Positions 1 to 64,000 of a DNA stretch of 64,000 nt are shown in pieces; within the stretch, counting starts at the first letter, position 1; each line of letters begins with the position of its first letter. This DNA is from Pseudodesulfovibrio pelocollis. Its GTDB lineage: Bacteria; Desulfobacterota; Desulfovibrionia; Desulfovibrionales; Desulfovibrionaceae. The notes below the pieces were generated by a model that saw only the letters and a program-made list of their open reading frames with translations, was not told the DNA's origin and ran no database searches. The stretch spans positions 1 through 64,000 of the forward strand of contig NZ_JASTWE010000010.1 in assembly GCF_030282845.1 (NCBI RefSeq), written 5' to 3'. A program made the translations under genes and the position numbers.

Positions 1-2
1 TC

Positions 3-167
3 GCCGAGCGCGACCGGCTGCTGGCCGGGTGCGATTGGACCCAGCTGGCGGACGTGCCGCTGGATGCCCTGGCGATCGGTCTGTGGGCGGACTATCGCCA
101 AGCCCTGCGCGATCTGCCGGGGCAGGCCGGTTTCCCCGGGTCGGTGGAGTGGCCGGAGAGGCCATAA
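3..167 (+). CDS. Phage tail assembly chaperone / tail fibre assembly protein, C-terminal end (partial)
   Basis: An open frame enters from the left edge and stops at TAA 165-167, giving the last 54 residues of a protein. The residues run A-E-R-D-R-L-L-A-G-C-D-W-T-Q-L, then D-V-P-L, then W-x-D-Y-R-Q-A-L-R-D-L-P and end in V-E-W-P-E-R-P. The order RDxLLAxxDWTQL, YRQALRDL and a terminal WPxxP is the hallmark of the C-terminal domain of phage tail assembly chaperones (Phage_tail_APC type), which help tail-fibre or tail assembly. The family match is from memory of this signature; the N-terminus lies outside the window. It indicates a prophage or its remnant to the left, ending beside a tRNA gene. 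Confidence 0.75.
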   Translation, partial: AERDRLLAGCDWTQLADVPLDALAIGLWADYRQALRDLPGQAGFPGSVEWPERP

Positions 168-181
168 AATCTGTGTGCATT

Positions 182-202
182 TTGTGCGCAGAGCGCGCAC
201 AA
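182..202 (+). terminator. Hairpin after the phage tail gene
   Basis: TTGTGCGC (182-189) and GCGCACAA (195-202) form a perfect 8-bp stem with a 5-base loop, 15 bases after the tail-gene stop. No clean T-run follows, so it may be a weak terminator or simply a palindrome. The rest of 168-239 shows no gene. Confidence 0.35.
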
Positions 203-239
203 CGGTGGTTGATTTTGGTAGACTTTGGGAGGATAAGAA

Positions 240-275
240 AAGGGCTGATACGGTGATTAACCCCTATCAGCCCTT
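240..275 (-). terminator. Rho-independent terminator of tRNA-Asn
   Basis: AAGGGCTGATA and its exact complement TATCAGCCCTT form an 11-bp stem around a 14-base loop. Read on the minus strand the stem is followed by TTTTCTT. It lies about 9 bases beyond the encoded CCA end of tRNA-Asn, in the right orientation to end that transcript. Confidence 0.8.
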
Positions 276-283
276 GATTTCCT

Positions 284-359
284 TGGCTCCCCAGCACGGA
301 CTTGAACCGCGAACCTAGTGATTAACAGTCACCCGCTCTGCCGATTGAGCTACTGGGGA
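284..359 (-). tRNA. tRNA-Asn (GTT)
   Basis: The minus strand reads TCCCCAG at the 5' end and pairs with CTGGGGA at the 3' end, followed by discriminator G and an encoded CCA (284-286). The D arm has AGCTCAATCGGCAGAGC, the anticodon loop is CTGTTAA with anticodon GTT, and the T arm contains GGTTCAAGTCC. The full length is 76 bases including CCA. It has its own upstream promoter and downstream terminator. tRNA genes are common phage integration sites, and the phage tail fragment lies just past its 3' end. Confidence 0.97.
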
Positions 360-383
360 ACATTTGCCGTCAAGGCGAAAGAG

Positions 384-412
384 TGTTTAAACAAAACCTA
401 CGGCAGGGTCAA
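384..412 (-). promoter_or_regulatory. Putative sigma70 promoter of tRNA-Asn
   Basis: On the minus strand TTGACC (407-412) is followed by exactly 17 bases and then TAAACA (384-389), about 25 bases upstream of the tRNA 5' end. The -35 box is near consensus; the -10 box is weak. Position and orientation suit tRNA transcription. Confidence 0.5.
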
Positions 413-634
413 GGGGAAAAAAATGGATTATCAACTTTTCCCCGACATGATTATGTCAGGGTTAAGAGGTTCATTTTCTTGACGGGAACTGATATTTGGC
501 TTACGCAGTCAACGTCTCTTGTTTTTTTCTAGACTTTGCAGGGGACAGGGAAAGCAACATTGTCAAACGATACGAAAATCAATAAGAAAATCAAGCTGGC
601 GACCAAGTCCGTCCATGCGGAGCGGTTCGTGCCC

Positions 635-2143
<1,509 letters not shown>

Positions 2144-2175
2144 GGTCCCATGCGTCACATGACACGAGCGAGCCT

Positions 2176-3397
2176 ATGAGATTCGAGACGTTTGTCGCAC
2201 TGAGATATCTGTTCGCCCTGCGCAGGCAGGCGTTCATATCCATCATCTCGCTCTTCGCCGTCTTCGGCGTGGGCATCGGGGTTGGCGCCCTCATCGTGGT
2301 CATCGGGGTGATGAACGGCTTTTCGACCGACCTGCGCGACAAGATCCTGGGCGTGAACGCCCACATCCTCATCTCGTCCCTGCGAGGAGGCATCAAGGAT
2401 TATCGGGAGATGGCCGATGAGGCCGCCCGGGTTCCGGGCGTGATCGGCGTGACCCCCTTTGTCTATTCCGAGGTCATGCTCTCCACCCGCAACGGGGTCA
2501 AGGGCGTGGTCCTGCGGGGCATCGACCCCGGTACCTCGGACTCGGTGCTCAGCCTCTCAAAGGACATGATCAGCGGCGGCATCGCCAACCTCGACGATTC
2601 GGCCGAGGTGCCGGGCATCATCATCGGCTCGGAACTGGCCAACAGGCTTGGCCTGGCCCAGGGGTCCGAGGTGAACCTGCTGTCGCCCTCGGGCCGTGCC
2701 GGTGCGGCGGGGTTCACACCCAAGATCAGGCCCTTCGTGGTGGCCGGAATCTTCAGGACAGGGATGTTCGAGTACGACTCATCTCTTGGATACGTGACCA
2801 TTCCCGCTGCCCGCCAACTGCTCGGCTTCAAGGAAGACGTGGTCTCCGGGCTTGAGGTCAGCGTCAACGACGTCTACAATGTGGAGGCCATCTCCGCGCT
2901 GCTGCGCGACCGCATCGGCACCTTCACTGTCCATGTGCGCCACTGGCAGGAGATGAACGCCAACCTCTTCGCCGCTCTGGAGCTGGAAAAGACGGCCATG
3001 TTCATCATCCTGGCCATGATCGTCCTTGTCGGCTCCTTCAGCATCGTCACCACGCTGGTCATGCTGGTGATTCAAAAGACCAAGGATATCGCCGTGATGA
3101 TGTCGCTGGGCGCGGATGTTTCCAGCATCCGGCGCATCTTCATGCTTCAGGGCACGTTCATCGGTCTGGCCGGGACCGTGCTCGGTTTTCTCATCGGCGT
3201 GCCGGTGAGCCTGCTGCTCAAGGAGTACCAGTTCATCAAGCTGCCGAGCAATGTCTACCCGGTGGACTACCTGCCCGTGCGCCTTGAGGCCCTGGACCTC
3301 ATGGCCATCGGCGGCGCGGCGTTCCTTTTGTGTTTTCTGGCAACCATTTACCCGGCGAGACGGGCTGCCGCCCTGAACCCGAGCGATGCCTTGCGTT

Positions 3398-3405
<8 letters not shown>
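2176..3405 (+). CDS. Lipoprotein-releasing ABC transporter permease, LolC/LolE family
   Basis: Inner-membrane subunit that, with LolD, extracts outer-membrane lipoproteins from the inner membrane. At 409 residues it has the family size. It shows one N-terminal membrane segment (about residues 20-45, IISLFAVFGVGIGVGALIVV), a large periplasmic domain, and three C-terminal membrane segments within an FtsX-like region (about 275-400, ending YPARRAAALNPSDALRYE). Only one LolC/E-type gene is present, so it may act as a homodimer, as in LolF systems; this is inference. The lolD start codon lies inside its 3' end. Confidence 0.93.
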
Positions 3406-4070
<665 letters not shown>

Positions 4071-4081
<11 letters not shown>

Positions 4082-6782
4082 TCGCGTTCGCATGATGGCG
4101 ATCCTGGTCCTGGTAACGCTCCTGCTCATCCCGGCGGGTGCTGCCCGCGCGGACAGCGTCGCGGGGGACGTCAGGGTCGCGGTGCTCCCCTTTGTCATCA
4201 ATGCGGGCGATGATTTCTCCTACCTCAAGGACAGCCTGCCGGAACTCCTGGCTGACCGGCTGCGCGACGTGGGCTTCAACGTGGTGGACTTGGCCGAGGT
4301 CAGGCGCGTGCTTCACGACAAGAACATCACCACCGTGACCGCCGCCTCGGCGCGGGAAGTGGCCTTGCTTACCGGGGCCGGGTTTGCCGTGTTCGGCGCC
4401 ATGAACCAGATAGGCGATGCCATCTCCCTTGACGCGCGCCTCGCGGACGCCTACGGCAGCGATGCTGGAAAATCCATTTCCGTGACCAAGGACGGGCTGA
4501 TCAATCTGCTGCCCGCCGTGGACGACCTGGTGGCCCGCATGCGGGTGGACCTGCTCAAGCTCGAAGTGGTGGCCGAGGTGGATGTGGAGGGGACCAAGGT
4601 GCTGGACAAGGACGTGGTCCTCATGCGCCTGACCCTCCAGAGGGGCGACATGCTCACGGCCAGGGCCGCCAATACCGCGCTCAAGAACATTTACGATCTC
4701 GGATACTTCGATGACGTCAAGGTGCGCATCGAGGATGTGTCCGAAGGCAAGCGCGTGGTCTTTGTGGTGGTGGAAAAACCGCGCATCCAGGCATTGGGCG
4801 TACGCGGGGCCGACGCCATCAGTTCCGGCGACATCCTTGAGGCCGTGTCCACCAAGAAGGGCGGCGTGGTCAACCCCAAGGTGCTGGCCGACGACATCCG
4901 CGTCATCCGCGAGATGTACCGCAAGGACGGCTACTACAAGGCCAGGGTCTCCCATGAGGTCGAGGACGCCGGAACCGGCGTGGCCCGGCTGACCTTTGTG
5001 GTGGACGAAGGTCCCAAGCTCTACATCACCGACGTGGTCATCGACGGAGCCAAGCAGCTCGATCCCTCGGATATCAAGGGTGTGCTGGCCCTCAAGGAGC
5101 GCGGGATGTTCTCCTGGATCACCAATACCGGTGTGCTCAAGGAAGAACTTCTGGACCGCGACGCCGCAGCCATCGAGGCCTATTACAACAGCAAGGGCTT
5201 CATCGAGGTCCGCGTGGGCAGGCCCGAGGTGGAGATCAAGGACAAGGGCATCACAGTCGTCTATCAGGTATGGGAAGGCCAGCGCTACAAGATGGGCGAC
5301 ACGCTCTTCAAGGGCGACCTGATTGATGATCCCGCCGTACTCGCGAACATAACGGCCATCGGCAAGCTCAAGGAAAAGGACGATTATTTCGACCGCTCCC
5401 TGCTCAAGGCCGATGTGGACAGCCTGACCACACATTACAATGACTATGGGTACGCCTACGCGGACGTGAAGGTGAACCTCAAGGACAACCCCGAGACCCA
5501 GGTGGTCGATGTCGTCTACACCATCTCCAAGCATCAGCGGGTTTACATCCGCCGCGTGCTAATCGAGGGCAACACCGTCACCCGCGACAACGTCATCATG
5601 CGCCAAATGCGGCTTGCCGATGGTGACATGTTCAGCGGCGAAAAACTCAAGCGCTCGCACGGGCGTCTGACCAACCTCGACTATTTCGAGCGGGTCGACA
5701 TCTCCCCGGTTCCCACCGGCAACCCGGAGGAGATGGACCTGGTGGTCAAGGTCAAGGACAAGCCCACGGGGCGCATCGGTGGCGGTATCGGCTACTCCAC
5801 CTACGACAGCGTCTACCTCGCGGCCCAGGTGTCCGAGTCCAACCTCTTTGGCAAGGGATATCTGCTCGCCTTGAACGGCGCGTTCAGCGGCCGCAAGACC
5901 GTGTACACCCTGACCTTCCGCAATCCGAACCTCAATGATTCCGACGTGGGCATGACCGCAGAGGCCCACAAGCGCGACGAGGACTACACTGATTTCACCA
6001 AGCGCTCGGTGGGTGGCATCATAAGTTTCGACTATCCGGTCGGCGAATACACCACGGTCGCCTGGGACTACACTGGCGAGTATTACCGGCTGACCAACAT
6101 CAGCGATAACGCTTCCCAGACCGTCAAGGACGACAAGGGCTCGCACTTCCTCAGCCAGCTGGCGGCTGGCATAACCCGCGACACCCGTGACAATTTCATA
6201 CACACCACCGAAGGCACGGTCACCTCCATGGCCATCGCCTACGGCGGCGGCCCTCTGGGCGGAACGGATGATTTCGTCAAGTACACCGGTGCGTTCCAGT
6301 GGTACACTCCGACCTTGGAAGAGGTCGTGTTCCATTCCAAGGTCTGGGCTGGCTACCTGCACAGAAACTTCGGCAACTCCAAGGTGCCGACGGATCAGCG
6401 GTTCGAGCTTGGCGGCGTGGGTACGGTCCGGGGCTACTCCTCCTACTCCATCTCGCCTCTGGATTCGACCGACGCGACCGAGGGCGGCAACAAGGCGTTC
6501 TACCTGAACCTCGAGTTGAGGCGGCAACTGAGCAAGGAGTACGGCATCGGCTCCTTGGTCTTCTTTGACGCGGGCAACTCGTGGAAAGAGAGCGAGATGT
6601 TCTTCTCCTCGCCTGTCCGTAAGGGCACGGCCCCCGCGCTGGGCCTGTACAAGAGCGTTGGCGCGGGTATCAACTGGTACTCGCCGATGGGACCTGTCGG
6701 CATTGTTTACGGCTACGGGCTTGACCGTATCGGCGGCACTGGACGTCACAAGATCGAAATGCTAATGGGGCAGCAATTCTAG
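4071..6782 (+). CDS. bamA: Outer membrane protein assembly factor BamA with extra N-terminal domain
   Basis: Omp85-family insertase that folds beta-barrel proteins into the outer membrane. A signal peptide ends near residue 27 (ARA-DSV). Five POTRA-like repeats occupy about residues 165-565, each with the YxxxGY/F pattern (e.g. YDLGYFDDV, YRKDGYYKA, YNDYGYAYADV). The C-terminal barrel carries GTVRGYSS, the VRGF-type motif, and ends in phenylalanine. At 903 residues it is about 100 longer than a usual BamA because residues about 30-160 form an additional domain (VRVAVLPFVIN...LLADRLRDVGFNVVD...) resembling TolB-N/FlgO/CsgG-like folds. The start has GGAG nine bases upstream and overlaps lolD. 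Confidence 0.95.
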
Positions 6783-6811
6783 ACAGGGCATTTATTGCAA
6801 GGAGATTTTAT

Positions 6812-7333
6812 ATGAAAAAGGTTTTGTTTCTGGCCATCGCCTGTGTCCTTCTGTTTCACTCGGCGGCGTTCGCCGAGGTCAAGATCGGCGTGTTCAGCAT
6901 GCAGGCAGTGATGGTCAACTGCGACTACGGCAAGGCCGTGGCGGCCAAGCTCAAGGCGCAGTTCGAGCCCCTGGAGAAGAGCCTTGAGAAAGAGGCCCAG
7001 AGCATCCAGAGGCTTGAGGACGAACTGCGCAACCAGGACATGGCCCTGAAGCTCGAGGCCCAGCAGGACAAGCAGCGCGAGTTCCGTCGCATCACCCGCG
7101 ACTATCAGGACAGTGTCGCCGCGTATCGCCAGAAGATGCAGATGGCCCAGCAGGAACTCGGCCAGCCCGTGATCGAGAAGATCATCAAGGTCATGGCTGA
7201 ATACGCCAAGGCCAACAAGTACACCGCCATCTTCGAGCTGGGTGGCAGCGGCGTATCCTACGTCGCCGAGGGCGTGGACATCACCGACAACCTCGTTGAA
7301 GAGTTGAACAAGCTGAAAAAAGCCGGAAAATAA
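6812..7333 (+). CDS. skp: Periplasmic OmpH/Skp-family chaperone
   Basis: Holds unfolded outer-membrane proteins in the periplasm for BamA. A signal peptide covers residues 1-21 (cleavage after AAFA). The mature part begins [10 protein letters not shown] and continues into a long charged helical stretch (about residues 60-125), the tentacle coiled coil of Skp. At 173 residues it is of family size. AGGAGA precedes the ATG. It lies directly between bamA and lpxD, the order known from many proteobacteria. Confidence 0.93.
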
Positions 7334-7338
7334 TCACG

Positions 7339-8385
7339 ATGAAGATCAAGTTGTCGGCCCTTGCCGAAAAACTTGGCCTTGACCACACCGGGGACGACAT
7401 GGAGATTGCCGGGGTGAACACCCTGGAGAAGGCTGGACCCGACGAAATCTCCTTCCTCGTCAACCCCAAGTACGCGCATTTGCTGGATTCGACCCGGGCC
7501 GGATGTGTTCTCACCTCCGGCCCGTATGCCGACCGGGTTGCCCGTGCGCTGGTCAGCGCCAATGTCTATATGGACCTGTCCAGGGTGGTGAACATGTTCG
7601 CCATTCCCCAGGGTTGCCTGTCGGGCGGCAGCGAGTTGGCCTTCATCCACCCCGAAGCCCGCATCGATGCATCGGCCACGGTCTATCCCTTCGCCTTCAT
7701 CGGAGCCCGGGCCGAGATCGGTGCCAACAGCACGGTCTTCCCCGGTTGCTACGTGGGCGAGGACTGTGTTGTCGGCTCCGACTGCCTGCTGTATCCAAAC
7801 GCGGTGGTCATGGGCGGGGTGCGGCTCGGGGACAATGTCATTCTCCAGCCGGGCGCGGTGGTTGGCGGCGATGGCTACGGCTATGCCCAGACACCGCTCG
7901 GGCACATGAAGATCCCCCAGATCGGTACCGTGGTCGTGGAGGACAACGTCGAGATCGGGTCCAACACGGCCATTGACAGGGCCGCCCTGGACACCACGCG
8001 TATCGGACGCGGCACCAAGATCGACAACCTCGTGCAGATCGGACACAACGTGCAGGTCGGCGAGAACTGCCTGATCATCGGTCAGGTTGGCATCGGCGGC
8101 AGTACCCGGGTGGGCGATAATGTCATCCTGGCCGGTCAGGTGGGCGTGGCCGACAATGCGGACATTGGCGACGGGGCCATGATCGGGGCGCAGAGTGGCG
8201 TGTCCGGAAAGATCGAAGGGGGGAGCAGGCTGGCCGGAAGCCCGGTCATGCCCGCCACCACCTTTCTCAAGGCCGCCGGATCGTGCATGCCCAGGCTGCC
8301 GGAACTCTTCCGGCGTGTGAAGGCCCTGGAAAAGGAACTTGCTGCGGTCAGGGCGGCCGCGGAAAAGGGGAGCGACCATGAGTAA
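7339..8385 (+). CDS. lpxD: UDP-3-O-(3-hydroxyacyl)glucosamine N-acyltransferase LpxD
   Basis: Third step of lipid A synthesis: transfers a hydroxyacyl chain to the 2-amino group of UDP-3-O-acyl-glucosamine. An N-terminal uridine-binding domain (about residues 1-100) is followed by left-handed beta-helix hexapeptide repeats (about 105-310) and a C-terminal helix. The catalytic histidine lies in [14 protein letters not shown]. Length 348 fits the family. It begins 5 bases after skp and overlaps fabZ by 8 bases, so the block is translated as one operon. Confidence 0.95.
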
Positions 8386-8839
8386 CAGCGAACATCTTCT
8401 GGACATTCGGCAGATCATGCAGATGCTGCCGCACCGCTACCCCTTCCTGCTGGTGGACCGAGTGCTGGAGTTCGAGCCGGGCGTCAGGCTCAAGGCCTAC
8501 AAGAACGTCAGCATGAACGAGGCGTTTTTCCAGGGGCATTTTCCCGGCCTTCCGGTCATGCCCGGCGTACTCATCCTCGAAGCCCTGGCCCAGGCTGGCG
8601 GCGTCTTTGTCATGAGCACCGTGCGTGAGGCCCTGGAGGACAAGGTGTTTCTTTTCACCGGTCTGAACAAGGTCAAGTTCCGCAAGCCAGTGGTGCCCGG
8701 CGACAGGCTGATGCTCAACGTGACCTATGAGAGACACAAGATGAATATCTGGCGCATGCAGGGCGTTGCCGAGGTAGACGGCCACGTGGTGGCCCAGGGC
8801 GAGTTCTCGGCCGCCGTCGCCAATAAAGGGGATATGTAG
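8378..8839 (+). CDS. fabZ: 3-hydroxyacyl-[acyl-carrier-protein] dehydratase FabZ
   Basis: Dehydrates 3-hydroxyacyl-ACP in fatty acid elongation and competes with LpxA/LpxD for the same hydroxyacyl-ACP pool. This 153-residue single hot-dog protein shows [13 protein letters not shown], the catalytic histidine in [13 protein letters not shown] and the catalytic glutamate in ILEALAQ. I chose ATG 8378, preceded by GGGGAG; the longer upstream frame is part of lpxD. It overlaps lpxD and shares its stop base with the lpxA start. Confidence 0.96.
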
Positions 8840-9651
8840 TGGCAACAGAGATTCATTCCACGGCGGTCATCGATCCCACCGCCCAACTCGGCGCCGATGT
8901 CCAGATCGGTCCCTTTGTCGTGGTCGGTGCCGAGGCGAGGATCGGTGACGGTTCGCTGCTCGAATCCCATGTGGTGATCAAGGCGTTCACCGAGCTTGGT
9001 AGCGGCAACCATGTCCATCCCCATGCGGTCATCGGCGGCGAGCCGCAGCACACGGCCTACAAGGGTGAGAAGACCTACACCCGCATCGGCGACAACAACA
9101 AGATCCGCGAATGCGTGACCATCCACCGGGGCACGGCCCAGGGGCAGGGCGAGACGCGCATCGGCTCCAACTGCATGTTCATGGCCTACTCGCACATCGC
9201 GCACGACTGCGTCATCGGCGACAACGTCATCATGGCCAATGCCGTGAATCTGGCCGGGCATGTCGAGGTGGGGCGCAACGTTATCATCAGCGGCCTTTCC
9301 GCCGTGCAGCAGTTCATCCGCATCGGCGAATACGCCTTCCTGGGCGGTGCCAGCGGCTACAAACTCGATGTGCCGCCCTTCATGCTGGCCCATGGTGTGC
9401 GCGGGATGCTCTTTGGCCCCAACCTCATCGGCCTGCGCCGCAACGGCTTTGACGCGGCGGCCTGCAAGGGGCTGAAAAAGGCCTACAAGATCATCTTCCG
9501 CTCGGGCCTGACCCGCGAACAGGGGCTGGCCCAGGTGGAGCGCGAGATCGTCGGCATACCCCAGGTGGACCGGCTGGTGGCTTTCATCCGCGAGAGCAAG
9601 AACGGCGTGACCCCGGACCACAAGCAACGCAACGGCCACGAGGATGATTAA
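8839..9651 (+). CDS. lpxA: Acyl-ACP--UDP-N-acetylglucosamine O-acyltransferase LpxA
   Basis: First committed step of lipid A synthesis. The 270-residue protein is built of hexapeptide repeats (IHSTAVIDPTAQLG..., IGPFVVVG) with the catalytic histidine in AYSHIAHDCVIGDN and the conserved GEPQHTAYKGE loop. The C-terminal helical part is present. Translation starts at GTG 8839, which overlaps the last base of the fabZ stop; GGGG lies upstream. Its own TAA stop lies inside the first bases of a palindromic repeat element. Confidence 0.95.
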   Translation: MATEIHSTAVIDPTAQLGADVQIGPFVVVGAEARIGDGSLLESHVVIKAFTELGSGNHVHPHAVIGGEPQHTAYKGEKTYTRIGDNNKIRECVTIHRGTAQGQGETRIGSNCMFMAYSHIAHDCVIGDNVIMANAVNLAGHVEVGRNVIISGLSAVQQFIRIGEYAFLGGASGYKLDVPPFMLAHGVRGMLFGPNLIGLRRNGFDAAACKGLKKAYKIIFRSGLTREQGLAQVEREIVGIPQVDRLVAFIRESKNGVTPDHKQRNGHEDD

Positions 9652-9842
9652 CTGTCCGTAAAAGTCAAAAAATGGAGGCTGTTCAAAAATGGTGAGGTGC
9701 GAGGCGCGAAAAAAGTTCAAGGCCGAAGCGTACTTCCTGTACGTGAGGATTTGAACTTTGTGAATAAGCTTTCTGTACGGCTCGAAGACTCGCCGACAGT
9801 CGCTTAACGTCCGCAGATCGCCGTTTTTCAGCAGCCTGTTAA
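9648..9842 (+). repeat. Palindromic interspersed repeat, copy A
   Basis: The spacer between lpxA and lpxI is almost wholly a repeat that recurs in inverted orientation at 47511-47668. Shared features in order are: TTAAC at one edge, AGGCTGTTCAAAAATGGTGAG, the exact inverted pair AAAGTTCAA (9712-9720) and TTGAACTTT (9751-9759), an inner GCGTAC-TTCCT-GTACG hairpin (9728-9743), then AGATCGCCGTTTTTC and CAGCCTGTTAA. The outer edges are themselves inverted (TTAAC...GTTAA and AGGCTGTT...CAGCCTG). Copy A is about 40 bases longer than copy B after the inner hairpin. No protein is encoded; it looks like a REP/MITE-type element. Confidence 0.85.
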
Positions 9843-9851
9843 ACCGACGTC

Positions 9852-10685
9852 ATGAGTGAAACCGTACCCATCATCGGATTGATCGCCGGAGGCCGCCAGT
9901 TTCCCATTCTGGTGGCCCGGGGCGTCAAGGCGCGCGGTTGCCGTCTGGTGGTGGCGGGGTTCACCGGCCACACCAACATGGAGGTGGCCGCCCATGCCGA
10001 TGTCTGGCGTGAACTCAAGCTGGGCAAGCTCGGCAAGCTCATTGACTATTTCCGCGAGCACGGGGTGGAGCGGGTAATCATGGCCGGGACCATCGACAAG
10101 CCCAAGGTCATGGACATCCGCCATCTGGACATGCGCGCCGTGAAGCTCCTCTTCAGCCAGAAGAACAAGGGCGACTCGGCCATCCTCGGCGCCCTGGCCG
10201 CAGAGATGGAGCGCGAGGGCATGCCCGTCATCCCGGCCCACGAGTTCCTGCCTGAACTGGTCACCCCCTCCGGGGTCATGACCAGGCGCGAACCCGACGA
10301 GCGGGAGTGGGAAGACCTGCGTTTCGGCTGGCGGATCGCCAAGGAACTCGGCCGTATGGACATCGGCCAGTGCCTCGTCCTGCGCGAGGGCATCATCTCC
10401 GCCGTCGAAGCCCTGGAGGGCACGGATCAGGCCATCGCCCGGGGGTGCGCCCTGGGTGGTCCCGGCTGCGTGGTCGTCAAGATATTCAAGCCCGGCCAGC
10501 AGGAACAGGTGGATCTGCCGAGCCTCGGACTCGACACCGTCCGGGTCATGGCCGAGGGCAAGGCCACCTGCCTCGGCATCGAGGCGGGCAAAAGCCTGTT
10601 CTTCGACCGCGATGTCGCCCTGGCCCAGGCAGACACGGCCGGCATCGCCATTGTCGGGCTCTCCTCCGACCAGTTCGGTTCCTGA
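9852..10685 (+). CDS. lpxI: UDP-2,3-diacylglucosamine pyrophosphatase LpxI
   Basis: Hydrolyses UDP-2,3-diacylglucosamine to lipid X and UMP, the fourth step of lipid A synthesis, replacing LpxH. The 277-residue protein shows the DUF1009/LpxI pattern: IGLIAGGRQFPILVARG at the N-terminus, VERVIMAGTIDKP, a KGDSAIL stretch, and C-terminal GPCVVVKIFKPGQ-like and LPSLGLDTV/GIEAGKSLFFD motifs. It follows lpxA across the repeat element and is probably cotranscribed with it. Confidence 0.93.
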   Translation: MSETVPIIGLIAGGRQFPILVARGVKARGCRLVVAGFTGHTNMEVAAHADVWRELKLGKLGKLIDYFREHGVERVIMAGTIDKPKVMDIRHLDMRAVKLLFSQKNKGDSAILGALAAEMEREGMPVIPAHEFLPELVTPSGVMTRREPDEREWEDLRFGWRIAKELGRMDIGQCLVLREGIISAVEALEGTDQAIARGCALGGPGCVVVKIFKPGQQEQVDLPSLGLDTVRVMAEGKATCLGIEAGKSLFFDRDVALAQADTAGIAIVGLSSDQFGS

Positions 10686-10937
10686 TCTCCGCATTCAACT
10701 CCGGGCGTGTGACGAGCCCGGTGCCCATCGAGATACCCGGCCATGACCTTCCGGCGGCTGGCAAAACCGTGGCCGGTCCGCTGCCCGGGCTGTCGTTGGC
10801 GCGGTCGCCATGCCGGGTTTTCTTGCAAAGGGTGGCGTGTTGTGCCATTTTTCCCTCAACTAGTTGGAATCATGGACACCGGATTCCGGGTCGCCGGAAT
10901 GCGAGGGATTTGTGATCGCAGCATTGGAAAACGGACG

Positions 10938-11858
10938 ATGAACACCGCCACAGCCTGCCTTGAGTGCTTCGAGCGCATGGCGCACCGGGAAGCGCAGCTG
11001 GCCCTGCCGTACAGCGAGGCGGGCCGACGCCGTGTGGTCGAGGCGTGGTCAGCCCGGCTGGCTGGGCTCGACCTGCGCGTGCCGCCGCCGGTCATCTTCA
11101 GGCATCTGGTCGAAACCGTGGCCGGGGTGGTTGTCGAGATGGGCGGCCAGCCCTTTGATCACTATGCCGAGGACAAGCGCCGGGACAACGAGACTGCATT
11201 GCGGCTGCTGCCCGCGCTGGCCGCGCGGCTTGACGCCGAGGCAGCGCGGCCGGGCGGTGATTCGCTGGCCATGGCCCTTGAGCTGGCCATCATCGGCAAC
11301 TCCATCGACCGGGGCGTGGACCTCGACATCGACTGGGAGGCGGAGCTGAACGCGGTGGGCCAGAGCGTTGATCCCGACACCCTGGCCCGGTTCAGCGCCA
11401 GGATCGTCCCGGGAGCGCGAGTGGTGGTGCTCGGCGACAACGCGGGCGAAATCGCCCTGGATACCTTGCTGGTGCGCCAGATGCTCGCCCGTGGCTGCGA
11501 CGTGACCTATGCGGTCCGCTCATGCCCGGTCATCAATGACGCGACCCTGGAGGACGCGGCCCGGGTCGGCATGACCGAACTGTGCCGTGTGGTCGAGAGC
11601 GGGGTGGACACCCCCGGCACCGTGCTCGACAGATGTTCGCCCCAGTTTCTGGAACGCTTGCGCGATGCGGACGTCGTCCTGTCCAAGGGGCAGGGCAATT
11701 TCGAGGCGCTCCATGGCGCGATGGACGGGGTCTACTGCGCATTCAAGGTCAAGTGCGACCGGGTGGCGGACGAAACAGGGCTGCCCCTTGGCCGTTCCGC
11801 CTTGATCCGCCTTGACTGGGCAAACCGTCTCACGACGGCCGGAGGCGCGCGATCATGA
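10938..11858 (+). CDS. DUF89 / damage-control phosphatase family (ARMT1-like) protein
   Basis: Probable metal-dependent phosphatase of the DUF89 family, which removes harmful phosphometabolites. The 306-residue product starts MNTATACLECF, carrying the CxxC seen in the microbial subfamily. It contains the family metal-site motif LGDNAGEIALD (about residues 165-175) and the later KGQGNFE motif (about 252-258). I chose ATG 10938 because conservation begins there; earlier ATGs at 10743 and 10872 add sequence unlike the family. It is joined to the AsmA gene by an ATGA overlap. The substrate cannot be told from sequence. Confidence 0.85.
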   Translation: MNTATACLECFERMAHREAQLALPYSEAGRRRVVEAWSARLAGLDLRVPPPVIFRHLVETVAGVVVEMGGQPFDHYAEDKRRDNETALRLLPALAARLDAEAARPGGDSLAMALELAIIGNSIDRGVDLDIDWEAELNAVGQSVDPDTLARFSARIVPGARVVVLGDNAGEIALDTLLVRQMLARGCDVTYAVRSCPVINDATLEDAARVGMTELCRVVESGVDTPGTVLDRCSPQFLERLRDADVVLSKGQGNFEALHGAMDGVYCAFKVKCDRVADETGLPLGRSALIRLDWANRLTTAGGARS

Positions 11859-14800
11859 TCGGGCGCATCGGCAAAATCCTCCTTGAGGTGGCGGTGGTTT
11901 GCATCATCGCCGTGGCGGCCGCGCTCCTGTGGGCATCGTATTATGTGGACAGCGAGGAGTTCCGGCACCGCTTCACCACCCTGGCCGAGGAGGCGCTGGG
12001 CCGCCCCGTGCGTCTCGACGGCGGGCTGGACATCGCCCTGTATCCCATGCTTTCCCTTGAAGTCAGCGGGCTGACAGTGGCCGATGCTCCCGAGTTCGGC
12101 GACGCCCCCCTGGCCGAGATCGACACCGTGCATGTCAGCGTCCGCCTGCTGCCGCTTTTTTCCCGCAGTGTGGAGATAGAATCCATAGTCATCAAAGGGG
12201 TACGGGCCAATGTGATCCGTTTGGCCGAGGGAACGTTCAACTGGCTGGCGCTCCTGGATAATCTCGGGGGCATGGAAAGCGCCGATACGGCATCGTTCAG
12301 GATCGACACGGTCTCCCTCAGCGAGCTTGAGGTGTCGAACGCCTCGGTCGCCTATCGGGATGTTCAGAGCGGCGTGCATTTCGACCTGGGCGGGATCGAC
12401 CTGCGCACCGGCGGCATGCGCTCCGGTCAGCGTGTTTCCTTTGTGGCGGGAAGTCATTTTTCATGGGATCACGGCGGGGTGCAGTCGAAGCTGTCCCTTC
12501 AGGGCATGATCAGGGTGGACCAGGGCTGGTCTGGTTTCGCTATGGAGGACGCCACCGTGTACGCTTCGGTGGGCGGTCGTTTCCTGCCTCGGGGCGCATC
12601 GCCCGGGGAGCTTGTGGCCCGGTTGGTGGTGGACTGGGACAAGGGCGTGGTCGCCCTGGACGGGATGCGCGTGCGCTTCCTTGGGCTCATGGCCGAGGGC
12701 AGCCTGCGCAGCGACGATCTGACCAGTTCCCTTGGCGCAACCGGCACCATCACCCTGCATCCGTTCACCCCGGCCGAGATCATCACCCGGTACGCGCCCA
12801 AGGCTCCGGTCTCCAAGGTGGACGGCCTGCGCCGCGGCGCACTCTCCACGGCCATGAAGGTGGACGGGAAGGGGCTCTCCCTCATCGGGCTGACCCTGAC
12901 CCTGGACGATCTGACCCTGCGCGGCGATCTTTCGGTGACGGATTTCGGCACCCCGGCCTGGGCCTTTGATCTGCGGGGCGACACCTTTGACCTGGATCGC
13001 TACCTGCCCCTGATCATGACCGACGAGCCCTTTGTCTGGGCCGATTATCCCCTTGATTTCTTCCATGGATTCCGGGGCAAGGGAACCCTGGCCATGGACA
13101 GCTTCACCCTGCTTGGGACCACCAGCGCTGATGTGCGGCTGGATATGGAAGCCCGGGACGGAAGCATCGAGTCCAAGTCCTCGGCCGTGGCCCCGGACGG
13201 GGTGGCGCTCGATGCCGGGGCGCACTTCGCCATTGGCCGCGACCAGGCCAGCGGGCATCCGACCCTGGCCCTGCGCAGCGAAGTCAGGGCCGTGTCCGCC
13301 CCTGCGGGCTTCGCGGCCCTTGGCTCGGCTCCGGTGCGTCTGAGAGGTCCGTCCACCCTTGTGGCGAGGGTGGAGACGACGCCTCTGGTCTGCCCGCCCG
13401 ATGTCCGGTCCATCGGTATCCTGCGCGCCGTTTCGGGGCAGGCGTCCCTGAGCATGGGCAAGGGGCGGGTGGGCATCACGGGCAGGGACGGCCAAAATGT
13501 GCTGCGAGAAGTGGCCGGGGTCGAGACCTCCGCATCGTTCAAGGCCCGTGCGGGCACCTCGGGCGACAATTTCGATTTCACCGTGTCGGCCACTGTCCAG
13601 GCCAAGGGGGCGCGCCAAGGCGAGTCGCTGATCCTGAATCTGGCCGGGCCGCTCTCAGTGGGCGTCGATGGCCCATATGCCGCGAGCCGGGGGTTGAGCT
13701 CCAGCGGGCAGGTCGCAGGGCCGATCTTCCTTGACCGCGACGGTGCGGCCTCGCTGGCCGGGGAACTGGCCTTTGACACCCGCTCGCACACGGCTTCCCT
13801 GACCAGGGGGGTGCTGACCGCACTGGGCACCGATCTACAGGGGGATGTCCATGTCACCAACTTGGATAGGAAATTCAAGGCCTCGGGCAGCCTCTCCGTG
13901 CCATCGGCCGATCCGGGGCAGATCATTCGCGAGCTTGGCGGCGGAACCATCGCCACCAGGGACCCCGAGGCCCTCGGGGCGGCCAGTTTCGCCAGCCGGT
14001 TCACCCTTGACGCCGAGGGCTTCACCCTGGACGACGTGATCGCGCAGTTCGACGGCATGCCCATCCGGGGCCGTGTCGTGGGCACGGGGCTTGACGACCC
14101 CATGCTTTCCTTCGACTTCGACGCCGGGGCGCTCAATATCGACAGGTACCTGCCGCCACCCCTGACCGAGGAGGAAAAGCGGGCCGGAAACGTGACCCGG
14201 AAGCCGCCGGTGGATCTGCCCCTGAAATTTCTGCGCGCCTTGCGTCTTGATGGCCAGGGACGGTTCGATGAATTCAGGCTGGGCAGGGTGCGGGCGCGAG
14301 AATTCTCGGCCAAGGTCGCGGCCGACGCAGGGAACATCCGCGTTCACGATGCCACGGGCACGGTCCACGAGGGCGCACTGGCCGGAGAGCTTTCGGGGCA
14401 GGTGGGGCAGGACTCCCTGGCCGTCAAGCTGCGCCTGGACATCAACCAGATGCAGGCAGGGCTGCTTTTGGAGGACATGGCTGGCAGGGACTATGTGCGC
14501 GGCACCACCAACGTGTTCTTCGACCTCGAAAGCACGGGTCGCACGGACGACGACATCCTGGCCAACCTGAGCGGCGCGGCGCGGGCGCAGATTCGCAACG
14601 GGTCCTTCAAGTTCACGGGCTACGACGCCAAGCCCGCACCCGAGCCGGATCGCTCCCGGGGGCAGATGGCCGACGATCCGAGAACACGCCGGACCGTGTT
14701 CTGGAAGGCGCTTGGCGAGTTCGCTGTCCAGCAGGGCGTGTTCACGGCCCAAACTTTCCGCGTGGAGGCACCCCCGGTGCTGCAATGCTATGGCTCGGGC

Positions 14801-15004
14801 TGGTTCAGCCTGCCGGATGACGCCATTGATCTGTCCATACGCAACGATTTCGTGGCCGTGCCAAGCCTGACCATGGAGATATTCGGCAAGCTGTCAGACC
14901 CCGAGGTCAGGATTCCCAAGGACAGGATTCTCAACGACACGGTGCGCAATATCCTGAGCCTGCCGGAAAGATCCTTCAATTTTCTGCGGGATATCTTCAA
15001 ATGA
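11855..15004 (+). CDS. AsmA family protein
   Basis: Large 1049-residue envelope protein. One N-terminal membrane anchor (about residues 8-28) is followed by an AsmA N-terminal region (LGRPVRLDGGLDIALYPMLSLEVSGLTVAD) and a long repeating beta-strand body. The C-terminal AsmA-like part has LSGAARAQIRNGSFKFTGYD and ends near LSLPERSFNFLRDIFK. AsmA-clan proteins are elongated periplasmic bridge-like proteins linked to phospholipid traffic and outer-membrane assembly, which suits its position at the end of the envelope cluster. ATG overlaps the previous stop (ATGA). Confidence 0.88.
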   Translation: MIGRIGKILLEVAVVCIIAVAAALLWASYYVDSEEFRHRFTTLAEEALGRPVRLDGGLDIALYPMLSLEVSGLTVADAPEFGDAPLAEIDTVHVSVRLLPLFSRSVEIESIVIKGVRANVIRLAEGTFNWLALLDNLGGMESADTASFRIDTVSLSELEVSNASVAYRDVQSGVHFDLGGIDLRTGGMRSGQRVSFVAGSHFSWDHGGVQSKLSLQGMIRVDQGWSGFAMEDATVYASVGGRFLPRGASPGELVARLVVDWDKGVVALDGMRVRFLGLMAEGSLRSDDLTSSLGATGTITLHPFTPAEIITRYAPKAPVSKVDGLRRGALSTAMKVDGKGLSLIGLTLTLDDLTLRGDLSVTDFGTPAWAFDLRGDTFDLDRYLPLIMTDEPFVWADYPLDFFHGFRGKGTLAMDSFTLLGTTSADVRLDMEARDGSIESKSSAVAPDGVALDAGAHFAIGRDQASGHPTLALRSEVRAVSAPAGFAALGSAPVRLRGPSTLVARVETTPLVCPPDVRSIGILRAVSGQASLSMGKGRVGITGRDGQNVLREVAGVETSASFKARAGTSGDNFDFTVSATVQAKGARQGESLILNLAGPLSVGVDGPYAASRGLSSSGQVAGPIFLDRDGAASLAGELAFDTRSHTASLTRGVLTALGTDLQGDVHVTNLDRKFKASGSLSVPSADPGQIIRELGGGTIATRDPEALGAASFASRFTLDAEGFTLDDVIAQFDGMPIRGRVVGTGLDDPMLSFDFDAGALNIDRYLPPPLTEEEKRAGNVTRKPPVDLPLKFLRALRLDGQGRFDEFRLGRVRAREFSAKVAADAGNIRVHDATGTVHEGALAGELSGQVGQDSLAVKLRLDINQMQAGLLLEDMAGRDYVRGTTNVFFDLESTGRTDDDILANLSGAARAQIRNGSFKFTGYDAKPAPEPDRSRGQMADDPRTRRTVFWKALGEFAVQQGVFTAQTFRVEAPPVLQCYGSGWFSLPDDAIDLSIRNDFVAVPSLTMEIFGKLSDPEVRIPKDRILNDTVRNILSLPERSFNFLRDIFK

Positions 15005-15103
15005 CACATGGCGGGTTGCCTGCAAGGGCCAAAGCCGGGTATGGTCGGCCTTGTCCGGGGCTATCATGAGACCGGGTGATCCCTACCAGCATACGGAGCG
15101 GCC

Positions 15104-16516
15104 ATGACCAGGGAAGACATCGAACGCAAGGTCAGGGAAATAAAGCGACACTTTTCCGAAGGCATCTGGACGCGCAACGTTCCGGATACCCCGGTGCTGG
15201 TCAGGATGTGGCGGTCGGTCTCGCGCCTGCTCTATCTTGTGGGTTTCGGGTTCATCAAGGACCAGTGCCTGATCCGGGCCGCAGCCCTGACCTTCACCAC
15301 CATCTTGTCCATTGTCCCGTTCCTGGCCGTGGCCTTTTCCATCTCCAAGGGGTTCGGGCTTCAGAACACCGAGTTCATCCGCACCCTGATCCTCAAGCTG
15401 ACCACAGGCCGGGCCGAAGTGGCCGACAAGATCATCGAATACATCGACCGCACCAACGTCCAGGCCCTTGGCTGGGTGGGCGTGGCCACGCTGCTGTTCA
15501 CCGTGCTCTCCTTGGTGGGCACCATCGAGAAGGCGTTTAATACCATATGGGGCGTGACCAAGGGACGCACTACCTGGCGCAAGGTGGCGGACTTTTTCCC
15601 GGTCATCGTCATCTGCCCGATGGTGCTGCTCATCGCCTCGAGCTTCAACCTGAGTCTGCAGCAACAGCAGGTCGTCACCGGGCTGCTCAGCGTGGAGGCC
15701 ATCGGCCTGCTTGAGGCGGCCTTTCTCAAGGCAACGCCCTATGTGCTCATCGCCATGGCCTTTGCCTTCATGTATGCCTTCATCCCTTATACCAAGGTCC
15801 ATTTCACGGCGGCGGCCCTGGGGGGCGTGGTGGGCGGCGTGCTGTGGCAGACCGCCCAGTGGTTTTACATCCACTGGCAGATCGGGGCGGCCAGGTACAA
15901 CGCCATCTACGGCAGCTTTGCCCAACTGCCGCTTTTGCTCATGTGGATATACATAAGCTGGCTGGTGGTGCTGCTCGGCTGCGAGGTCAGCTATGCCTGG
16001 CAGAACCTCAACTCCTTTGTCAGGCAGCGCTATTTCGGCAAGGCCACGCCCTTTGAACGGCAGAAGATAGCGGTGCTGATGATGAGCCTGCTGGCCAAGC
16101 GCTTCCATCACGGCAGGCCGCTGCCCTCGGTGGAGGAGATATCCGAGGGAATCATGGCCCCGGCCACGCTGGTTTCGGACATATTCCGGGTGCTGCAAAA
16201 GGCGGGGTACACGGTGCTGACCGACGACCACGACCGGGAGGTCTACGCCCCGGCCCGCGCCCTTGACGAGGTGCGGGTGCTGGACGTGGTCAGGGCCGTG
16301 AACATGGACGCCGAGAACCGGGTGTTTCGCGAGTTCGCCGAGAAGTTCGGCTTCATCGACGAGTTGTTCAGGAAGCTCGGCGGCGATGCCGTCACCAGCT
16401 CGTCCAACATGACCCTGCTCGAATGCGCCGAGCGCTATCCCGACCCCGCGCCCATGCCGCCGTCGCACGCTGTGGCTGACAAGCTCGAACCGAGCGGGGG
16501 CGAGGTGATCGGGTAG
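15104..16516 (+). CDS. YihY/BrkB family membrane protein with C-terminal winged-helix-like region
   Basis: Residues about 45-315 form a YihY/BrkB-type membrane domain with six predicted membrane segments (FTTILSIVPFLAVAFSI, GWVGVATLLFTVLSLVG, FFPVIVICPMVLLIAS, YVLIAMAFAFMYAFIPYT, LGGVVGGVLWQTAQW, LPLLLMWIYISWLVVLLGCEVSYAWQN). Residues about 320-460 are soluble and contain LPSVEEISEGIMAPATLVSDIFRVL, which resembles a winged helix of the Rrf2 kind. Historic annotation as RNase BN is not supported for this family. GGAG lies upstream of ATG 15104. The function is unknown. Confidence 0.85.
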   Translation: MTREDIERKVREIKRHFSEGIWTRNVPDTPVLVRMWRSVSRLLYLVGFGFIKDQCLIRAAALTFTTILSIVPFLAVAFSISKGFGLQNTEFIRTLILKLTTGRAEVADKIIEYIDRTNVQALGWVGVATLLFTVLSLVGTIEKAFNTIWGVTKGRTTWRKVADFFPVIVICPMVLLIASSFNLSLQQQQVVTGLLSVEAIGLLEAAFLKATPYVLIAMAFAFMYAFIPYTKVHFTAAALGGVVGGVLWQTAQWFYIHWQIGAARYNAIYGSFAQLPLLLMWIYISWLVVLLGCEVSYAWQNLNSFVRQRYFGKATPFERQKIAVLMMSLLAKRFHHGRPLPSVEEISEGIMAPATLVSDIFRVLQKAGYTVLTDDHDREVYAPARALDEVRVLDVVRAVNMDAENRVFREFAEKFGFIDELFRKLGGDAVTSSSNMTLLECAERYPDPAPMPPSHAVADKLEPSGGEVIG

Positions 16517-16597
16517 TCAGGGTCGGATGGCGGGCGACCCGGGGCGCACCGCATCATGGTGCATCCCTATTCGAAATGATGCATCCATTTGGGAATA

Positions 16598-17389
16598 TCA
16601 AACAATCCCAAGTCCCAATGCGATGGCGATGCCGAGCAGGAAAGCCCCGGTGATGGCCTGGACGCTGTTCATGGTCATCTTGTGCAGGTAGCGCTTGCCG
16701 AGCAGCACCCCGGCAAAGGCCGCCACTATCCCCGTGATGATCAGCGGCCACGGGGCGGTGCTGACCTGAGCGGCCGTCCCGGCCGCCAGAAAGGCGATGG
16801 CGTATATCCCTATCCTGACCATATCCACCAGAAACCCTATCACGGCGTTGGTTCCCACAAAAGCCTGGGGCGAGATGCCGACCTTGGCCAGAAAGGCGGA
16901 GCGCAGCGCGCCCTGATGGCCTGAAAACCCCCCGAAAAATCCTGAAAGCAGGCCGCCCAGAAAGAGATACTTTTTGTCGAACTTCAGTTTGCGCAGGGAG
17001 GGCAGCAGCTCGAAGAGGGCGAAGGCGAGCATGAGCAGGGCGATGGAGAGCTTGATGGGCGTGATCACGGCCTCGCGGGGGCCGAGAGAATATCTGGCGA
17101 TCTCCCCGAAATGGGAGACGTAGCCAAGCAGCCCGGCTCCGACAAAGGCGGCCAGGATGGCGGGAATTCCGAACCGGGTGACAAGGGACTTGTCCGCGTA
17201 TTTTCCGACCACGCCTATCTTGAAGGCGTTGTTGGCACCATGGACAACGGCCGTGGCGGCCACTGCGACCTCAAGGGGGAAAAAGAGCGAATAGACCGGC
17301 AGCAGCAGGGTGCCTAGCCCGAAGCCCGAATAGAGGGTCAGTCCTGATGCGGCGATGGAGGCGAGAAATACCACGATGTATGCTGTCAT
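16598..17389 (-). CDS. TSUP family (TauE/SafE-type) membrane transporter
   Basis: 263-residue membrane protein with about eight hydrophobic segments and two related halves, as in the TauE/SafE/YfcA sulfite-sulfonate exporter family. Recognisable parts are YSGFGLGTLLLPVYSLFFPLEVAVAATAVVH in the first half and GGLLSGFFGGFSGHQGALRSAFL in the second, matching the paired GxxxGxxGxGGG-type loops. I chose ATG 17389, preceded by GGGGAGAAG; the longer frame upstream is a shadow of ydcF. In a sulfur-metabolising organism a sulfur oxyanion substrate is plausible but unproven. Confidence 0.85.
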   Translation of the reverse strand: MTAYIVVFLASIAASGLTLYSGFGLGTLLLPVYSLFFPLEVAVAATAVVHGANNAFKIGVVGKYADKSLVTRFGIPAILAAFVGAGLLGYVSHFGEIARYSLGPREAVITPIKLSIALLMLAFALFELLPSLRKLKFDKKYLFLGGLLSGFFGGFSGHQGALRSAFLAKVGISPQAFVGTNAVIGFLVDMVRIGIYAIAFLAAGTAAQVSTAPWPLIITGIVAAFAGVLLGKRYLHKMTMNSVQAITGAFLLGIAIALGLGIV

Positions 17390-17441
17390 TGCAGTTTTCT
17401 TCTCCCCAGGCAGGTGATGCCTTGTGGAATCCGTGTCATTT

Positions 17442-18122
17442 TCAGTTGGACGTGCCGGAATCGGCCGCCTTGGCCGCGCCCTGGTCAGTAGACCGGAACA
17501 CTCCGCCCAGCAGGTAGTGGGCGGTCTTGGCGAATTCCAGGACCAGGTGCTGGGCCATGTGCTGGTCGCGCCACCATGTGTTGTCAAACACGTCCTCGTC
17601 CGTGGCCACGACGGTGATTTCGCACTCGGGAAGGACATTCTCGAAAATCATCTTGGCCCGGCGCGCGTGGGTGGGCGAGGTGACCAGCAGCAGCCTGGGG
17701 GTACGCCCGTCAAGGTAGGCCTTGAGGGCTTCGGCCTCTTCCACGGTGCTGATGTGGCCGTTGCCAAAGGAGCCGCCCATGGCCCCGGCGACCCCGAGCA
17801 TGGCGGCGAGGCGGGCGTGATATTCATCCCTCTCGTAGTTGGGGAACCCGATCTCCCAGCGCAACTGATCGAGTCTGGAGGGGGGAAGCTCGTGGGCGCT
17901 GCTCATGAGGATGACCGGGGCAAAGCCCTGGTGGATCAGTTCGGCCGCCTTGATCAGCCTGCCCTCGTTCCCGGCCAGGGGGATGATGTAGTCCGCTTGC
18001 CTCGGGGTGTCGTTGACCCGCATCCAGTACCCGGCGCCGATCATCAGGGTGAGGCCCAGAACCAGTCCGGCAAGGGTAACGGCCCCGACGAGCCTGAGGA
18101 ATGTGTCGAACAGGCGGCGCAT
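17442..18122 (-). CDS. YdcF family protein (DUF218)
   Basis: 226-residue protein with an N-terminal membrane segment (about residues 12-34) and a DUF218/YdcF domain: ADYIIPLAGNEGRLIKAAELIHQGFAPVILMSS, then the later LLLVTSPTHARRAKMIFENVLP, the conserved TSxxHxxRA motif of the family. Relatives (SanA, ElyC) act in envelope maintenance. ATG 18122 has GGAG five bases upstream, inside the tgt stop region, so it is coupled to tgt. The exact role is unknown. Confidence 0.82.
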   Translation of the reverse strand: MRRLFDTFLRLVGAVTLAGLVLGLTLMIGAGYWMRVNDTPRQADYIIPLAGNEGRLIKAAELIHQGFAPVILMSSAHELPPSRLDQLRWEIGFPNYERDEYHARLAAMLGVAGAMGGSFGNGHISTVEEAEALKAYLDGRTPRLLLVTSPTHARRAKMIFENVLPECEITVVATDEDVFDNTWWRDQHMAQHLVLEFAKTAHYLLGGVFRSTDQGAAKAADSGTSN

Positions 18123-18124
18123 GG

Positions 18125-19243
18125 TCACTCCGTGGCGTAGGCGGCTTCATACCGTCGTTTGAGTTCGGCGAAGGTGCCGCCTTCGATGGCCGCGCGCACC
18201 TGCTTCATGAGGTCGAGGTAGAAGTACAGATTGTGGTAGGTGTTGAGACGGGACGAGAGCAGTTCCTTGGCCATGTAGAGGTGGCGCAGATACGCCTTGG
18301 TGAAGTTGCGGCAGGTGTAGCAGCCGCAGTCGGGGTCAAGGGGCGAGTCGTCCTCGGCGAATTCGGCCCGCTTGATGTTCACCTTGCCCCGGGAGGTGAA
18401 GAGCGTGCCGTTTCTGGCGTTGCGCGAGGGCAGCACGCAGTCGAACATGTCCACGCCCGCGGACACACCTTCGAGCAGGTCCAGCGGGGTGCCCACGCCC
18501 ATGAGGTAGCGCGGCTTGTCGGCGGGCATCAGGGGCGTGATGTGGTGGAGAATGTCGTACATCTCCCGCGTGGATTCGCCCACAGACAGGCCGCCGATGG
18601 CAAAGCCCTCGAAGTCGATGGTGCGCAGCTGCTCAAGGCTCCTTTCCCGCAGGTCCTTGAAGAATCCGCCCTGTACGATGCCGAACATGATCTGGCCGTT
18701 GCTGCCTCGGGGGTGGTGGTCGCGGCAGCGCTGCGCCCAGCGGGTGGTCAGCTCCAGGGATTTTTCGGTGTAGGCCCTGTCTTCACCGTACCCCACGCAC
18801 TCGTCAAGGACCATCATGATATCCGAGCCGAGGTTCTTCTGGATGTCGATGGCCTTTTCCGGCGAGAAGAAGTGCTTGGACCCGTCGATGTAGGAGCGGA
18901 ATTCCACGCCTTCCTCGGAGAGCTTGCGGATGGATTGCAGGCTGAAGACCTGGAAGCCGCCGCTGTCGGTCAGGATGGGCCGCTTCCAGTTGGCGAACTG
19001 GTGCAGGCCGCCGCGCCGCGCCACCAGCTCGTCGCCGGGGCGCAGGTAGAGGTGGTAGGTGTTGCCCAGGATGATCTGGGCGTCCATTTCCTCAAGGTCC
19101 AGCGGGCTTAAGCTCTTGACCGTGCCTTGGGTGCCAACTGGCATGAAGATGGGCGTCTGAATCTCGCCGTGGGCCGTGGTCAGGGTGGCCCGGCGGGCGG
19201 CTCCGTCGGTGGTGTGGAGCGTGAACTGTCCGGGAATGCTCAT
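18125..19243 (-). CDS. tgt: Queuine tRNA-ribosyltransferase (tRNA-guanine transglycosylase)
   Basis: Exchanges guanine-34 of GUN-anticodon tRNAs for the queuosine precursor preQ1. At 372 residues it has the bacterial length. The catalytic aspartates lie in [12 protein letters not shown] and [14 protein letters not shown]; the zinc site is [17 protein letters not shown] followed by NTYHNL. The N-terminus [12 protein letters not shown] and [11 protein letters not shown] are standard. It forms a minus-strand pair with ydcF; the tRNA-Asn in this window is one of its substrate class (GTT anticodon). Confidence 0.97.
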
Positions 19244-19244
19244 G

Positions 19245-19883
19245 TTATTTCTTGACTCCGTGTTTCGGGCAGATGTCGTCGAGTTTGCAGGCGGCGCAGC
19301 GGGGCGAGCGGGCCGGGCAGACCTCGCGGCCGAAATAGACGAGAAAATGGTTGATCTCGCCCCACGCCTCGCGCGGGAAGAGGGGCATGAGGTCTTTTTC
19401 GATGCGCACCGGGTCCGTGTTCGCGGTCAGGCCCAGGCGGAAGGCGAGGCGCTTGACGTGCGTGTCCACGGCGATGCCCTCGTGGACGCCGAAGGCGTTG
19501 GAGAGGACGATGTTGGCTGTCTTGCGGGCCACGCCGCCCAGGGTGATCAGCTCGGCCATGGTCCGGGGCACCTCGCCGCCGTAGATCTCCATGATCCGGC
19601 GGGCCGCAGCCTTGAGGTTCTTGGCCTTGTTCCTGAAGAATCCGGTGGAGCGGACCACGGCCTCGATTTCGGTCACGTCCGCTTCGGCCAGGGAGGCGAT
19701 GTCCGGCCAGCGAGCGAAGAGCACTGGCGTGACCTTGTTCACCCGCTCGTCGGTACATTGGGCGGCCAGCACCGTTGCCACCAGCAGCTCCCAGGCGTCG
19801 GTCCAGTCCAGGGCTGGTGCCGGGGCCGGATAGCGGTCCTTGAGCCGGGCGTGTATCTCGCAGGCGTGATCCTTGGTGTTCAT
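19245..19883 (-). CDS. nth: Endonuclease III (DNA glycosylase/AP lyase)
   Basis: Removes oxidised pyrimidines and cuts abasic sites. The 212-residue protein shows [21 protein letters not shown], the helix-hairpin-helix [13 protein letters not shown] with catalytic lysine in the following [14 protein letters not shown] region (VDTHVxR), and a C-terminal [4Fe-4S] site C-x6-C-x2-C-x5-C ([17 protein letters not shown]). The stop lies one base before the tgt start, so the two are probably cotranscribed. Confidence 0.96.
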
Positions 19884-20026
19884 GGGGGTCTCCGTGGTTA
19901 TTGACGGTCACTGGTTAGCATCACCGGGGCCGGGGCTCAAGGGACAAATGGGTGAACAGGCTTTGCGCCGCTGCGGGAAAAATGTATCATTGAGGTGTGG
20001 AACCACGAAACCCCAGGGAGGCCCGG

Positions 20027-20362
20027 ATGGCGGAATCGTTCGTGTACATGACCTGTGCCACGGCGCAGGAGGCTGAGGATATCGGCACCGTGCTGGTGGA
20101 GCGCAGGCTGGCCGCATGTGTCAACATCCTCGGCCCCGTGCGTTCCCTCTACTGGTGGGAGGGTCGGGTGGAGCGCGGCGACGAGGTGGCGCTCATCGCC
20201 AAGACCCGCACCGAGCTGGTGCCGGAACTGACCGAGGCGGTGCGGGCCATGCACGGGTACGACGTGCCTTGCGTCGCGGCCCTGTCCATCGAGGGCGGCA
20301 ACCCGGACTTTCTTGCATGGATTCGACGGGAGACGCGGCCGGGGGACACGGGCGGCGAGTGA
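20027..20362 (+). CDS. cutA: Divalent cation tolerance protein CutA
   Basis: Small trimeric ferredoxin-like-fold protein linked to divalent metal tolerance. The 111-residue product contains VYMTCATAQEAEDIGTVLVERRLAACVN and YWWEGRV, the signature of the family, and IARTxTELVPEL-type sequence (AKTRTELVPELTEAVRAMHGYDVPCV). I chose ATG 20027, preceded by GGGAGG; the frame is open ten codons further upstream without family similarity. Confidence 0.93.
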   Translation: MAESFVYMTCATAQEAEDIGTVLVERRLAACVNILGPVRSLYWWEGRVERGDEVALIAKTRTELVPELTEAVRAMHGYDVPCVAALSIEGGNPDFLAWIRRETRPGDTGGE

Positions 20363-20452
20363 CGGCGGGACCGTTGACACGCGCCGACGGCTGGCCTTAC
20401 TGTCCCGGTCACCGAATCAGCCGTTTTCGGCCAGCCACATTCAGGAGGAATA

Positions 20453-21388
20453 ATGCAGATCTACATATCCGGCTCCCTCGCCTTTGACCGCATCATGACC
20501 TTTCCCGACAAGTTTTCCAACCACATCCTGCCCGACAAGCTCCACATCCTCAATGTCTGCTTCCTGGTGGACGGGCTGGAGGAGAAGTTCGGCGGCACGG
20601 GCGGCAACATCGCCTACAACCTGTCGCTTCTGGGCGAAAAGCCGGTCCTGCTCAGTCAGGTGGGCAAGGATTTCGCCATCTACGACACATGGTTGCAGGA
20701 GCACGGCATCGGTGTGGAGGGCATCCGCACCGTGGAGCAGGAGTTCACCGCCGGGGCGTACATCACCACGGATCAGGCGGACAACCAGATCACCGGCTTC
20801 AACCCCGGGGCCATGAAATACCCCTGCCAGTTCGACATGACCACCATCGACCCGGCCGAGGCCCTGGGCATCATCTCCCCCGGCAACCTGGGCGACATGA
20901 TGGACCACCCCCGTTACTACCGGGAAAACGCCATCCCCTTCATCTTTGATCCGGGCCAGCAGATACCCGCCTTTACCGGCGACCAGCTGGCCGAGGCGCT
21001 TGACGGCGCGGAAATCCTGATCACCAACGACTACGAGCTTGAGATGATTCTCAAGGCCACTGGCATGAGCAAGGCCGAAGTGGTGGAGCGGGTGGCCTAT
21101 CTGATCACCACCTTGGGCGAGAAGGGGTCGGTGGTCAATTGCAAGGGCGAGGAGACCCATGTGTCTGCCGTGCCCGTGCGCGCCGTGGTCGATCCCACCG
21201 GGGCGGGCGACGCCTATCGCTCAGGGCTGCTCAAGGGGCTGGCCATGGAAATGACCGTGGCCGAGGCGGCCCGGCTTGGCTCGGTGTGCGCGGCCTACGC
21301 CGTGGAGCACAAGGGTACCCAGGAGCACCGTTTCACCTTCGAGGAATTCACCACGCGCTACGAGGCGAGCTTCGGACCCCTGGAGTAG
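20453..21388 (+). CDS. PfkB family carbohydrate (adenosine-like) kinase
   Basis: 311-residue ribokinase-fold kinase. It begins MQIYISGSLAFDRIM and has the substrate-site GGTGGNIAYNLSLLG (about residues 46-60) and the C-terminal catalytic motif DPTGAGDAYRSGLLKG (about 247-262) with the catalytic aspartate. The DRIM, FNPGAM and NDYELEMI features resemble the adenosine-kinase-like branch rather than sugar kinases. AGGAGG stands 5 bases before ATG. It is followed by an APH-fold kinase and an APS-kinase-like gene, suggesting a common but unknown nucleotide or sugar phosphorylation role. Confidence 0.88.
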   Translation: MQIYISGSLAFDRIMTFPDKFSNHILPDKLHILNVCFLVDGLEEKFGGTGGNIAYNLSLLGEKPVLLSQVGKDFAIYDTWLQEHGIGVEGIRTVEQEFTAGAYITTDQADNQITGFNPGAMKYPCQFDMTTIDPAEALGIISPGNLGDMMDHPRYYRENAIPFIFDPGQQIPAFTGDQLAEALDGAEILITNDYELEMILKATGMSKAEVVERVAYLITTLGEKGSVVNCKGEETHVSAVPVRAVVDPTGAGDAYRSGLLKGLAMEMTVAEAARLGSVCAAYAVEHKGTQEHRFTFEEFTTRYEASFGPLE

Positions 21389-21462
21389 GTCCGGCGTCGC
21401 CTCGGCCGGGACTCGGCCCGGAATTCGGCCCAAGACTTGGTAAAATCGGGCAGGGAGGCGTC

Positions 21463-22554
21463 ATGATCCGACTGGAAACCGCCAACATCGAAGCCTATCT
21501 CAGGCGGGTGTACGGCGACGACGCCCGGCTGCTGGCCGCTGGCGACATCGGCACCCTCGATGCTCAGGGCATGAAGGGCTTTGGCTACGGCAAGCCCCTG
21601 CTGATCCGGTTTTCCGTGGACGGCGAGGTTCGCGAGGCCGTGCTCTCCATCATGAAGGGCGACAAGTACGGCCACCAGTTCTATTGGGACCGGGCAGCCA
21701 TCCTCATGTTCCAGCACGAGACCTCGGCGCGCATGGAGCGCCATGTCCGGCCGCTGGGGCTCGGCTACGTGGACGGGGACAACGCCCTGATTCCTGTGGA
21801 CCAGCCCAGGGAATTCTTCATCGTCAACGAGAAGCTGGAGGGGTACGACTACTTTCTCGATCTGGAGCGCATCCGCTCCGGCGATTTTCGCGACTCGGAC
21901 CTTGCGCTGGCCCGTGAGTATGCCCGCTGGCTGGCCCGCGTGCATTCGCGCAAGCTCGACGACGTGCCGCTGTATCATCGCCGCATCCGCAATCTGATCG
22001 GGTCGAGCGAGTGCATCCTGGGCATGATCGACGAGGCGTATCCGCACCCGTATCCGGCCTTTGACGATGCCCGGTTCATGGCTCTGGAGAAGCGGCTGGT
22101 GGACTGGCGGTGGAAGCTCCGGGGCTATGCCCACCGCCTCAGCGCGGTGCATGGCGACTTCCACCCCTGGAACGTGCTGGTTACGGACCAGGGCGAGTTC
22201 TCGGTCCTTGACCGTAGCCGGGGCGAGTGGGGCGAGCCGGGTGGTGATCTGGCCACCATGGCCGTCAACTACCTGCTGTGGAGTCTGTACGGCCACGACC
22301 GGCTGGCCGGGCCATTCGAGCGCCTTTACCGCGCCTATTTCGCCGAATACCTGGAGCAGACCGGCGACGGTGAGGTGCTGGAGGTCCTGGCCCCGTTCTT
22401 CGTCTTCCGCGCCCTTGTCATCGCCTCGCCCGAGTGGTACCCGGACCACCCGGCCAGTGTGCGCCAGGGACTCTTCAACCTCATGGTCAACGTGCTTGAA
22501 GACGACGTGTTCGACTGGGAAAACATCAACAAGTACATGGAGCAGAAGGCGTGA
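21463..22554 (+). CDS. Aminoglycoside phosphotransferase (APH)-fold kinase
   Basis: 363-residue protein of the APH/choline kinase fold. The catalytic loop HGDFHPWNVL lies at about residues 230-239 and the metal-binding strand is VLDRSRGEWGEPGGDLA (about 250-266). An N-terminal lobe with KPLLIRFSVDGEVREAVLSIMKGD carries the probable ATP-site lysine. GGGAGG precedes ATG 21463; the in-frame upstream extension overlaps the kinase gene and is not used. The stop overlaps the next GTG start (GTGA). This fold phosphorylates many small molecules, so drug resistance should not be assumed. Confidence 0.82.
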   Translation: MIRLETANIEAYLRRVYGDDARLLAAGDIGTLDAQGMKGFGYGKPLLIRFSVDGEVREAVLSIMKGDKYGHQFYWDRAAILMFQHETSARMERHVRPLGLGYVDGDNALIPVDQPREFFIVNEKLEGYDYFLDLERIRSGDFRDSDLALAREYARWLARVHSRKLDDVPLYHRRIRNLIGSSECILGMIDEAYPHPYPAFDDARFMALEKRLVDWRWKLRGYAHRLSAVHGDFHPWNVLVTDQGEFSVLDRSRGEWGEPGGDLATMAVNYLLWSLYGHDRLAGPFERLYRAYFAEYLEQTGDGEVLEVLAPFFVFRALVIASPEWYPDHPASVRQGLFNLMVNVLEDDVFDWENINKYMEQKA

Positions 22555-23135
22555 AACCGGGCGCGCAGGGTTTCGCGGTCTGGTTCGTGGGCCTGCCGGG
22601 CAGCGGCAAGAGCGCGCTGGCCCGGGGCGTGGCCGACCATCTGCGCGGACGCGGGGTGGACGTGATCCTGCTTCAGATGGATGAGCGAAGAAAAGCATAT
22701 TTTCCCGAGCCGCAGTATACGGCCCGGGAGCGCGAGGCGGCCTATGCCATGTTTGTGGACGAGGCCGTGGAGTTGGTCGGGCAGGGGCACAACGTGCTCA
22801 TGGACGGCTCGGCCCACACGGTGTCCATGCGCGACAGGGCCAGAAGCCGCATCCCCCGGTTTGCCGAGGTTTTTGTGCGCTGCGAACTGGACGAGGCCAT
22901 CCGGCGCGAGGCCGGACGCCCCGAGGGGCTCGTGGCCGCCGATCTCTACCGCAGGGCGCTGCGGCGCAGACAGACCGGCGAGCCGTGCCAGGGGCTCGGT
23001 GAGGTCATCGGCGTGGACGTACCCTTTGAGGAAGACCCGGGCGCTGAGTTCACCATCGACAACACCCGCCTGACCCGCGAGCAGACCCTGGGCAAGGTTC
23101 TGCACTTTCTGGACACCTGGTTCGCCAGTGCTTAA
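22551..23135 (+). CDS. Adenylylsulfate-kinase-like P-loop kinase
   Basis: 194-residue P-loop kinase with Walker A GLPGSGKS (residues 14-21) and an APS-kinase-like layout: LLQMDERRKAYFPEPQYT in place of the usual DGDxxR segment, then AREREAAYAMFVDEAVEL, GHNVLMDGSA and later VFVRCELDEAIRREAGR. Several CysC hallmark residues (DGDNxR, FISPxR) are not conserved, so it may phosphorylate something other than APS. GTG 22551 overlaps the previous stop by four bases, showing tight coupling to the APH-fold gene. Confidence 0.75.
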   Translation: MKPGAQGFAVWFVGLPGSGKSALARGVADHLRGRGVDVILLQMDERRKAYFPEPQYTAREREAAYAMFVDEAVELVGQGHNVLMDGSAHTVSMRDRARSRIPRFAEVFVRCELDEAIRREAGRPEGLVAADLYRRALRRRQTGEPCQGLGEVIGVDVPFEEDPGAEFTIDNTRLTREQTLGKVLHFLDTWFASA

Positions 23136-23206
23136 GTCTCAGTTCACCGTGATGCATTTCCGATAAACCCGCAATTGCCCGGCAATCCCGGGCAGGATAC
23201 GTTTTC

Positions 23207-24577
23207 ATGAAATTCCACATCACCACCTTCGGGTGCCAGATGAACGTCCACGATTCGCAATGGCTTACCCGCGCCCTGGAGAGCCGGGGCTGGCAGGAGG
23301 CGGGCGAGGACGAGGCGCTGGTCTATATTTTCAATACATGCAGTGTCCGCGATAAGCCGGAGCAGAAGGTGTACAGCGAAATTGGCCGTATCGCGGCCCA
23401 TGCGAGGCGCGATCCACGGGTTTTTGTCGCCGTGGGCGGCTGCGTGGCCCAGCAGATCGGCCGGGGATTCTTCGAGCGCTTTCCCTTTGTGCGGCTTGTC
23501 TTCGGCTCGGACGGCATCGCGGGCGCGCCCAACGCCTTGGAGCGCATCGTGGCCGGGAGCGACGAGCGGGCGGCCCTGCTCGACTTCATGCCCGCCTACG
23601 AAGAGCGAGAGGCCGCACTGGAGCAGTCGGCTGGGTCTGCGGCCGGGTCTGGCCGGCAGGCGTTCGTCACCATCATGCAGGGGTGCGACAACTTCTGCGC
23701 CTACTGCATCGTGCCCTACACCCGGGGGCGGCAGAAGTCGCGCCACCCGGACGCGGTGGTGGAGGAGTGCCGGGCGTTGGTGGATTCCGGGGTGCGCGAG
23801 ATCACCCTGCTCGGGCAGAACGTCAACAGCTTCGGCATGGACAAGGGCGGGGCGGGCGTCAGCTTCGGCGGCCTGCTGCGGCAGGTGGCGGCCATCAAGG
23901 GGCTCGACCGGCTGCGCTTTACCACCTCCCACCCCAAGGACATCGCGCCCGAGGTCATCGCCGCCTTCGGCGAGTTCGAGACCCTGTGCCCCTCGCTGCA
24001 TCTGCCCCTGCAATCGGGCTCCGACGCGATGCTCAAGGCCATGCGCCGCCGCTACACCCTGGGCCACTACATGGGCATCGTCGAGGCCCTGAAGCAGGCC
24101 AGGCCGGACATCGTCCTGACCACGGACCTCATTGTCGGCTTTCCCGGCGAGACCGAGGCGGACTTTCAGGCCACCCTCGACGCCTTGGCGGCAGTGGGCT
24201 ATGATTCGAGCTTTTCCTTCAAGTATTCCGACCGCCCGGGCGTGGCCGCCGTGAACATGGAGCCGAAAGTGGACCCCCAAGTGGCCGCGGAACGTCTGAT
24301 GCGCTTGCAGACTCTGCAAAATAGTATTACTAGAAAATGTCTAAAAATGCTTGTGGGCACCGAAACCGACGTGTTTGTCGAGGGCCTGAGCCGCATCCAG
24401 GGCGGGGACGCCCCCTCGTGGAAGGGGCGTGATCCGGCCGGGCGCGTCGTCAATGTGCGCATGGAATACGGTGGCTGCGAGGATGCGGGCGATCTGGTCG
24501 GCATGATGGTGCCGGTCAGGATCACCGAGGCCAAGAAGTACACGCTCATGGGAGAAGGGACGGGAACACCGTGGTAA
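23207..24577 (+). CDS. miaB: tRNA-2-methylthio-N6-dimethylallyladenosine synthase MiaB
   Basis: Radical SAM methylthiotransferase that converts i6A37 to ms2i6A37 in tRNA. The N-terminal UPF0004 domain starts FHITTFGCQMNVHDSQW and includes NTCSVRDKPEQKVYSE and GGCVAQQIG, giving the three cysteines of the auxiliary [4Fe-4S] cluster. The radical SAM motif is CDNFCAYC (near residue 160), followed by LGQNVNSFG and DLIVGFPGETEADF. A C-terminal TRAM domain spans about 375-440. Length 456 is typical. Confidence 0.96.
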   Translation: MKFHITTFGCQMNVHDSQWLTRALESRGWQEAGEDEALVYIFNTCSVRDKPEQKVYSEIGRIAAHARRDPRVFVAVGGCVAQQIGRGFFERFPFVRLVFGSDGIAGAPNALERIVAGSDERAALLDFMPAYEEREAALEQSAGSAAGSGRQAFVTIMQGCDNFCAYCIVPYTRGRQKSRHPDAVVEECRALVDSGVREITLLGQNVNSFGMDKGGAGVSFGGLLRQVAAIKGLDRLRFTTSHPKDIAPEVIAAFGEFETLCPSLHLPLQSGSDAMLKAMRRRYTLGHYMGIVEALKQARPDIVLTTDLIVGFPGETEADFQATLDALAAVGYDSSFSFKYSDRPGVAAVNMEPKVDPQVAAERLMRLQTLQNSITRKCLKMLVGTETDVFVEGLSRIQGGDAPSWKGRDPAGRVVNVRMEYGGCEDAGDLVGMMVPVRITEAKKYTLMGEGTGTPW

Positions 24578-25065
24578 CGATGGACATCTTCGGGCTCGCC
24601 CTGGACGAGAACAGCAAGGCGCCCATCCTCGTGCTCAAGGAGGCGGGGGGCGAGCGCGTGTTGCCCATCTGGATCGGGGCCATGGAGGCCATGGCCATTT
24701 CCGTGGCCATCAACGCGGTTCCCTTTCCCCGGCCCATGACCCACGATCTGCTCCTCGGGGCCATTGTCGGCCTTGGTTGGCGCGTCGAGGCCGTGGAGGT
24801 CACGGACATCCGCGAGGGGACCTTCTTTGCCGAGATCGTCGTGACTTTGGGCGACGAGGCCCGTCGGCTGGACAGCCGTCCCTCTGATGCCATCGCCCTG
24901 GCCGTGCGCGCCAAGTGCCCCATCCGGGTGGCCGGGCATGTCCTTGATCAGGGCGGCGGTCCCATACAGCATGGCGCGGAGCGGGTCATAAAGACCGAAA
25001 GCGCCGACAAGTGGGCGGATGAGCTTGAGAAATTTTCTGAAGACGATATAAAATACAAGATGTAG
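24571..25065 (+). CDS. Bifunctional nuclease family protein (DUF151)
   Basis: 164-residue DUF151 protein. Diagnostic parts are VLPIWIGAMEAMAISVAINAV, RPMTHDLLL and DSRPSDAIALAVRAKCPI, all conserved in the family. Members have been reported to have DNase/RNase activity, but the biological role in bacteria is unclear. Start is GTG 24571, seven bases inside miaB; ATG 24580 is an alternative three codons downstream. The miaB-DUF151 overlap implies coexpression. Confidence 0.88.
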   Translation: MVTMDIFGLALDENSKAPILVLKEAGGERVLPIWIGAMEAMAISVAINAVPFPRPMTHDLLLGAIVGLGWRVEAVEVTDIREGTFFAEIVVTLGDEARRLDSRPSDAIALAVRAKCPIRVAGHVLDQGGGPIQHGAERVIKTESADKWADELEKFSEDDIKYKM

Positions 25066-25072
25066 GCCCCCC

Positions 25073-25735
25073 ATGATCGACCTGCACACGCACACGGTCT
25101 TCAGCGACGGCGAACTCATTCCGGCGGAGCTTGTCCGCCGGGCCGAGGTCATCGGCTACAAGGCCCTGTGCATGACCGACCACGCCGACGAGAGCACCCT
25201 CTACTTCACTCTGGAGAATATCCTCCGGTTCGTGAAGCGGCACGGGTATTTCTACGACATCATCGTCCTGGCCGGGGTGGAGCTGACCCACATTCCGCCG
25301 CCGCTCATTGGCGAGATGGTGATCAAGGCGCGCGAGGCCGGGGCGCAGGTGGTTGTCATGCACGGCGAGACCCCGGTGGAGCCCGTGGCCCCGGGCACCA
25401 ATCTGGCGGCCATCGAGGCCGGGGTGGACATCCTGGCGCATCCCGGGCTGATCACCGAGGAGGAGGTGGCCCTGGCCGCCGAAAAGGGCGTGGCCCTCGA
25501 GATCACCACCCGGGGCGGCCACAGCTTAACCAACGGCCATGTGGCCGCGCTGGCCCGCAGGCTCGGGGCCAAGCTGGTGGTGAACAATGACGCGCATGCA
25601 CCGAGGGACCTTGTTTCCAAGGAATTGCGCAGGACCATCGCGCTGGGCGCGGGCCTGACGGCCGAGGAATACCGCCAGACCGAGGCCAATGCCCATGAGA
25701 TCGTGCAGCGCTGTCTGCGCGGGGCGACCCGATGA
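25073..25735 (+). CDS. PHP domain phosphoesterase (histidinol-phosphatase-like)
   Basis: 220-residue PHP-domain protein. Metal ligands are visible as HTHTVFSDGE (residues 4-13), MTDHADE (about 37-43), GVELTHIPP, MHGETPVEP, LAHPGLI and NNDAHAP near the C-terminus. PHP proteins use a trinuclear metal centre to cut phosphoesters. The small size and absence of a polymerase or HisK context leave the substrate open. It starts 7 bases after the DUF151 gene and ends 78 bases before tolQ. Confidence 0.85.
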   Translation: MIDLHTHTVFSDGELIPAELVRRAEVIGYKALCMTDHADESTLYFTLENILRFVKRHGYFYDIIVLAGVELTHIPPPLIGEMVIKAREAGAQVVVMHGETPVEPVAPGTNLAAIEAGVDILAHPGLITEEEVALAAEKGVALEITTRGGHSLTNGHVAALARRLGAKLVVNNDAHAPRDLVSKELRRTIALGAGLTAEEYRQTEANAHEIVQRCLRGATR

Positions 25736-25813
25736 CCGGGGCGCAAGATTTGAACCAGTCGATTCGGACCTGCCCGATGCGGTCCGCAACATTCGTATTC
25801 GTGGGGTGACAGC

Positions 25814-26515
25814 ATGAACATGCTTCCTGACAGCGATCTTTTCTCGCTTCTGGCCGGGGCGACCCTGGCCGTGAAAATGGTGATGCTCCTGCTTGGGGGC
25901 ATGTCCCTGTGGAGCTGGGCCATCATCTTTCACAAATTCTTCACCATCGGCGCGGCCCGCAAGAAGGTCATGGAGGGATACGAGGCCTTCATGTCGTCTG
26001 GCGACCTCTCGTCCGGGCTCAAGGCACTGGGGTCCAGGGAACAGTCCCCCCTATCCCGGGTGAGCACCCTGGCGGTCAAGGAATTCCGCCTGCTGGAAAA
26101 GGCGGACGTCAACCGCGACCGCAAGCGGCTGCTGGTCAAGGATACCCTGCGCCGGGTGCTCAAGCAGGGCATATCCAAGGAAATGCGGTCCTTGACGCAC
26201 AACCTGCCCTTTCTGGCCACCTGTGCCAACGCGGCCCCGTTCATCGGCCTGTTCGGCACGGTCTGGGGTATCATGCACTCGTTCCACTCCATCGGCCTGA
26301 CCCAGTCCGCCGCCCTGGCCACCGTGGCCCCGGGCATCTCCGAGGCACTGGTGGCCACGGCCATCGGCCTGCTGGTGGCCATCCCGGGGACGATTTTCTA
26401 CAACTACTTCCTTGGCAAGCTCAATGAGGTGGAAACCGGGATGATCGACTTTGCCGGGGCGTTCCTCAATCGCGCCGAGCGAGAAATCACCTGGGCCACC
26501 AAGGGCGAGCAGTAG
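25814..26515 (+). CDS. tolQ: TolQ, proton channel subunit of the Tol-Pal system
   Basis: Inner-membrane motor component that, with TolR, uses the proton gradient to drive outer-membrane constriction at division. The 233-residue MotA/TolQ/ExbB protein has membrane segments near residues 15-40, 128-160 and 170-200, including FLATCANAAPFIGLFGTVWGIMHSF and ISEALVATAIGLLVAIPGTIFYNYF, the signature proton-channel helices. First gene of tolQRAB-pal. Confidence 0.95.
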   Translation: MNMLPDSDLFSLLAGATLAVKMVMLLLGGMSLWSWAIIFHKFFTIGAARKKVMEGYEAFMSSGDLSSGLKALGSREQSPLSRVSTLAVKEFRLLEKADVNRDRKRLLVKDTLRRVLKQGISKEMRSLTHNLPFLATCANAAPFIGLFGTVWGIMHSFHSIGLTQSAALATVAPGISEALVATAIGLLVAIPGTIFYNYFLGKLNEVETGMIDFAGAFLNRAEREITWATKGEQ

Positions 26516-26524
26516 GAGGCCGTC

Positions 26525-26950
26525 ATGGCTATCAAGACGGGCGGCGGTTTCCTCAATGAAATCAATGTCACCCCATTCGTGGACGTGATGCTCGTGCTGC
26601 TGATCATCTTCATGGTCACCGCGCCGCTCATGACCCAGGGGGTGGAGGTGGACCTGCCCACCACGCGAACGGTGAAGAACCTGCCCCAGGACGCCGAGCA
26701 CCTCGTGCTCACGGTCAAGGGCGACGGCAGCCTGTTTCTCGACGAGTACCAGGTGGCCGAGGACGAGCTGGAAGGCCACCTGACACGGCTGGTCTCAGGG
26801 CAGATGAAGCAGCTTTATCTTCGGGCCGATGCGGCCGTGCCCTACGGCACCGTGGTCAGGATCATGGGCGAGATCAAGGCGGCGGGCATCGACAGGCTGG
26901 GCATCGTGGCCGAGGAAACCTCGGCCCGCAAGGCTCAGGACAAGAAATAA
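26525..26950 (+). CDS. tolR: TolR, Tol-Pal system protein
   Basis: 141-residue ExbD/TolR protein. The single N-terminal membrane helix carries the essential aspartate in INVTPFVDVMLVLLIIFMV (about residues 14-32), followed by a periplasmic domain with GVEVDLPTTR. AGGAGG precedes the ATG and only 9 bases separate it from tolQ. Confidence 0.95.
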   Translation: MAIKTGGGFLNEINVTPFVDVMLVLLIIFMVTAPLMTQGVEVDLPTTRTVKNLPQDAEHLVLTVKGDGSLFLDEYQVAEDELEGHLTRLVSGQMKQLYLRADAAVPYGTVVRIMGEIKAAGIDRLGIVAEETSARKAQDKK

Positions 26951-26973
26951 TCAGCTCCGGATGACATCTCCCT

Positions 26974-27885
26974 ATGCGGCAAAGTCTCGGGTTCACGATT
27001 TCCTTTGTGCTCCACGCCTCATTTCTGGCCTTTGCCCTGTTCTGGGCGGGCGGCCAGACGGTGCGGGTGAACATGGATCGGCCGGTCTATTCGGTCGATC
27101 TGGTGACGTTGGCTCCGCCGCCGCCCGGCCCGGCTCCGGTGGTGGAGGCCGTGGGCGCGCGGGAGACGGCGGCGGCGCAGGCTCCCGTGGTTGAAGCCGC
27201 GCCCGAGCCGGTGGCCGAGATCAAACCCGTGCCGGTGGTCGAGGCCAAGCCCGAGCCAAAGGACATCAGCCCGACCAAGGTGGACAGGCAGCCTGTCGTC
27301 AAGAAGGAAGAAGCACCCAAGCCCAAGCCCGAGCCGAAAAAGCCCGAGCCCAAGCCGGAGCCGAAAAAGCCGGAGCCCAAACCCGAAGCCAAGCCGCAAA
27401 AGACGGCGGAGCAGATGCTGGCCGAAGGGCTGGCCGCAGCCCAGGCCAAGGCCACAGCCCAGGAAAAGCAGCAGGGCGCGGCCATCGCCAAGGAACTGGC
27501 GGCCATCAAGAAGCGCGAGGGCGAACAGGTCTATGCCCACGGCGGCCAGCAGGGTGGCCAGGAGGGCGGCGTGGCCGGGGGAGTCGTCGGCGGCAGCGGG
27601 TCGGGCCTGTCCGAGGTCTATGCCCTCATCGTGGGCACGGCCATCAAGAGGAACTGGCGCTATCCGAGCTTTGCCGGAGAGGCGAACATGGTCGTCACCG
27701 TGGAAATCATTCTTGACGGTGAGGGCAGGATTCTCTCCTCCAGGGTCACGCAGTCGTCGAACAATCCCGAGTTCGACAGCTCGGCCCTGCGAGCCATCAA
27801 GGAAACCGAGATCGTGGAGCGGCCAAGGACCGACAGGGATCGTGTCCTCCGCATCAATTTCAACAGCCAGGAACTTTCAGAGTAA
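26974..27885 (+). CDS. tolA: TolA-like periplasm-spanning protein with TonB C-terminal domain
   Basis: 303-residue protein linking the TolQR motor to TolB-Pal. An N-terminal membrane helix (about residues 6-26) is followed by a proline/lysine/glutamate-rich spacer (about 45-150) with tandem KPEPKPEPK units, an alanine-rich helix and a glycine linker. The C-terminal TonB/TolA domain (about 210-300) contains LIVGTAIKRNWRYP and VEIILDGEGRILSSRV. The spacer DNA 27318-27400 is internally repetitive and may vary in length between strains. No strong ribosome site is seen; translation may depend on coupling with tolR 23 bases upstream. Confidence 0.9.
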   Translation: MRQSLGFTISFVLHASFLAFALFWAGGQTVRVNMDRPVYSVDLVTLAPPPPGPAPVVEAVGARETAAAQAPVVEAAPEPVAEIKPVPVVEAKPEPKDISPTKVDRQPVVKKEEAPKPKPEPKKPEPKPEPKKPEPKPEAKPQKTAEQMLAEGLAAAQAKATAQEKQQGAAIAKELAAIKKREGEQVYAHGGQQGGQEGGVAGGVVGGSGSGLSEVYALIVGTAIKRNWRYPSFAGEANMVVTVEIILDGEGRILSSRVTQSSNNPEFDSSALRAIKETEIVERPRTDRDRVLRINFNSQELSE

Positions 27886-27891
27886 ACAGCA

Positions 27892-29202
27892 ATGAAACGC
27901 ATTCTGACGCTTTGCGCCACTTTTGTCATCGCGGTGTGCGCCGCGACCTCGGCCCTTGCCTCCGGACCGCTCACAGTGGATATCCACGGTCCGGGCCAAC
28001 GCATGGTCAACATCATCCTCCTGCCGCCCAAGAGTCTGGGCGGCAACGAACTGCCCCAGCCCCAGGCCAGGGCCTTCGAGGAACTGGTGGCCAACAACTT
28101 AAGCTACATCCCCTTCCTGAAGATCATCCCCATGCCGGAGCTGCTCGGCGGCGACCCGAGCCGGGGGGTGGGCGCAGGCGACATTGACTTCCGGCCCATG
28201 CAGCTGGCCCGCATCGATCTGTGCATGACCACGGGCTGGAACGGGCGCTCCGTGGAGGCCCGGGTCTTCGAGACCTTTGGCGGCCGCCGCGTGGTGGGCA
28301 AGGCATACAACGACGTGGGCGAGATCACCCTGGCCCAGGCCGCAGACCGCTTCTGCTCCGCCTTTCTCGAGGCCCTGACCGGCAAGAAGGGGTTCTTCGA
28401 CTCGCCCCTGGCCTTTGTCAAGCAGGAGGGCGAGGGCAAGGAGATCTTCACCGTGCTCCCCCAGGGGCGCGAACTCAAGCGCATCACCAAGCTTGGCGGG
28501 TTCAACCTGAGTCCCTCCTGGTCGGCAGACGGCTCGAAGATCATCTTCACCCATATTGCCAAGACCCGTCACGAACTCGGGGTGTACGACAGCAAGACCC
28601 AGAAGATCACCCTGTACTCGCAGGGGCTCGGCCAGACAGTCATCAGCCCCATGTTCGGCCCTGGCGACAGGCCGGTGGCGGCTCTCAACCTCAACGGCAC
28701 TACGGACATCCACGAGCTTGACGAATCCTACCGGCCCAAGCGCAAGCTGGCGCAAAGCCCCTATATCGAGGTGTCGCCCAGCTTTGACCGCACCGGCTCC
28801 AAGATGGCCTTCACCTCGGGCCGGGCGGGCAACCCGCACATCTACCTGATGGACATGAAGTCCGGCGAGGTCCGCCGTGTGACCATGACCGGCACATACA
28901 ACACCCATCCCTGCATGAGCCCGGACGGTCGTTACATCGCCTACACCGCCCGCACCGGAAGCGGGCACCGGATATTTTTGCACGATCTTTCGACCGGACG
29001 TGAGAAACAGTTGACGTTCGGCCCCGGAAACGATGAATATCCGGCATTCGACCCGGATGGATATTTCCTGGCCTTTGCCTCCAGCCGCACCGGAGAGTTC
29101 AAGCTCTACCTCACCACGCGGCACGGGGATACGCCAAGGATGCTCTCCACCGGGCCGGGGCAGGCCTTTGCCCCTGCGTGGGATACGGCGTTGCAATGGT
29201 GA
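27892..29202 (+). CDS. tolB: Tol-Pal system protein TolB
   Basis: Periplasmic beta-propeller protein that binds Pal and TolA. A signal peptide ends near residue 23 (SALA-SG). An N-terminal alpha/beta domain (about residues 25-165) precedes WD40-like PD40 repeats (about 190-430) with recurring SPSWSADGSKIIFT, SPSFDRTGSKMAFTS, HPCMSPDGRYIAYT and YPAFDPDGYFLAFAS units. At 436 residues it has the standard length. It begins 6 bases after tolA. Confidence 0.95.
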   Translation: MKRILTLCATFVIAVCAATSALASGPLTVDIHGPGQRMVNIILLPPKSLGGNELPQPQARAFEELVANNLSYIPFLKIIPMPELLGGDPSRGVGAGDIDFRPMQLARIDLCMTTGWNGRSVEARVFETFGGRRVVGKAYNDVGEITLAQAADRFCSAFLEALTGKKGFFDSPLAFVKQEGEGKEIFTVLPQGRELKRITKLGGFNLSPSWSADGSKIIFTHIAKTRHELGVYDSKTQKITLYSQGLGQTVISPMFGPGDRPVAALNLNGTTDIHELDESYRPKRKLAQSPYIEVSPSFDRTGSKMAFTSGRAGNPHIYLMDMKSGEVRRVTMTGTYNTHPCMSPDGRYIAYTARTGSGHRIFLHDLSTGREKQLTFGPGNDEYPAFDPDGYFLAFASSRTGEFKLYLTTRHGDTPRMLSTGPGQAFAPAWDTALQW

Positions 29203-29324
29203 ATCGTCACTGAATCAGGGTTGATTTTTCACGGCGAAAGGGTACACATATACTGGAAACCCCTTTTTCCGGGCAGCTCAAACGTCAATGGCCGAAAAAA
29301 ACGGCCCTACCTCAAGGAGTGGGC

Positions 29325-29882
29325 ATGAACTCGAAATGGTATCTCGCGGCAATGATTCTTTTGGTCCTCGCGCTCGGCGCCGGGGCCGGTTGTTCCAAGA
29401 AAACGTCGACCAGCACCCCTCCCGGCACGCAGGTCGAGGTGACGGACGAAAGCAGATGGGCGCAACCGTCCACGTCCGGACAACCGTCCGTGGATGAAGC
29501 CACGCTGGCCTCCGAGGCCGAGCGCCGCGCCAAGGCCGAGGCTGTGCAGGAGCTGACCAGCGTCACCATCCGCTTCGCCTTCGATTCCTATGAATTGAAC
29601 ACCGAGGCCCGCTCCATTCTGGCGCTGAAGGCCAACATCATGCGCCGGTTCACCGATGTCCGTGTCGTCATCGAGGGGCATTGCGACGAGCGCGGCACCG
29701 AGGAATACAACCTCGCCCTGGGCGAACGCCGGGCGCGTGCCGCCTACGAGCATCTGGTCATCCTCGGTGTTGACCCCAGCCGCATGAGCATCGTCAGCTT
29801 CGGAGAGGAGCGTCCCCTCGACCCCGGCCACAACGAAACCGCCTGGGCCAAGAACCGCCGGGCAGAGTTCGTGGTCCGGTAA
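29325..29882 (+). CDS. pal: Peptidoglycan-associated lipoprotein Pal
   Basis: Outer-membrane lipoprotein that binds peptidoglycan and TolB. A lipoprotein signal peptide ends at Cys23 (LGAGAGC), with glycine rather than the usual leucine at -3. The C-terminal OmpA-like domain has [40 protein letters not shown] and [25 protein letters not shown], including the diaminopimelate-binding Asp and Arg. ATG 29325 has AAGGAG upstream. Last gene of the tol operon, followed by a strong terminator. Confidence 0.96.
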
Positions 29883-29903
29883 CTGTCGCAGGTATGGATT
29901 CTC

Positions 29904-29936
29904 AGGCCGCTCCCGCAAGGGGGCGGCCTTTTTTTT
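29904..29936 (+). terminator. Rho-independent terminator of the tol-pal operon
   Basis: AGGCCGC-TCCC, a short GCAA loop, then GGGG-GCGGCCT form a GC-rich stem directly followed by eight T residues. It lies 22 bases past the pal stop. Confidence 0.93.
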
Positions 29937-29995
29937 GGGCTTACGAGGGATGCGCTGGGAGCGTTGGCAGGGAAGGGAAGGCGCGGGTGGAAACC

Positions 29996-30469
29996 TCAAA
30001 GAATCCAGGCGATCAGGTGCAGGCAGAGCAGGGCGTAGAGCCCGGCCACGCCATCGTCGGCCATGACCCCGAGCCCGCCGGGAAAGGCTGTCTCGGCCCA
30101 CTGCACGGGCCAGGGTTTGAGGATGTCAAAACCCCGGAAGAGAACAAAGGCGAGCCCCAAATACCAGATGGGCATGGCCGAGAAGAAGAGCAGCGTCAGC
30201 CACTGGCCGAACAGTTCGTCGATGATCACGCAGCCCGGGTCCTTGCGGCCCATGGTCCGCTCGGCCACGGCGCAGGCCCAGACCCCCACTGCGAAGACCG
30301 CCGCCAGCGCGGCCAGCCGTCCCCACAGCGGCAGGGGCAGGAAGAGCCAGGGCGCGGCCACCACGGCGGCCAACGATCCCCATGTGCCCGGAGCCTTCGG
30401 GAAATGCCCGATGGGGCCAAGGGTGGCCAGGGCCGTGCCCAGGGTGTCGAGGGGGGATTTGGATTTCAT
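29996..30469 (-). CDS. pgpA: Phosphatidylglycerophosphatase A
   Basis: Dephosphorylates phosphatidylglycerophosphate to phosphatidylglycerol in the inner membrane. The 157-residue protein shows the PgpA signature GHFPKAPGTWGSLAA, four hydrophobic segments, the acidic site DPGCVIIDELFGQW and FRGFDILKPWPV with GGLGVMADDGVAGLYA near the end. I chose ATG 30469 with AAGGAG upstream; the frame stays open to 30814 without family similarity. Confidence 0.94.
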   Translation of the reverse strand: MKSKSPLDTLGTALATLGPIGHFPKAPGTWGSLAAVVAAPWLFLPLPLWGRLAALAAVFAVGVWACAVAERTMGRKDPGCVIIDELFGQWLTLLFFSAMPIWYLGLAFVLFRGFDILKPWPVQWAETAFPGGLGVMADDGVAGLYALLCLHLIAWIL

Positions 30470-30800
30470 TCTCGTGGTCTCCTTGTCGGCTGCTCGCCGT
30501 TGCCGCGTCTGGAAGCGCTGTCGCCCCCTGTGTACACGCATGTGTCGCAGCTGTACAACAGGAATTGGATGTGCTTCAAATCGTTTGATCTTGTGTGTCA
30601 TGGTGTCGTTAAAGGGCGTTGCCACCAGGCGATGAGTTCGGCCTCCTGAGCCCTTTTGACCCGACTCGCTCGGGTCGCCTCGCTTGGGCAAGATTGTCAA
30701 TACGCAGGAGAAAAGGGGCATTCCGGGAGGGGCGTATTTACACCATCCGGGGAGTGGATTAGGGTCCATGGCTGACATCATTCTCAGCGAGGGGCCGACA
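30470..30800. other. Divergent intergenic region without a gene
   Basis: The 331 bases between the divergent pgpA and LysE-family starts contain no credible gene. It holds palindromic GTGTACAC-like sequence near 30530-30545 and a GACCCGA-CTCGC-TCGGGTC hairpin (about 30658-30676). Both genes must be transcribed from here, but I could not identify a convincing promoter pair. Confidence 0.6.
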
Positions 30801-31418
30801 ATGGCTTTCAACACGTGGTTCGCCTATTTCCTGCTCATGACCGCCATCGCTTACACGCCCGGGCCCATGACCATGTTCTCCATGTCATCGAGCGTGCGCA
30901 ACGGGTTCGTGCGGACCCTGCCAGCCATTGCGGGCGGCTCGTGCGCCTATGTCACGCAGATGGTCATCGTCTATCTCGGCCTTGGCGTGGTGGTCCAGAG
31001 TTCGAGCATGGTCTTCAATATCATCAAATGGGTCGGCGTGGCCTATCTCGTGGTCCTCGCCGTCAGGAACTGGCGGCAGCCGCCCATGGACGCCCCATGG
31101 GCCGAGGCGAGGCCGACCACGCCCCTGCTGCGGCTCTTCTGCCTCGGCTATGCCACGGGCATGTCCAACCCCAAGTCGGTTCTGGTGTTCACGGTGCTCT
31201 TTCCGCAGTTCATCGATCCGGCCCACTACACCGGGCATTTCCTCATCCTGGCGGCGAGCTTCTTCGTCATCCAGGGCAGCAGCGCCGTGGCCTATGCCCT
31301 GTTCGGGGCCAGGACCTTCTGCTGGCTGCGCGAGCGATGCCTGACCCGGCTCCAGAACCGGGTCACGGCCGTGATTCTCTTCTGCGCCGGGGGCTTGCTG
31401 GCGGTGAGCGAAAAATGA
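30801..31418 (+). CDS. LysE/RhtB family amino-acid exporter
   Basis: 205-residue inner-membrane protein of the LysE/RhtB family with six hydrophobic segments. Family features are AIAYTPGPMTMFSMSSSVRNG (the TPGP motif) near residue 20, KWVGVAYLVVLAVRNWR and GMSNPKSVLVFTVLFPQFID. I chose ATG 30801 (GAGGGG upstream), which gives the usual family length; the frame is open to 30684. The exported substrate is unknown. Confidence 0.9.
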   Translation: MAFNTWFAYFLLMTAIAYTPGPMTMFSMSSSVRNGFVRTLPAIAGGSCAYVTQMVIVYLGLGVVVQSSSMVFNIIKWVGVAYLVVLAVRNWRQPPMDAPWAEARPTTPLLRLFCLGYATGMSNPKSVLVFTVLFPQFIDPAHYTGHFLILAASFFVIQGSSAVAYALFGARTFCWLRERCLTRLQNRVTAVILFCAGGLLAVSEK

Positions 31419-31766
31419 GGTGTTTCCGGGGCATGGCAATCTTTCGTTGAGTTAATTCCCCGGCTCGGGTAACGATTTTATCCAAGTCCGTCAGAACGTG
31501 TTTATATGGTCGTTCGTGATCTGGGGACAGTCGATGGACATTGTTTTGGTATTTTTGTACTTGGGCTTTGACCCGCAACCAAGAGGATCAAACGACGAAT
31601 CATGACGTTGCGGATGGATGTTATTATAAGAAAAACAGAATGATACTCAATGTGAGAGAGTTTTTTCCCTGGATAAGGTCATATAGATTATGTTTTTATT
31701 GCAACGTGTTGAGTTGCAGCTTGAAATTTTAGGTGTGTTCAATTCTTTAAAAAGAAAGTAGATGCC
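31419..31766. other. Composition-shift spacer before the radical SAM gene
   Basis: In these 348 bases the GC-rich DNA gives way to AT-rich DNA from about 31590 onward. A GGGGACA motif lies at 31523-31529. The small open frame 31541-31732 has no ribosome site and no recognisable similarity, so I do not call it. No clear promoter was identified, although the AT-rich stretch 31660-31760 could hold one. Confidence 0.6.
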
Positions 31767-32702
31767 ATGAAAGAAGCTCCGTGTCATTTTGTGAGACCGT
31801 TTTTAGACAGGTTTGGCGACTTGTACCCATGTTGCTTTGTAAACATGAAGCCAGAGTTTAAAATAGGATCCGTAGATGATGAAGACCTTCTAGATAAAAT
31901 GTATTCTTATGACAAGGCGTGTCAATGTGGATTTCTCAAGTTCAGAAAGTGGCAGAAAGGAGACAAATTAAATCTTTTGAATATTCAGACATCGCTCAGC
32001 TGTCATGGAAAGTGTGCAGTCTGTTATGTTTCTGCTCCACTGAAAAAAGAAAATATAGAATTGGATTATGAAAAAGCTTACAATTTTTTAGAAAAACTCA
32101 ATCCAAATGTCTTGTATTATGAAGGTGGAGAAGTCCCGATACAAAAAAAGGCACTTGAATTTGTAGCACAAGTTAAAAAGGGGATTGCACCTCAAAAATT
32201 GCATCTTCTTACAAACGGATGCTATAATACAAATACGGCAAAGACTTTGTCAGATATGTTTACCGACTTTACTGTTTCTTACATGGGGATATCAAAAAAT
32301 ACTTATTATCATGAGACGATGCTCGATGTTGATGTAACTAAAAATTTTTCCGTAGAAGTTCACCGACGTACTGGGAAAATTGGATTTAGATATATATGCA
32401 CTCCACTTACCATGATCGAGGCTGGAGATTTTCTTGATTTTGCCGCAGGGTTTAAAGATAGTCATGTCATTTATGCTGACTGTGATATCAATAGCTATGC
32501 AAAGGAGCCGCGCGCCATTCCATATTGGTCGCAGGTTATTCGTAGATGCCAGCTGCGATTCAAGGAATCGCTGCTGACGAACAGAGAGAAATTGTTGCAG
32601 TTCAATTTCAAGGTGAAATTTGAACCAAGGACGGCAGGATTGCTTGGGGTATCCAAGGAACTTGTAGACAAGTTCAAGATTCCCAATGTCGATTTTTACT
32701 GA
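31767..32702 (+). CDS. Orphan radical SAM protein with N-terminal SPASM-like cysteine motif
   Basis: 311-residue protein. The radical SAM cluster motif C-x3-C-x2-C is at Cys79, Cys83 and Cys86 (CHGKCAVC). The GGE motif (120-122) and TNG motif (149-151) of the partial TIM barrel follow. Before the barrel, C-x10-G-x4-C (Cys6, Gly17, Cys22, with Cys23) matches the opening pattern of SPASM auxiliary-cluster domains, and CQC (52-54) adds two cysteines; SPASM normally lies after the barrel. The gene is AT-rich (32041-32100 has only 12 G or C), unlike all neighbours, and stands alone. Function unknown; transfer from a low-GC source is likely. The ribosome site is weak (GAAAG). Confidence 0.85.
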   Translation: MKEAPCHFVRPFLDRFGDLYPCCFVNMKPEFKIGSVDDEDLLDKMYSYDKACQCGFLKFRKWQKGDKLNLLNIQTSLSCHGKCAVCYVSAPLKKENIELDYEKAYNFLEKLNPNVLYYEGGEVPIQKKALEFVAQVKKGIAPQKLHLLTNGCYNTNTAKTLSDMFTDFTVSYMGISKNTYYHETMLDVDVTKNFSVEVHRRTGKIGFRYICTPLTMIEAGDFLDFAAGFKDSHVIYADCDINSYAKEPRAIPYWSQVIRRCQLRFKESLLTNREKLLQFNFKVKFEPRTAGLLGVSKELVDKFKIPNVDFY

Positions 32703-32753
32703 GTTTGAGACTTATCTCCACATCAAGCTTTGCACGAGACCATCCTCTACGCT

Positions 32754-32784
32754 TGTCCCCGGGGGAAATGACGGAGCGGGGACA
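32754..32784. repeat. Inverted repeat behind the radical SAM gene
   Basis: TGTCCCCG (32754-32761) and CGGGGACA (32777-32784) form a perfect 8-bp stem with a 15-base loop between the convergent ends of the radical SAM gene and maf. There is no T-run, so terminator function is doubtful. The same GGGGACA word occurs on the other side of the AT-rich gene at 31523. Confidence 0.5.
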
Positions 32785-32785
32785 T

Positions 32786-33403
32786 TCAGCCTCTTCGAGG
32801 CTCTACGAGCCCCCGCTCGATCAGCGCCTCCAGCACCCGTGCCACGGGCAATCCTACCACGTTGGTATATGACCCCCTGATGGCTGTGACCAGGAAGGTG
32901 CCCACGCCCTGGATGGCGTAGGCTCCGGCCTTGTCCGTGGGTTCGCCGGTGGCGATGTAGGCGCGCAGTTCGGCTTCGGTGGAGACGCGCATGTCCACGT
33001 CCGTGGTCACGGCGCGGGTGAGGGCGTCGTGGCCGGGGGCCGTCAGGCAGAAGGCGCTGATCACCTGATGGGTCCGGCCCGAGAGCGCGGTGAGCATGGT
33101 CAGGGCCTCGTCCGGGTCGGCGGGTTTGCCCATGATCCAGTCACCAAGGACCACGATGGTGTCCGCGCCGAGCACGGTGCGGCCCGGATGGCGCTCTGCC
33201 ACCTCCATGGTTTTCATCAGCGCCATGCGCGCCGCGTAATCGGCCGGTTTTTCGCCGGGCAGGGGGGCGGGCTCCTCGGCCCGGCTGGGCACCACCTCGA
33301 AATCGAGGCCGAGATCGGCCAGCAGCTCGCGCCTGCGGGGCGAGGTCGAGGCCAGGACGATGGGAACCGTGGACGTGAAGGGACCGGGAGTGCGCTGTGT
33401 CAT
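32786..33403 (-). CDS. maf: Maf family nucleotide pyrophosphatase
   Basis: Hydrolyses non-canonical or pyrimidine nucleoside triphosphates (dTTP/UTP or m7GTP) to monophosphates. The 205-residue protein has IVLASTSPRRRELLADLGL at the N-terminus, VLGADTIVVLGDWIMGKPADPDEA in the middle and EPTDKAGAYAIQGVG with SYTNVVGLPV near the end, all classic Maf motifs. I chose ATG 33403; the longer upstream frame overlaps the divergent motB region and shows no similarity. Confidence 0.94.
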   Translation of the reverse strand: MTQRTPGPFTSTVPIVLASTSPRRRELLADLGLDFEVVPSRAEEPAPLPGEKPADYAARMALMKTMEVAERHPGRTVLGADTIVVLGDWIMGKPADPDEALTMLTALSGRTHQVISAFCLTAPGHDALTRAVTTDVDMRVSTEAELRAYIATGEPTDKAGAYAIQGVGTFLVTAIRGSYTNVVGLPVARVLEALIERGLVEPRRG

Positions 33404-33623
33404 GATGGGCCTGAAACTGGCCCAGAACCGGCGGCGAGTCAATAACGGACTCCGGGACGGACACTTGCCGCAGGGGCCGCCCGGATGACGGAATTTTGCC
33501 GCTCGGCGCGGGCTGGGGAGTGGTGTTGCGAGCAGCCGGGGGCGGAGTGTCGCTATTCCGAATGGTTGTGGACGTGGCGTGGTTCTTGCTTGGTCGCGTG
33601 TGCGCACCAAGCGCGGGAGAACC

Positions 33624-34352
33624 ATGCGAGACATCGACGCCAATTTCACCAAGGGATTTTCCTCCTTCGAGCAGATCGAGGGAGCGCCTCGCGCCACGGG
33701 CGTGAACGACTGGGCCGTGCCCTGGGCCGACCTGATGATGGTCATGTTCGTGCTCTTCGTGGTCCTGTTCATCTATGCCAGCACCCATCAGGACGTGCGG
33801 GTGCTTTTCAGCCGACAGAGCGCGGAAGAGGCCAGGGACATGGGCGCCCTGGACCCGCTCATCGGGCTCATCGGCCAACTGTCAAGCCGGGCCGACATGC
33901 TTGGCTCGCGGGATACGGTGCGCATGGCCGACAACCAGGTGCTCTATCGCTCCCGCGTCGACGGCGTGACCGTGATCCGCGAGGGGGCTGGCCGCGTGCG
34001 CGTCAGCCTGCGCGGCGATCTTTTCTTCACGGCCGGGGAGCAGGGCCTCAGACCCGAGTCTGATGAATATCTTCAGGAAATATCGGATGTTGTCCGCCTG
34101 AGCGTGGGTATGGTCCATGTGCTGGGTCATGCGTCCGAGGATGAGGCGTCCGACGGCGCCATGAGCGGCTTTGCCCTGTCTACGGGCCGCGCGGCCGGGG
34201 TGGCGGACCTGCTCATGAACCGGTTCGGCGTGGACCCGAGGCGGGTGACCATCACCGGCAGAGGCTCGCTGCATCCCGAACTGCCCGGGACGAGTGCGGG
34301 CAATCAGGCCATGAACAGGCGCGTGGAAATTCTCATCACCAACGAAATTTGA
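33624..34352 (+). CDS. motB: MotB-like flagellar motor / OmpA-domain protein
   Basis: 242-residue stator-type protein. A single membrane helix near residues 30-50 carries the proton-relay aspartate in VPWADLMMVMFVLFVVLF, preceded by an unusually long cytoplasmic tail. The C-terminal OmpA-like peptidoglycan-binding domain (about 130-242) has LFFTAGEQGLRPES and GHASEDEAS...FALSTGRAAGVADLL. I chose ATG 33624 with GGGAG upstream. It is followed by a motA-like gene, the reverse of the usual motAB order. No other flagellar gene is nearby. Confidence 0.85.
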   Translation: MRDIDANFTKGFSSFEQIEGAPRATGVNDWAVPWADLMMVMFVLFVVLFIYASTHQDVRVLFSRQSAEEARDMGALDPLIGLIGQLSSRADMLGSRDTVRMADNQVLYRSRVDGVTVIREGAGRVRVSLRGDLFFTAGEQGLRPESDEYLQEISDVVRLSVGMVHVLGHASEDEASDGAMSGFALSTGRAAGVADLLMNRFGVDPRRVTITGRGSLHPELPGTSAGNQAMNRRVEILITNEI

Positions 34353-34369
34353 ACCGGTCGGAGGATGGC

Positions 34370-35254
34370 ATGAACAGGAAAAATATCATCGGCGTGATCC
34401 TCAGCCTGTTGCTCTTCGTGGGCAGCTTCCTGCTGACGGGCGCGGCCTCGGCCTACTGGAATCTGGCCGCCTTCCTGGTGGTCGTGTCCGGTCTGTGCGC
34501 GGCCATGCTCGTCAGTTATCCGACAGCCCACATCCGCAACGCCTTCAGAGTGGCCAAGAATGCCTATACCAACGGCCACGCCACCTCCGGGGAGATCGTC
34601 AACACCCTGCTCGACCTCTCGGTCAAGAGCAAGGTGGACGGCCTGCTCTCCCTGGAGCGCAACGAGGCCAAGGCCACCAGCTCGTTCCTCAAAAACGGCC
34701 TGATTCTCCTGGTGGACAATTACAAGGAAGAGGAAATCCGCGAGACCCTCAACGCGGAGATGGCCTTCTTCAACCTGCGCCGTCAGCAGAGCGAGCGGTT
34801 TTTCCAGACCATGGCGCGCATGGCCCCGGCCTTTGGCGTGGCGGGCAGCGTCATCGGCCTCATCGGTCTGCTCATGGGCATCAACGATACGGCCGTGATT
34901 CTCAAGAACATCCCGGTGGCCTTCATCTCCACCCTCTACGGCCTGGTCCTCAGCAATCTCGTCTTTTCGCCCATCGCGGAAAACATCAACTATTCGACGC
35001 GGGTGGAGCTTCTGAATCAGAAGCTGGTCCTGGAGGGCATAGTGGCCATCAGCAAGGAGCAGAACTCCTACAAGCTGGAGCGCAAGCTGGCCTCGTTCCT
35101 CAGCCCCAGCGAGCGCGAGGGCAAGACCGAGACCCTGCGACGCATCACGCGCAAGTATGTGGAAAAGCGCAACAGCCCCCTTGATCTGGAAGACCTCCTC
35201 GCGCCCGATGAAGCCCGCGCCGAAACCGTTGCCGAGGCGGGCCGGGTCGCATAA
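34370..35254 (+). CDS. motA: MotA-like stator / TolQ-ExbB family protein
   Basis: 294-residue membrane protein of the MotA/TolQ/ExbB superfamily. Two N-terminal segments (about residues 5-25 and 30-50), a cytoplasmic loop with a helical ERNEAKAT region, and two further segments carrying MAPAFGVAGSVIGLIGLLMGI and IPVAFISTLYGLVLSNLVF, matching the MotA proton-channel helices. GGAGG precedes ATG 34370, which I prefer to the TTG at 34349. It probably pairs with the MotB-like protein encoded 17 bases upstream. Confidence 0.86.
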   Translation: MNRKNIIGVILSLLLFVGSFLLTGAASAYWNLAAFLVVVSGLCAAMLVSYPTAHIRNAFRVAKNAYTNGHATSGEIVNTLLDLSVKSKVDGLLSLERNEAKATSSFLKNGLILLVDNYKEEEIRETLNAEMAFFNLRRQQSERFFQTMARMAPAFGVAGSVIGLIGLLMGINDTAVILKNIPVAFISTLYGLVLSNLVFSPIAENINYSTRVELLNQKLVLEGIVAISKEQNSYKLERKLASFLSPSEREGKTETLRRITRKYVEKRNSPLDLEDLLAPDEARAETVAEAGRVA

Positions 35255-35308
35255 CCCGCAGTCTCCGGGACAGCCGGCAGCGTCCGGTCGCACAGGCATC
35301 GCGAGCAC

Positions 35309-35330
35309 GAATCCGCCCACGGGCGGATTC
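35309..35330 (+). terminator. Possible terminator after motA
   Basis: GAATCCGCC and GGCGGATTC form a perfect 9-bp stem with a CACG loop, 54 bases after the motA-like stop. Only GCTCGTTTC follows, so the U-tract is poor. Confidence 0.45.
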
Positions 35331-35403
35331 GCTCGTTTCGGCCGCGGCGGGCTGGCTTTCGCGCCCGATTGTGCTAGGTTGCCTCCAGGACGGAGGGCTG
35401 GAC

Positions 35404-36411
35404 ATGGCAAGGATTCTGGCCGCCGACATCGGCGGCACGCACAGCAGATTCGCGGTCTTCGAGACGACGGGCGGCCCCCTTGACATGGAGGACTCCCGGT
35501 GGCTCGAAACCCGCGCTGCGACGTCCTTTGTCCACCTGCTCGACCAGCTTCGCGACAGCGGCTTTCCCTTTGAGCACGGCTTCGACGCGGCCGTGCTGGC
35601 CGTGGCCGGGCCGGTGGTCGCTGCCACGAGGTGCAGGCTGCCCAACGTGTCTTGGAGCGTGGACCTGGGCGATGTGGAACTCGGGGCGCGCCGGGCCTGT
35701 CTGATCAACGACTTTGCGGCCCAGGCCCACGCCTGCCGCACCCGGGTCATGGACGGGGCGCGTATTCTCCAGTCGGGCAGGGCCGGGCAGGGCAGGGCCG
35801 GGTCGTGCGGAGCCGAAGTGGACGGGGCCGAAGCGGATGCCGTCATCGGCGTCATAGGCGCGGGCACCGGGCTCGGTCATTCGGCCCTGATTCCCGACCA
35901 GGGGCGATGGATCGCCCTGTCGTCCGAGGCCGGGCACATGGCCTTTCCCTTCACCGGATCCGACGAGGCCGGATTCGAGGCGTTCGTGCGCCGGGAGACA
36001 GGGCGGGGCTGCGCCGAGGGCGATGTCGTGGTCTCCGGCCCCGGGCTGCGCCTGCTTCATGCCCACCTCACCGGCCAGTGGTTGACGCCCGCCGACATCT
36101 CCGCCTCCATCACCCCCGAGAGCCCCACGGCCCGATGGTTCGCCCGGTTCTATGGCCGGGCGTGCCGCAACTGGGCCTTGGCGGTCATGCCCCGTGGCGG
36201 GCTGGTGGTCAGCGGGGGCGTGGCCGCCCGAAATCCCATGCTCGTCAACATCCCGGAATTTCTGGACGAATTCCGCAACTGCGCCACCCATGCGGACTTC
36301 CTGTGCTCGCTGCCGGTGCTGCTCAATGCCGACGAAAGGAGCGGTCTGTTCGGCGCGGCGGCCTTTGGCAGCCTATGGCTGGCGGATGCGACGCTGGCCG
36401 GGGAGGGTTGA
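35404..36411 (+). CDS. glk: Glucokinase (ROK-unrelated Glk type)
   Basis: 335-residue ATP-dependent hexokinase-fold protein. ILAADIGGTHSRFAVFE at the N-terminus is the phosphate-binding loop, LINDFAAQAHA carries the catalytic aspartate, GVIGAGTGLGHSALIP and SSEAGHMAFPF follow, and GGLVVSGGVAARNP is the adenosine motif; these match Glk. Residues about 124-143 hold a glycine/alanine/arginine-rich insertion from a GGGCAGGGC-type tandem repeat (about 35775-35803). ATG 35404 has GGAGGG upstream. Confidence 0.88.
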   Translation: MARILAADIGGTHSRFAVFETTGGPLDMEDSRWLETRAATSFVHLLDQLRDSGFPFEHGFDAAVLAVAGPVVAATRCRLPNVSWSVDLGDVELGARRACLINDFAAQAHACRTRVMDGARILQSGRAGQGRAGSCGAEVDGAEADAVIGVIGAGTGLGHSALIPDQGRWIALSSEAGHMAFPFTGSDEAGFEAFVRRETGRGCAEGDVVVSGPGLRLLHAHLTGQWLTPADISASITPESPTARWFARFYGRACRNWALAVMPRGGLVVSGGVAARNPMLVNIPEFLDEFRNCATHADFLCSLPVLLNADERSGLFGAAAFGSLWLADATLAGEG

Positions 36412-36553
36412 GCAGGCCCATCACGCCGGAAAAAAAGGATTTCTCCTTTGCCGGTTGCGGCATGATTTGAACTCTTGATTAATCGGTCGAACAAGGGTAA
36501 ATGCACGGTTCTTCCGTTCCTCCCCTCGGGAAAACGCCAGGAGATCGACCGTC

Positions 36554-37036
36554 ATGGGTGACAAGAGCCGCTACCAGAAGATGTATCCCGTTTCCTGGGA
36601 ACAGTTGCACCGCGACTGTCGCGCCCTGTCGTGGCGTTTGATGGAAAAGGGGCCGTGGAAGGGGATCATCGCCATCACCCGGGGTGGCCTCGTGCCAGCG
36701 GCCATCATCGCCCGGGAGCTTGATATCCGCCTCATCGACACCATCTGCCTCTCCAGTTACGACTGGAAGGCGCAGGGCAGCGCCACGGTGCTCAAGTCCG
36801 TGGACAACGACGGCCAGGGATGGCTGCTCATCGACGATCTCGTGGACACGGGCAAGACCGCACAGATCGCCCGAGACATGGTGCCCAAGGCCCACTTTGC
36901 CACGGTCTACGCCAAGCCCGCCGGGCGGCCCATGGTCGAAACCTTCATCACCGAGGTCAGCCAGGACACCTGGATACTCTTCCCGTGGGACGCGGGTTCC
37001 CAGTTCGTCCAGCCCATCATCCAGGCTTCCGAGTAG
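36554..37036 (+). CDS. gpt: Xanthine-guanine phosphoribosyltransferase
   Basis: Converts guanine or xanthine and PRPP to GMP or XMP. The 160-residue protein has the PRPP-binding motif [12 protein letters not shown] (about residues 91-102), [19 protein letters not shown] near residue 40, and the C-terminal WILFPWD typical of Gpt. AGGAG lies upstream of ATG. It precedes a nucleoside-type ABC importer, which points to a purine salvage role for the whole block. Confidence 0.93.
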
Positions 37037-37160
37037 GGTCGCAAAAATAGTTGTTCAAGTATTATGATGTGATGGAACTCGCTTCGAGAAAGCGGGTGTT
37101 GCCCAAAAAGGCATGCTGGGATATTGGCAGTTGATACAAACGCACATGGAGAGGTCCACG

Positions 37161-38345
37161 ATGAAAAAAATGATGAAACTGTTCGCCGCATCCGCCCTAT
37201 CGCTGGCGCTGATGCTGTCCCTGTTCGCCTGCGCCGAGGCTCCGGAGGAGAAGAAGGCAGAGGCTCCCGCCACCCAGTCCGAGGCGACAACCGAAGCCTC
37301 CGGCGAGGCGTCTCCCGATGCGTCAGGGGAAGCCGCCCCGGCCGAGGAGAAGACCGTCAAGGTCGGGTTCGTCTACGTCTCGCCAGTGGGCGACGCGGGC
37401 TATTCCTATGCCCACGATCTGGGCCGCAAGGCCGTGGAGGCGCTTGACTTCGTCACCACCTCCTACGTCGAGTCCGTACCCGAGGGCGCCGACTCCGAGC
37501 GCGTCATCCGCAACATGGCCCGCAAGGATTTCGACATCATCTTCACCACCAGCTTCGGCTACATGGACCCGACCATCAAGGTGGCCAAGGAGTTCCCCGG
37601 CGTCCGGTTCATGCACTGCTCCGGCTTCAAGAAGTCCGAGAACGTCAACAACTACTTCGGCCGCATCTATCAGGCGCGCTACCTGACCGGTCTGGTGGCC
37701 GGTGCCATGACCAAGTCCAACAGGCTCGGCTACGTGGCCGCCTTTCCCATCCCCGAGGTCATTCGCGGCATCAACGCCTTTACCCTGGGTGTGCGCCAGT
37801 CCAACCCCGAGGCCGAGGTGCGTGTGGTCTGGACCAAGACCTGGTATGACCCGGCTCTGGAGAAGGACGCCGCCAAAAGCCTGCTCGACGCGGGCTGCGA
37901 CGTCATCGCCCAGCATCAGGACTCCCCGGCCCCGCAGGAGGCCGCCCAGGAGGCCGGTGCCTACTCCGTCGGCTACAATTCCGACATGTCCTCCTTCGCG
38001 CCCAGGGCGCACCTGACCTCGGCCATGTGGAACTGGGCTCCCATGTACGTCAAGACCGTGGAGCAGGTCCGCGACGGCTCCTGGCAGGGCGATCAGGCCC
38101 TGTGGTGGTCCATGCAGGACGGCGTGGTTGACATCGCGCCCATGGGTCCGATGGTTCCCGAGGACGTCAAGGCCCAGGTGCTCGCCAAGCGCGACGAACT
38201 GATGAGCGGTGTTGACACCGTGTTCGCCGGTCCCATCAAGAACCAGCAGGGCGAGATCGCCGTGCCCGAGGGAACCTCCATGACCGACGGTGAAATGCTC
38301 GGCATGACCTGGTTCGTGGAAGGCGTCGTCGGTTCGGCCGAGTAA
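37161..38345 (+). CDS. BMP family ABC transporter substrate-binding lipoprotein
   Basis: 394-residue periplasmic lipoprotein of the Med/BMP family, which bind purine nucleosides or related compounds. The lipobox SLFAC gives lipidated Cys24; an alanine/glutamate/serine-rich linker follows (about 25-65). The binding domain shows VGFVYVSPVGDAGYSYAHD, DIIFTTSFGYMDP, GVRFMHCSGF and QHQDSPAPQEAAQEAG. ATG 37161 has GGAGAGG upstream. Genes for two permeases and an ATPase follow directly. Confidence 0.93.
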   Translation: MKKMMKLFAASALSLALMLSLFACAEAPEEKKAEAPATQSEATTEASGEASPDASGEAAPAEEKTVKVGFVYVSPVGDAGYSYAHDLGRKAVEALDFVTTSYVESVPEGADSERVIRNMARKDFDIIFTTSFGYMDPTIKVAKEFPGVRFMHCSGFKKSENVNNYFGRIYQARYLTGLVAGAMTKSNRLGYVAAFPIPEVIRGINAFTLGVRQSNPEAEVRVVWTKTWYDPALEKDAAKSLLDAGCDVIAQHQDSPAPQEAAQEAGAYSVGYNSDMSSFAPRAHLTSAMWNWAPMYVKTVEQVRDGSWQGDQALWWSMQDGVVDIAPMGPMVPEDVKAQVLAKRDELMSGVDTVFAGPIKNQQGEIAVPEGTSMTDGEMLGMTWFVEGVVGSAE

Positions 38346-38357
38346 AGTCTCGGACAG

Positions 38358-39428
38358 ATGGCACTGAAGATACGAAAACGAGATGAACCCTGGAAGTGGG
38401 GCGCCCTGGTCATTTTCCTGGGCGCCCTGCTCTTTTCGCTGGGTGTGAGCTGCCTGCTCCTGGCGGGGCAGGGCAAGGACGCCCTGCACGGGATGTTCAT
38501 CCTCTGGGAAGGGAGCTTTGGCAACCTCTGGGCCCTTGAGGGCGCGCTGCTCAAGGCCATCCCCCTCTTCCTGTGTTCCCTCGGCGTGGCCGTGGCCTTT
38601 CGCATGCAGATATGGAACATCGGGGCCGAGGGGCAGTTCGCCCTGGGGGCCATCGGGGCCACCTGGATGGCGCTCAGCTTCCCCGGGCTGCCCTGGTACG
38701 GGCTGATGCCCCTCATGTTCGCCATGGCCTTCCTGCTGGGCGGGGCCTGGGCCTTCATTCCGGCCGTGCTCAAGCTCAAGTTGCGTGTCAACGAGATCAT
38801 CTCGACCCTGATGCTCAACTACATCGCCATCCTTCTGCTCGACTACCTCGTCTTCGGGGTGTGGAAGGACCCGACCAGCTTCGGCTTTCCCATGACTCCC
38901 GAGTTCACCTCCGGGGCGGTCATCGCGGGCATCGGCTCCAGCCGGGTCCACTGGGGTTTGCTCTTTTGCGCCGTGGTGGGTGTCGGGCTGTGGGCCTTCA
39001 TGCGCTTCACCCGCCTCGGGTTCGAGCTCAAGGCCAGCGGCGAGGGCGCGCGCGTGGCCCGTTACGCCAAGATTCGCTATGGTCTGTTGACCATGTTCGT
39101 CATGGGGTTGTCGGGCGGCTTTGCCGGGTGGGCCGGGTGCATCGAGACTTCGGCCGTGCTCAACCGGCTGCAACCCAGCCTGATGGTGGGCTACGGCTAC
39201 ACGGCCATCGTGGTGGCCTGGCTGGCCCGGCTCGAACCCCTCAACATCGCCTTTGGGGCCTTCCTGCTTGCCGCCCTGCGGGTGGGGGTGGAGAACCTCC
39301 AGCTCGAATTGCAGATTCCGGCCGCCTTCGGGGTGATCATGGAGGGCATGATCCTGCTCACCGTGCTGGCCGGGCAGTTCTTCCTGACCTATCGCATCGA
39401 GCGCGCCCCGCGTGAGGGGGGGGAGTGA
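38358..39428 (+). CDS. ABC transporter permease, nucleoside (BMP) type, first subunit
   Basis: 356-residue membrane protein of the BPD_transp_2 family (YufP type) with about eight to ten hydrophobic segments. It contains WNIGAEGQFALGAIGATW and KLRVNEIISTLMLNYIAILLLDYLV, characteristic of the first permease of BMP transporters, and GFELKASGEGARVARYAKI in the cytoplasmic coupling loop. It begins 12 bases after the binding protein and overlaps the next permease. Confidence 0.92.
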   Translation: MALKIRKRDEPWKWGALVIFLGALLFSLGVSCLLLAGQGKDALHGMFILWEGSFGNLWALEGALLKAIPLFLCSLGVAVAFRMQIWNIGAEGQFALGAIGATWMALSFPGLPWYGLMPLMFAMAFLLGGAWAFIPAVLKLKLRVNEIISTLMLNYIAILLLDYLVFGVWKDPTSFGFPMTPEFTSGAVIAGIGSSRVHWGLLFCAVVGVGLWAFMRFTRLGFELKASGEGARVARYAKIRYGLLTMFVMGLSGGFAGWAGCIETSAVLNRLQPSLMVGYGYTAIVVAWLARLEPLNIAFGAFLLAALRVGVENLQLELQIPAAFGVIMEGMILLTVLAGQFFLTYRIERAPREGGE

Positions 39429-40351
39429 TGCTCATGTGGGAATTCATCATACCGCTCATGGCCGCAGCCGTGCAGTCGGGCACGCCCATCCTCTACGCCA
39501 CCCTGGGCGAGATGATGACCGAGAAGGGGGGCGTGCTCAACCTGGGTGTGGAGGGCATCATGGCCGTGGCCGCCCTGGCCGCCTTTGTCACCAGCTTTGC
39601 CACCGGCTCGCCCTGGCTCGCCTTTCTGGCGGGCGGCACGGCGGGCCTTGCCTTTGCCTCGCTGCACGCCTTTGTCTGCATCACCTGCCTGGGCAACCAG
39701 GTGGTCTCCGGGCTGGCCCTGACCATTCTCGGTCTGGGCGTGAGTACCTTCCTTGGCGTGCCCTACGTGGGGCTGGCCGCCCCCGGCTTCGACCCCTTCG
39801 CCTTTCCGCTGCTCTCGTCCATTCCCGTGCTGGGTGACATTTTCTTCCGCCAGGACATGCTGGTCTACATTTCCTTTGTCATCCCATTTTTCTTCTGGTT
39901 CTTCTTCCGGCGCACCAGCCTCGGGCTGCATGTCGCGGCCACGGGCGAGATGCCTGCCGCCGCAGCAGCTGCCGGGCTCAAGCCTGTGGCCCTGCGCTAT
40001 TTCGCGGTGCTGACCGGCGGTTTCCTCATCGGCCTTGGCGGGGCGTATCTCTCCCTGGCCTACACCCATCTGTGGACCAACGGCCTGTCCGGCGGGCGCG
40101 GCTGGATCGCCGTGGCCCTGGTCATCTTCGCCTTCTGGCGGCCGGGTCGGGCCGTGATCGGGGCCTACCTCTTCGGCGGGGTGATGGCCTTCCAGCTACG
40201 GCTCCAGGCCATGGGCACGCATATCCCGTCGTCGCTGCTCCTGATGTTGCCGTACCTGTTGACCATCCTGGTGCTCATCCTCTCGGCTTGGCGGGGCCGC
40301 CGCATCGACGCCCCGGCCGCTCTGGGCACCAACATCGAGCCGGAGGCATAG
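39428..40351 (+). CDS. ABC transporter permease, nucleoside (BMP) type, second subunit
   Basis: 307-residue permease (YufQ type). SGTPILYATLGEMMTEKGGVLNLGVEGIM near the N-terminus and LGLHVAATGEMPAAAAAAGL with GGAYLSLAYTHLWTNGLSGGRGWIAVALVIFAFWRP are typical of the second permease of this family. I chose ATG 39428, which overlaps the stop of the first permease (TGATG); GTG 39425 is possible. It forms the membrane channel with the preceding protein. Confidence 0.92.
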   Translation: MLMWEFIIPLMAAAVQSGTPILYATLGEMMTEKGGVLNLGVEGIMAVAALAAFVTSFATGSPWLAFLAGGTAGLAFASLHAFVCITCLGNQVVSGLALTILGLGVSTFLGVPYVGLAAPGFDPFAFPLLSSIPVLGDIFFRQDMLVYISFVIPFFFWFFFRRTSLGLHVAATGEMPAAAAAAGLKPVALRYFAVLTGGFLIGLGGAYLSLAYTHLWTNGLSGGRGWIAVALVIFAFWRPGRAVIGAYLFGGVMAFQLRLQAMGTHIPSSLLLMLPYLLTILVLILSAWRGRRIDAPAALGTNIEPEA

Positions 40352-40354
40352 CCC

Positions 40355-41890
40355 ATGTCCGAGTTGCGCTATGTCCGGCCCGCGCGGGTGAGGCCGCTGC
40401 CCGAGGGTGCCGTGCCCGTGGTCCGGCTCAAGGAGGTGACCAAGCGGTTCGGCAAGGTGGTTGCCAACAACGCCATTACCCTGGACATCCATTCCGGCCG
40501 CATCAAGGCCCTGCTCGGCGAGAACGGGGCGGGCAAGTCCACGTTGATGAGCATGCTGGCCGGGCGCTACAAGCCCGACTCGGGCACCATGGAGGTGGAC
40601 GGCCGCCCGGTGCGGTTCGAGTCCTCCAAGGACGCCATCGCCGCCGGGATTGGCATGGTCTACCAGAATTTCATGCTCGTGGACTCCATGACCGTGGCCG
40701 AAAACGTGCTGCTCGGCCAGGAAGGCGGATTCTTTATCAATCCTGGCGAGATGGAGGCGCGGGTGGACGCGCTGGCCACGGAATACGGGCTGGCCGTGGA
40801 CGTCTCGGCCCGCATCAGCGACCTGTCCATGGGCGAGCGCCAGCTGGTGGAGATCCTCAAGCTGCTCTACCGCAAGAGCCGCATCCTCATCTTTGACGAG
40901 CCCACGGCTGTGCTCACGCCCGAGGAGACCAACCGGCTCTTCGAGGCCCTGTGGCGCATGACTGAGCAGGGCAAGTCCGTCATCTTCATCAGCCACAAGC
41001 TCGAGGAGGTCATCGCCCTGGCCGACGAGATCGCCATCCTGCGGCGCGGCCGGATCGAGGGCGAGCTGGACCCCACGGCCATCGAGTCCAAGGCCGAGCT
41101 GGCCTCGCGCATGGTGGGCAAGGAGGTGCTGCTCGAGGTGGACCGCCAGCCCGTCGAGGTGGGCGAGCCGGTCCTTGAAATCAAGGGCATGACCGGTCTC
41201 GGGCTGACCGATGTCAATCTCGAGGTGCGTCAGGGCGAGATCGTGGCCGTGGTCGGCGTGGCTGGCAATGGGCAAAAAGAGCTGGTTGAGGCGGTCACGG
41301 GTCTGGTCAAGCCGCCTGTGGATACGGTTTTCATCATGGGCCAGCCCTGGCGCAAGTTCTTCGCCGAATCCACCTGGAACCGCTCCATGTGCTACATCCC
41401 GGAGGATCGGCTGGGCCTGGCCACCATGCGCAACCAGAACCTCGTGGACAATCTGCTGCTGACCACGCGCAAGGGGTTTGCCAGGGGCATGTGGCTCGAC
41501 AAGCGGCGCGCCGAGCGCGATACGGAAGAGTTGATCAGGAAATACGACATCCGGCCCGGGCGCATCCATGCCCTGGCCTGGCAGCTTTCCGGCGGCAACC
41601 TGCAAAAGGCCGTGCTGGCCCGCGAGCTTTACCGCCAGCCGCGTTTCATCGTGGCTGAGCAGCCCACCCAGGGGCTGGATGTCTCGGCCACCGAAGAGGT
41701 CTGGCGGCGGCTGCTGGATGCTCGAGCCATGGCCGGGGTGCTCCTGGTCACGGGCGACCTGGGCGAGGCGCTGCAACTGGCCGACCGGATCGCGGTCATG
41801 TATCGCGGCCGCATCCTCGGCATGCTGCCCACCTCCGAAGCGGAGACCGCCAGCCGGATAGGCCCGCTCATGGCCGGAGTCCTGGACTAG
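40355..41890 (+). CDS. ABC transporter ATP-binding protein, nucleoside (BMP) type
   Basis: 511-residue tandem ATPase with two ABC domains, as in YufO/RbsA-like proteins. The first domain has Walker A GENGAGKST (about residues 54-62), the signature-like LSMGERQLVEI and Walker B ILIFDEPTAVL. The second is degenerate: VAGNGQKELVEAV replaces a standard Walker A, then LSGGNLQKAVLARELY. One competent and one degenerate site are normal for this group. It completes the importer. Confidence 0.93.
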   Translation: MSELRYVRPARVRPLPEGAVPVVRLKEVTKRFGKVVANNAITLDIHSGRIKALLGENGAGKSTLMSMLAGRYKPDSGTMEVDGRPVRFESSKDAIAAGIGMVYQNFMLVDSMTVAENVLLGQEGGFFINPGEMEARVDALATEYGLAVDVSARISDLSMGERQLVEILKLLYRKSRILIFDEPTAVLTPEETNRLFEALWRMTEQGKSVIFISHKLEEVIALADEIAILRRGRIEGELDPTAIESKAELASRMVGKEVLLEVDRQPVEVGEPVLEIKGMTGLGLTDVNLEVRQGEIVAVVGVAGNGQKELVEAVTGLVKPPVDTVFIMGQPWRKFFAESTWNRSMCYIPEDRLGLATMRNQNLVDNLLLTTRKGFARGMWLDKRRAERDTEELIRKYDIRPGRIHALAWQLSGGNLQKAVLARELYRQPRFIVAEQPTQGLDVSATEEVWRRLLDARAMAGVLLVTGDLGEALQLADRIAVMYRGRILGMLPTSEAETASRIGPLMAGVLD

Positions 41891-41933
41891 GCCGCAGCCC
41901 CCTGAAACAGCGCCCGAAGCGCGGGAGGAACGA

Positions 41934-43211
41934 GTGGAAAACAGCTTCTACAACGAGTTCGACACCGAGAGCATCGGGCACGGGCAATCCAGGCACGACA
42001 AGGGGCGCACCCCCTTTGAGCAGGATCGGGACCGCATCATCTATTCCCCGGCCTTCCGTCGGCTGCAGTCCAAGACCCAGGTCTTCCTGTCCGGCGAGTT
42101 CGATTTCTACCGTACCCGGTTGACCCACTCCATCGAGGTCTCCCAGATCGGGCGCTCCATCGTCAACCACCTCAATCGCTCGTCAGACGAGCTTGGCGAT
42201 GGGTTCCATATCGACCAGGATCTGGTGGAGTCCATCTGTCTGGCCCACGACATCGGCCATCCCTCCTTTGGCCACGCGGGCGAGGGGGCGCTCAACGAAC
42301 TGATGCGCGAGTCCGGCGGCTTTGAGGGCAATGCCCAGAACCTGCGTATCCTGGTGGAGCTGTTCTACCGCGACAAGGCCACCTGGAGCGGCATGAAGCC
42401 CACCCGCGCCTTTCTCGACGGCATGCTCAAGTACAAGACCCTGTTCCGGGATTCGGCCGACAAGAAGAAGCACTTTCTCTACGATCCCCAGGAGGCGATA
42501 CTCGATTTCGTCAGCCCGGACGCCCGCTTTGGCGATCTCTTCGACTCCGAGAAGACGTTGAACACCTTCAAGTCCCTGGAGTGCCGGATCATGGACTGGG
42601 CCGACGACATCGCCTACTCGGTCCACGACCTGGACGACTCCATCCGGGCCGGGTTCATCTCGGTCAAGAAGCTGCGCAACTGGCGGGACGCCCAGGCGTC
42701 AGGCCTGGACGCGGCGGACATCCTGTTTCTCGACGAGTTGACCGAGGCGGTCATGGACGATGGGTTCGGCCCTTTCCTGGCCCGGCTCATCGGCGAGTTC
42801 ATCCACGCCACCACTCTGGCCCGGCGTGACAATCCGCTGGCCGACCGCACCAACCGCTACCGCTACGACATCGCGGTGATCCCGGAATTGCGCCAGCGCT
42901 GCAAGCTCATGCAGAAGCTGGCCAGGGACCTTGTCTTCCGCACCCCGCAGGTGCACCAGCTCGAATACAAGGGCGGCACCATTCTGCGCAAGGTCTTCGC
43001 GGTCTTCGAGGAGGAGTATGTGGCCAAGCAGGAGCCTTCCCTGCGGCTGCTGCCGGACCATTATCACATGGCCATTCTCGAACACGACGACGAGCATCAT
43101 CGGCGGCGCATGCTCTGCGACTATGTTTCGGGTATGACCGACGGCTTCGTCATCCGCACCCACAGGCGGCTCTTTGACCCCGGCTTCGGCTCCATCATCG
43201 ACTTGATCTGA
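41934..43211 (+). CDS. Deoxyguanosinetriphosphate triphosphohydrolase-like HD protein
   Basis: 425-residue HD-domain protein of the dGTPase family, which releases tripolyphosphate from dNTPs. The N-terminus has FEQDRDRIIYSPAFRRLQSKTQVF and TRLTHSIEVSQIGRSI; the metal site is LAHDIGHPSFGHAGE (near residue 105), followed by ADDIAYSVHDLDD. GTG 41934 is the start, preceded by GGGAGG. It follows the nucleoside importer and gpt, consistent with purine pool control. Confidence 0.92.
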   Translation: MENSFYNEFDTESIGHGQSRHDKGRTPFEQDRDRIIYSPAFRRLQSKTQVFLSGEFDFYRTRLTHSIEVSQIGRSIVNHLNRSSDELGDGFHIDQDLVESICLAHDIGHPSFGHAGEGALNELMRESGGFEGNAQNLRILVELFYRDKATWSGMKPTRAFLDGMLKYKTLFRDSADKKKHFLYDPQEAILDFVSPDARFGDLFDSEKTLNTFKSLECRIMDWADDIAYSVHDLDDSIRAGFISVKKLRNWRDAQASGLDAADILFLDELTEAVMDDGFGPFLARLIGEFIHATTLARRDNPLADRTNRYRYDIAVIPELRQRCKLMQKLARDLVFRTPQVHQLEYKGGTILRKVFAVFEEEYVAKQEPSLRLLPDHYHMAILEHDDEHHRRRMLCDYVSGMTDGFVIRTHRRLFDPGFGSIIDLI

Positions 43212-43253
43212 GTGCGCGGCGTCCTGTCGGCGGCCGAGTCGGAGGATCGGCGT

Positions 43254-43284
43254 AAAAAAGCCCCCGGCCTGAAAGCAGGGGGCT
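43254..43284 (-). terminator. Rho-independent terminator of the minus-strand lipoprotein operon
   Basis: On the minus strand AGCCCCC, a 12-base loop and GGGGGCT are followed by TTTTTT. It lies 25 bases past the stop of the small lipoprotein gene and, in the opposite sense, could also slow transcripts from the dGTPase gene. Confidence 0.85.
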
Positions 43285-43309
43285 GGTCGGCGGCCTCGTG
43301 GCGATGGCG

Positions 43310-43537
43310 CTACTTGTTCTGTTCCTGGATGACGTCCACATCAATCCGGTTGAGGATGACCTCCTCGCCCTTTTCGTCCGTGAACTTGTAGGTCTCGCTC
43401 TTCAGGTCGTATTCTGGCGCGCCCTGGGTGTGGAAGGTCTCGCCCGTCTTTGTGGTGACCTGATAGTTCTTGCTGCCGCAGGCGGCCAGCAAAGCCAGCA
43501 TGAGCAGCACAAGCAAGGCCGTGATGCAACGTTTCAT
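43310..43537 (-). CDS. YgdI/YgdR family small lipoprotein
   Basis: 75-residue lipoprotein precursor. The signal peptide ends in the lipobox LAAC with lipidated Cys20. The mature domain (YQVTTKTGETFHTQGAPEYD...YKFTDEKGEEVILNRIDVDVI) is the small SH3-like YgdI/YgdR fold. I chose ATG 43537; fifteen further codons upstream lack similarity. It sits at the 3' end of a minus-strand group, just before a terminator. The function of the family is not established. Confidence 0.85.
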   Translation of the reverse strand: MKRCITALLVLLMLALLAACGSKNYQVTTKTGETFHTQGAPEYDLKSETYKFTDEKGEEVILNRIDVDVIQEQNK

Positions 43538-43603
43538 TTCCGTTTTCCCCCCCCGGTTGAAATTCTGTGACATCTTTTCCATACACGTTCGGGGACGATT
43601 TCA

Positions 43604-44440
43604 TCAACAGCTTTTTGTGTGTTGCTGTTCTTTTGGCCGCGCGGTTACGGCATGCTGGATGAGGATGTCTCCTGCGTTGCCCAGAATGGCCTCAAGCTCG
43701 CCGGTGGAGAGCTGGAGCCGCCTCGCGAGCTGCTCGATTTCGCGGCCCGGGTCGAAGAGGGGATAGTCGCTGCCAAAGAGAATGCGGCGGCTGCCAAAGG
43801 CGCGGTAGAGGCGCAGCAGCAGGGTGTCGTCCACAAAGGCGAGGGTGCTCGACGAGTCCACCAGCACGTCCGTGGCCGCCAGATGCTCCAGGGCGTATTC
43901 CCAGTGGCGGTAGCCGCCCATGTGGGCCGCGATCATGACCGGGCCCGGGAAGACCTTGCGCAGCTGGGCCAGTTTCTTCGGGCACGACGGGTTGTCCTCG
44001 GGCGGCAGGGTGTCTCCCACATGGAAGAGGCAGACGAAGCGGTCGCCGATCATCTCCATGACATCGTACAGGGCCGGATCGTCCAGCCGATACCCCTGGA
44101 AATCCGGGTGGAATTTCAGCCCTTTGATTCCGTTTCTCTCCAGCCTGTCCAGCTCGTCCTCCATGCCCTCGAAGCCCGGGTGGATCGTGCCGAAGGGGAT
44201 CAGCCGGGGGTGCTCGCGCCTGATGGACAGGGACCAGTTGTTGGCCGGGATGACCTGGGCCGGGGTGGTGGCTGCGGTCAGGACCACGGCCGAGTCCAGG
44301 TGCGCCTGGTTGAGCCGCGCAATCAGATCGTCCACCGTGCCGGTACCCACCGGAGCGATGGCGTAGTGATCCTCAAGCTGATTGAGCACCTTGTCCGCGA
44401 TCTTGGGATGAAAGGCGTGCATGTGGACATCGATGAACAT
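43604..44440 (-). CDS. Amidohydrolase family protein (amidohydrolase 2 type)
   Basis: 278-residue TIM-barrel metal hydrolase. It begins MFIDVHMHAFHP (HxH metal pair), contains GIKGLKFHPDFQGYRLDDP, a histidine in VCLFHVGDTLPP, MIAAHMGGYRHWEYA and RILFGSDYPLFDPGREIEQL, in the order of the PF04909-type family. It is 130 bases from the thioesterase gene on the same strand. Substrate unknown. Confidence 0.86.
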   Translation of the reverse strand: MFIDVHMHAFHPKIADKVLNQLEDHYAIAPVGTGTVDDLIARLNQAHLDSAVVLTAATTPAQVIPANNWSLSIRREHPRLIPFGTIHPGFEGMEDELDRLERNGIKGLKFHPDFQGYRLDDPALYDVMEMIGDRFVCLFHVGDTLPPEDNPSCPKKLAQLRKVFPGPVMIAAHMGGYRHWEYALEHLAATDVLVDSSSTLAFVDDTLLLRLYRAFGSRRILFGSDYPLFDPGREIEQLARRLQLSTGELEAILGNAGDILIQHAVTARPKEQQHTKSC

Positions 44441-44573
44441 GGGGAAACCGTGCCAGACGCGGGGCGGTATGTAAACGGTTGTTTGAGGTGGTTCCGAAAA
44501 AGAAACAGCCGCGATTCCAGAGTGTTCAGAGAAAAAAAGGAAGGATTGAACCGATCGGGGAACAGGTGCTTGA

Positions 44574-44993
44574 TCAGTCGAACAGTTGGCGCAGCCAGTC
44601 GGGTACGCGCACCGGTTTGCCCGTTGAATCCACGGCGGCGTGCTCGGTCATACCCGTGGCGTGGAGCACGCTCTTGTCGCGGTTCATGACCTCGTAGCTG
44701 AAGGTCATGGAGGCGCGCTTCCACTGGGTGATGCCCACATGGACGAGGATTTCGTCGTCAAAGCGGACCGGAACCCGGTAGCGGCACTGAGCCTCGCGCA
44801 CGGGCAGGATGATGCCGCGCTTTTCTACCTCGGCATAGCTCATGCCGTGCTCGCGGATGAAGAAGCTCCGGGAGCGCTCAAAGATGTGCAGGTATTCCGC
44901 GTAATAGAGCACGCCCATGGTGTCTGTCTCGCCATAGGAGACAAAGTGGCGATACCAACTGGACGAGGCCGGGAACTGCACGATGGCGCTCAT
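44574..44993 (-). CDS. Acyl-CoA thioesterase, YbgC/4HBT family
   Basis: 139-residue hot-dog thioesterase. The catalytic aspartate lies in YGETDTMGVLYYAEYLHIFERSR, the 4HBT signature (DxxGxxYYxxY). The remaining strands include REAQCRYRVPVRFDDEILVHVGI and SFSYEV-like sequence. YbgC often sits in tol operons, but here it lies in the hom region instead. ATG 44993 overlaps the upstream stop (ATGA), so it is translationally coupled to the phosphoglycerate-mutase-like gene. Confidence 0.9.
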   Translation of the reverse strand: MSAIVQFPASSSWYRHFVSYGETDTMGVLYYAEYLHIFERSRSFFIREHGMSYAEVEKRGIILPVREAQCRYRVPVRFDDEILVHVGITQWKRASMTFSYEVMNRDKSVLHATGMTEHAAVDSTGKPVRVPDWLRQLFD

Positions 44994-46189
44994 GGTCGCA
45001 TCCCCAGGGTCTTGAGGGCAAAGGGCAGCAGTTCGTACCCCTTGTCCAGGATGAGGCCCGTGCTTGCGGCGGTCTTCTCGGAGAAGCCGTCCACGCCCGA
45101 GGCCGGGCAGCCGGGGCCGTTGATGATGAAGGGCACCGGGTCCGTGGTGTGGGTGCGCTCGGCAATGGGCGTGAAGTGGTCGCAGGTGACGATGAAGCCC
45201 ACGTCGCGCCCCTTGAGGGCCGCCAGCAGCGGGGCCACCACCCGGGCGTCGAAGCGGCTGATGGCCTCGACCTTGTCGGCCGCGTTGCCGCCGTGGCCGC
45301 ATTCGTCCGGGCCTTCGAGGTGGACAAAGGCGAAGTCGTTGTCCTCAAGGAAGTCGAGGGCGGCGTCCACCTTGCCCTGGTAGTTGGTGTCGAGCAGGCC
45401 GGTGGCTCCCTCGATGTCAAATACGCGCATGCCCGAGGCGTTGCCCAGCCCCTTGATCAGGTCCACGGCCGAGATGACCGCGCCGCGCAGGCCGAAGGTC
45501 TCGGCAAAGTCGGGCAGCATGAGGGGGCGGCCCTGGCCCCATGGCCAGATGGCGTTGGCCATGCTCATGTTGATGTCCCGGTCGGCCAGCAGGTCTGCGG
45601 CCTCGAACACCAGGTCCCACAGCGGGGAACTGCGTGAGAAGGCGCGCAGGTCGTACTTGATGGGTTTGTCCGTGATGTCGTGGGGCGGGTTGATCTTGAG
45701 CCCCGCGTCGTCGGTCAGCGCGCCGCCCTTCTGGACCAGCAGGTGGCGGTACTGGATGCCGGGGTAAAAGACATAGGTTTCGTTGCCCAGCCGCTGTTGC
45801 AGGGCCTCGATGACCGGGCGCGAGACTTCGCTCGGGATGTGACCCGAGGAGTAGTCGCGCATGTAGCCGTCGATGGTCAGCCTGGAGACCGTGACCAGAT
45901 TGAGCCGCCAGACCAGGTCGTCCGGGTCGAGGACGAGGCCCTGGGCCGCCGCCTCGATGGGGCCGCGTCCGGTGTGGTGGCGGGCCGGATCGAAGCCGAG
46001 CAGGGACATGTTGGCCACGTCCGAGCCAGGGGGCATGTCCACGGGCACGGTCTGGGCGCGGCCGACCACGCCGGTTCTGGCCAGCTCGTCCATGTGGGGC
46101 GTGTGCGCCGCCTCCATGCATGTCTTGCCGCCCAGTTCCTCAAGGGGCCAGTCGCCCATGCCGTCGGCTACGAGATAGAGAAGTTTCAT
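44990..46189 (-). CDS. Cofactor-independent phosphoglycerate mutase-like protein, probable homoserine kinase
   Basis: 399-residue alkaline-phosphatase-superfamily protein of the archaeal ApgM type. MKLLYLVADGMGDWPLEELGGKT opens with a metal-site aspartate, VDMPPGSDVANMSLLGFDP carries the catalytic serine, and FVHLEGPDECGHGGN and FIVTCDHFTPIAERTHTTDPVPF hold further metal ligands. A subfamily of this type has been proposed as homoserine kinase (TIGR02535 name, from memory). It lies 11 bases downstream of hom, and no GHMP-type thrB is in the window, so the threonine role is favoured here. I chose ATG 46189 by homology; twelve codons upstream are open. Confidence 0.85.
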   Translation of the reverse strand: MKLLYLVADGMGDWPLEELGGKTCMEAAHTPHMDELARTGVVGRAQTVPVDMPPGSDVANMSLLGFDPARHHTGRGPIEAAAQGLVLDPDDLVWRLNLVTVSRLTIDGYMRDYSSGHIPSEVSRPVIEALQQRLGNETYVFYPGIQYRHLLVQKGGALTDDAGLKINPPHDITDKPIKYDLRAFSRSSPLWDLVFEAADLLADRDINMSMANAIWPWGQGRPLMLPDFAETFGLRGAVISAVDLIKGLGNASGMRVFDIEGATGLLDTNYQGKVDAALDFLEDNDFAFVHLEGPDECGHGGNAADKVEAISRFDARVVAPLLAALKGRDVGFIVTCDHFTPIAERTHTTDPVPFIINGPGCPASGVDGFSEKTAASTGLILDKGYELLPFALKTLGMRP

Positions 46190-46200
46190 GAATAGTCCCG

Positions 46201-47499
46201 TTAGAGGATTCTGAAGCAGACGCAAGGTTCGACGCTGAAGTCCATGGCGTCCACCTCGGCGATGACCGCGTCGGCGGCCTCGGCCCGGGTCTCGTGGCTG
46301 ATGATGACCAGCGGCACGCCCTTGGCTCCGGCCTCGCCGTCCTGCACGGCCTGGGCGATGGACACGCCATGAACGGCCATGGAGCTGGCAATGGCGGCCA
46401 TGACGCCGGTGCGGTCGGCCACGGTGAAGCGGAAATAGAACTTGGACTCGGATTCCCCCGGCGGCACGATCCTGGCCTTGGGGATGGGCTGGTTGCGGAA
46501 GCCGGTGTTGTCGAGCATGTCGCAGCGGCCGCTGGTCTGCCGGGCGAGGCTCATGATGTCGGCCAGCACGGCGCTGCCCGTGGGCAGATCGCCCGCGCCC
46601 TGGCCGTGGAGCATGATCGGCCCCACCGCGTTGCCCTCCAGGCGCACGGCGTTGTAGTTGCCGCCCACCCGGGCCAGCAGATAGGTGTAGGGCACCAGGG
46701 CGGGGTGGACGCCCGCTTCGAGCTTGTCGCCCACCACCTTGGCGTGGGCCAGCAGCTTGACCCGGTAGCCGAAGCGGCGGGCGAACTCGATGTCCAGCGG
46801 CGTGACCATGGAGATGCCCTGCACGGGCAACTCGTCCAGGGGATAGTCCACGCCAAAGGCCATGCGGATGAGCACGCAGAGCTTGTGGGCGGTGTCAAAC
46901 CCCTCGATGTCGAAGGTGGGGTCAGCCTCGGCGTAGCCAAGGGCCTTGGCCTCGTCGAGGGCGGTGGTGAAATCCATGCCCTTGGTCGTCATCTCCGAGA
47001 GGATGTAGTTGGCCGTGCCGTTCATGATGCCGAGCATCTTGACGATCTCGTCACCGGCCAGGTTTTCCTTGAGGGTCTGGACGATGGGGATGCCGCCCGC
47101 GCAACTGGCCTCGAACATGAGACCCGTGCCGCTGGCGCTGGCCGCCTCGAAGAGTTCCAGGCCGTCCACGGCCAAAAGGTGCTTGTTGGCCGTGACCACA
47201 TGCTTGCCCGCGGCAAACGCCTTGAGGATCAGCGCTTTGGCCGCGTCCAGCCCGCCCATCAGCTCGACCACGATGTCGATGTTCGGGTCGCTGACCAGGG
47301 CGTCGGGGTCGGTGGTGAAGCTCACGCCCGGGCCGGGGTCGAAGGCGCGCGCCTTGGCGAGATCGCGCACGAGGACGCGCCTGATTTCTATGCGTTTGCC
47401 GAGCCGCTTTTCAATGCGTTCGCCGTTGAGATCCAGTATCCGGGCCAGACCGGAGCCGACAGTGCCGAAACCGGCCAGGCCGAGTCGTATCACGTCCAT
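46201..47499 (-). CDS. hom: Homoserine dehydrogenase
   Basis: Reduces aspartate semialdehyde to homoserine for threonine and methionine synthesis. The 432-residue protein has the NAD(P) fold GLAGFGTVGSGLARIL at the N-terminus, a catalytic core with TTALDEAKALGYAEADPTFDIEGFDTAHKL, and a C-terminal ACT domain (about residues 350-430, beginning FYFRFTVADRTGVMA), typical of threonine-inhibited enzymes. ATG 47499 has GAGG upstream. It follows the aminotransferase gene across the second repeat copy. Confidence 0.96.
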   Translation of the reverse strand: MDVIRLGLAGFGTVGSGLARILDLNGERIEKRLGKRIEIRRVLVRDLAKARAFDPGPGVSFTTDPDALVSDPNIDIVVELMGGLDAAKALILKAFAAGKHVVTANKHLLAVDGLELFEAASASGTGLMFEASCAGGIPIVQTLKENLAGDEIVKMLGIMNGTANYILSEMTTKGMDFTTALDEAKALGYAEADPTFDIEGFDTAHKLCVLIRMAFGVDYPLDELPVQGISMVTPLDIEFARRFGYRVKLLAHAKVVGDKLEAGVHPALVPYTYLLARVGGNYNAVRLEGNAVGPIMLHGQGAGDLPTGSAVLADIMSLARQTSGRCDMLDNTGFRNQPIPKARIVPPGESESKFYFRFTVADRTGVMAAIASSMAVHGVSIAQAVQDGEAGAKGVPLVIISHETRAEAADAVIAEVDAMDFSVEPCVCFRIL

Positions 47500-47510
47500 G
47501 AAAACCTCGA

Positions 47511-47668
47511 TTATCAGGCTGTCGAAAAACGGCGATCTACGTCGTTGCTTCAAAAAGTTCAAACCCTCGCGTACAGGAAGTACGCTTCAGTCTTGAACTT
47601 TTTTTGCGCCTAGCATCTCACCATTTTTGAACAGCCTGCATGTTTGGACTTTTTCAACGGTCTGTTAA
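47511..47668 (-). repeat. Palindromic interspersed repeat, copy B
   Basis: Second copy of the element seen at 9648-9842, in minus orientation. It includes the exact inverted pair AAAGTTCAA (47554-47562) and TTGAACTTT (47593-47601), the inner hairpin GCGTAC (47569-47574) and GTACGC (47580-47585), and the end boxes CAGGCTGT near 47515 and AACAGCCTG near 47630. The TTAAC edge contains the stop codon of the aminotransferase gene (TAA, 47665-47667). It fills most of the gap between that gene and hom. Confidence 0.85.
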
Positions 47669-48876
47669 CCCTTTCCGAAGAATTTCCGAAGATTGCGCAC
47701 GGCCTGATTGGTGCGGTGGCGGTTCTCCACAAAGCTGAAGCGCACATGATCGTCGCCGTATTCGCCGAACCCGAGGCCGGGCGAGACAGCCACCTCGGCC
47801 TCCTGAAGGAGCATCTTGGAGAATTCGACCGAGCCCATGTGCTTGAATTCTTCTGGGATGGGCGCCCACAGGAACATGGTCGCCTTGGGCGGGGTCACGG
47901 CCCAGCCGATGCGGTTGAGCCCCTCGCACAGGGCGTCGCGCCGGTCGGCGTACACGGCCATGATGTCCTTGACAGCCTGATCCATGTCCTCGACCGTGAA
48001 CTTGGGGTTCTCGCCCAGGTCGCCGTTGAGGGCGCAGGTGGCCGCGATCTGGATGGGCTGGTAGATGCCGTAGTCGAGATAGCTCTTGATGCGGGTCAGG
48101 GCCTGGACCATGTCCGGGTTGCCCACGCAAAAGCCCACGCGCATGCCAGCCATGGAGTAGCTCTTGGTCATGGAGAAGAACTCCACGCCCACTTCCTTGG
48201 CCCCCTCGGCCTGCATGAAGCTCGGGGCGACGTAGCCGTCGAAGACGAAGTCCGCGTAGGCGAGGTCGTGGATGACAAAGAGCCCGTGCTCGCGGGCGAA
48301 ATCAACGATGCGCTGGAAAAAGGGGAGTTCCACGCACTGGGTGGTCGGATTGTGCGGGAAGTTGATGATCAGGAGCTTGGGCTTGGGCCATGTGTGGCGC
48401 ACAGCCGTCTCCAGGTTCTCGAAGAAGTCCTGGCCCGGGCCGATGGGCACGCGGCGCACGTCCGCGCCCGCGATGATGGAGGCGTAGGGGTGGATTGGGT
48501 AGGCCGGGTCCGGGGCGAGCACCACGTCGCCGGGGCTGAGCATGGCCAGGGCCAGATGGGCCAGCCCCTCCTTGGCCCCCATGGTCACGCAGACCTCCTG
48601 ATTGTCGTCGAGGGAGACGTCGTAGCGGCGCAGATACCAGTCGCGAATCGCCTTGCGCAGGCCTTTGATTCCCTTGGATGCCGAATACTTGGAGTTACCC
48701 GGCCGATACGCGGCCTCGGTGATCTTGTCGAGAATGGGCTTGGGGGTGGGCACGTCGGGGTTGCCCATGCCAAGGTCGATGATGTCCGCGCCCGCGTGGC
48801 GCATCTTCATCTTCAACTCGTTGACCTGGGCGAAGACGTAGGGGGGAAGCCGATCGACTCTCGCGAATTTGGACAT
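47665..48876 (-). CDS. alaC: Class I/II PLP aminotransferase, AlaC-type
   Basis: 403-residue aminotransferase that most likely makes alanine from pyruvate and glutamate. It shows [17 protein letters not shown] near the N-terminus, [14 protein letters not shown], the HNPTTQCVE substrate region, and the PLP lysine in [15 protein letters not shown] (near residue 236). The family also includes LL-diaminopimelate and aspartate aminotransferases, and its place upstream of hom would suit an aspartate-family reaction. ATG 48876 has AGGAG upstream; 23 extra upstream codons overlap the promoter region. Confidence 0.9.
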
Positions 48877-48916
48877 GGCAAGAAACTCCTGAAAATGTAT
48901 GGGTGCAAGAGTAGTT

Positions 48917-48945
48917 TTCTTACTCTCGACGCCCATGCCTGTCAA
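48917..48945 (-). promoter_or_regulatory. Putative sigma70 promoter of alaC
   Basis: Minus strand TTGACA (48940-48945), exact consensus, 17-base spacer, then TAAGAA (48917-48922). It lies about 40 bases upstream of the alaC start and is divergent to the ilvE promoter 30 bases away. Confidence 0.55.
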
Positions 48946-48976
48946 AATGAAATTCCGTGGTGGCCGTCATCGTGTC

Positions 48977-49005
48977 TTGACCTTGTGGTCGCTTTTTCAT
49001 ACTTT
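48977..49005 (+). promoter_or_regulatory. Putative sigma70 promoter of ilvE
   Basis: TTGACC (48977-48982), 17-base spacer, then TACTTT (49000-49005), about 60 bases before the ilvE ATG. The surrounding sequence is AT-rich for this genome. Confidence 0.55.
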
Positions 49006-49066
49006 TCAATTTTTACTCGTGCATTGTTGCGGCTTGTTGCCACCCACTTCCCAAGGAGCGAATTTC

Positions 49067-49990
49067 ATGGTTCAAAAATCGGAAACCATCTGGTTTGATG
49101 GCGAACAGGTCCCCTGGGACGAGGCCAATGTCCACGTCCTGACCCACACACTGCATTACGGCGCGGGCGTCTTCGAGGGCATCCGGGCCTACCAGTGTGC
49201 GGACGGCAGCTCCGAGGTCTTCCGTCTCGAAGAGCACATGATTCGGCTGGTGAATTCGGCCAAGATTCTGGGCATCAAGGTGCCCTATACCCCCGCCGAA
49301 TTGTGCGAGGCCGCCATCGAGACCCTGAAGCGCAACAAACTGGCCGGGGCCTACCTGCGCCCGCTGGTCTTCATCGGCGAGGGGGTCATGGGCGTGCATC
49401 CGGGCAACAACCCCATCCGCACTGTCATCGCCACATGGCCCTGGGGGGCGTACCTTGGCGACGAGGCGCTGGAGAAGGGCATCAAGATCAAGACCAGCAC
49501 CTTTGCCCGCCACCATGTCAACGTCATGATGACCAAGGCCAAGGCCTGCGGCAACTATGTCAACTCCGTGCTGGCCAAGACCGAGGCCGTGGCCGACGGC
49601 TACCACGAGGCAGTGCTGCTGGACACCACCGGTCACGTATCCGAGGGCTCGGGCGAGAACATCTTCATGGTGGTCAACGATATCATCTATACCCCGCACT
49701 CCGACGGCGTGCTGGGCGGCCTGACCCGCGATTCCATCATCACTCTGGCTACGGACCTGGGCTACGAGGTGCGCGAGGAACCCATCACCCGCGACATGCT
49801 CTATATCGCGGACGAGGTCTTCTTCACCGGCACCGCTGCTGAATTGACCCCGGTCAGTTCCATCGACCGCCGGGAGATCGGCGAGGGCAAGGCCGGGCCG
49901 GTGGCCAAGCTGCTCCAGACCGAGTACTTCAAGATCGTCAAGGGCGAAAATCCCGACTACGAGCACTGGCTCCACCGCTACACCATCTAG
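49067..49990 (+). CDS. ilvE: Branched-chain amino acid aminotransferase
   Basis: Last step of valine, leucine and isoleucine synthesis. The 307-residue class IV PLP enzyme has WFDGEQVPWDEANVHVLTHTLHYGAGVFEGIRAY at the N-terminus, the PLP lysine in MMTKAKACGNYVNSVLAKTEA (near residue 157), EGSGENIFMV and FFTGTAAELTPVSSID near the end. I chose ATG 49067, preceded by AAGGAG; the 56 extra upstream codons run through the promoter region. Confidence 0.95.
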   Translation: MVQKSETIWFDGEQVPWDEANVHVLTHTLHYGAGVFEGIRAYQCADGSSEVFRLEEHMIRLVNSAKILGIKVPYTPAELCEAAIETLKRNKLAGAYLRPLVFIGEGVMGVHPGNNPIRTVIATWPWGAYLGDEALEKGIKIKTSTFARHHVNVMMTKAKACGNYVNSVLAKTEAVADGYHEAVLLDTTGHVSEGSGENIFMVVNDIIYTPHSDGVLGGLTRDSIITLATDLGYEVREEPITRDMLYIADEVFFTGTAAELTPVSSIDRREIGEGKAGPVAKLLQTEYFKIVKGENPDYEHWLHRYTI

Positions 49991-50020
49991 TGGCAAGTCG
50001 GTCCATCATCTGCTAGACAA

Positions 50021-50055
50021 GGGGGAAATCCGGCGCGGCTGGTCGGGTTTCCCCC
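50021..50055 (+). terminator. Possible terminator after ilvE
   Basis: GGGGGAAA (50021-50028) pairs with TTTCCCCC (50048-50055), with an internal CCGG-rich loop, 30 bases past the ilvE stop. The following ATTTCCATGCGTTTTTCC is only partly T-rich. Confidence 0.5.
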
Positions 50056-50110
50056 ATTTCCATGCGTTTTTCCCGGACAGCGTGGCCGCGCACAAGCATC
50101 AGGCAGGCTC

Positions 50111-52171
50111 ATGAGCACATCGAATCTTACCGCCAAGTACCGCCCCCAGACCTTTGCCGATGTGGCCGGTCAGGAGGCCATCAAGGCCATCCTGTCCAGG
50201 GCGGCCGGGCAGGACCGCGTCGCTCCGGCCTATCTCTTCTCGGGCACGCGCGGGGTGGGCAAGACCACCATCGCCCGAATCTTTGCCAAGGCCCTCAACT
50301 GCGTCAACGCGCCCACGGCCGAGCCGTGCAACCAGTGCTCCAACTGCCGACAGATCACCGCCGGGGTGGCCGTGGACGTCATCGAGATCGACGGCGCGTC
50401 CAACCGGGGCATCGACGACGCCCGCCGCCTCAAGGAGGACATCGGCTACGCGCCCGTGGAGTGCCGCTACAAGGTCTTCATCATCGACGAGGCGCACATG
50501 CTGACCAAGGAGGCGTTCAACGCGCTGCTCAAGACCCTTGAGGAGCCGCCGCCGCGCGCCACCTTCATCATGGCCACCACCGAGCCGCACAAGTTTCCGG
50601 CCACCATCGTCAGCCGCTGCCAGCACTACACCTTCAAGATGCTCTCCCAGCAGAGGCTGGTGGACCATCTGGAAAAAATAATGAACGCCGAAGGCTTGCA
50701 ATACGAGCCGGGCGCGCTCCAGATCATCGCCAAGCGCGGGGCGGGCAGCGTGCGCGACTCCATGTCGCTGCTCGGTCAGGCCTTGGCCATGGGCGAGGAG
50801 GTGCTGCGCGAGGAGAGCGTGCGCGGCTTCCTCGGCCTTGCCGGGCAGGATGTCTTCTTCCGGCTCATGGAGGCCATGCACTCGCGCAATCTCGTGGCCG
50901 TGGGCATGGTCCTGCGCCAGGTACTCGACCAGGGACTTGATCTCGGCTTTTTCCTGCGCGAGTTGACCACCTGCTGGCGCAACATGTTCCTGCTGCGACA
51001 GGCAGGGGCGGAGGCGCTGCCCCTGCTCGGACTCTCGGACGACGAGAGCCGGGCCTGGATGGACTGGGCCGGGAAGTTCTCGCCCGCCCACATCCACGCC
51101 TGCTGGCAGATGACCCTGGACGGCCAGCGCAAGGTCATGACCAGCCTTGAACCCGCCCTGGCGCTTGAATTGCTCCTGCTCAACCAGGCCAGCCTGCCCG
51201 ACTTGATCGACCTTGAAGCCATGACCGGCCCGGCAACACAGGGGGGCACCCCCGGCCAGGGTATCCCGCCGCGCCGCACTCCCGGATCAGGTCCGCCGTC
51301 CGGCTCTTTTTCCCAAGGTCCGCCTTCCGGCTCTGGCCCGGGGCAGCGGTTCACACCGCCCCGGCAAGCGCCCCCGGCCCAGGCTTCCCCGACCCAGATG
51401 CCTCCGCAGGCAGCGTCGCCGCGTCCGGCACCGTCCGCGCCCCAGGGCCGGGCTCCTGGCGGGGGAGGGCAGAGAAGCGAGCCGGACGCTTCGGCAGGCG
51501 AGCCGTCCGCCAGTCAGGACGATTCCCGACCCCATTCCGTCATGAATCCGGCCGCAGCCCCGGTCAGTTCGGCCCCCGTGGCCGCATCGCCTTCCGCGTC
51601 ACATGAGCCGATGCCGCCGTCCTACGATGACGGACCGCCCGACGATCATGACTGCCCGCCAGAGGCTCCGGCCTTTGCGTCCGGCAATGACCAGTGGGAT
51701 GCGGCCTCTGGCCCGGCCCACACGCCAGCGCCGTCCGCGCCTGAGCTATCCCGGGTGGAAGTCCCCCTGTCCCGACCGGCTCCATCGCGACCGGTCCCAT
51801 CTCGATTGGCCGGGCCGCGTGACTGGAACGGCTTCCTCGACTTCGTTGCCGAGCGCAACGGGCAGGCCGGGGTGCGGGTGGCCATGCTCCGTCTGACCGA
51901 GGGGCTGGTGGGCGACGCCGAGTTGGTCATCCGCTGCAAATCGCGGATGCATTGCTCGCAACTTTCTGACAATACGACGTTTTCTTCTCTGGCGGCCCTT
52001 GCCGGGGAATATTTCGGCTCCGAGGTTGAAGTTCGCGTGGAAACAGGCGATATTGCCGTCCCCAAGACGGACAGGCAGCTTCAGGAGGAGGCCGAGAACC
52101 ATCCGGGCGTGCTCAAGGTGATGGAAGCCTTCAGCGCGCAGATGCTCTCGGTGGGCCACCGCAGGCAGTGA
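50111..52171 (+). CDS. dnaX: DNA polymerase III subunits gamma and tau
   Basis: Clamp-loader ATPase. The 686-residue protein has Walker A GTRGVGKTT (about residues 44-52), a four-cysteine zinc site (CVNAP...CNQCSNC), Walker B IIDEAHMLT, sensor TTEPHKFPATIVSRC and a domain III region to about 380. A proline/alanine/serine-rich linker (about 380-570) leads to a C-terminal domain (about 575-686) like the tau extension. No frameshift site at the expected place was recognised, so a separate gamma form is not supported. The dnaX-ybaB-recR order is widely conserved. Confidence 0.95.
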   Translation: MSTSNLTAKYRPQTFADVAGQEAIKAILSRAAGQDRVAPAYLFSGTRGVGKTTIARIFAKALNCVNAPTAEPCNQCSNCRQITAGVAVDVIEIDGASNRGIDDARRLKEDIGYAPVECRYKVFIIDEAHMLTKEAFNALLKTLEEPPPRATFIMATTEPHKFPATIVSRCQHYTFKMLSQQRLVDHLEKIMNAEGLQYEPGALQIIAKRGAGSVRDSMSLLGQALAMGEEVLREESVRGFLGLAGQDVFFRLMEAMHSRNLVAVGMVLRQVLDQGLDLGFFLRELTTCWRNMFLLRQAGAEALPLLGLSDDESRAWMDWAGKFSPAHIHACWQMTLDGQRKVMTSLEPALALELLLLNQASLPDLIDLEAMTGPATQGGTPGQGIPPRRTPGSGPPSGSFSQGPPSGSGPGQRFTPPRQAPPAQASPTQMPPQAASPRPAPSAPQGRAPGGGGQRSEPDASAGEPSASQDDSRPHSVMNPAAAPVSSAPVAASPSASHEPMPPSYDDGPPDDHDCPPEAPAFASGNDQWDAASGPAHTPAPSAPELSRVEVPLSRPAPSRPVPSRLAGPRDWNGFLDFVAERNGQAGVRVAMLRLTEGLVGDAELVIRCKSRMHCSQLSDNTTFSSLAALAGEYFGSEVEVRVETGDIAVPKTDRQLQEEAENHPGVLKVMEAFSAQMLSVGHRRQ

Positions 52172-52214
52172 CCGACACATCGGGCAACCCCATTCAGACA
52201 CAACGGAGAATTCC

Positions 52215-52526
52215 ATGAAAAACATGAACGAGATGATTCGTCAGGCGCAGATCATGCAGCGCAAGATGAGCGAGAAGCAGGAACAACTCAAATCCATGAC
52301 CGTGGAGGCGTCCAGCGGTGGCGGCATGGTCACGGTCACGGTCACCGGCGGCCAGGAACTGGTCGGGGTGTCCATCGAGCCGAGCGTGGTCGAGGCCGGG
52401 GACGTGGAGATGCTCCAGGACCTGGTCCTGACCGCAGCCAACGAGGCGCTCAAGAAATCCAAGGAACTCATGGAGAAGGAACTTTCGGCCGTGACCGGCG
52501 GGTTGAACATCCCCGGGATGTTCTAG
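52215..52526 (+). CDS. ybaB: YbaB/EbfC family nucleoid-associated protein
   Basis: 103-residue DNA-binding protein. MNEMIRQAQIMQRKMSEKQEQLKSM forms the N-terminal helix, followed by VEASSGGGMVTVTVTGGQELVGVSIEPSVV and DLVLTAANEALKKSKELMEKEL, with the C-terminal GGLNIPGMF typical of the family. GGAG lies before the ATG. It sits 43 bases after dnaX and 11 before recR. Confidence 0.95.
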   Translation: MKNMNEMIRQAQIMQRKMSEKQEQLKSMTVEASSGGGMVTVTVTGGQELVGVSIEPSVVEAGDVEMLQDLVLTAANEALKKSKELMEKELSAVTGGLNIPGMF

Positions 52527-52537
52527 GAGAAACCGCG

Positions 52538-53143
52538 TTGCAGAATATTCCCGGTCCCCTCAGGGAGGTGGTGGAGCAACTCTCCAGCCTCCCCGGGGTG
52601 GGGCCAAAATCGGCCTTGCGCATTGCCCTGACCCTGCTCAAGATGCCGCGCGAGCGGGCCAACGGCGTGGGCCGGTCCATCCTCGACCTGCGCGAGAACC
52701 TGTGTCTGTGCGAGGAGTGTGCCTGTCTGGCCGAGGCCAGCCCCTGCGCCATCTGCGCGGACCCGGCCCGCGAGACCGACCAGCTCTGCGTGGTGCCCGA
52801 GTGGGACGCGCTCCTGGCCATGGAGGATATGGGCGTGTACCGGGGCCGCTATCTGGTCCTGGGCGGCCTGCTTTCGCCTCTTGATGGCGTGTCTCCGGCC
52901 AACTTGGAGACCGACCGCCTGCGCCGCCACCTGCGCGCCGGGCACGTGCGCGAACTGATCCTGGCCCTGGGCGCGACGCTGGACGCCGAGGCCACGGCAT
53001 CCTTCATCAAGAACATGGTTGAGGCGGAGTTTTCCGGCGTCAATGTCAGCCGTCTGGCCCAGGGCATCCCCATGGGCGGGGAGGTCAAGTTCATGGACCG
53101 GGAGACGCTGCGGCAATCCCTGGTCCACAGGCAGAAAGTGTGA
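52538..53143 (+). CDS. recR: Recombination protein RecR
   Basis: Loads RecA at gaps together with RecO/RecF. The 201-residue protein has a helix-hairpin-helix (LSSLPGVGPKSALRIALTLL), a four-cysteine zinc finger (LCEECACLAEASPCAIC) and a Toprim domain with VVPEWDALLAMEDMGVYRGRYLVLGGLLSPLDG. TTG 52538 is the start, with GGAG eight bases upstream. It is 11 bases after ybaB. Confidence 0.95.
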   Translation: MQNIPGPLREVVEQLSSLPGVGPKSALRIALTLLKMPRERANGVGRSILDLRENLCLCEECACLAEASPCAICADPARETDQLCVVPEWDALLAMEDMGVYRGRYLVLGGLLSPLDGVSPANLETDRLRRHLRAGHVRELILALGATLDAEATASFIKNMVEAEFSGVNVSRLAQGIPMGGEVKFMDRETLRQSLVHRQKV

Positions 53144-53159
53144 GGGGCGGGCAGCGGCC

Positions 53160-55370
53160 ATGACTGGGGAGCAACTGACCTTCCTCTCTGGTGCCGAGGT
53201 GCAGTCCGTGGTCTACCACAACAATGAGAACGGCTACGCCATCGCCCGCTGCCGCCTGCGCGACGAGCCGGGTCAGTTCTCCATCGTGGGCACCATGGGC
53301 GAGCTGACCGCCGGGTCCACCCTGGACCTGCACGGCGTCTGGACCACGCATCCCAAGTTCGGACGCCAGTTCGAGGTGCGCACCTTTGAGCAGGCCCGGC
53401 CCGCCACGGAGAACGGGGTCATCCGCTTCCTGCAATCCTCCATCAAGGGCGTGGGCGAGAAGACCGCCACGAGGCTGGTGGAGGCCTTTGGCGTGTCCGT
53501 GCTGGACCTGCTCGACGACGACCCGGAGCAGCTCCTGACCATCAAGGGTATCTCCAAGAACAAGCTCACGGACATCATCGACTCATGGAGCCGTCAGCGC
53601 GAGATCAAGAACCTGCTCGTCTTCCTCCAGACCCACGGCGTGCCCACCACCTTTGCCGGGAAGATATTCCACCTGCACGGTGCCCAGGCCGAGCGCAAGC
53701 TGCGCGACAATCCCTACGATCTGGCCTACAAGATTCGCGGGGTGGGCTTTCGCACCGCAGACCAGATGGCCATGAAGCTCGGCTTTGCCCCGGACTGCGC
53801 CCAGCGGCTGGAGGCGGCCATCTCTTATACCCTGTTCACCGCCTGCGAGCGGGGCGGGCACCTGTTCATCCCCAGGGACACGCTGCTCTCGGACGTGGCC
53901 CGGATGCTGGACACCACGGATTTCGACAGGCTGGAGTTGGCGCTTTATTCGCTGGAGGAGAAGAAGCGGGTGCGCATCGAGACCCTGGCCGACCAGGGCG
54001 TGGCCGACGCGGTCTATCTGATGCATTTCTATCACTACGAGAACGAGATAGCCCAGCGGCTCCATCAACTCGTCAGCCATCCCACGCCCGTGAGCCGCAA
54101 GAAGATCGAGAAGACCCTGCCCACGGTGGAGGACAGGCTCGGCTTCAAGCTCTCGGACGAGCAGCGCCGGGCGGTCTTCGAGGCGTGCAGTAACAAGGTC
54201 TTCATCATCACCGGCGGGCCGGGCACGGGCAAGACCACCATCACCCGGGCCATCATGCTCACCCTCAAGGAGCTGGGCCTCAAGATTAAGCAGGCCGCGC
54301 CCACGGGCCGGGCGGCCAAGCGCATGGCCGAGGCCACGGGCCACACGGCCCTGACCGTCCACCGGCTGCTCCAGTACCAGCCAGACGGCGGGTTCCACTA
54401 CTGCGAGGACCAGAAACTCAAGGCGGACGTGCTGGTGGTGGACGAGGCGAGCATGGTGGACGCGCACCTGTTCGTGTCCATCCTGCGCTCCCTGCCGCAC
54501 ACTTGCCGCCTGATCCTGGTGGGCGACATCAACCAGCTGCCTAGCGTCGGGCCGGGCAACGTGCTGGCCGACCTGATCAACTCCGAGCGCGTGCCCTGCG
54601 CGGTGCTGACCCATATCTTCCGGCAGGCCCAGGAGAGCTTCATCGTGGTCAACGCCCACCGCATCAACAGCGGGCAGTTCCCGAGGCAGCATCCGTGTCA
54701 GGCCCCGGAGGCGGATTTCTTCTGGATTCCGCAGGAGGACGCGGCCAAGGTGCAGCGCCTGATCCTCGACAGCGTGTGCGAGCGCATCCCGGAGCGCTAC
54801 GGCCTCGACCCCCTGCGCGACATCCAGGTGCTGACCCCCATGCACAAGGGCGAGGTGGGCACCCAGGCCCTGAACGCCGCCTTGCAGGAGCGGCTCAACC
54901 CGCCCGGCCCGCATGTGCGCGAACTCAAGCGCAAGTTCGTCACCTACCGCGCGGGCGACCGGGTCATCCAGCTCAAGAACAATTACGACAAGGAAGTGTT
55001 CAACGGCGACCTCGGCTGGATCGTGGACGTGGACACCGAGGCCCAGGAACTGGTCGCGGAGTTCGACGGCAACCATGTCCACTACGAGACCTCGGAGCTG
55101 GACGAACTGGGGCTGGCATATGCCGTGAGCGTCCACAAATCCCAGGGCAGCGAGTACCGGGCCGTGGTCATGCCCATCGTCACCCAGCACTTCATGCTCC
55201 TGCAACGCAACCTGCTCTATACCGGGCTGACCCGCGCCCGCGAGCTGGCCGTGCTTATCGGCAGCGAGCGCGCCTTCCAGATCGGCCTGAACAACGCCAC
55301 GGCCGGGCAGCGCAACACCAATCTGGCCCACCGGCTGCGCAACAGGTTCGCCCAGGCCAGCCTCGCCTGA
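53160..55370 (+). CDS. recD2: RecD2-type ATP-dependent DNA helicase
   Basis: 736-residue superfamily 1B 5'-3' helicase. The N-terminal extension (about residues 1-320) with OB-like and helix-hairpin-helix parts (SSIKGVGEKTATRLVEAFG) marks RecD2 rather than RecBCD-bound RecD. The motor has Walker A GGPGTGKTT (near residue 352), PTGRAAKRMAEATG, VVDEASMVD, LVGDINQLPSVGPG and the C-terminal YAVSVHKSQGSEYRAVV and LLYTGLTRAR motifs. I chose ATG 53160, 16 bases after recR; the frame is open inside recR. It extends the dnaX-recR repair operon. Confidence 0.93.
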   Translation: MTGEQLTFLSGAEVQSVVYHNNENGYAIARCRLRDEPGQFSIVGTMGELTAGSTLDLHGVWTTHPKFGRQFEVRTFEQARPATENGVIRFLQSSIKGVGEKTATRLVEAFGVSVLDLLDDDPEQLLTIKGISKNKLTDIIDSWSRQREIKNLLVFLQTHGVPTTFAGKIFHLHGAQAERKLRDNPYDLAYKIRGVGFRTADQMAMKLGFAPDCAQRLEAAISYTLFTACERGGHLFIPRDTLLSDVARMLDTTDFDRLELALYSLEEKKRVRIETLADQGVADAVYLMHFYHYENEIAQRLHQLVSHPTPVSRKKIEKTLPTVEDRLGFKLSDEQRRAVFEACSNKVFIITGGPGTGKTTITRAIMLTLKELGLKIKQAAPTGRAAKRMAEATGHTALTVHRLLQYQPDGGFHYCEDQKLKADVLVVDEASMVDAHLFVSILRSLPHTCRLILVGDINQLPSVGPGNVLADLINSERVPCAVLTHIFRQAQESFIVVNAHRINSGQFPRQHPCQAPEADFFWIPQEDAAKVQRLILDSVCERIPERYGLDPLRDIQVLTPMHKGEVGTQALNAALQERLNPPGPHVRELKRKFVTYRAGDRVIQLKNNYDKEVFNGDLGWIVDVDTEAQELVAEFDGNHVHYETSELDELGLAYAVSVHKSQGSEYRAVVMPIVTQHFMLLQRNLLYTGLTRARELAVLIGSERAFQIGLNNATAGQRNTNLAHRLRNRFAQASLA

Positions 55371-55516
55371 CGGATCGTCTTCTTCGCATTCCCTTGCAAA
55401 CCGGCCTGAAAGATGGTGTATTGGTTGGTGACGTTTCACGTCACGCAGCCATGCCCGGCCCGTTGTCATGCGGGCCGGATAAACCAATCAATCCGCCGCA
55501 AGGCACGGGAGTCTTC

Positions 55517-56023
55517 ATGCTCAGCGAAAAAATGCAGGACGCGCTCAACGCCCAGATGAACTGGGAAATATATTCGGCGCACATCTATCTTTCCATGGCC
55601 TCTCATTTCTCCGGTGCCGGGCTGGCCGGGATTTCGACCTGGATGAACGCCCAGTACCAGGAGGAAATGTTCCACGCCATGCGCTTCTTCAACTACATCA
55701 ACGAGGCTGGCGGCCATGCCATGCTTGGCACCATCGAGGCTCCGCCCTATTCGTGGGAGTCGCCCCTGGCCGCCTTCGAGCAGGCCCTGGAGCACGAGCA
55801 GGGCGTGACCGCCCGCATCAATGCCTTGGCCGACCTGGCCATCGAGGAGCGCAACCACGCCGTGGGCATCTTCTTGCAGTGGTTCATCTCCGAGCAGGTG
55901 GAGGAAGAGGACTCGGTGGGCGACATCGTGGGCAAGCTCAAGATGGTGGGCGACGGCGGCGGGTTGTTCATGCTCGACCGCGACCTGGGCACCCGGGTCT
56001 TCACGCCGCCGACCAACGCCTAA
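55517..56023 (+). CDS. Ferritin
   Basis: 168-residue non-haem ferritin that stores iron as a 24-mer. Ferroxidase ligands are visible in NWEIYSAHIYLSMASHF (Glu17 region) and NAQYQEEMFHAMRFFNY (E-x2-H), with later IEERNHAVGIFLQWFISEQVEEE providing further glutamates. I chose ATG 55517, preceded by GGGAG; the longer upstream frame is a shadow of recD2. A terminator follows, so it is a single-gene unit. The 146 bases before it carry no gene. Confidence 0.94.
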   Translation: MLSEKMQDALNAQMNWEIYSAHIYLSMASHFSGAGLAGISTWMNAQYQEEMFHAMRFFNYINEAGGHAMLGTIEAPPYSWESPLAAFEQALEHEQGVTARINALADLAIEERNHAVGIFLQWFISEQVEEEDSVGDIVGKLKMVGDGGGLFMLDRDLGTRVFTPPTNA

Positions 56024-56038
56024 AGCGGGTTGAACCAC

Positions 56039-56069
56039 AAGGCCGGACGGTGCATCCCTCCGGCCTTTT
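56039..56069 (+). terminator. Rho-independent terminator of the ferritin gene
   Basis: AAGGCCGGA and TCCGGCCTT form a 9-bp stem with a 12-base loop, followed by TTCCTT. It lies 16 bases after the ferritin stop. Confidence 0.85.
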
Positions 56070-56112
56070 CCTTCACGGAAACACGGTGCTAAAACAGCCA
56101 CGGGAGGCAGCC

Positions 56113-57816
56113 ATGCCGGACACAAGCATCAACATCGTCATCGGCGGCGAAGCCGGGCAGGGGTTGGCCACGGTGGGCCAGCTCATGGCTCGGGCGGCCA
56201 CGCGGGCCGGGTATCATCTGCTGGTCAACCAGGACTACATGTCGCGCATCAGGGGCGGGCACAATTTCTTCTCCATCCGCATGGGGCCGGAGCCGGTGAT
56301 GGCAATCGCCGAGGGTATCGACGTGTTTGTGGCCCTGGACGGGCGGACTATCGACGAGCACCGGGACCAGCTCAACGCGGGGGCCATCGTCATCGCCGGG
56401 GAGGCCCTCGACACAGCCGGGCTGAACGCATTGCGCGTGCCCTTCAAGGAGCTGGCTCCCAAGCCGCTGTTTCACAACGTGGTGGCCCTTGGCGTGCTCG
56501 GCGCGGCCGTGTGCGGCGATGTGACCATCCTTGAGGACCTGCTGCGGCAGACCTTTGGCAAGAAGGGCGATACCGTGGTCCAGGCCAATCTCGACGTGGT
56601 GCGCAAGGCCTTCGCCTGGGTCGGGGAGCAGGAGTTCGACTTCTCCTGCATTGCGCCGCCCCAGGAGAATCCGGGCAGGCGGCTGATGCTCGACGGCAAC
56701 GAGGCCATCGCTCTGGGCGCGCTGGCTGCCGGGTGCAACTTTGTCTCGTTCTATCCCATGACCCCGGCCACCACCGTGCCCATCACCCTCATCGCCAAGG
56801 GAGCCCCGCTGGGGTTGGTCCACGATCAGGCCGAGGACGAGATAGCGGCCATCAACATGGCCATTGGCGCGTCCTACGCCGGGGCCAAGGCCCTGGTGGC
56901 CACCTCGGGCGGCGGGTTCGCCCTGATGACCGAGGGCGTGAGCCTGGCCGGAGTCTCGGAGACGCCGCTGGTGGTCGTGGTGGCCCAGCGGCCCGGCCCG
57001 GCCACGGGCATGGCCACCCGCACCGAGCAGGCGGACCTGAATCTGGTCCTCCATGCCGGGCACGGCGAGTTTCCCCGGGCGGTGTTCTCGCCGGGCACGG
57101 TGGAGGAGTGCTTTTCCCTGACCCACCGCGCCTTTGATCTGGCCGAGCAGTACCAGACGCCCATGTTCGTGCTCACGGACCAGTTCCTGGCCGATTCGTA
57201 CCGGGCTGTGCCGCCCTTTGACCTCGATGGGCTGCCCGAGATCGCGCAGCCGCTCATGGACGCCCCGGCCCCCTACAAGCGCTACGCCCTGACAGACGAC
57301 GGTGTTTCGCCGCGCGTGGTGCCCGGCTTTGCCGAGGTGCTGGTCCGGGCCGATTCCCATGAGCACGACGAGCAGGGCCGCATCACAGAGGACCCGGCCA
57401 ATCGCGTGCGCCAGAACGTCAAGCGGCTGGACAAGGGCAACGGCCTGATGCAGGACGTCATCGGCCCGGAGTATTACGGCCTTGATGAGAGCGACGAGGC
57501 TGCGGACCTCGTGCTCCTGTGCTGGGGCTCGTCCCTGGGCGCGTGCCTCGAGGCGGCCGAGCGCCTGAACGCCAAGGGCCTCACGCGCACGGCCGTGCTC
57601 CATTTCAGCCAGGTCTATCCCCTGCGCGAGGAGCAGTTCATGGACTTCCTGGAATCAGCCGGGCAGGTAGTGGCCGTGGAGGGCAACGCCACGGCCCAGT
57701 TTGCCCGGCTGGTGGCCCGGGAGACGGGTTTTGTCGTCACCGGCTCGGTCCTGCGCTTCGACGGCAGGCCGCTCAGCCCCGGGTATGTCCTCAAGGGACT
57801 TGAAAGCATCATCTAG
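56113..57816 (+). CDS. 2-oxoacid:acceptor oxidoreductase, alpha subunit with fused gamma domain
   Basis: 567-residue subunit of a ferredoxin-dependent 2-oxoacid oxidoreductase (KorA type). Residues about 1-190 form the gamma domain (IVIGGEAGQGLATVGQLMARAATRAGYH, MSRIRGGHNFFSIR). Residues about 195-390 are the pyrimidine-binding alpha domain (MLDGNEAIALGALAAGCNFVSFYPMTPATTVP, HDQAEDEIAAINMAIGASYAGA, TSGGGFALM). A C-terminal transketolase-C-like domain follows. GGGAGG precedes ATG 56113. The beta subunit is encoded 16 bases downstream. The substrate (2-oxoglutarate or another oxoacid) is not fixed by sequence. Confidence 0.92.
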   Translation: MPDTSINIVIGGEAGQGLATVGQLMARAATRAGYHLLVNQDYMSRIRGGHNFFSIRMGPEPVMAIAEGIDVFVALDGRTIDEHRDQLNAGAIVIAGEALDTAGLNALRVPFKELAPKPLFHNVVALGVLGAAVCGDVTILEDLLRQTFGKKGDTVVQANLDVVRKAFAWVGEQEFDFSCIAPPQENPGRRLMLDGNEAIALGALAAGCNFVSFYPMTPATTVPITLIAKGAPLGLVHDQAEDEIAAINMAIGASYAGAKALVATSGGGFALMTEGVSLAGVSETPLVVVVAQRPGPATGMATRTEQADLNLVLHAGHGEFPRAVFSPGTVEECFSLTHRAFDLAEQYQTPMFVLTDQFLADSYRAVPPFDLDGLPEIAQPLMDAPAPYKRYALTDDGVSPRVVPGFAEVLVRADSHEHDEQGRITEDPANRVRQNVKRLDKGNGLMQDVIGPEYYGLDESDEAADLVLLCWGSSLGACLEAAERLNAKGLTRTAVLHFSQVYPLREEQFMDFLESAGQVVAVEGNATAQFARLVARETGFVVTGSVLRFDGRPLSPGYVLKGLESII

Positions 57817-57832
57817 CAAAGGGAGTGAATCC

Positions 57833-58663
57833 ATGATCTCCATCAAGCAATACGGCGAATTCGAGACCTCCTGGTGCCCCGGCTGCGGCAATTTCCCGCT
57901 GCTGGAGTCCCTCAAGAAGGCTCTGGCCCACCTTGATCTGCCCCCGCATCGGGTGATGATCTCCTCCGGCATCGGCCAGGCGGCCAAGGCCCCGCACTAC
58001 ATGCACTGCCACATGTTCAACGGCCTGCACGGCCGGTCCCTGCCCGTGGCCCAGGGCATGAAGATGGCCAACCCGGAAATGACCGTCATCTGCGAATCCG
58101 GTGACGGCTGCGTCTACGGCGAGGGCGGCAACCACTTCCTGGCCGCCATCCGGCGCAACATGGACATCACCCTGCTGGTCCACGACAACCAGATATACGG
58201 GCTGACCAAGGGGCAGGCCAGCCCCACGACCCAGCGCGGGCATGTGACCAAGACCCAGCCCGGGGGCGCACCCTCCGAGGCCTTCAACCCCGTGGCCGTG
58301 GCCGTGGCCATGAAGGCCGGGTTCGTGGCCCGCGCCTTCACCGGCGAGCCCGAGCACCTGACCGAGATGATCGTCCAGGCCGTCAACCATCCCGGGTTTT
58401 CCCTGGTGGACATATTCCAGCCCTGCGTCTCCTTCAACAAGGTCAACACCTTTGGCTGGTACAAGGAGCGCTGCCGCGTCGTCGAGGACCACGACCCCAC
58501 TGACTGGGGTGCGGCCATGGCCCTGGCCGACGAGTTCGGCGAGCGCATCCCCCTTGGCGTGCTCTATCGCGGCGAGCGGCCTGTGCTGGCCACCCCCGAG
58601 CCGCTGGCAAGGCACCGCTACGCTGCTGGCGATCTCGCCGCCGTGCTTCAGTCCTACGCCTGA
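57833..58663 (+). CDS. 2-oxoacid:acceptor oxidoreductase, beta subunit (thiamine diphosphate-binding)
   Basis: 276-residue partner of the preceding gene. The WCPGCGNFPLLESL motif at the N-terminus and the thiamine diphosphate motif ESGDGCVYGEGGNHFLAAIRRNMDITLLVHDNQIYGLTKGQ are diagnostic for the KorB/PorB family. MISSGIGQAAKAPHYMHCHMFNGLHGRSLPVAQGMKMANP matches the domain preceding it. ATG 57833 has GGGAG upstream. No separate delta ferredoxin subunit is present, so it is the two-gene KorAB type that transfers electrons to external ferredoxin. Confidence 0.93.
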   Translation: MISIKQYGEFETSWCPGCGNFPLLESLKKALAHLDLPPHRVMISSGIGQAAKAPHYMHCHMFNGLHGRSLPVAQGMKMANPEMTVICESGDGCVYGEGGNHFLAAIRRNMDITLLVHDNQIYGLTKGQASPTTQRGHVTKTQPGGAPSEAFNPVAVAVAMKAGFVARAFTGEPEHLTEMIVQAVNHPGFSLVDIFQPCVSFNKVNTFGWYKERCRVVEDHDPTDWGAAMALADEFGERIPLGVLYRGERPVLATPEPLARHRYAAGDLAAVLQSYA

Positions 58664-58765
58664 TCCGCGACCGGGGCGCGGGGCGGCCAAGGATATCCCT
58701 TTACAAAGGGCGGCTTCTTTGCAAAAGCTCTTGCCCACGAGACAACCCCTTTTCATGAGGTGACA

Positions 58766-60448
58766 ATGAGCAACGAGTCGGAAAAGATCATCTACTCCAT
58801 GTACAAGGTGACCAAGCGTCACGGACAGCGTGAAGTACTGAAGAGCATATCCCTGTCCTACTTCCACGGCGCCAAGATCGGCGTGCTCGGCCTCAACGGC
58901 TCGGGCAAGAGCTCGCTGCTCAGGATTCTGGCGGGCGTGGATACGGAGTTCGAGGGAGAGACGCACGTCAAGGAAGGATACACCGTGGGCTACCTGGAGC
59001 AGGAGCCGCTGGTGGACGAGACCCGCACCGTGCGCGAGGTGGTGGAGGAGGGCGTGGCCGAGATCATGGCCATTGTCCGGGAATACAACGAGATCAACGA
59101 GAAGTTCGCCGAGCCCATGGAGGCGGACGAGATGGACGCCCTCATCGAGCGCCAGGGCCGGGTGCAGGAACTGATGGACGCCAAGGGCGCCTGGGACATC
59201 GACTCCAAGCTCGACATGGCCATGGACTCCCTGCGCTGCCCGCCGTCGGACACGCCGGTGTCGGTCATCTCCGGCGGCGAGCGCCGCCGCGTGGCCCTGT
59301 GTCGCCTGCTGCTCCAGGCCCCGGACATCCTGCTACTGGACGAGCCCACCAACCACCTGGACGCCGACTCCGTGGGCTGGCTGGAAAAATTCCTGTCCCA
59401 GTTCCCGGGCACGGTCATCGCAGTGACCCATGACCGCTACTTCCTCGACAACGTGGCGGGCTGGATTCTGGAACTGGATCGCGGCCGGGGCATCCCCTGG
59501 AAGGGCAATTACTCGTCCTGGCTCGAACAGAAGCAGAACAGGCTCAACCAGGAGAGCAAGGCCGAGTCCGAGCGCCAGAAAACCCTGGAGCGCGAGCTGG
59601 AGTGGATACGCATGTCGCCCAAGGGCCGCCGGGCCAAGGGCAAGGCGCGCATCAACGCCTACGAATCCATGCTCAGCCACGAAAGCCAGCGGCTGGCCGA
59701 TGACCTGCAAATCTACATCCCGCCGGGACCGCACCTGGGCAAGCAGGTGGTGGTGGCCGAGCATGTGACCAAGTCCATGGGCGACAAGCTGCTGATGGAG
59801 GACATGAACTTCATCCTGCCGCCCAACGCCATCGTGGGCATCGTCGGCCCCAACGGCGCGGGCAAGTCCACCCTGTTCAAGATGATCGTGGGCGAGGAGA
59901 AGCCCGATTCGGGCGAGATGATCCTCGGCTCCACGGTCAAGCTGGCCTATGCCGACCAGAACCGGGCGTCGCTGACCCCGGGCAAGACCGTGTACGAGGT
60001 CATCAGCGGCGGGGCGGAGTTCATCAAGCTGGGCGACCGCGAGATCAACGCCCGGGCCTACTGCTCGCGCTTCAACTTCGCCGGGCAGGACCAGCAGAAA
60101 CCCGTGGATGTCCTCTCCGGCGGCGAGCGCAACCGCGTCCACCTGGCCCAGATGCTCAAGTCCGGGGCCAACGTGCTGCTCCTTGACGAGCCCACCAACG
60201 ACCTGGACGTGAACACCATGCGTGCCCTTGAGGACGGGCTGGACAACTTCGCGGGCTGCGTGCTGGTCATCAGCCACGACCGCTGGTTCCTGGACCGCGT
60301 GGCCACTCACATCATCGCCTTTGAGGGCGACTCCCAGGCCGTTTTCGTGGAGGGCAACTACAACGACTACGTGCTCGACCGCAAGAAGCGGCTGGGCGTT
60401 GACGCTGACCAGCCCCACCGGATCAAGTTCCGCAGGCTGACCCGCTGA
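58766..60448 (+). CDS. ettA: Energy-dependent translational throttle protein EttA (ABC-F)
   Basis: 560-residue soluble ABC-F ATPase that acts on the ribosomal E site. Two ABC domains are seen: Walker A GLNGSGKSS and GPNGAGKST, signatures SGGERRRVALCRLL and SGGERNRVHLAQML, and Walker B LLLDEPTNHLD and LLLDEPTNDLD. Between them lies the long linker with RMSPKGRRAKGKARINAYE. The N-terminus IIYSMYKVTKRHGQREVLK and the C-terminal RIKFRRLTR match EttA. I chose ATG 58766 with GAGG upstream; GTG 58760 is an alternative. Confidence 0.95.
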   Translation: MSNESEKIIYSMYKVTKRHGQREVLKSISLSYFHGAKIGVLGLNGSGKSSLLRILAGVDTEFEGETHVKEGYTVGYLEQEPLVDETRTVREVVEEGVAEIMAIVREYNEINEKFAEPMEADEMDALIERQGRVQELMDAKGAWDIDSKLDMAMDSLRCPPSDTPVSVISGGERRRVALCRLLLQAPDILLLDEPTNHLDADSVGWLEKFLSQFPGTVIAVTHDRYFLDNVAGWILELDRGRGIPWKGNYSSWLEQKQNRLNQESKAESERQKTLERELEWIRMSPKGRRAKGKARINAYESMLSHESQRLADDLQIYIPPGPHLGKQVVVAEHVTKSMGDKLLMEDMNFILPPNAIVGIVGPNGAGKSTLFKMIVGEEKPDSGEMILGSTVKLAYADQNRASLTPGKTVYEVISGGAEFIKLGDREINARAYCSRFNFAGQDQQKPVDVLSGGERNRVHLAQMLKSGANVLLLDEPTNDLDVNTMRALEDGLDNFAGCVLVISHDRWFLDRVATHIIAFEGDSQAVFVEGNYNDYVLDRKKRLGVDADQPHRIKFRRLTR

Positions 60449-60472
60449 CCCTCTCGGACAGTGTGAAATGAC

Positions 60473-60505
60473 AAGCCCTTCGTCGTTTGCGACGGAGGGC
60501 TTTTT
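60473..60505 (+). terminator. Rho-independent terminator of ettA
   Basis: AAGCCCTTCGTCG and CGACGGAGGGCTT pair over 11-13 bp around a TTTG loop and are followed by five T residues. It lies between the convergent ends of ettA and the EAL-GGDEF gene and nearly touches the latter's stop. Confidence 0.9.
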
Positions 60506-62791
60506 CTATCGGGCGGCTTCCGGGGAGCCCAGTGGCGGGCGGCGGTCCATGGCCACAGAGTTGCCCTCCTGGGATTTGGCGTATTTCTTGACGTGGGCGG
60601 CCCGCTCGCCGATCTCCATGAGGGAGCAGTTGCCGCATATCTCGATGACGCCAAGGGAGATGCTGACCAGCGGGTAGTCACGCTCCACGCCGTCGCGTCC
60701 CTTGGCCGTGATCCACCTCCTGGCGCGATCCTCCGGGCAGTAGCACCGCTTGACCAGCCTCCCGAAACAGCGGTGGACGGAGCGGCAGATGCGCTCCACC
60801 GACTCGGGCGAGGTGATGAGCACGAAGTCGTCGCCGCCGATGTGGCACACCCGGGCCTCCTGGCCCGCGTGTTTGCGCGCGGCCCAGCTCATGATGTCCG
60901 CGGCCAGCTTGAGGACGCCGTCTCCGTTCTTGAAGCCGTAGGTGTCGTTGTAGACCTTGAAGTGGTCGAGGTCGGCGTAGATGATGCTGAAGCGCCGGTT
61001 CTGGGCGATGCGGCTCTCCACTTCCTGCTCGATGGCCACGTTGCCGGGCAGGCCGGTGAGGGGGTTGGTCCCCTTGGCCATTTCCACCTGGATCTTGGCC
61101 ATGGCGTTGAGCAGGGTCTGCACCGAGACAATGCCGTAGAGGCGGCCCTTCCTGGTGATGATGATGTCGTCGTAGGTCTTGATGTGGTCGCGCTTCATGG
61201 CCTGGCGCGCTGCCTGCTCCACCGGGGTGTCCAACTCGACCATGAGCGGGCTGGCGTCCATGACCGTTTCGATGGGGCGGCGGTGGTACAGGGCGATGCC
61301 GTATTGCGACGAGAGCTGGCGGTTGAGGTGGTACTCCATGACCAGCCCGCGCGGGATGTCGTCCTCCGTGACCACGATACTTGAGAATCTGCTGTTGTTC
61401 TTGAAGAAATCCTGGGCGTCCGAGACGAGGTAGTCAGCCGGGATCGAGTGGGGCGGATGGGCCAGGTCGCCGATGGGCAGGGAACAGGTGATGGATCGTG
61501 TGCTCACCTCGCTGATGGACTGGATGCCCAGGCACTCCTTGCTCAGTTCCGGCTTGGGCGCGGCCGGTCGGGCCAGGAAGTATCCCTGGCCGCAGTGGAC
61601 GCCGATGTCCTTGAGGCAGAGGGTCTGTGCCTTGGTCTCAATGCCCTCGGCGATGATGCGCGAGCCGATCTTGTCGGCGAAGTTGACGGTGGTTTCCACC
61701 AGGGCCCGTTTGACCGGGTCCTTGTGAATCCCGTCAATGAGGGATTTGTCGAGCTTGATGAACTCGGGCTGGAGCTGGGCGATGAGGGTCAGGCCCGCGT
61801 ACCCGGCCCCGGCGTCGTCCACGGCCACGCGAAATCCCTGGCTGCGGTAGTGGTCCAGCGTGCGGTAGAAGAGGGCGAATTCCTGCACGCTGTGGCGCTC
61901 GGTGATCTCGAAGACGATGTCGTCCGGGGTCAGCCCGGCCGAGGTCAGGAGCTCCAGGGTCTTGCCGGGCGTGAATTCCGGGTCGGCCATGGTCTTGGGG
62001 TGGATGTTGATGAAGAGCTTCTGCCCGTCGCGCAGGGGGCCGACATTGGCAATGGCCGATTCGCGGCAGACCCGCTCAAGGGCGAAGAGCCGCCCGAACT
62101 GCTCGGCAGTCTCGAAGAGGATGACCGGCGAGCGGAACGACGTCCCCTCCGGTCCCCGCGAGAGCGCCTCCCAGCCGAGGATGGAGCCGGACTTGAAGTC
62201 CAGGATGGGCTGGTAGTGGGTGGTGATCCGCTTTCGGGCCAGGATGTCGTTGTAGGTGTTGGCTATGGACAGGCCCTGCATGTCCAGCGGGGTGCGCAGG
62301 ATGCGCCTGGCCTCGTGCAGGGCCGCATCGAAGCGTGGCGAGTCGTCGCCCCCGGCCTCCAGGGTGGCGAATCCCATGCCCAGGTCGATGCCGATGCCGG
62401 TGTGGTTGAACATGGTCCGCTTCAACCCGTTCTGGGCCTTCAGCTTGTATTCGTAGGCCATGTCAGCCGGGGAGTTTCTGCGCGGCATGATGAAGGCCAT
62501 CTCGCCCGGGCCGACCTTGAGCACGGCCATGTCGCGGCAGTCTTCATTGTCCTGGGCCGTGGCGGCCAGGACGTCCCTGAGCTCGTGTTCGAGCTGGTTG
62601 ATGAACCCTTGGCCGTACATTTCGGTCAGGATGGCGTAGTCCCTGATGGTGATGAGCACGAGGGTGAAGCCGGTCTCATGGGCGACGGTCCTGTCGAGCA
62701 GGGCATGTTCTGGAATTTCGTAATGCATTCCTGCGCCTTGGGCGTTATGTGTCATGTTTCGCATGAGTTGTTCGAGCAAGGAGCCGGCCAT
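60506..62791 (-). CDS. EAL-CBS-GGDEF cyclic di-GMP signalling protein
   Basis: 761-residue soluble protein. Residues about 35-180 look like a degenerate GGDEF domain, then an EAL phosphodiesterase domain (about 185-430) with GWEALSRG, NIHPKT, EITERH, DDAGAGYAG, IKLDKSLIDGI and AEGIETK. A pair of CBS repeats (about 445-570) is followed by a C-terminal GGDEF domain whose active-site loop reads GGDDF near residue 651, with YADLDHFKVYNDTYGF. There is no membrane segment. Both activities may be present, or the GGDDF site may be inactive. I chose ATG 62791 with GGGAGG upstream rather than 62818. Confidence 0.9.
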   Translation of the reverse strand: MAGSLLEQLMRNMTHNAQGAGMHYEIPEHALLDRTVAHETGFTLVLITIRDYAILTEMYGQGFINQLEHELRDVLAATAQDNEDCRDMAVLKVGPGEMAFIMPRRNSPADMAYEYKLKAQNGLKRTMFNHTGIGIDLGMGFATLEAGGDDSPRFDAALHEARRILRTPLDMQGLSIANTYNDILARKRITTHYQPILDFKSGSILGWEALSRGPEGTSFRSPVILFETAEQFGRLFALERVCRESAIANVGPLRDGQKLFINIHPKTMADPEFTPGKTLELLTSAGLTPDDIVFEITERHSVQEFALFYRTLDHYRSQGFRVAVDDAGAGYAGLTLIAQLQPEFIKLDKSLIDGIHKDPVKRALVETTVNFADKIGSRIIAEGIETKAQTLCLKDIGVHCGQGYFLARPAAPKPELSKECLGIQSISEVSTRSITCSLPIGDLAHPPHSIPADYLVSDAQDFFKNNSRFSSIVVTEDDIPRGLVMEYHLNRQLSSQYGIALYHRRPIETVMDASPLMVELDTPVEQAARQAMKRDHIKTYDDIIITRKGRLYGIVSVQTLLNAMAKIQVEMAKGTNPLTGLPGNVAIEQEVESRIAQNRRFSIIYADLDHFKVYNDTYGFKNGDGVLKLAADIMSWAARKHAGQEARVCHIGGDDFVLITSPESVERICRSVHRCFGRLVKRCYCPEDRARRWITAKGRDGVERDYPLVSISLGVIEICGNCSLMEIGERAAHVKKYAKSQEGNSVAMDRRPPLGSPEAAR

Positions 62792-62930
62792 GATGTTCCT
62801 CCCATGTCTTCGAGGCATGATCGACTGCGCCGACGCATGACCACGTCAACGTCATGGAATTTCTACATGGAGTGGCCCGGGAGTTGTTACTTGCGGGTGA
62901 CGATTTCGGGAAGATTGCGAGGGAAGGAAA

Positions 62931-62959
62931 CGGGGCGGCCGCAGTTGGCGGCCGCCCCG
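62931..62959 (-). terminator. Terminator hairpin of the carboxyltransferase gene
   Basis: CGGGGCGGCCGC (62931-62942) and GCGGCCGCCCCG (62948-62959) form a perfect 12-bp stem around AGTTG. On the minus strand it is followed by TTTCCTTCC. It lies 35 bases past the stop of the carboxyltransferase gene. Confidence 0.75.
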
Positions 62960-62993
62960 TGGATGGTTTCGGCGTCTGGTGTCCTGACTCGGA

Positions 62994-64000
62994 TCAGCGG
63001 TAGTAGAGGTTGCGGCCGCCGATGGTCTGGAACGCCTGCTGGAGGTTCTTGCGGATGTCCTTGCGGCTCCACACGCCCTGGATGTGGCCCCGGGACAGGG
63101 CCTTGAAGCAGTTGTGGTAGTCGGGCGGAATTTCTACGCCGGTGGTCTCCTTGATCACGCCGGGACCGGCAAAGCCGAGCCGCGAGGAGCGCACCGCGTA
63201 CTGGTAGGGTGAGCAGCCGAGGAAAGAGGCCACTGGTCCGGCGTAGGAGTTGGTGTCGTAGAGAACGATGTACAGGCCGCCTTCCTCGATGTATTTGCGC
63301 ACGGCCATGGTGCAGCGCGGCATCTGGATGAGGCCGTTGACGCCCTCCTGGATGCGGATGCCCGCGGTGCCGTGGACATAGGCCAGGAAGGGCTGGTGTT
63401 TGGACTGGGCCAGCTCCAGGGCGCGGATGAACTTTTCGCCCTCGGCCGCGCCCACCGAGCCGCCCCGGAAGTTGGCGATGAGCGTGGTGCACGTCAGCCG
63501 GGTGCCCTCCAGGCTGGCGTTGAAGGTCATGCAGCTGCTTTTGAGCCCGGTCTTTTCCCTGGCCTGCTCGATGCGCTTGTCAAAGCCGGGGAAGCCGGTG
63601 GGATTGCCCGCCACGATATCGCGATTGAACTCGCGGATGGACCCCTTGTCAAAGACGTTGTGGAGATACCACTGGTATTCCATGGGGAAGTTGTAGCCGC
63701 AATTCGGGCAGACCCCGGCGAAGTCGGTGAAGAGGTCGCGCGCCCAGATGTCGAGGCAGCCGCGCTTCTCGGCGTGGGGGCAGGATATCTCCCGGTCCGC
63801 CCGCGCCTGAGGGCTGACATAGTCGCAGGCGTTGTCCGTGCAGGTCTCGCCGGAATCAGTCCGGGACAACCCGGTCAGTTCCATCTCCTTTTGCCGGTCG
63901 CCGTTGGACTTGACCCCCAGCTTCTTGAGGCCGGAGCGGTACATGGCGTCGAGTTTGCCGGTGACCACATGGATCTCGTCCATGGCCTCCTCGACGATGC
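62994..64000 (-). CDS. Acetyl-CoA carboxylase carboxyltransferase (AccD-type), C-terminal part (partial)
   Basis: Minus-strand frame open to the window edge; its start lies beyond 64000, since codons upstream of the ATG at 63983 remain open. It transfers the carboxyl group from biotin to acetyl-CoA. A cysteine cluster (SCPHAEKRGC...VCPNCGYNFPMEY) resembles the AccD zinc ribbon. The core shows TTLIANFRGGSVGAAEGEKFIRALELA, HGTAGIRIQEGVNGLIQM and SSRLGFAGPGVIKETTGVEIPP, matching the AccD crotonase fold. In Desulfovibrionaceae the alpha and beta subunits are fused, so the missing upstream part may be the AccA half; this cannot be seen here. Confidence 0.85.
   Translation of the reverse strand, partial: IVEEAMDEIHVVTGKLDAMYRSGLKKLGVKSNGDRQKEMELTGLSRTDSGETCTDNACDYVSPQARADREISCPHAEKRGCLDIWARDLFTDFAGVCPNCGYNFPMEYQWYLHNVFDKGSIREFNRDIVAGNPTGFPGFDKRIEQAREKTGLKSSCMTFNASLEGTRLTCTTLIANFRGGSVGAAEGEKFIRALELAQSKHQPFLAYVHGTAGIRIQEGVNGLIQMPRCTMAVRKYIEEGGLYIVLYDTNSYAGPVASFLGCSPYQYAVRSSRLGFAGPGVIKETTGVEIPPDYHNCFKALSRGHIQGVWSRKDIRKNLQQAFQTIGGRNLYYR

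Follow-up and report, generated by a model that had tools for sequence, protein, structure and literature searches.

The window analysed here, the whole 64,000-nucleotide stretch of Pseudodesulfovibrio pelocollis DNA (contig NZ_JASTWE010000010.1, positions 1 to 64,000), carries a gene for a radical S-adenosylmethionine (SAM) protein in which a domain of the twitch type, predicted to hold an auxiliary cluster, precedes the catalytic barrel. The protein belongs to a clade that is rare and is without a named family in the libraries searched. With moderate confidence we read it as a two-cluster radical SAM enzyme with a front twitch domain that oxidises or epimerises a surface-glycan sugar, present in this genome as an orphan. 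Within the window the finding is a modest one, a rare family being represented by a single orphan gene. The features on which the analysis draws are collected in the table.

Table. Features of the lysE-maf region of the window and of the radical SAM gene within it
Feature	Position	Strand	Basis
LysE-type translocator gene, left edge of slot (start uncertain)	30810..31418	+	PF01810
AT-rich segment without counterpart in G085, probably acquired	31476..32720	.	blastn against L070, GC
Radical SAM protein with N-terminal twitch domain	31767..32702	+	intact ORF, 311 aa
N-terminal twitch/SPASM-like domain, residues 4-56	31776..31934	+	Pfam SPASM, AlphaFold2
Cys6, candidate ligand ahead of β-hairpin	31782..31784	+	13/13 members
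Cys22-Cys23, candidate ligand past hairpin (either one)	31830..31835	+	C22 12/13, C23 13/13 members
Cys52-x-Cys54 (CxC), candidate ligands past helix 41-46/47	31920..31928	+	13/13 members
Radical SAM cluster motif C79-x3-C83-x2-C86	32001..32024	+	13/13 members
GGE motif, residues 120-122	32124..32132	+	13/13 members
Remnant of FkbM-type methyltransferase gene (last 16 codons and stop)	32721..32771	+	81% over 16 aa
Maf-like gene, right edge of slot (start uncertain)	32786..33388	-	PF02545

The window protein is a member of the radical SAM superfamily, with the CX3CX2C and GGE motifs and a partial TIM barrel. The cluster motif, the GGE and the TNG of residues 149-151 lie in the intact reading frame where the earlier note had placed them, the TNG being looser across the family (T in 11, N in 13 and G in 12 of 13 members). 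Pfam Radical_SAM matches residues 76-208 (E 0.0019) at 18.8 bits, below the curated cut-off of 29.5. AlphaFold2 models the whole protein with a pLDDT of 85.4 and a pTM of 0.85, and the first barrel strand of this model spans residues 70-74. The top Foldseek matches of the full model are radical SAM enzymes, with SkfB ranked first, BlsE second, a lipid synthase third, viperins fourth and sixth and DesII fifth, while SpeY appears at ranks 34 and 42 (E 0.002-0.004); we take BlsE, DesII and SpeY to be radical SAM enzymes acting on sugar-containing substrates. SpeY entries also match the barrel by sequence in a search of the PDB (E 1.6e-6), in which the peptide epimerase YydG is the best match.

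Modelled alone, residues 1-73 reach a pLDDT of 88.9, and the model places strands 12-13 and 18-20, then C22-C23, a helix at 41-46/47 and finally C52-x-C54. The twitch fold, as set out in excerpts of PMC6231123, consists of a hairpin followed by a helix, with one ligand on either side of the hairpin and two past the helix, and the order of cysteine, hairpin, cysteine, helix and CxC in the window protein agrees with this description. The same excerpts report a CxC after the helix in SkfB and PqqE, both of which hold a [2Fe-2S] cluster in crystals. Pfam SPASM matches residues 16-60 of the window protein (E 0.0022) at 18.6 bits, below the curated cut-off of 21.5, and only the start of the profile is covered (to position 52 of the 67 of PF13186). 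Across the family, SPASM is found at E ≤ 1 in 12 of 12 members scanned and above the curated cut-off in seven of the nine relatives scanned singly, with L055 falling below it (17.3 bits) and L053 not listed at E ≤ 0.01. The match precedes the barrel in the window protein and in all eight relatives with a printed position, those of L052 and L054 not being among the positions printed. In the PDB, a profile of the N-terminal part finds CteB (5wgg, E 0.0013) and gives a weak match to anSME (4k36, E 0.64), and both align to the front domain at a G-x-x-x-P-C turn, where the anSME cysteine is by numbering Cys276, described in part of PMC6231123 as an auxiliary-cluster ligand. Foldseek with the front domain alone returns five weak matches (best E 0.72), four of which are CteB or SuiB chains.

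The earlier note had likened C6-x10-G17-x4-C22, together with the CC at 22-23 and the CxC at 52-54, to the opening of a SPASM motif, and these residues are indeed present and conserved beyond chance in 13 proteins of the family. The refuting case named in the earlier note, homologues without the cysteines, was not borne out, as C6, C23, C52 and C54 are present in all 13 and C22 in 12, solely L053 having a glycine at this position. The residues invariant in all 13 are C6, G17, P21, C23, G34, C52 and C54 in the front domain and C79, C83, A84, C86 and G120-G121-E122 in the barrel part. Since the cysteines are conserved, Pfam, hhalign and HMMER each match SPASM or twitch domains and the order of secondary structure fits, the predicted auxiliary-cluster site in the front domain is well supported. 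The likeness does not extend to a full two-cluster SPASM domain, which is rejected because, of the seven-cysteine motif C-x9-15-G-x4-C-gap-C-x2-C-x5-C-x3-C-gap-C (given in the excerpts of PMC6231123), the middle C-x2-C-x5-C-x3-C cysteines are missing, which leaves just the opening C-x10-G-x4-C and a CxC. With four candidate ligands and one predicted cluster, the domain is, as judged from sequence and model, better named twitch than SPASM. The second ligand may be either C22, as indicated by the SPASM formula G-x4-C (PMC6231123, in part), or C23, as indicated by its invariance. In SkfB, the pre-hairpin cysteine lies about 12 Å from the cluster in the crystal according to the same excerpts, out of reach of the cluster, so that the number of four ligands is uncertain in the window protein too.

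Relatives of the protein are few. At E ≤ 0.001, six of 247 genomes of the order matched, comprising its own genome, four with matches to the barrel only, and one (G110) whose homologue reaches the N-terminus, with 31% identity over residues 4-247 and a BLASTP match over residues 5-299 (E 3e-35). The resulting two-row alignment added two homologues, one in another genome of this genus (G711, from a scan of 288 genomes of the taxonomic family) and one in the phylum (G334, from a scan of 395 genomes), and the four-row alignment found 11 loci in GTDB contigs, the G711 and G110 copies (L048 and L053) among them. These 11 loci come from Pseudodesulfovibrio, a metagenome-assembled genome titled Deltaproteobacteria, Geotalea, Humidesulfovibrio, Lentisphaerae, Thiodictyon, Omnitrophota and four Spirochaetes, and together with the window protein and the G334 copy (L046) they make up the 13 proteins compared. 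Members thus come from several phyla, with pairwise identities of 25-83%, and homologues cover almost the full length of the window protein. The window protein is the outlier, at 25-30% identity to each other row where the others share 29-83% with one another, and it alone departs from C87, Q119 and L124, on which the other 12 rows agree, having Y87, E119 and P124 instead. The Humidesulfovibrio homologue (L053) is extended at its N-terminus by about 130 residues (9632-10030), for which no Pfam match was found at E ≤ 1e-5.

The rarity holds at each level searched. A 12-row profile matched two of the 395 phylum genomes at E ≤ 1e-30, its own genome included, and full-length matches were present in three of the 288 genomes of the taxonomic family, again including its own, with G711 the only other within the genus; in its own genome the window protein had one match at E ≤ 10. 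No relative was found in single-sequence scans of genome contigs and viral contigs, nor in viral contigs with the alignments A2 and A3, and the best matches among phage and plasmid records were weak, at E 0.3 and 0.08, respectively. Many radical SAM genes with matches to the barrel were considered as family members and excluded from the count among the matches listed, because the printed matches sit on the barrel; the best E was no better than 1e-9 in 163 of the 165 genomes matching in the phylum scan with the two-row alignment, and no better than 4e-10 in 87 of the 90 matching in the scan of the taxonomic family. Also uncounted were a gene in G112, which matches from model position 16 and has one stop inside, and two in G268, which match from positions 36-37.

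The earlier note had remarked that SPASM domains normally follow the barrel, which agrees with the parts of PMC9012708 and PMC6231123 that describe twitch and SPASM domains as C-terminal to it; in the window protein, the twitch domain (residues 4-56) is found ahead of the barrel and not at this C-terminal position. The front position is itself already a named architecture, NCBIfam NF033640 (N_Twi_rSAM), to that extent qualifying the remark. NF033640 matches nine of 12 family members at E ≤ 0.01, the matched stretches shown being the barrel part, and the highest score shown for a relative is 34.7 bits where the cut-off is 170; the window protein was not listed against it at E ≤ 10. Scanning 148 phylum genomes with NF033640 found six loci, one of them above the cut-off. 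One (L064) was left out of the comparison set on account of an internal stop and a match beginning only at profile position 86, and the other five proteins (L059-L063), of which one exceeds the cut-off, all have a domain with conserved cysteines ahead of the barrel. By hhalign, the family matches these five N_Twi_rSAM-like proteins collinearly at 98.8% over window residues 7-238, and the front domains alone match at 91.7%.

A tree separates the 13 family rows from the five N_Twi_rSAM-like rows with support of 100/99. From this separation and the collinear profile match, sequence comparison places the window clade as a distinct, unnamed one beside the named N_Twi_rSAM subfamily, with a layout that is not new in kind. 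The window protein and others sit on long branches in this tree, and most of its inner branches (11 of 15) are poorly supported, so that no donor can be named for the window gene. A literature search for N-terminal SPASM or N-terminal twitch domains in radical SAM enzymes, with subscription journals mostly outside its scope, found none, and for circularly permuted SPASM radical SAM proteins the only match was PMC5332604, on ocean viruses.

The gene stands out from its surroundings by composition, as the earlier note had recognised. It has 38.2% GC, and 37% at third codon positions, against a window mean of 63.3% (sd 4.1, in 933-base windows taken every 100 bases), and the lowest such window outside the gene region has 54.1%. 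The AT-rich tract extends beyond the gene, with 38.1% GC over 31476-32717. Of the genomes of the genus that were searched, G085 is the closest as judged by LysE (90%) and Maf (87%). It is collinear with the window at 83-86% over 23876-31475 and 32731-39539, the outer bounds being those of the 16-kb stretch compared, the blastn match to its locus L070 ending at 31475 and resuming at 32731. A second unmatched patch lies at window positions 30469-30732, where this relative has about 780 bases (L070 6572-7355).

In place of the radical SAM gene, G085 has an FkbM methyltransferase gene (L070:8180-9292, PF05050), and the remnant codons 32721-32768 of the window are 81% identical to the end of its product (E 5e-5 against a 1.4-kb target). 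The presence of this tail suggests that the methyltransferase probably came first and was then replaced, that is, that the radical SAM gene probably displaced most of an earlier FkbM gene; two more FkbM genes lie elsewhere in the same genome. The earlier statement that no precursor, methyltransferase or glycosyltransferase gene is adjacent therefore holds for complete genes and overlooks the FkbM tail.

Other genomes fill the same stretch differently. In G711 it holds a gene for a 286-residue protein whose cysteines, by eye, resemble a ferredoxin motif and which has no Pfam match at E ≤ 1e-5, the distant family homologue of this genome lying outside the slot, and in G188 it holds a GNAT acetyltransferase gene; in G087 a GNAT gene adjoins maf and lysE has no match, and in G093 lysE is not adjacent to maf. 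The lysE-maf stretch is thus a variable one-gene slot. The slot spans 31415-32788 in the window (radical SAM gene), L070 8040-9308 (FkbM gene), L074 2095-3129 (gene for the 286-residue protein) and L078 156-1494 (GNAT gene). The window gene, with its foreign composition and its variable slot, both directly supported, is an orphan that was probably acquired.

No tRNA was found near the inserted segment, no repeat at its edges, no terminator in the AT-rich stretch and no Rfam match in 26000-38000. A 23-nt repeat pair of 78% identity flanking the segment (at 31339 and 33409) was judged to be chance among short imperfect repeats. Promoter-like sites (7, against 2.5 in shuffles) were given no weight as the stretch is AT-rich, and a purine-rich stretch lies 5' of the start codon of the gene. 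In the family gene of L049 (9953-10945), GC content is likewise low, at 33.3% inside a locus of 50.5%.

The surroundings of the relatives offer a route to a substrate. In each of the eight non-spirochaete loci, one or more polysaccharide or nucleotide-sugar genes, confirmed by Pfam, lie no further than about 10 kb away, a raw count for which the scanned neighbours were chosen by hand, several of them without a match. These neighbours are a flippase (L046), a GT2 glycosyltransferase (L048), an epimerase (L049), a Wzt-type ABC transporter (L050), a GT2 and an epimerase (L053), a pyruvyl transferase and a cytidylyltransferase (L055), NeuB and a cytidylyltransferase (L056) and two group-1 glycosyltransferases (L057). 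A second radical SAM gene adjoins the family gene in L046 and L048, and one is nearby in L055.

In the four spirochaete loci (L051, L052, L054 and L058), the family gene stands behind one row of genes in the same order, comprising an AMP-ligase, an ACT pair, two ferredoxin-oxidoreductase genes, a putative lipoprotein and then the radical SAM gene, with Pfam names resting on single representatives, and no glycan gene was recognised beside it. The enzymes of this operon are 77-97% identical to the query copies, the radical SAM protein 56-81% and the lipoprotein 45-71%. The putative lipoprotein gene lies directly 5' of the radical SAM gene in all four (L051 5149-5793, L052 9322-9972, L054 9321-9971, L058 9322-9972), with an overlap in L051; it diverges more quickly than the enzymes further upstream.

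Starting from the domain order, the conservation of the candidate ligands and the homology of the front domain, which are directly supported, a mechanism can be proposed. A [4Fe-4S] cluster at C79, C83 and C86 would cleave SAM, and the front twitch domain would hold an auxiliary cluster through C6, C22 or C23, C52 and C54. The resulting 5'-deoxyadenosyl radical would abstract a hydrogen from a carbon atom of the sugar in a surface-glycan precursor, the front cluster might take up the electron by analogy with BtrN, and the product would be a ketosugar or an epimerised sugar. BtrN oxidises an amino-cyclitol, with the auxiliary cluster as the likely electron acceptor (PMC9012708, in part). The sugar reading draws on the glycan genes near the eight non-spirochaete loci and on BlsE, DesII and SpeY among the fold matches. 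Against it count the four spirochaete loci, the high fold ranks of SkfB, a lipid synthase and viperins, and YydG as the best sequence match. For the window copy, no glycan gene was recognised beside the gene, which also counts against the sugar reading; as this copy is also the most divergent, its substrate may differ. In a partial (β/α)6 barrel, the N- and C-termini both lie next to the open side; the active site could then be covered by a domain attached to either terminus, and this would explain how a permuted domain could work. More tentatively, the proposal may be widened to an undescribed cross-phylum clade, marked by a permuted twitch domain with a CxC auxiliary site, that modifies surface-glycan sugars, its auxiliary domain reaching the active site from the front of the barrel, and whose gene travels as lone swappable glycan-modifying cargo, here exchanged for a methyltransferase.

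The protein might instead act on peptides, as a maturase of RiPPs or of proteins in the manner of SkfB, CteB or EpeE, with its precursor elsewhere or lost. We regard this as unlikely. It keeps some weight through SkfB as the best fold match of the full model and YydG entries as the best PDB sequence matches; the CxC auxiliary site also resembles those of SkfB and PqqE. Against it, the relatives have either glycan genes or a metabolic gene row as neighbours, and the five residues ahead of C6 leave no room for a RiPP recognition element (RRE) before the twitch domain in the window copy. Pfam lists no RRE in the window protein, and RREs are easily missed. The sole small ORF compared, of 63 residues at 31541-31732, had no match better than E 3.8 in the 13 loci and is not supported as a precursor. 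A small peptide system found no backing in the one small ORF compared, and most relatives point to surface-glycan chemistry.

A small metabolite, a cofactor or a redox partner as substrate, with the spirochaete row as the informative context and the glycan clusters as mere hot spots for mobile genes, is in our estimate quite improbable. The same gene order precedes the family gene in four of four spirochaete loci, and low-GC copies (38% in the window; 33% in the 50% locus L049) suggest mobility; on the other side, sugar or polysaccharide genes lie near eight of eight other loci from several phyla, and the spirochaete copies are related (57-83% identity) and may represent one event. That the window copy is a landed gene, functionless in its host and decaying, is very unlikely, since the frame is intact, all candidate ligands and catalytic motif residues are kept and a purine-rich stretch precedes the start, even though the gene is an orphan of foreign composition, consensus residues are altered at Y87, E119 and P124 and, in the 288 genomes of the taxonomic family, the only other full-length match in the genus is the distant G711 homologue, located elsewhere.

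The clade bears on two wider questions. The CxC pair, tied to [2Fe-2S] clusters in the SkfB and PqqE crystals (PMC6231123, in part), bears on the type of cluster, and a conserved clade with the same order of cysteines ahead of the barrel makes it possible to examine whether uptake of the substrate radical's electron depends on where the auxiliary cluster is placed. Among known systems, the twitch dehydrogenases BtrN and SpeY are alike in having one auxiliary cluster, and their sugar-like substrates would fit the glycan context, but their twitch domain is C-terminal and there is no close sequence similarity; SpeY, which we presume to have a sugar-like substrate and a C-terminal twitch domain, is a weak match by both sequence and fold. 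The sactisynthase SkfB resembles the window protein in having a cysteine before the hairpin, one after it and a CxC past the helix, its ligands being CX33CXC where the window counterpart is C23-x28-C52-x-C54, but differs in that its twitch domain lies behind the barrel and a peptide-binding RRE lies in front (PMC6231123, in part). The proteins of the NF033640 type share with the window protein an N-terminal twitch domain followed by the radical SAM domain, and are homologous to it over both. The last cysteine pair differs, being CxC in the window clade and C-x4-C (four proteins) or C-x2-C (L059) in the NF033640-like set L059-L063, a difference that may mark a different type of cluster.
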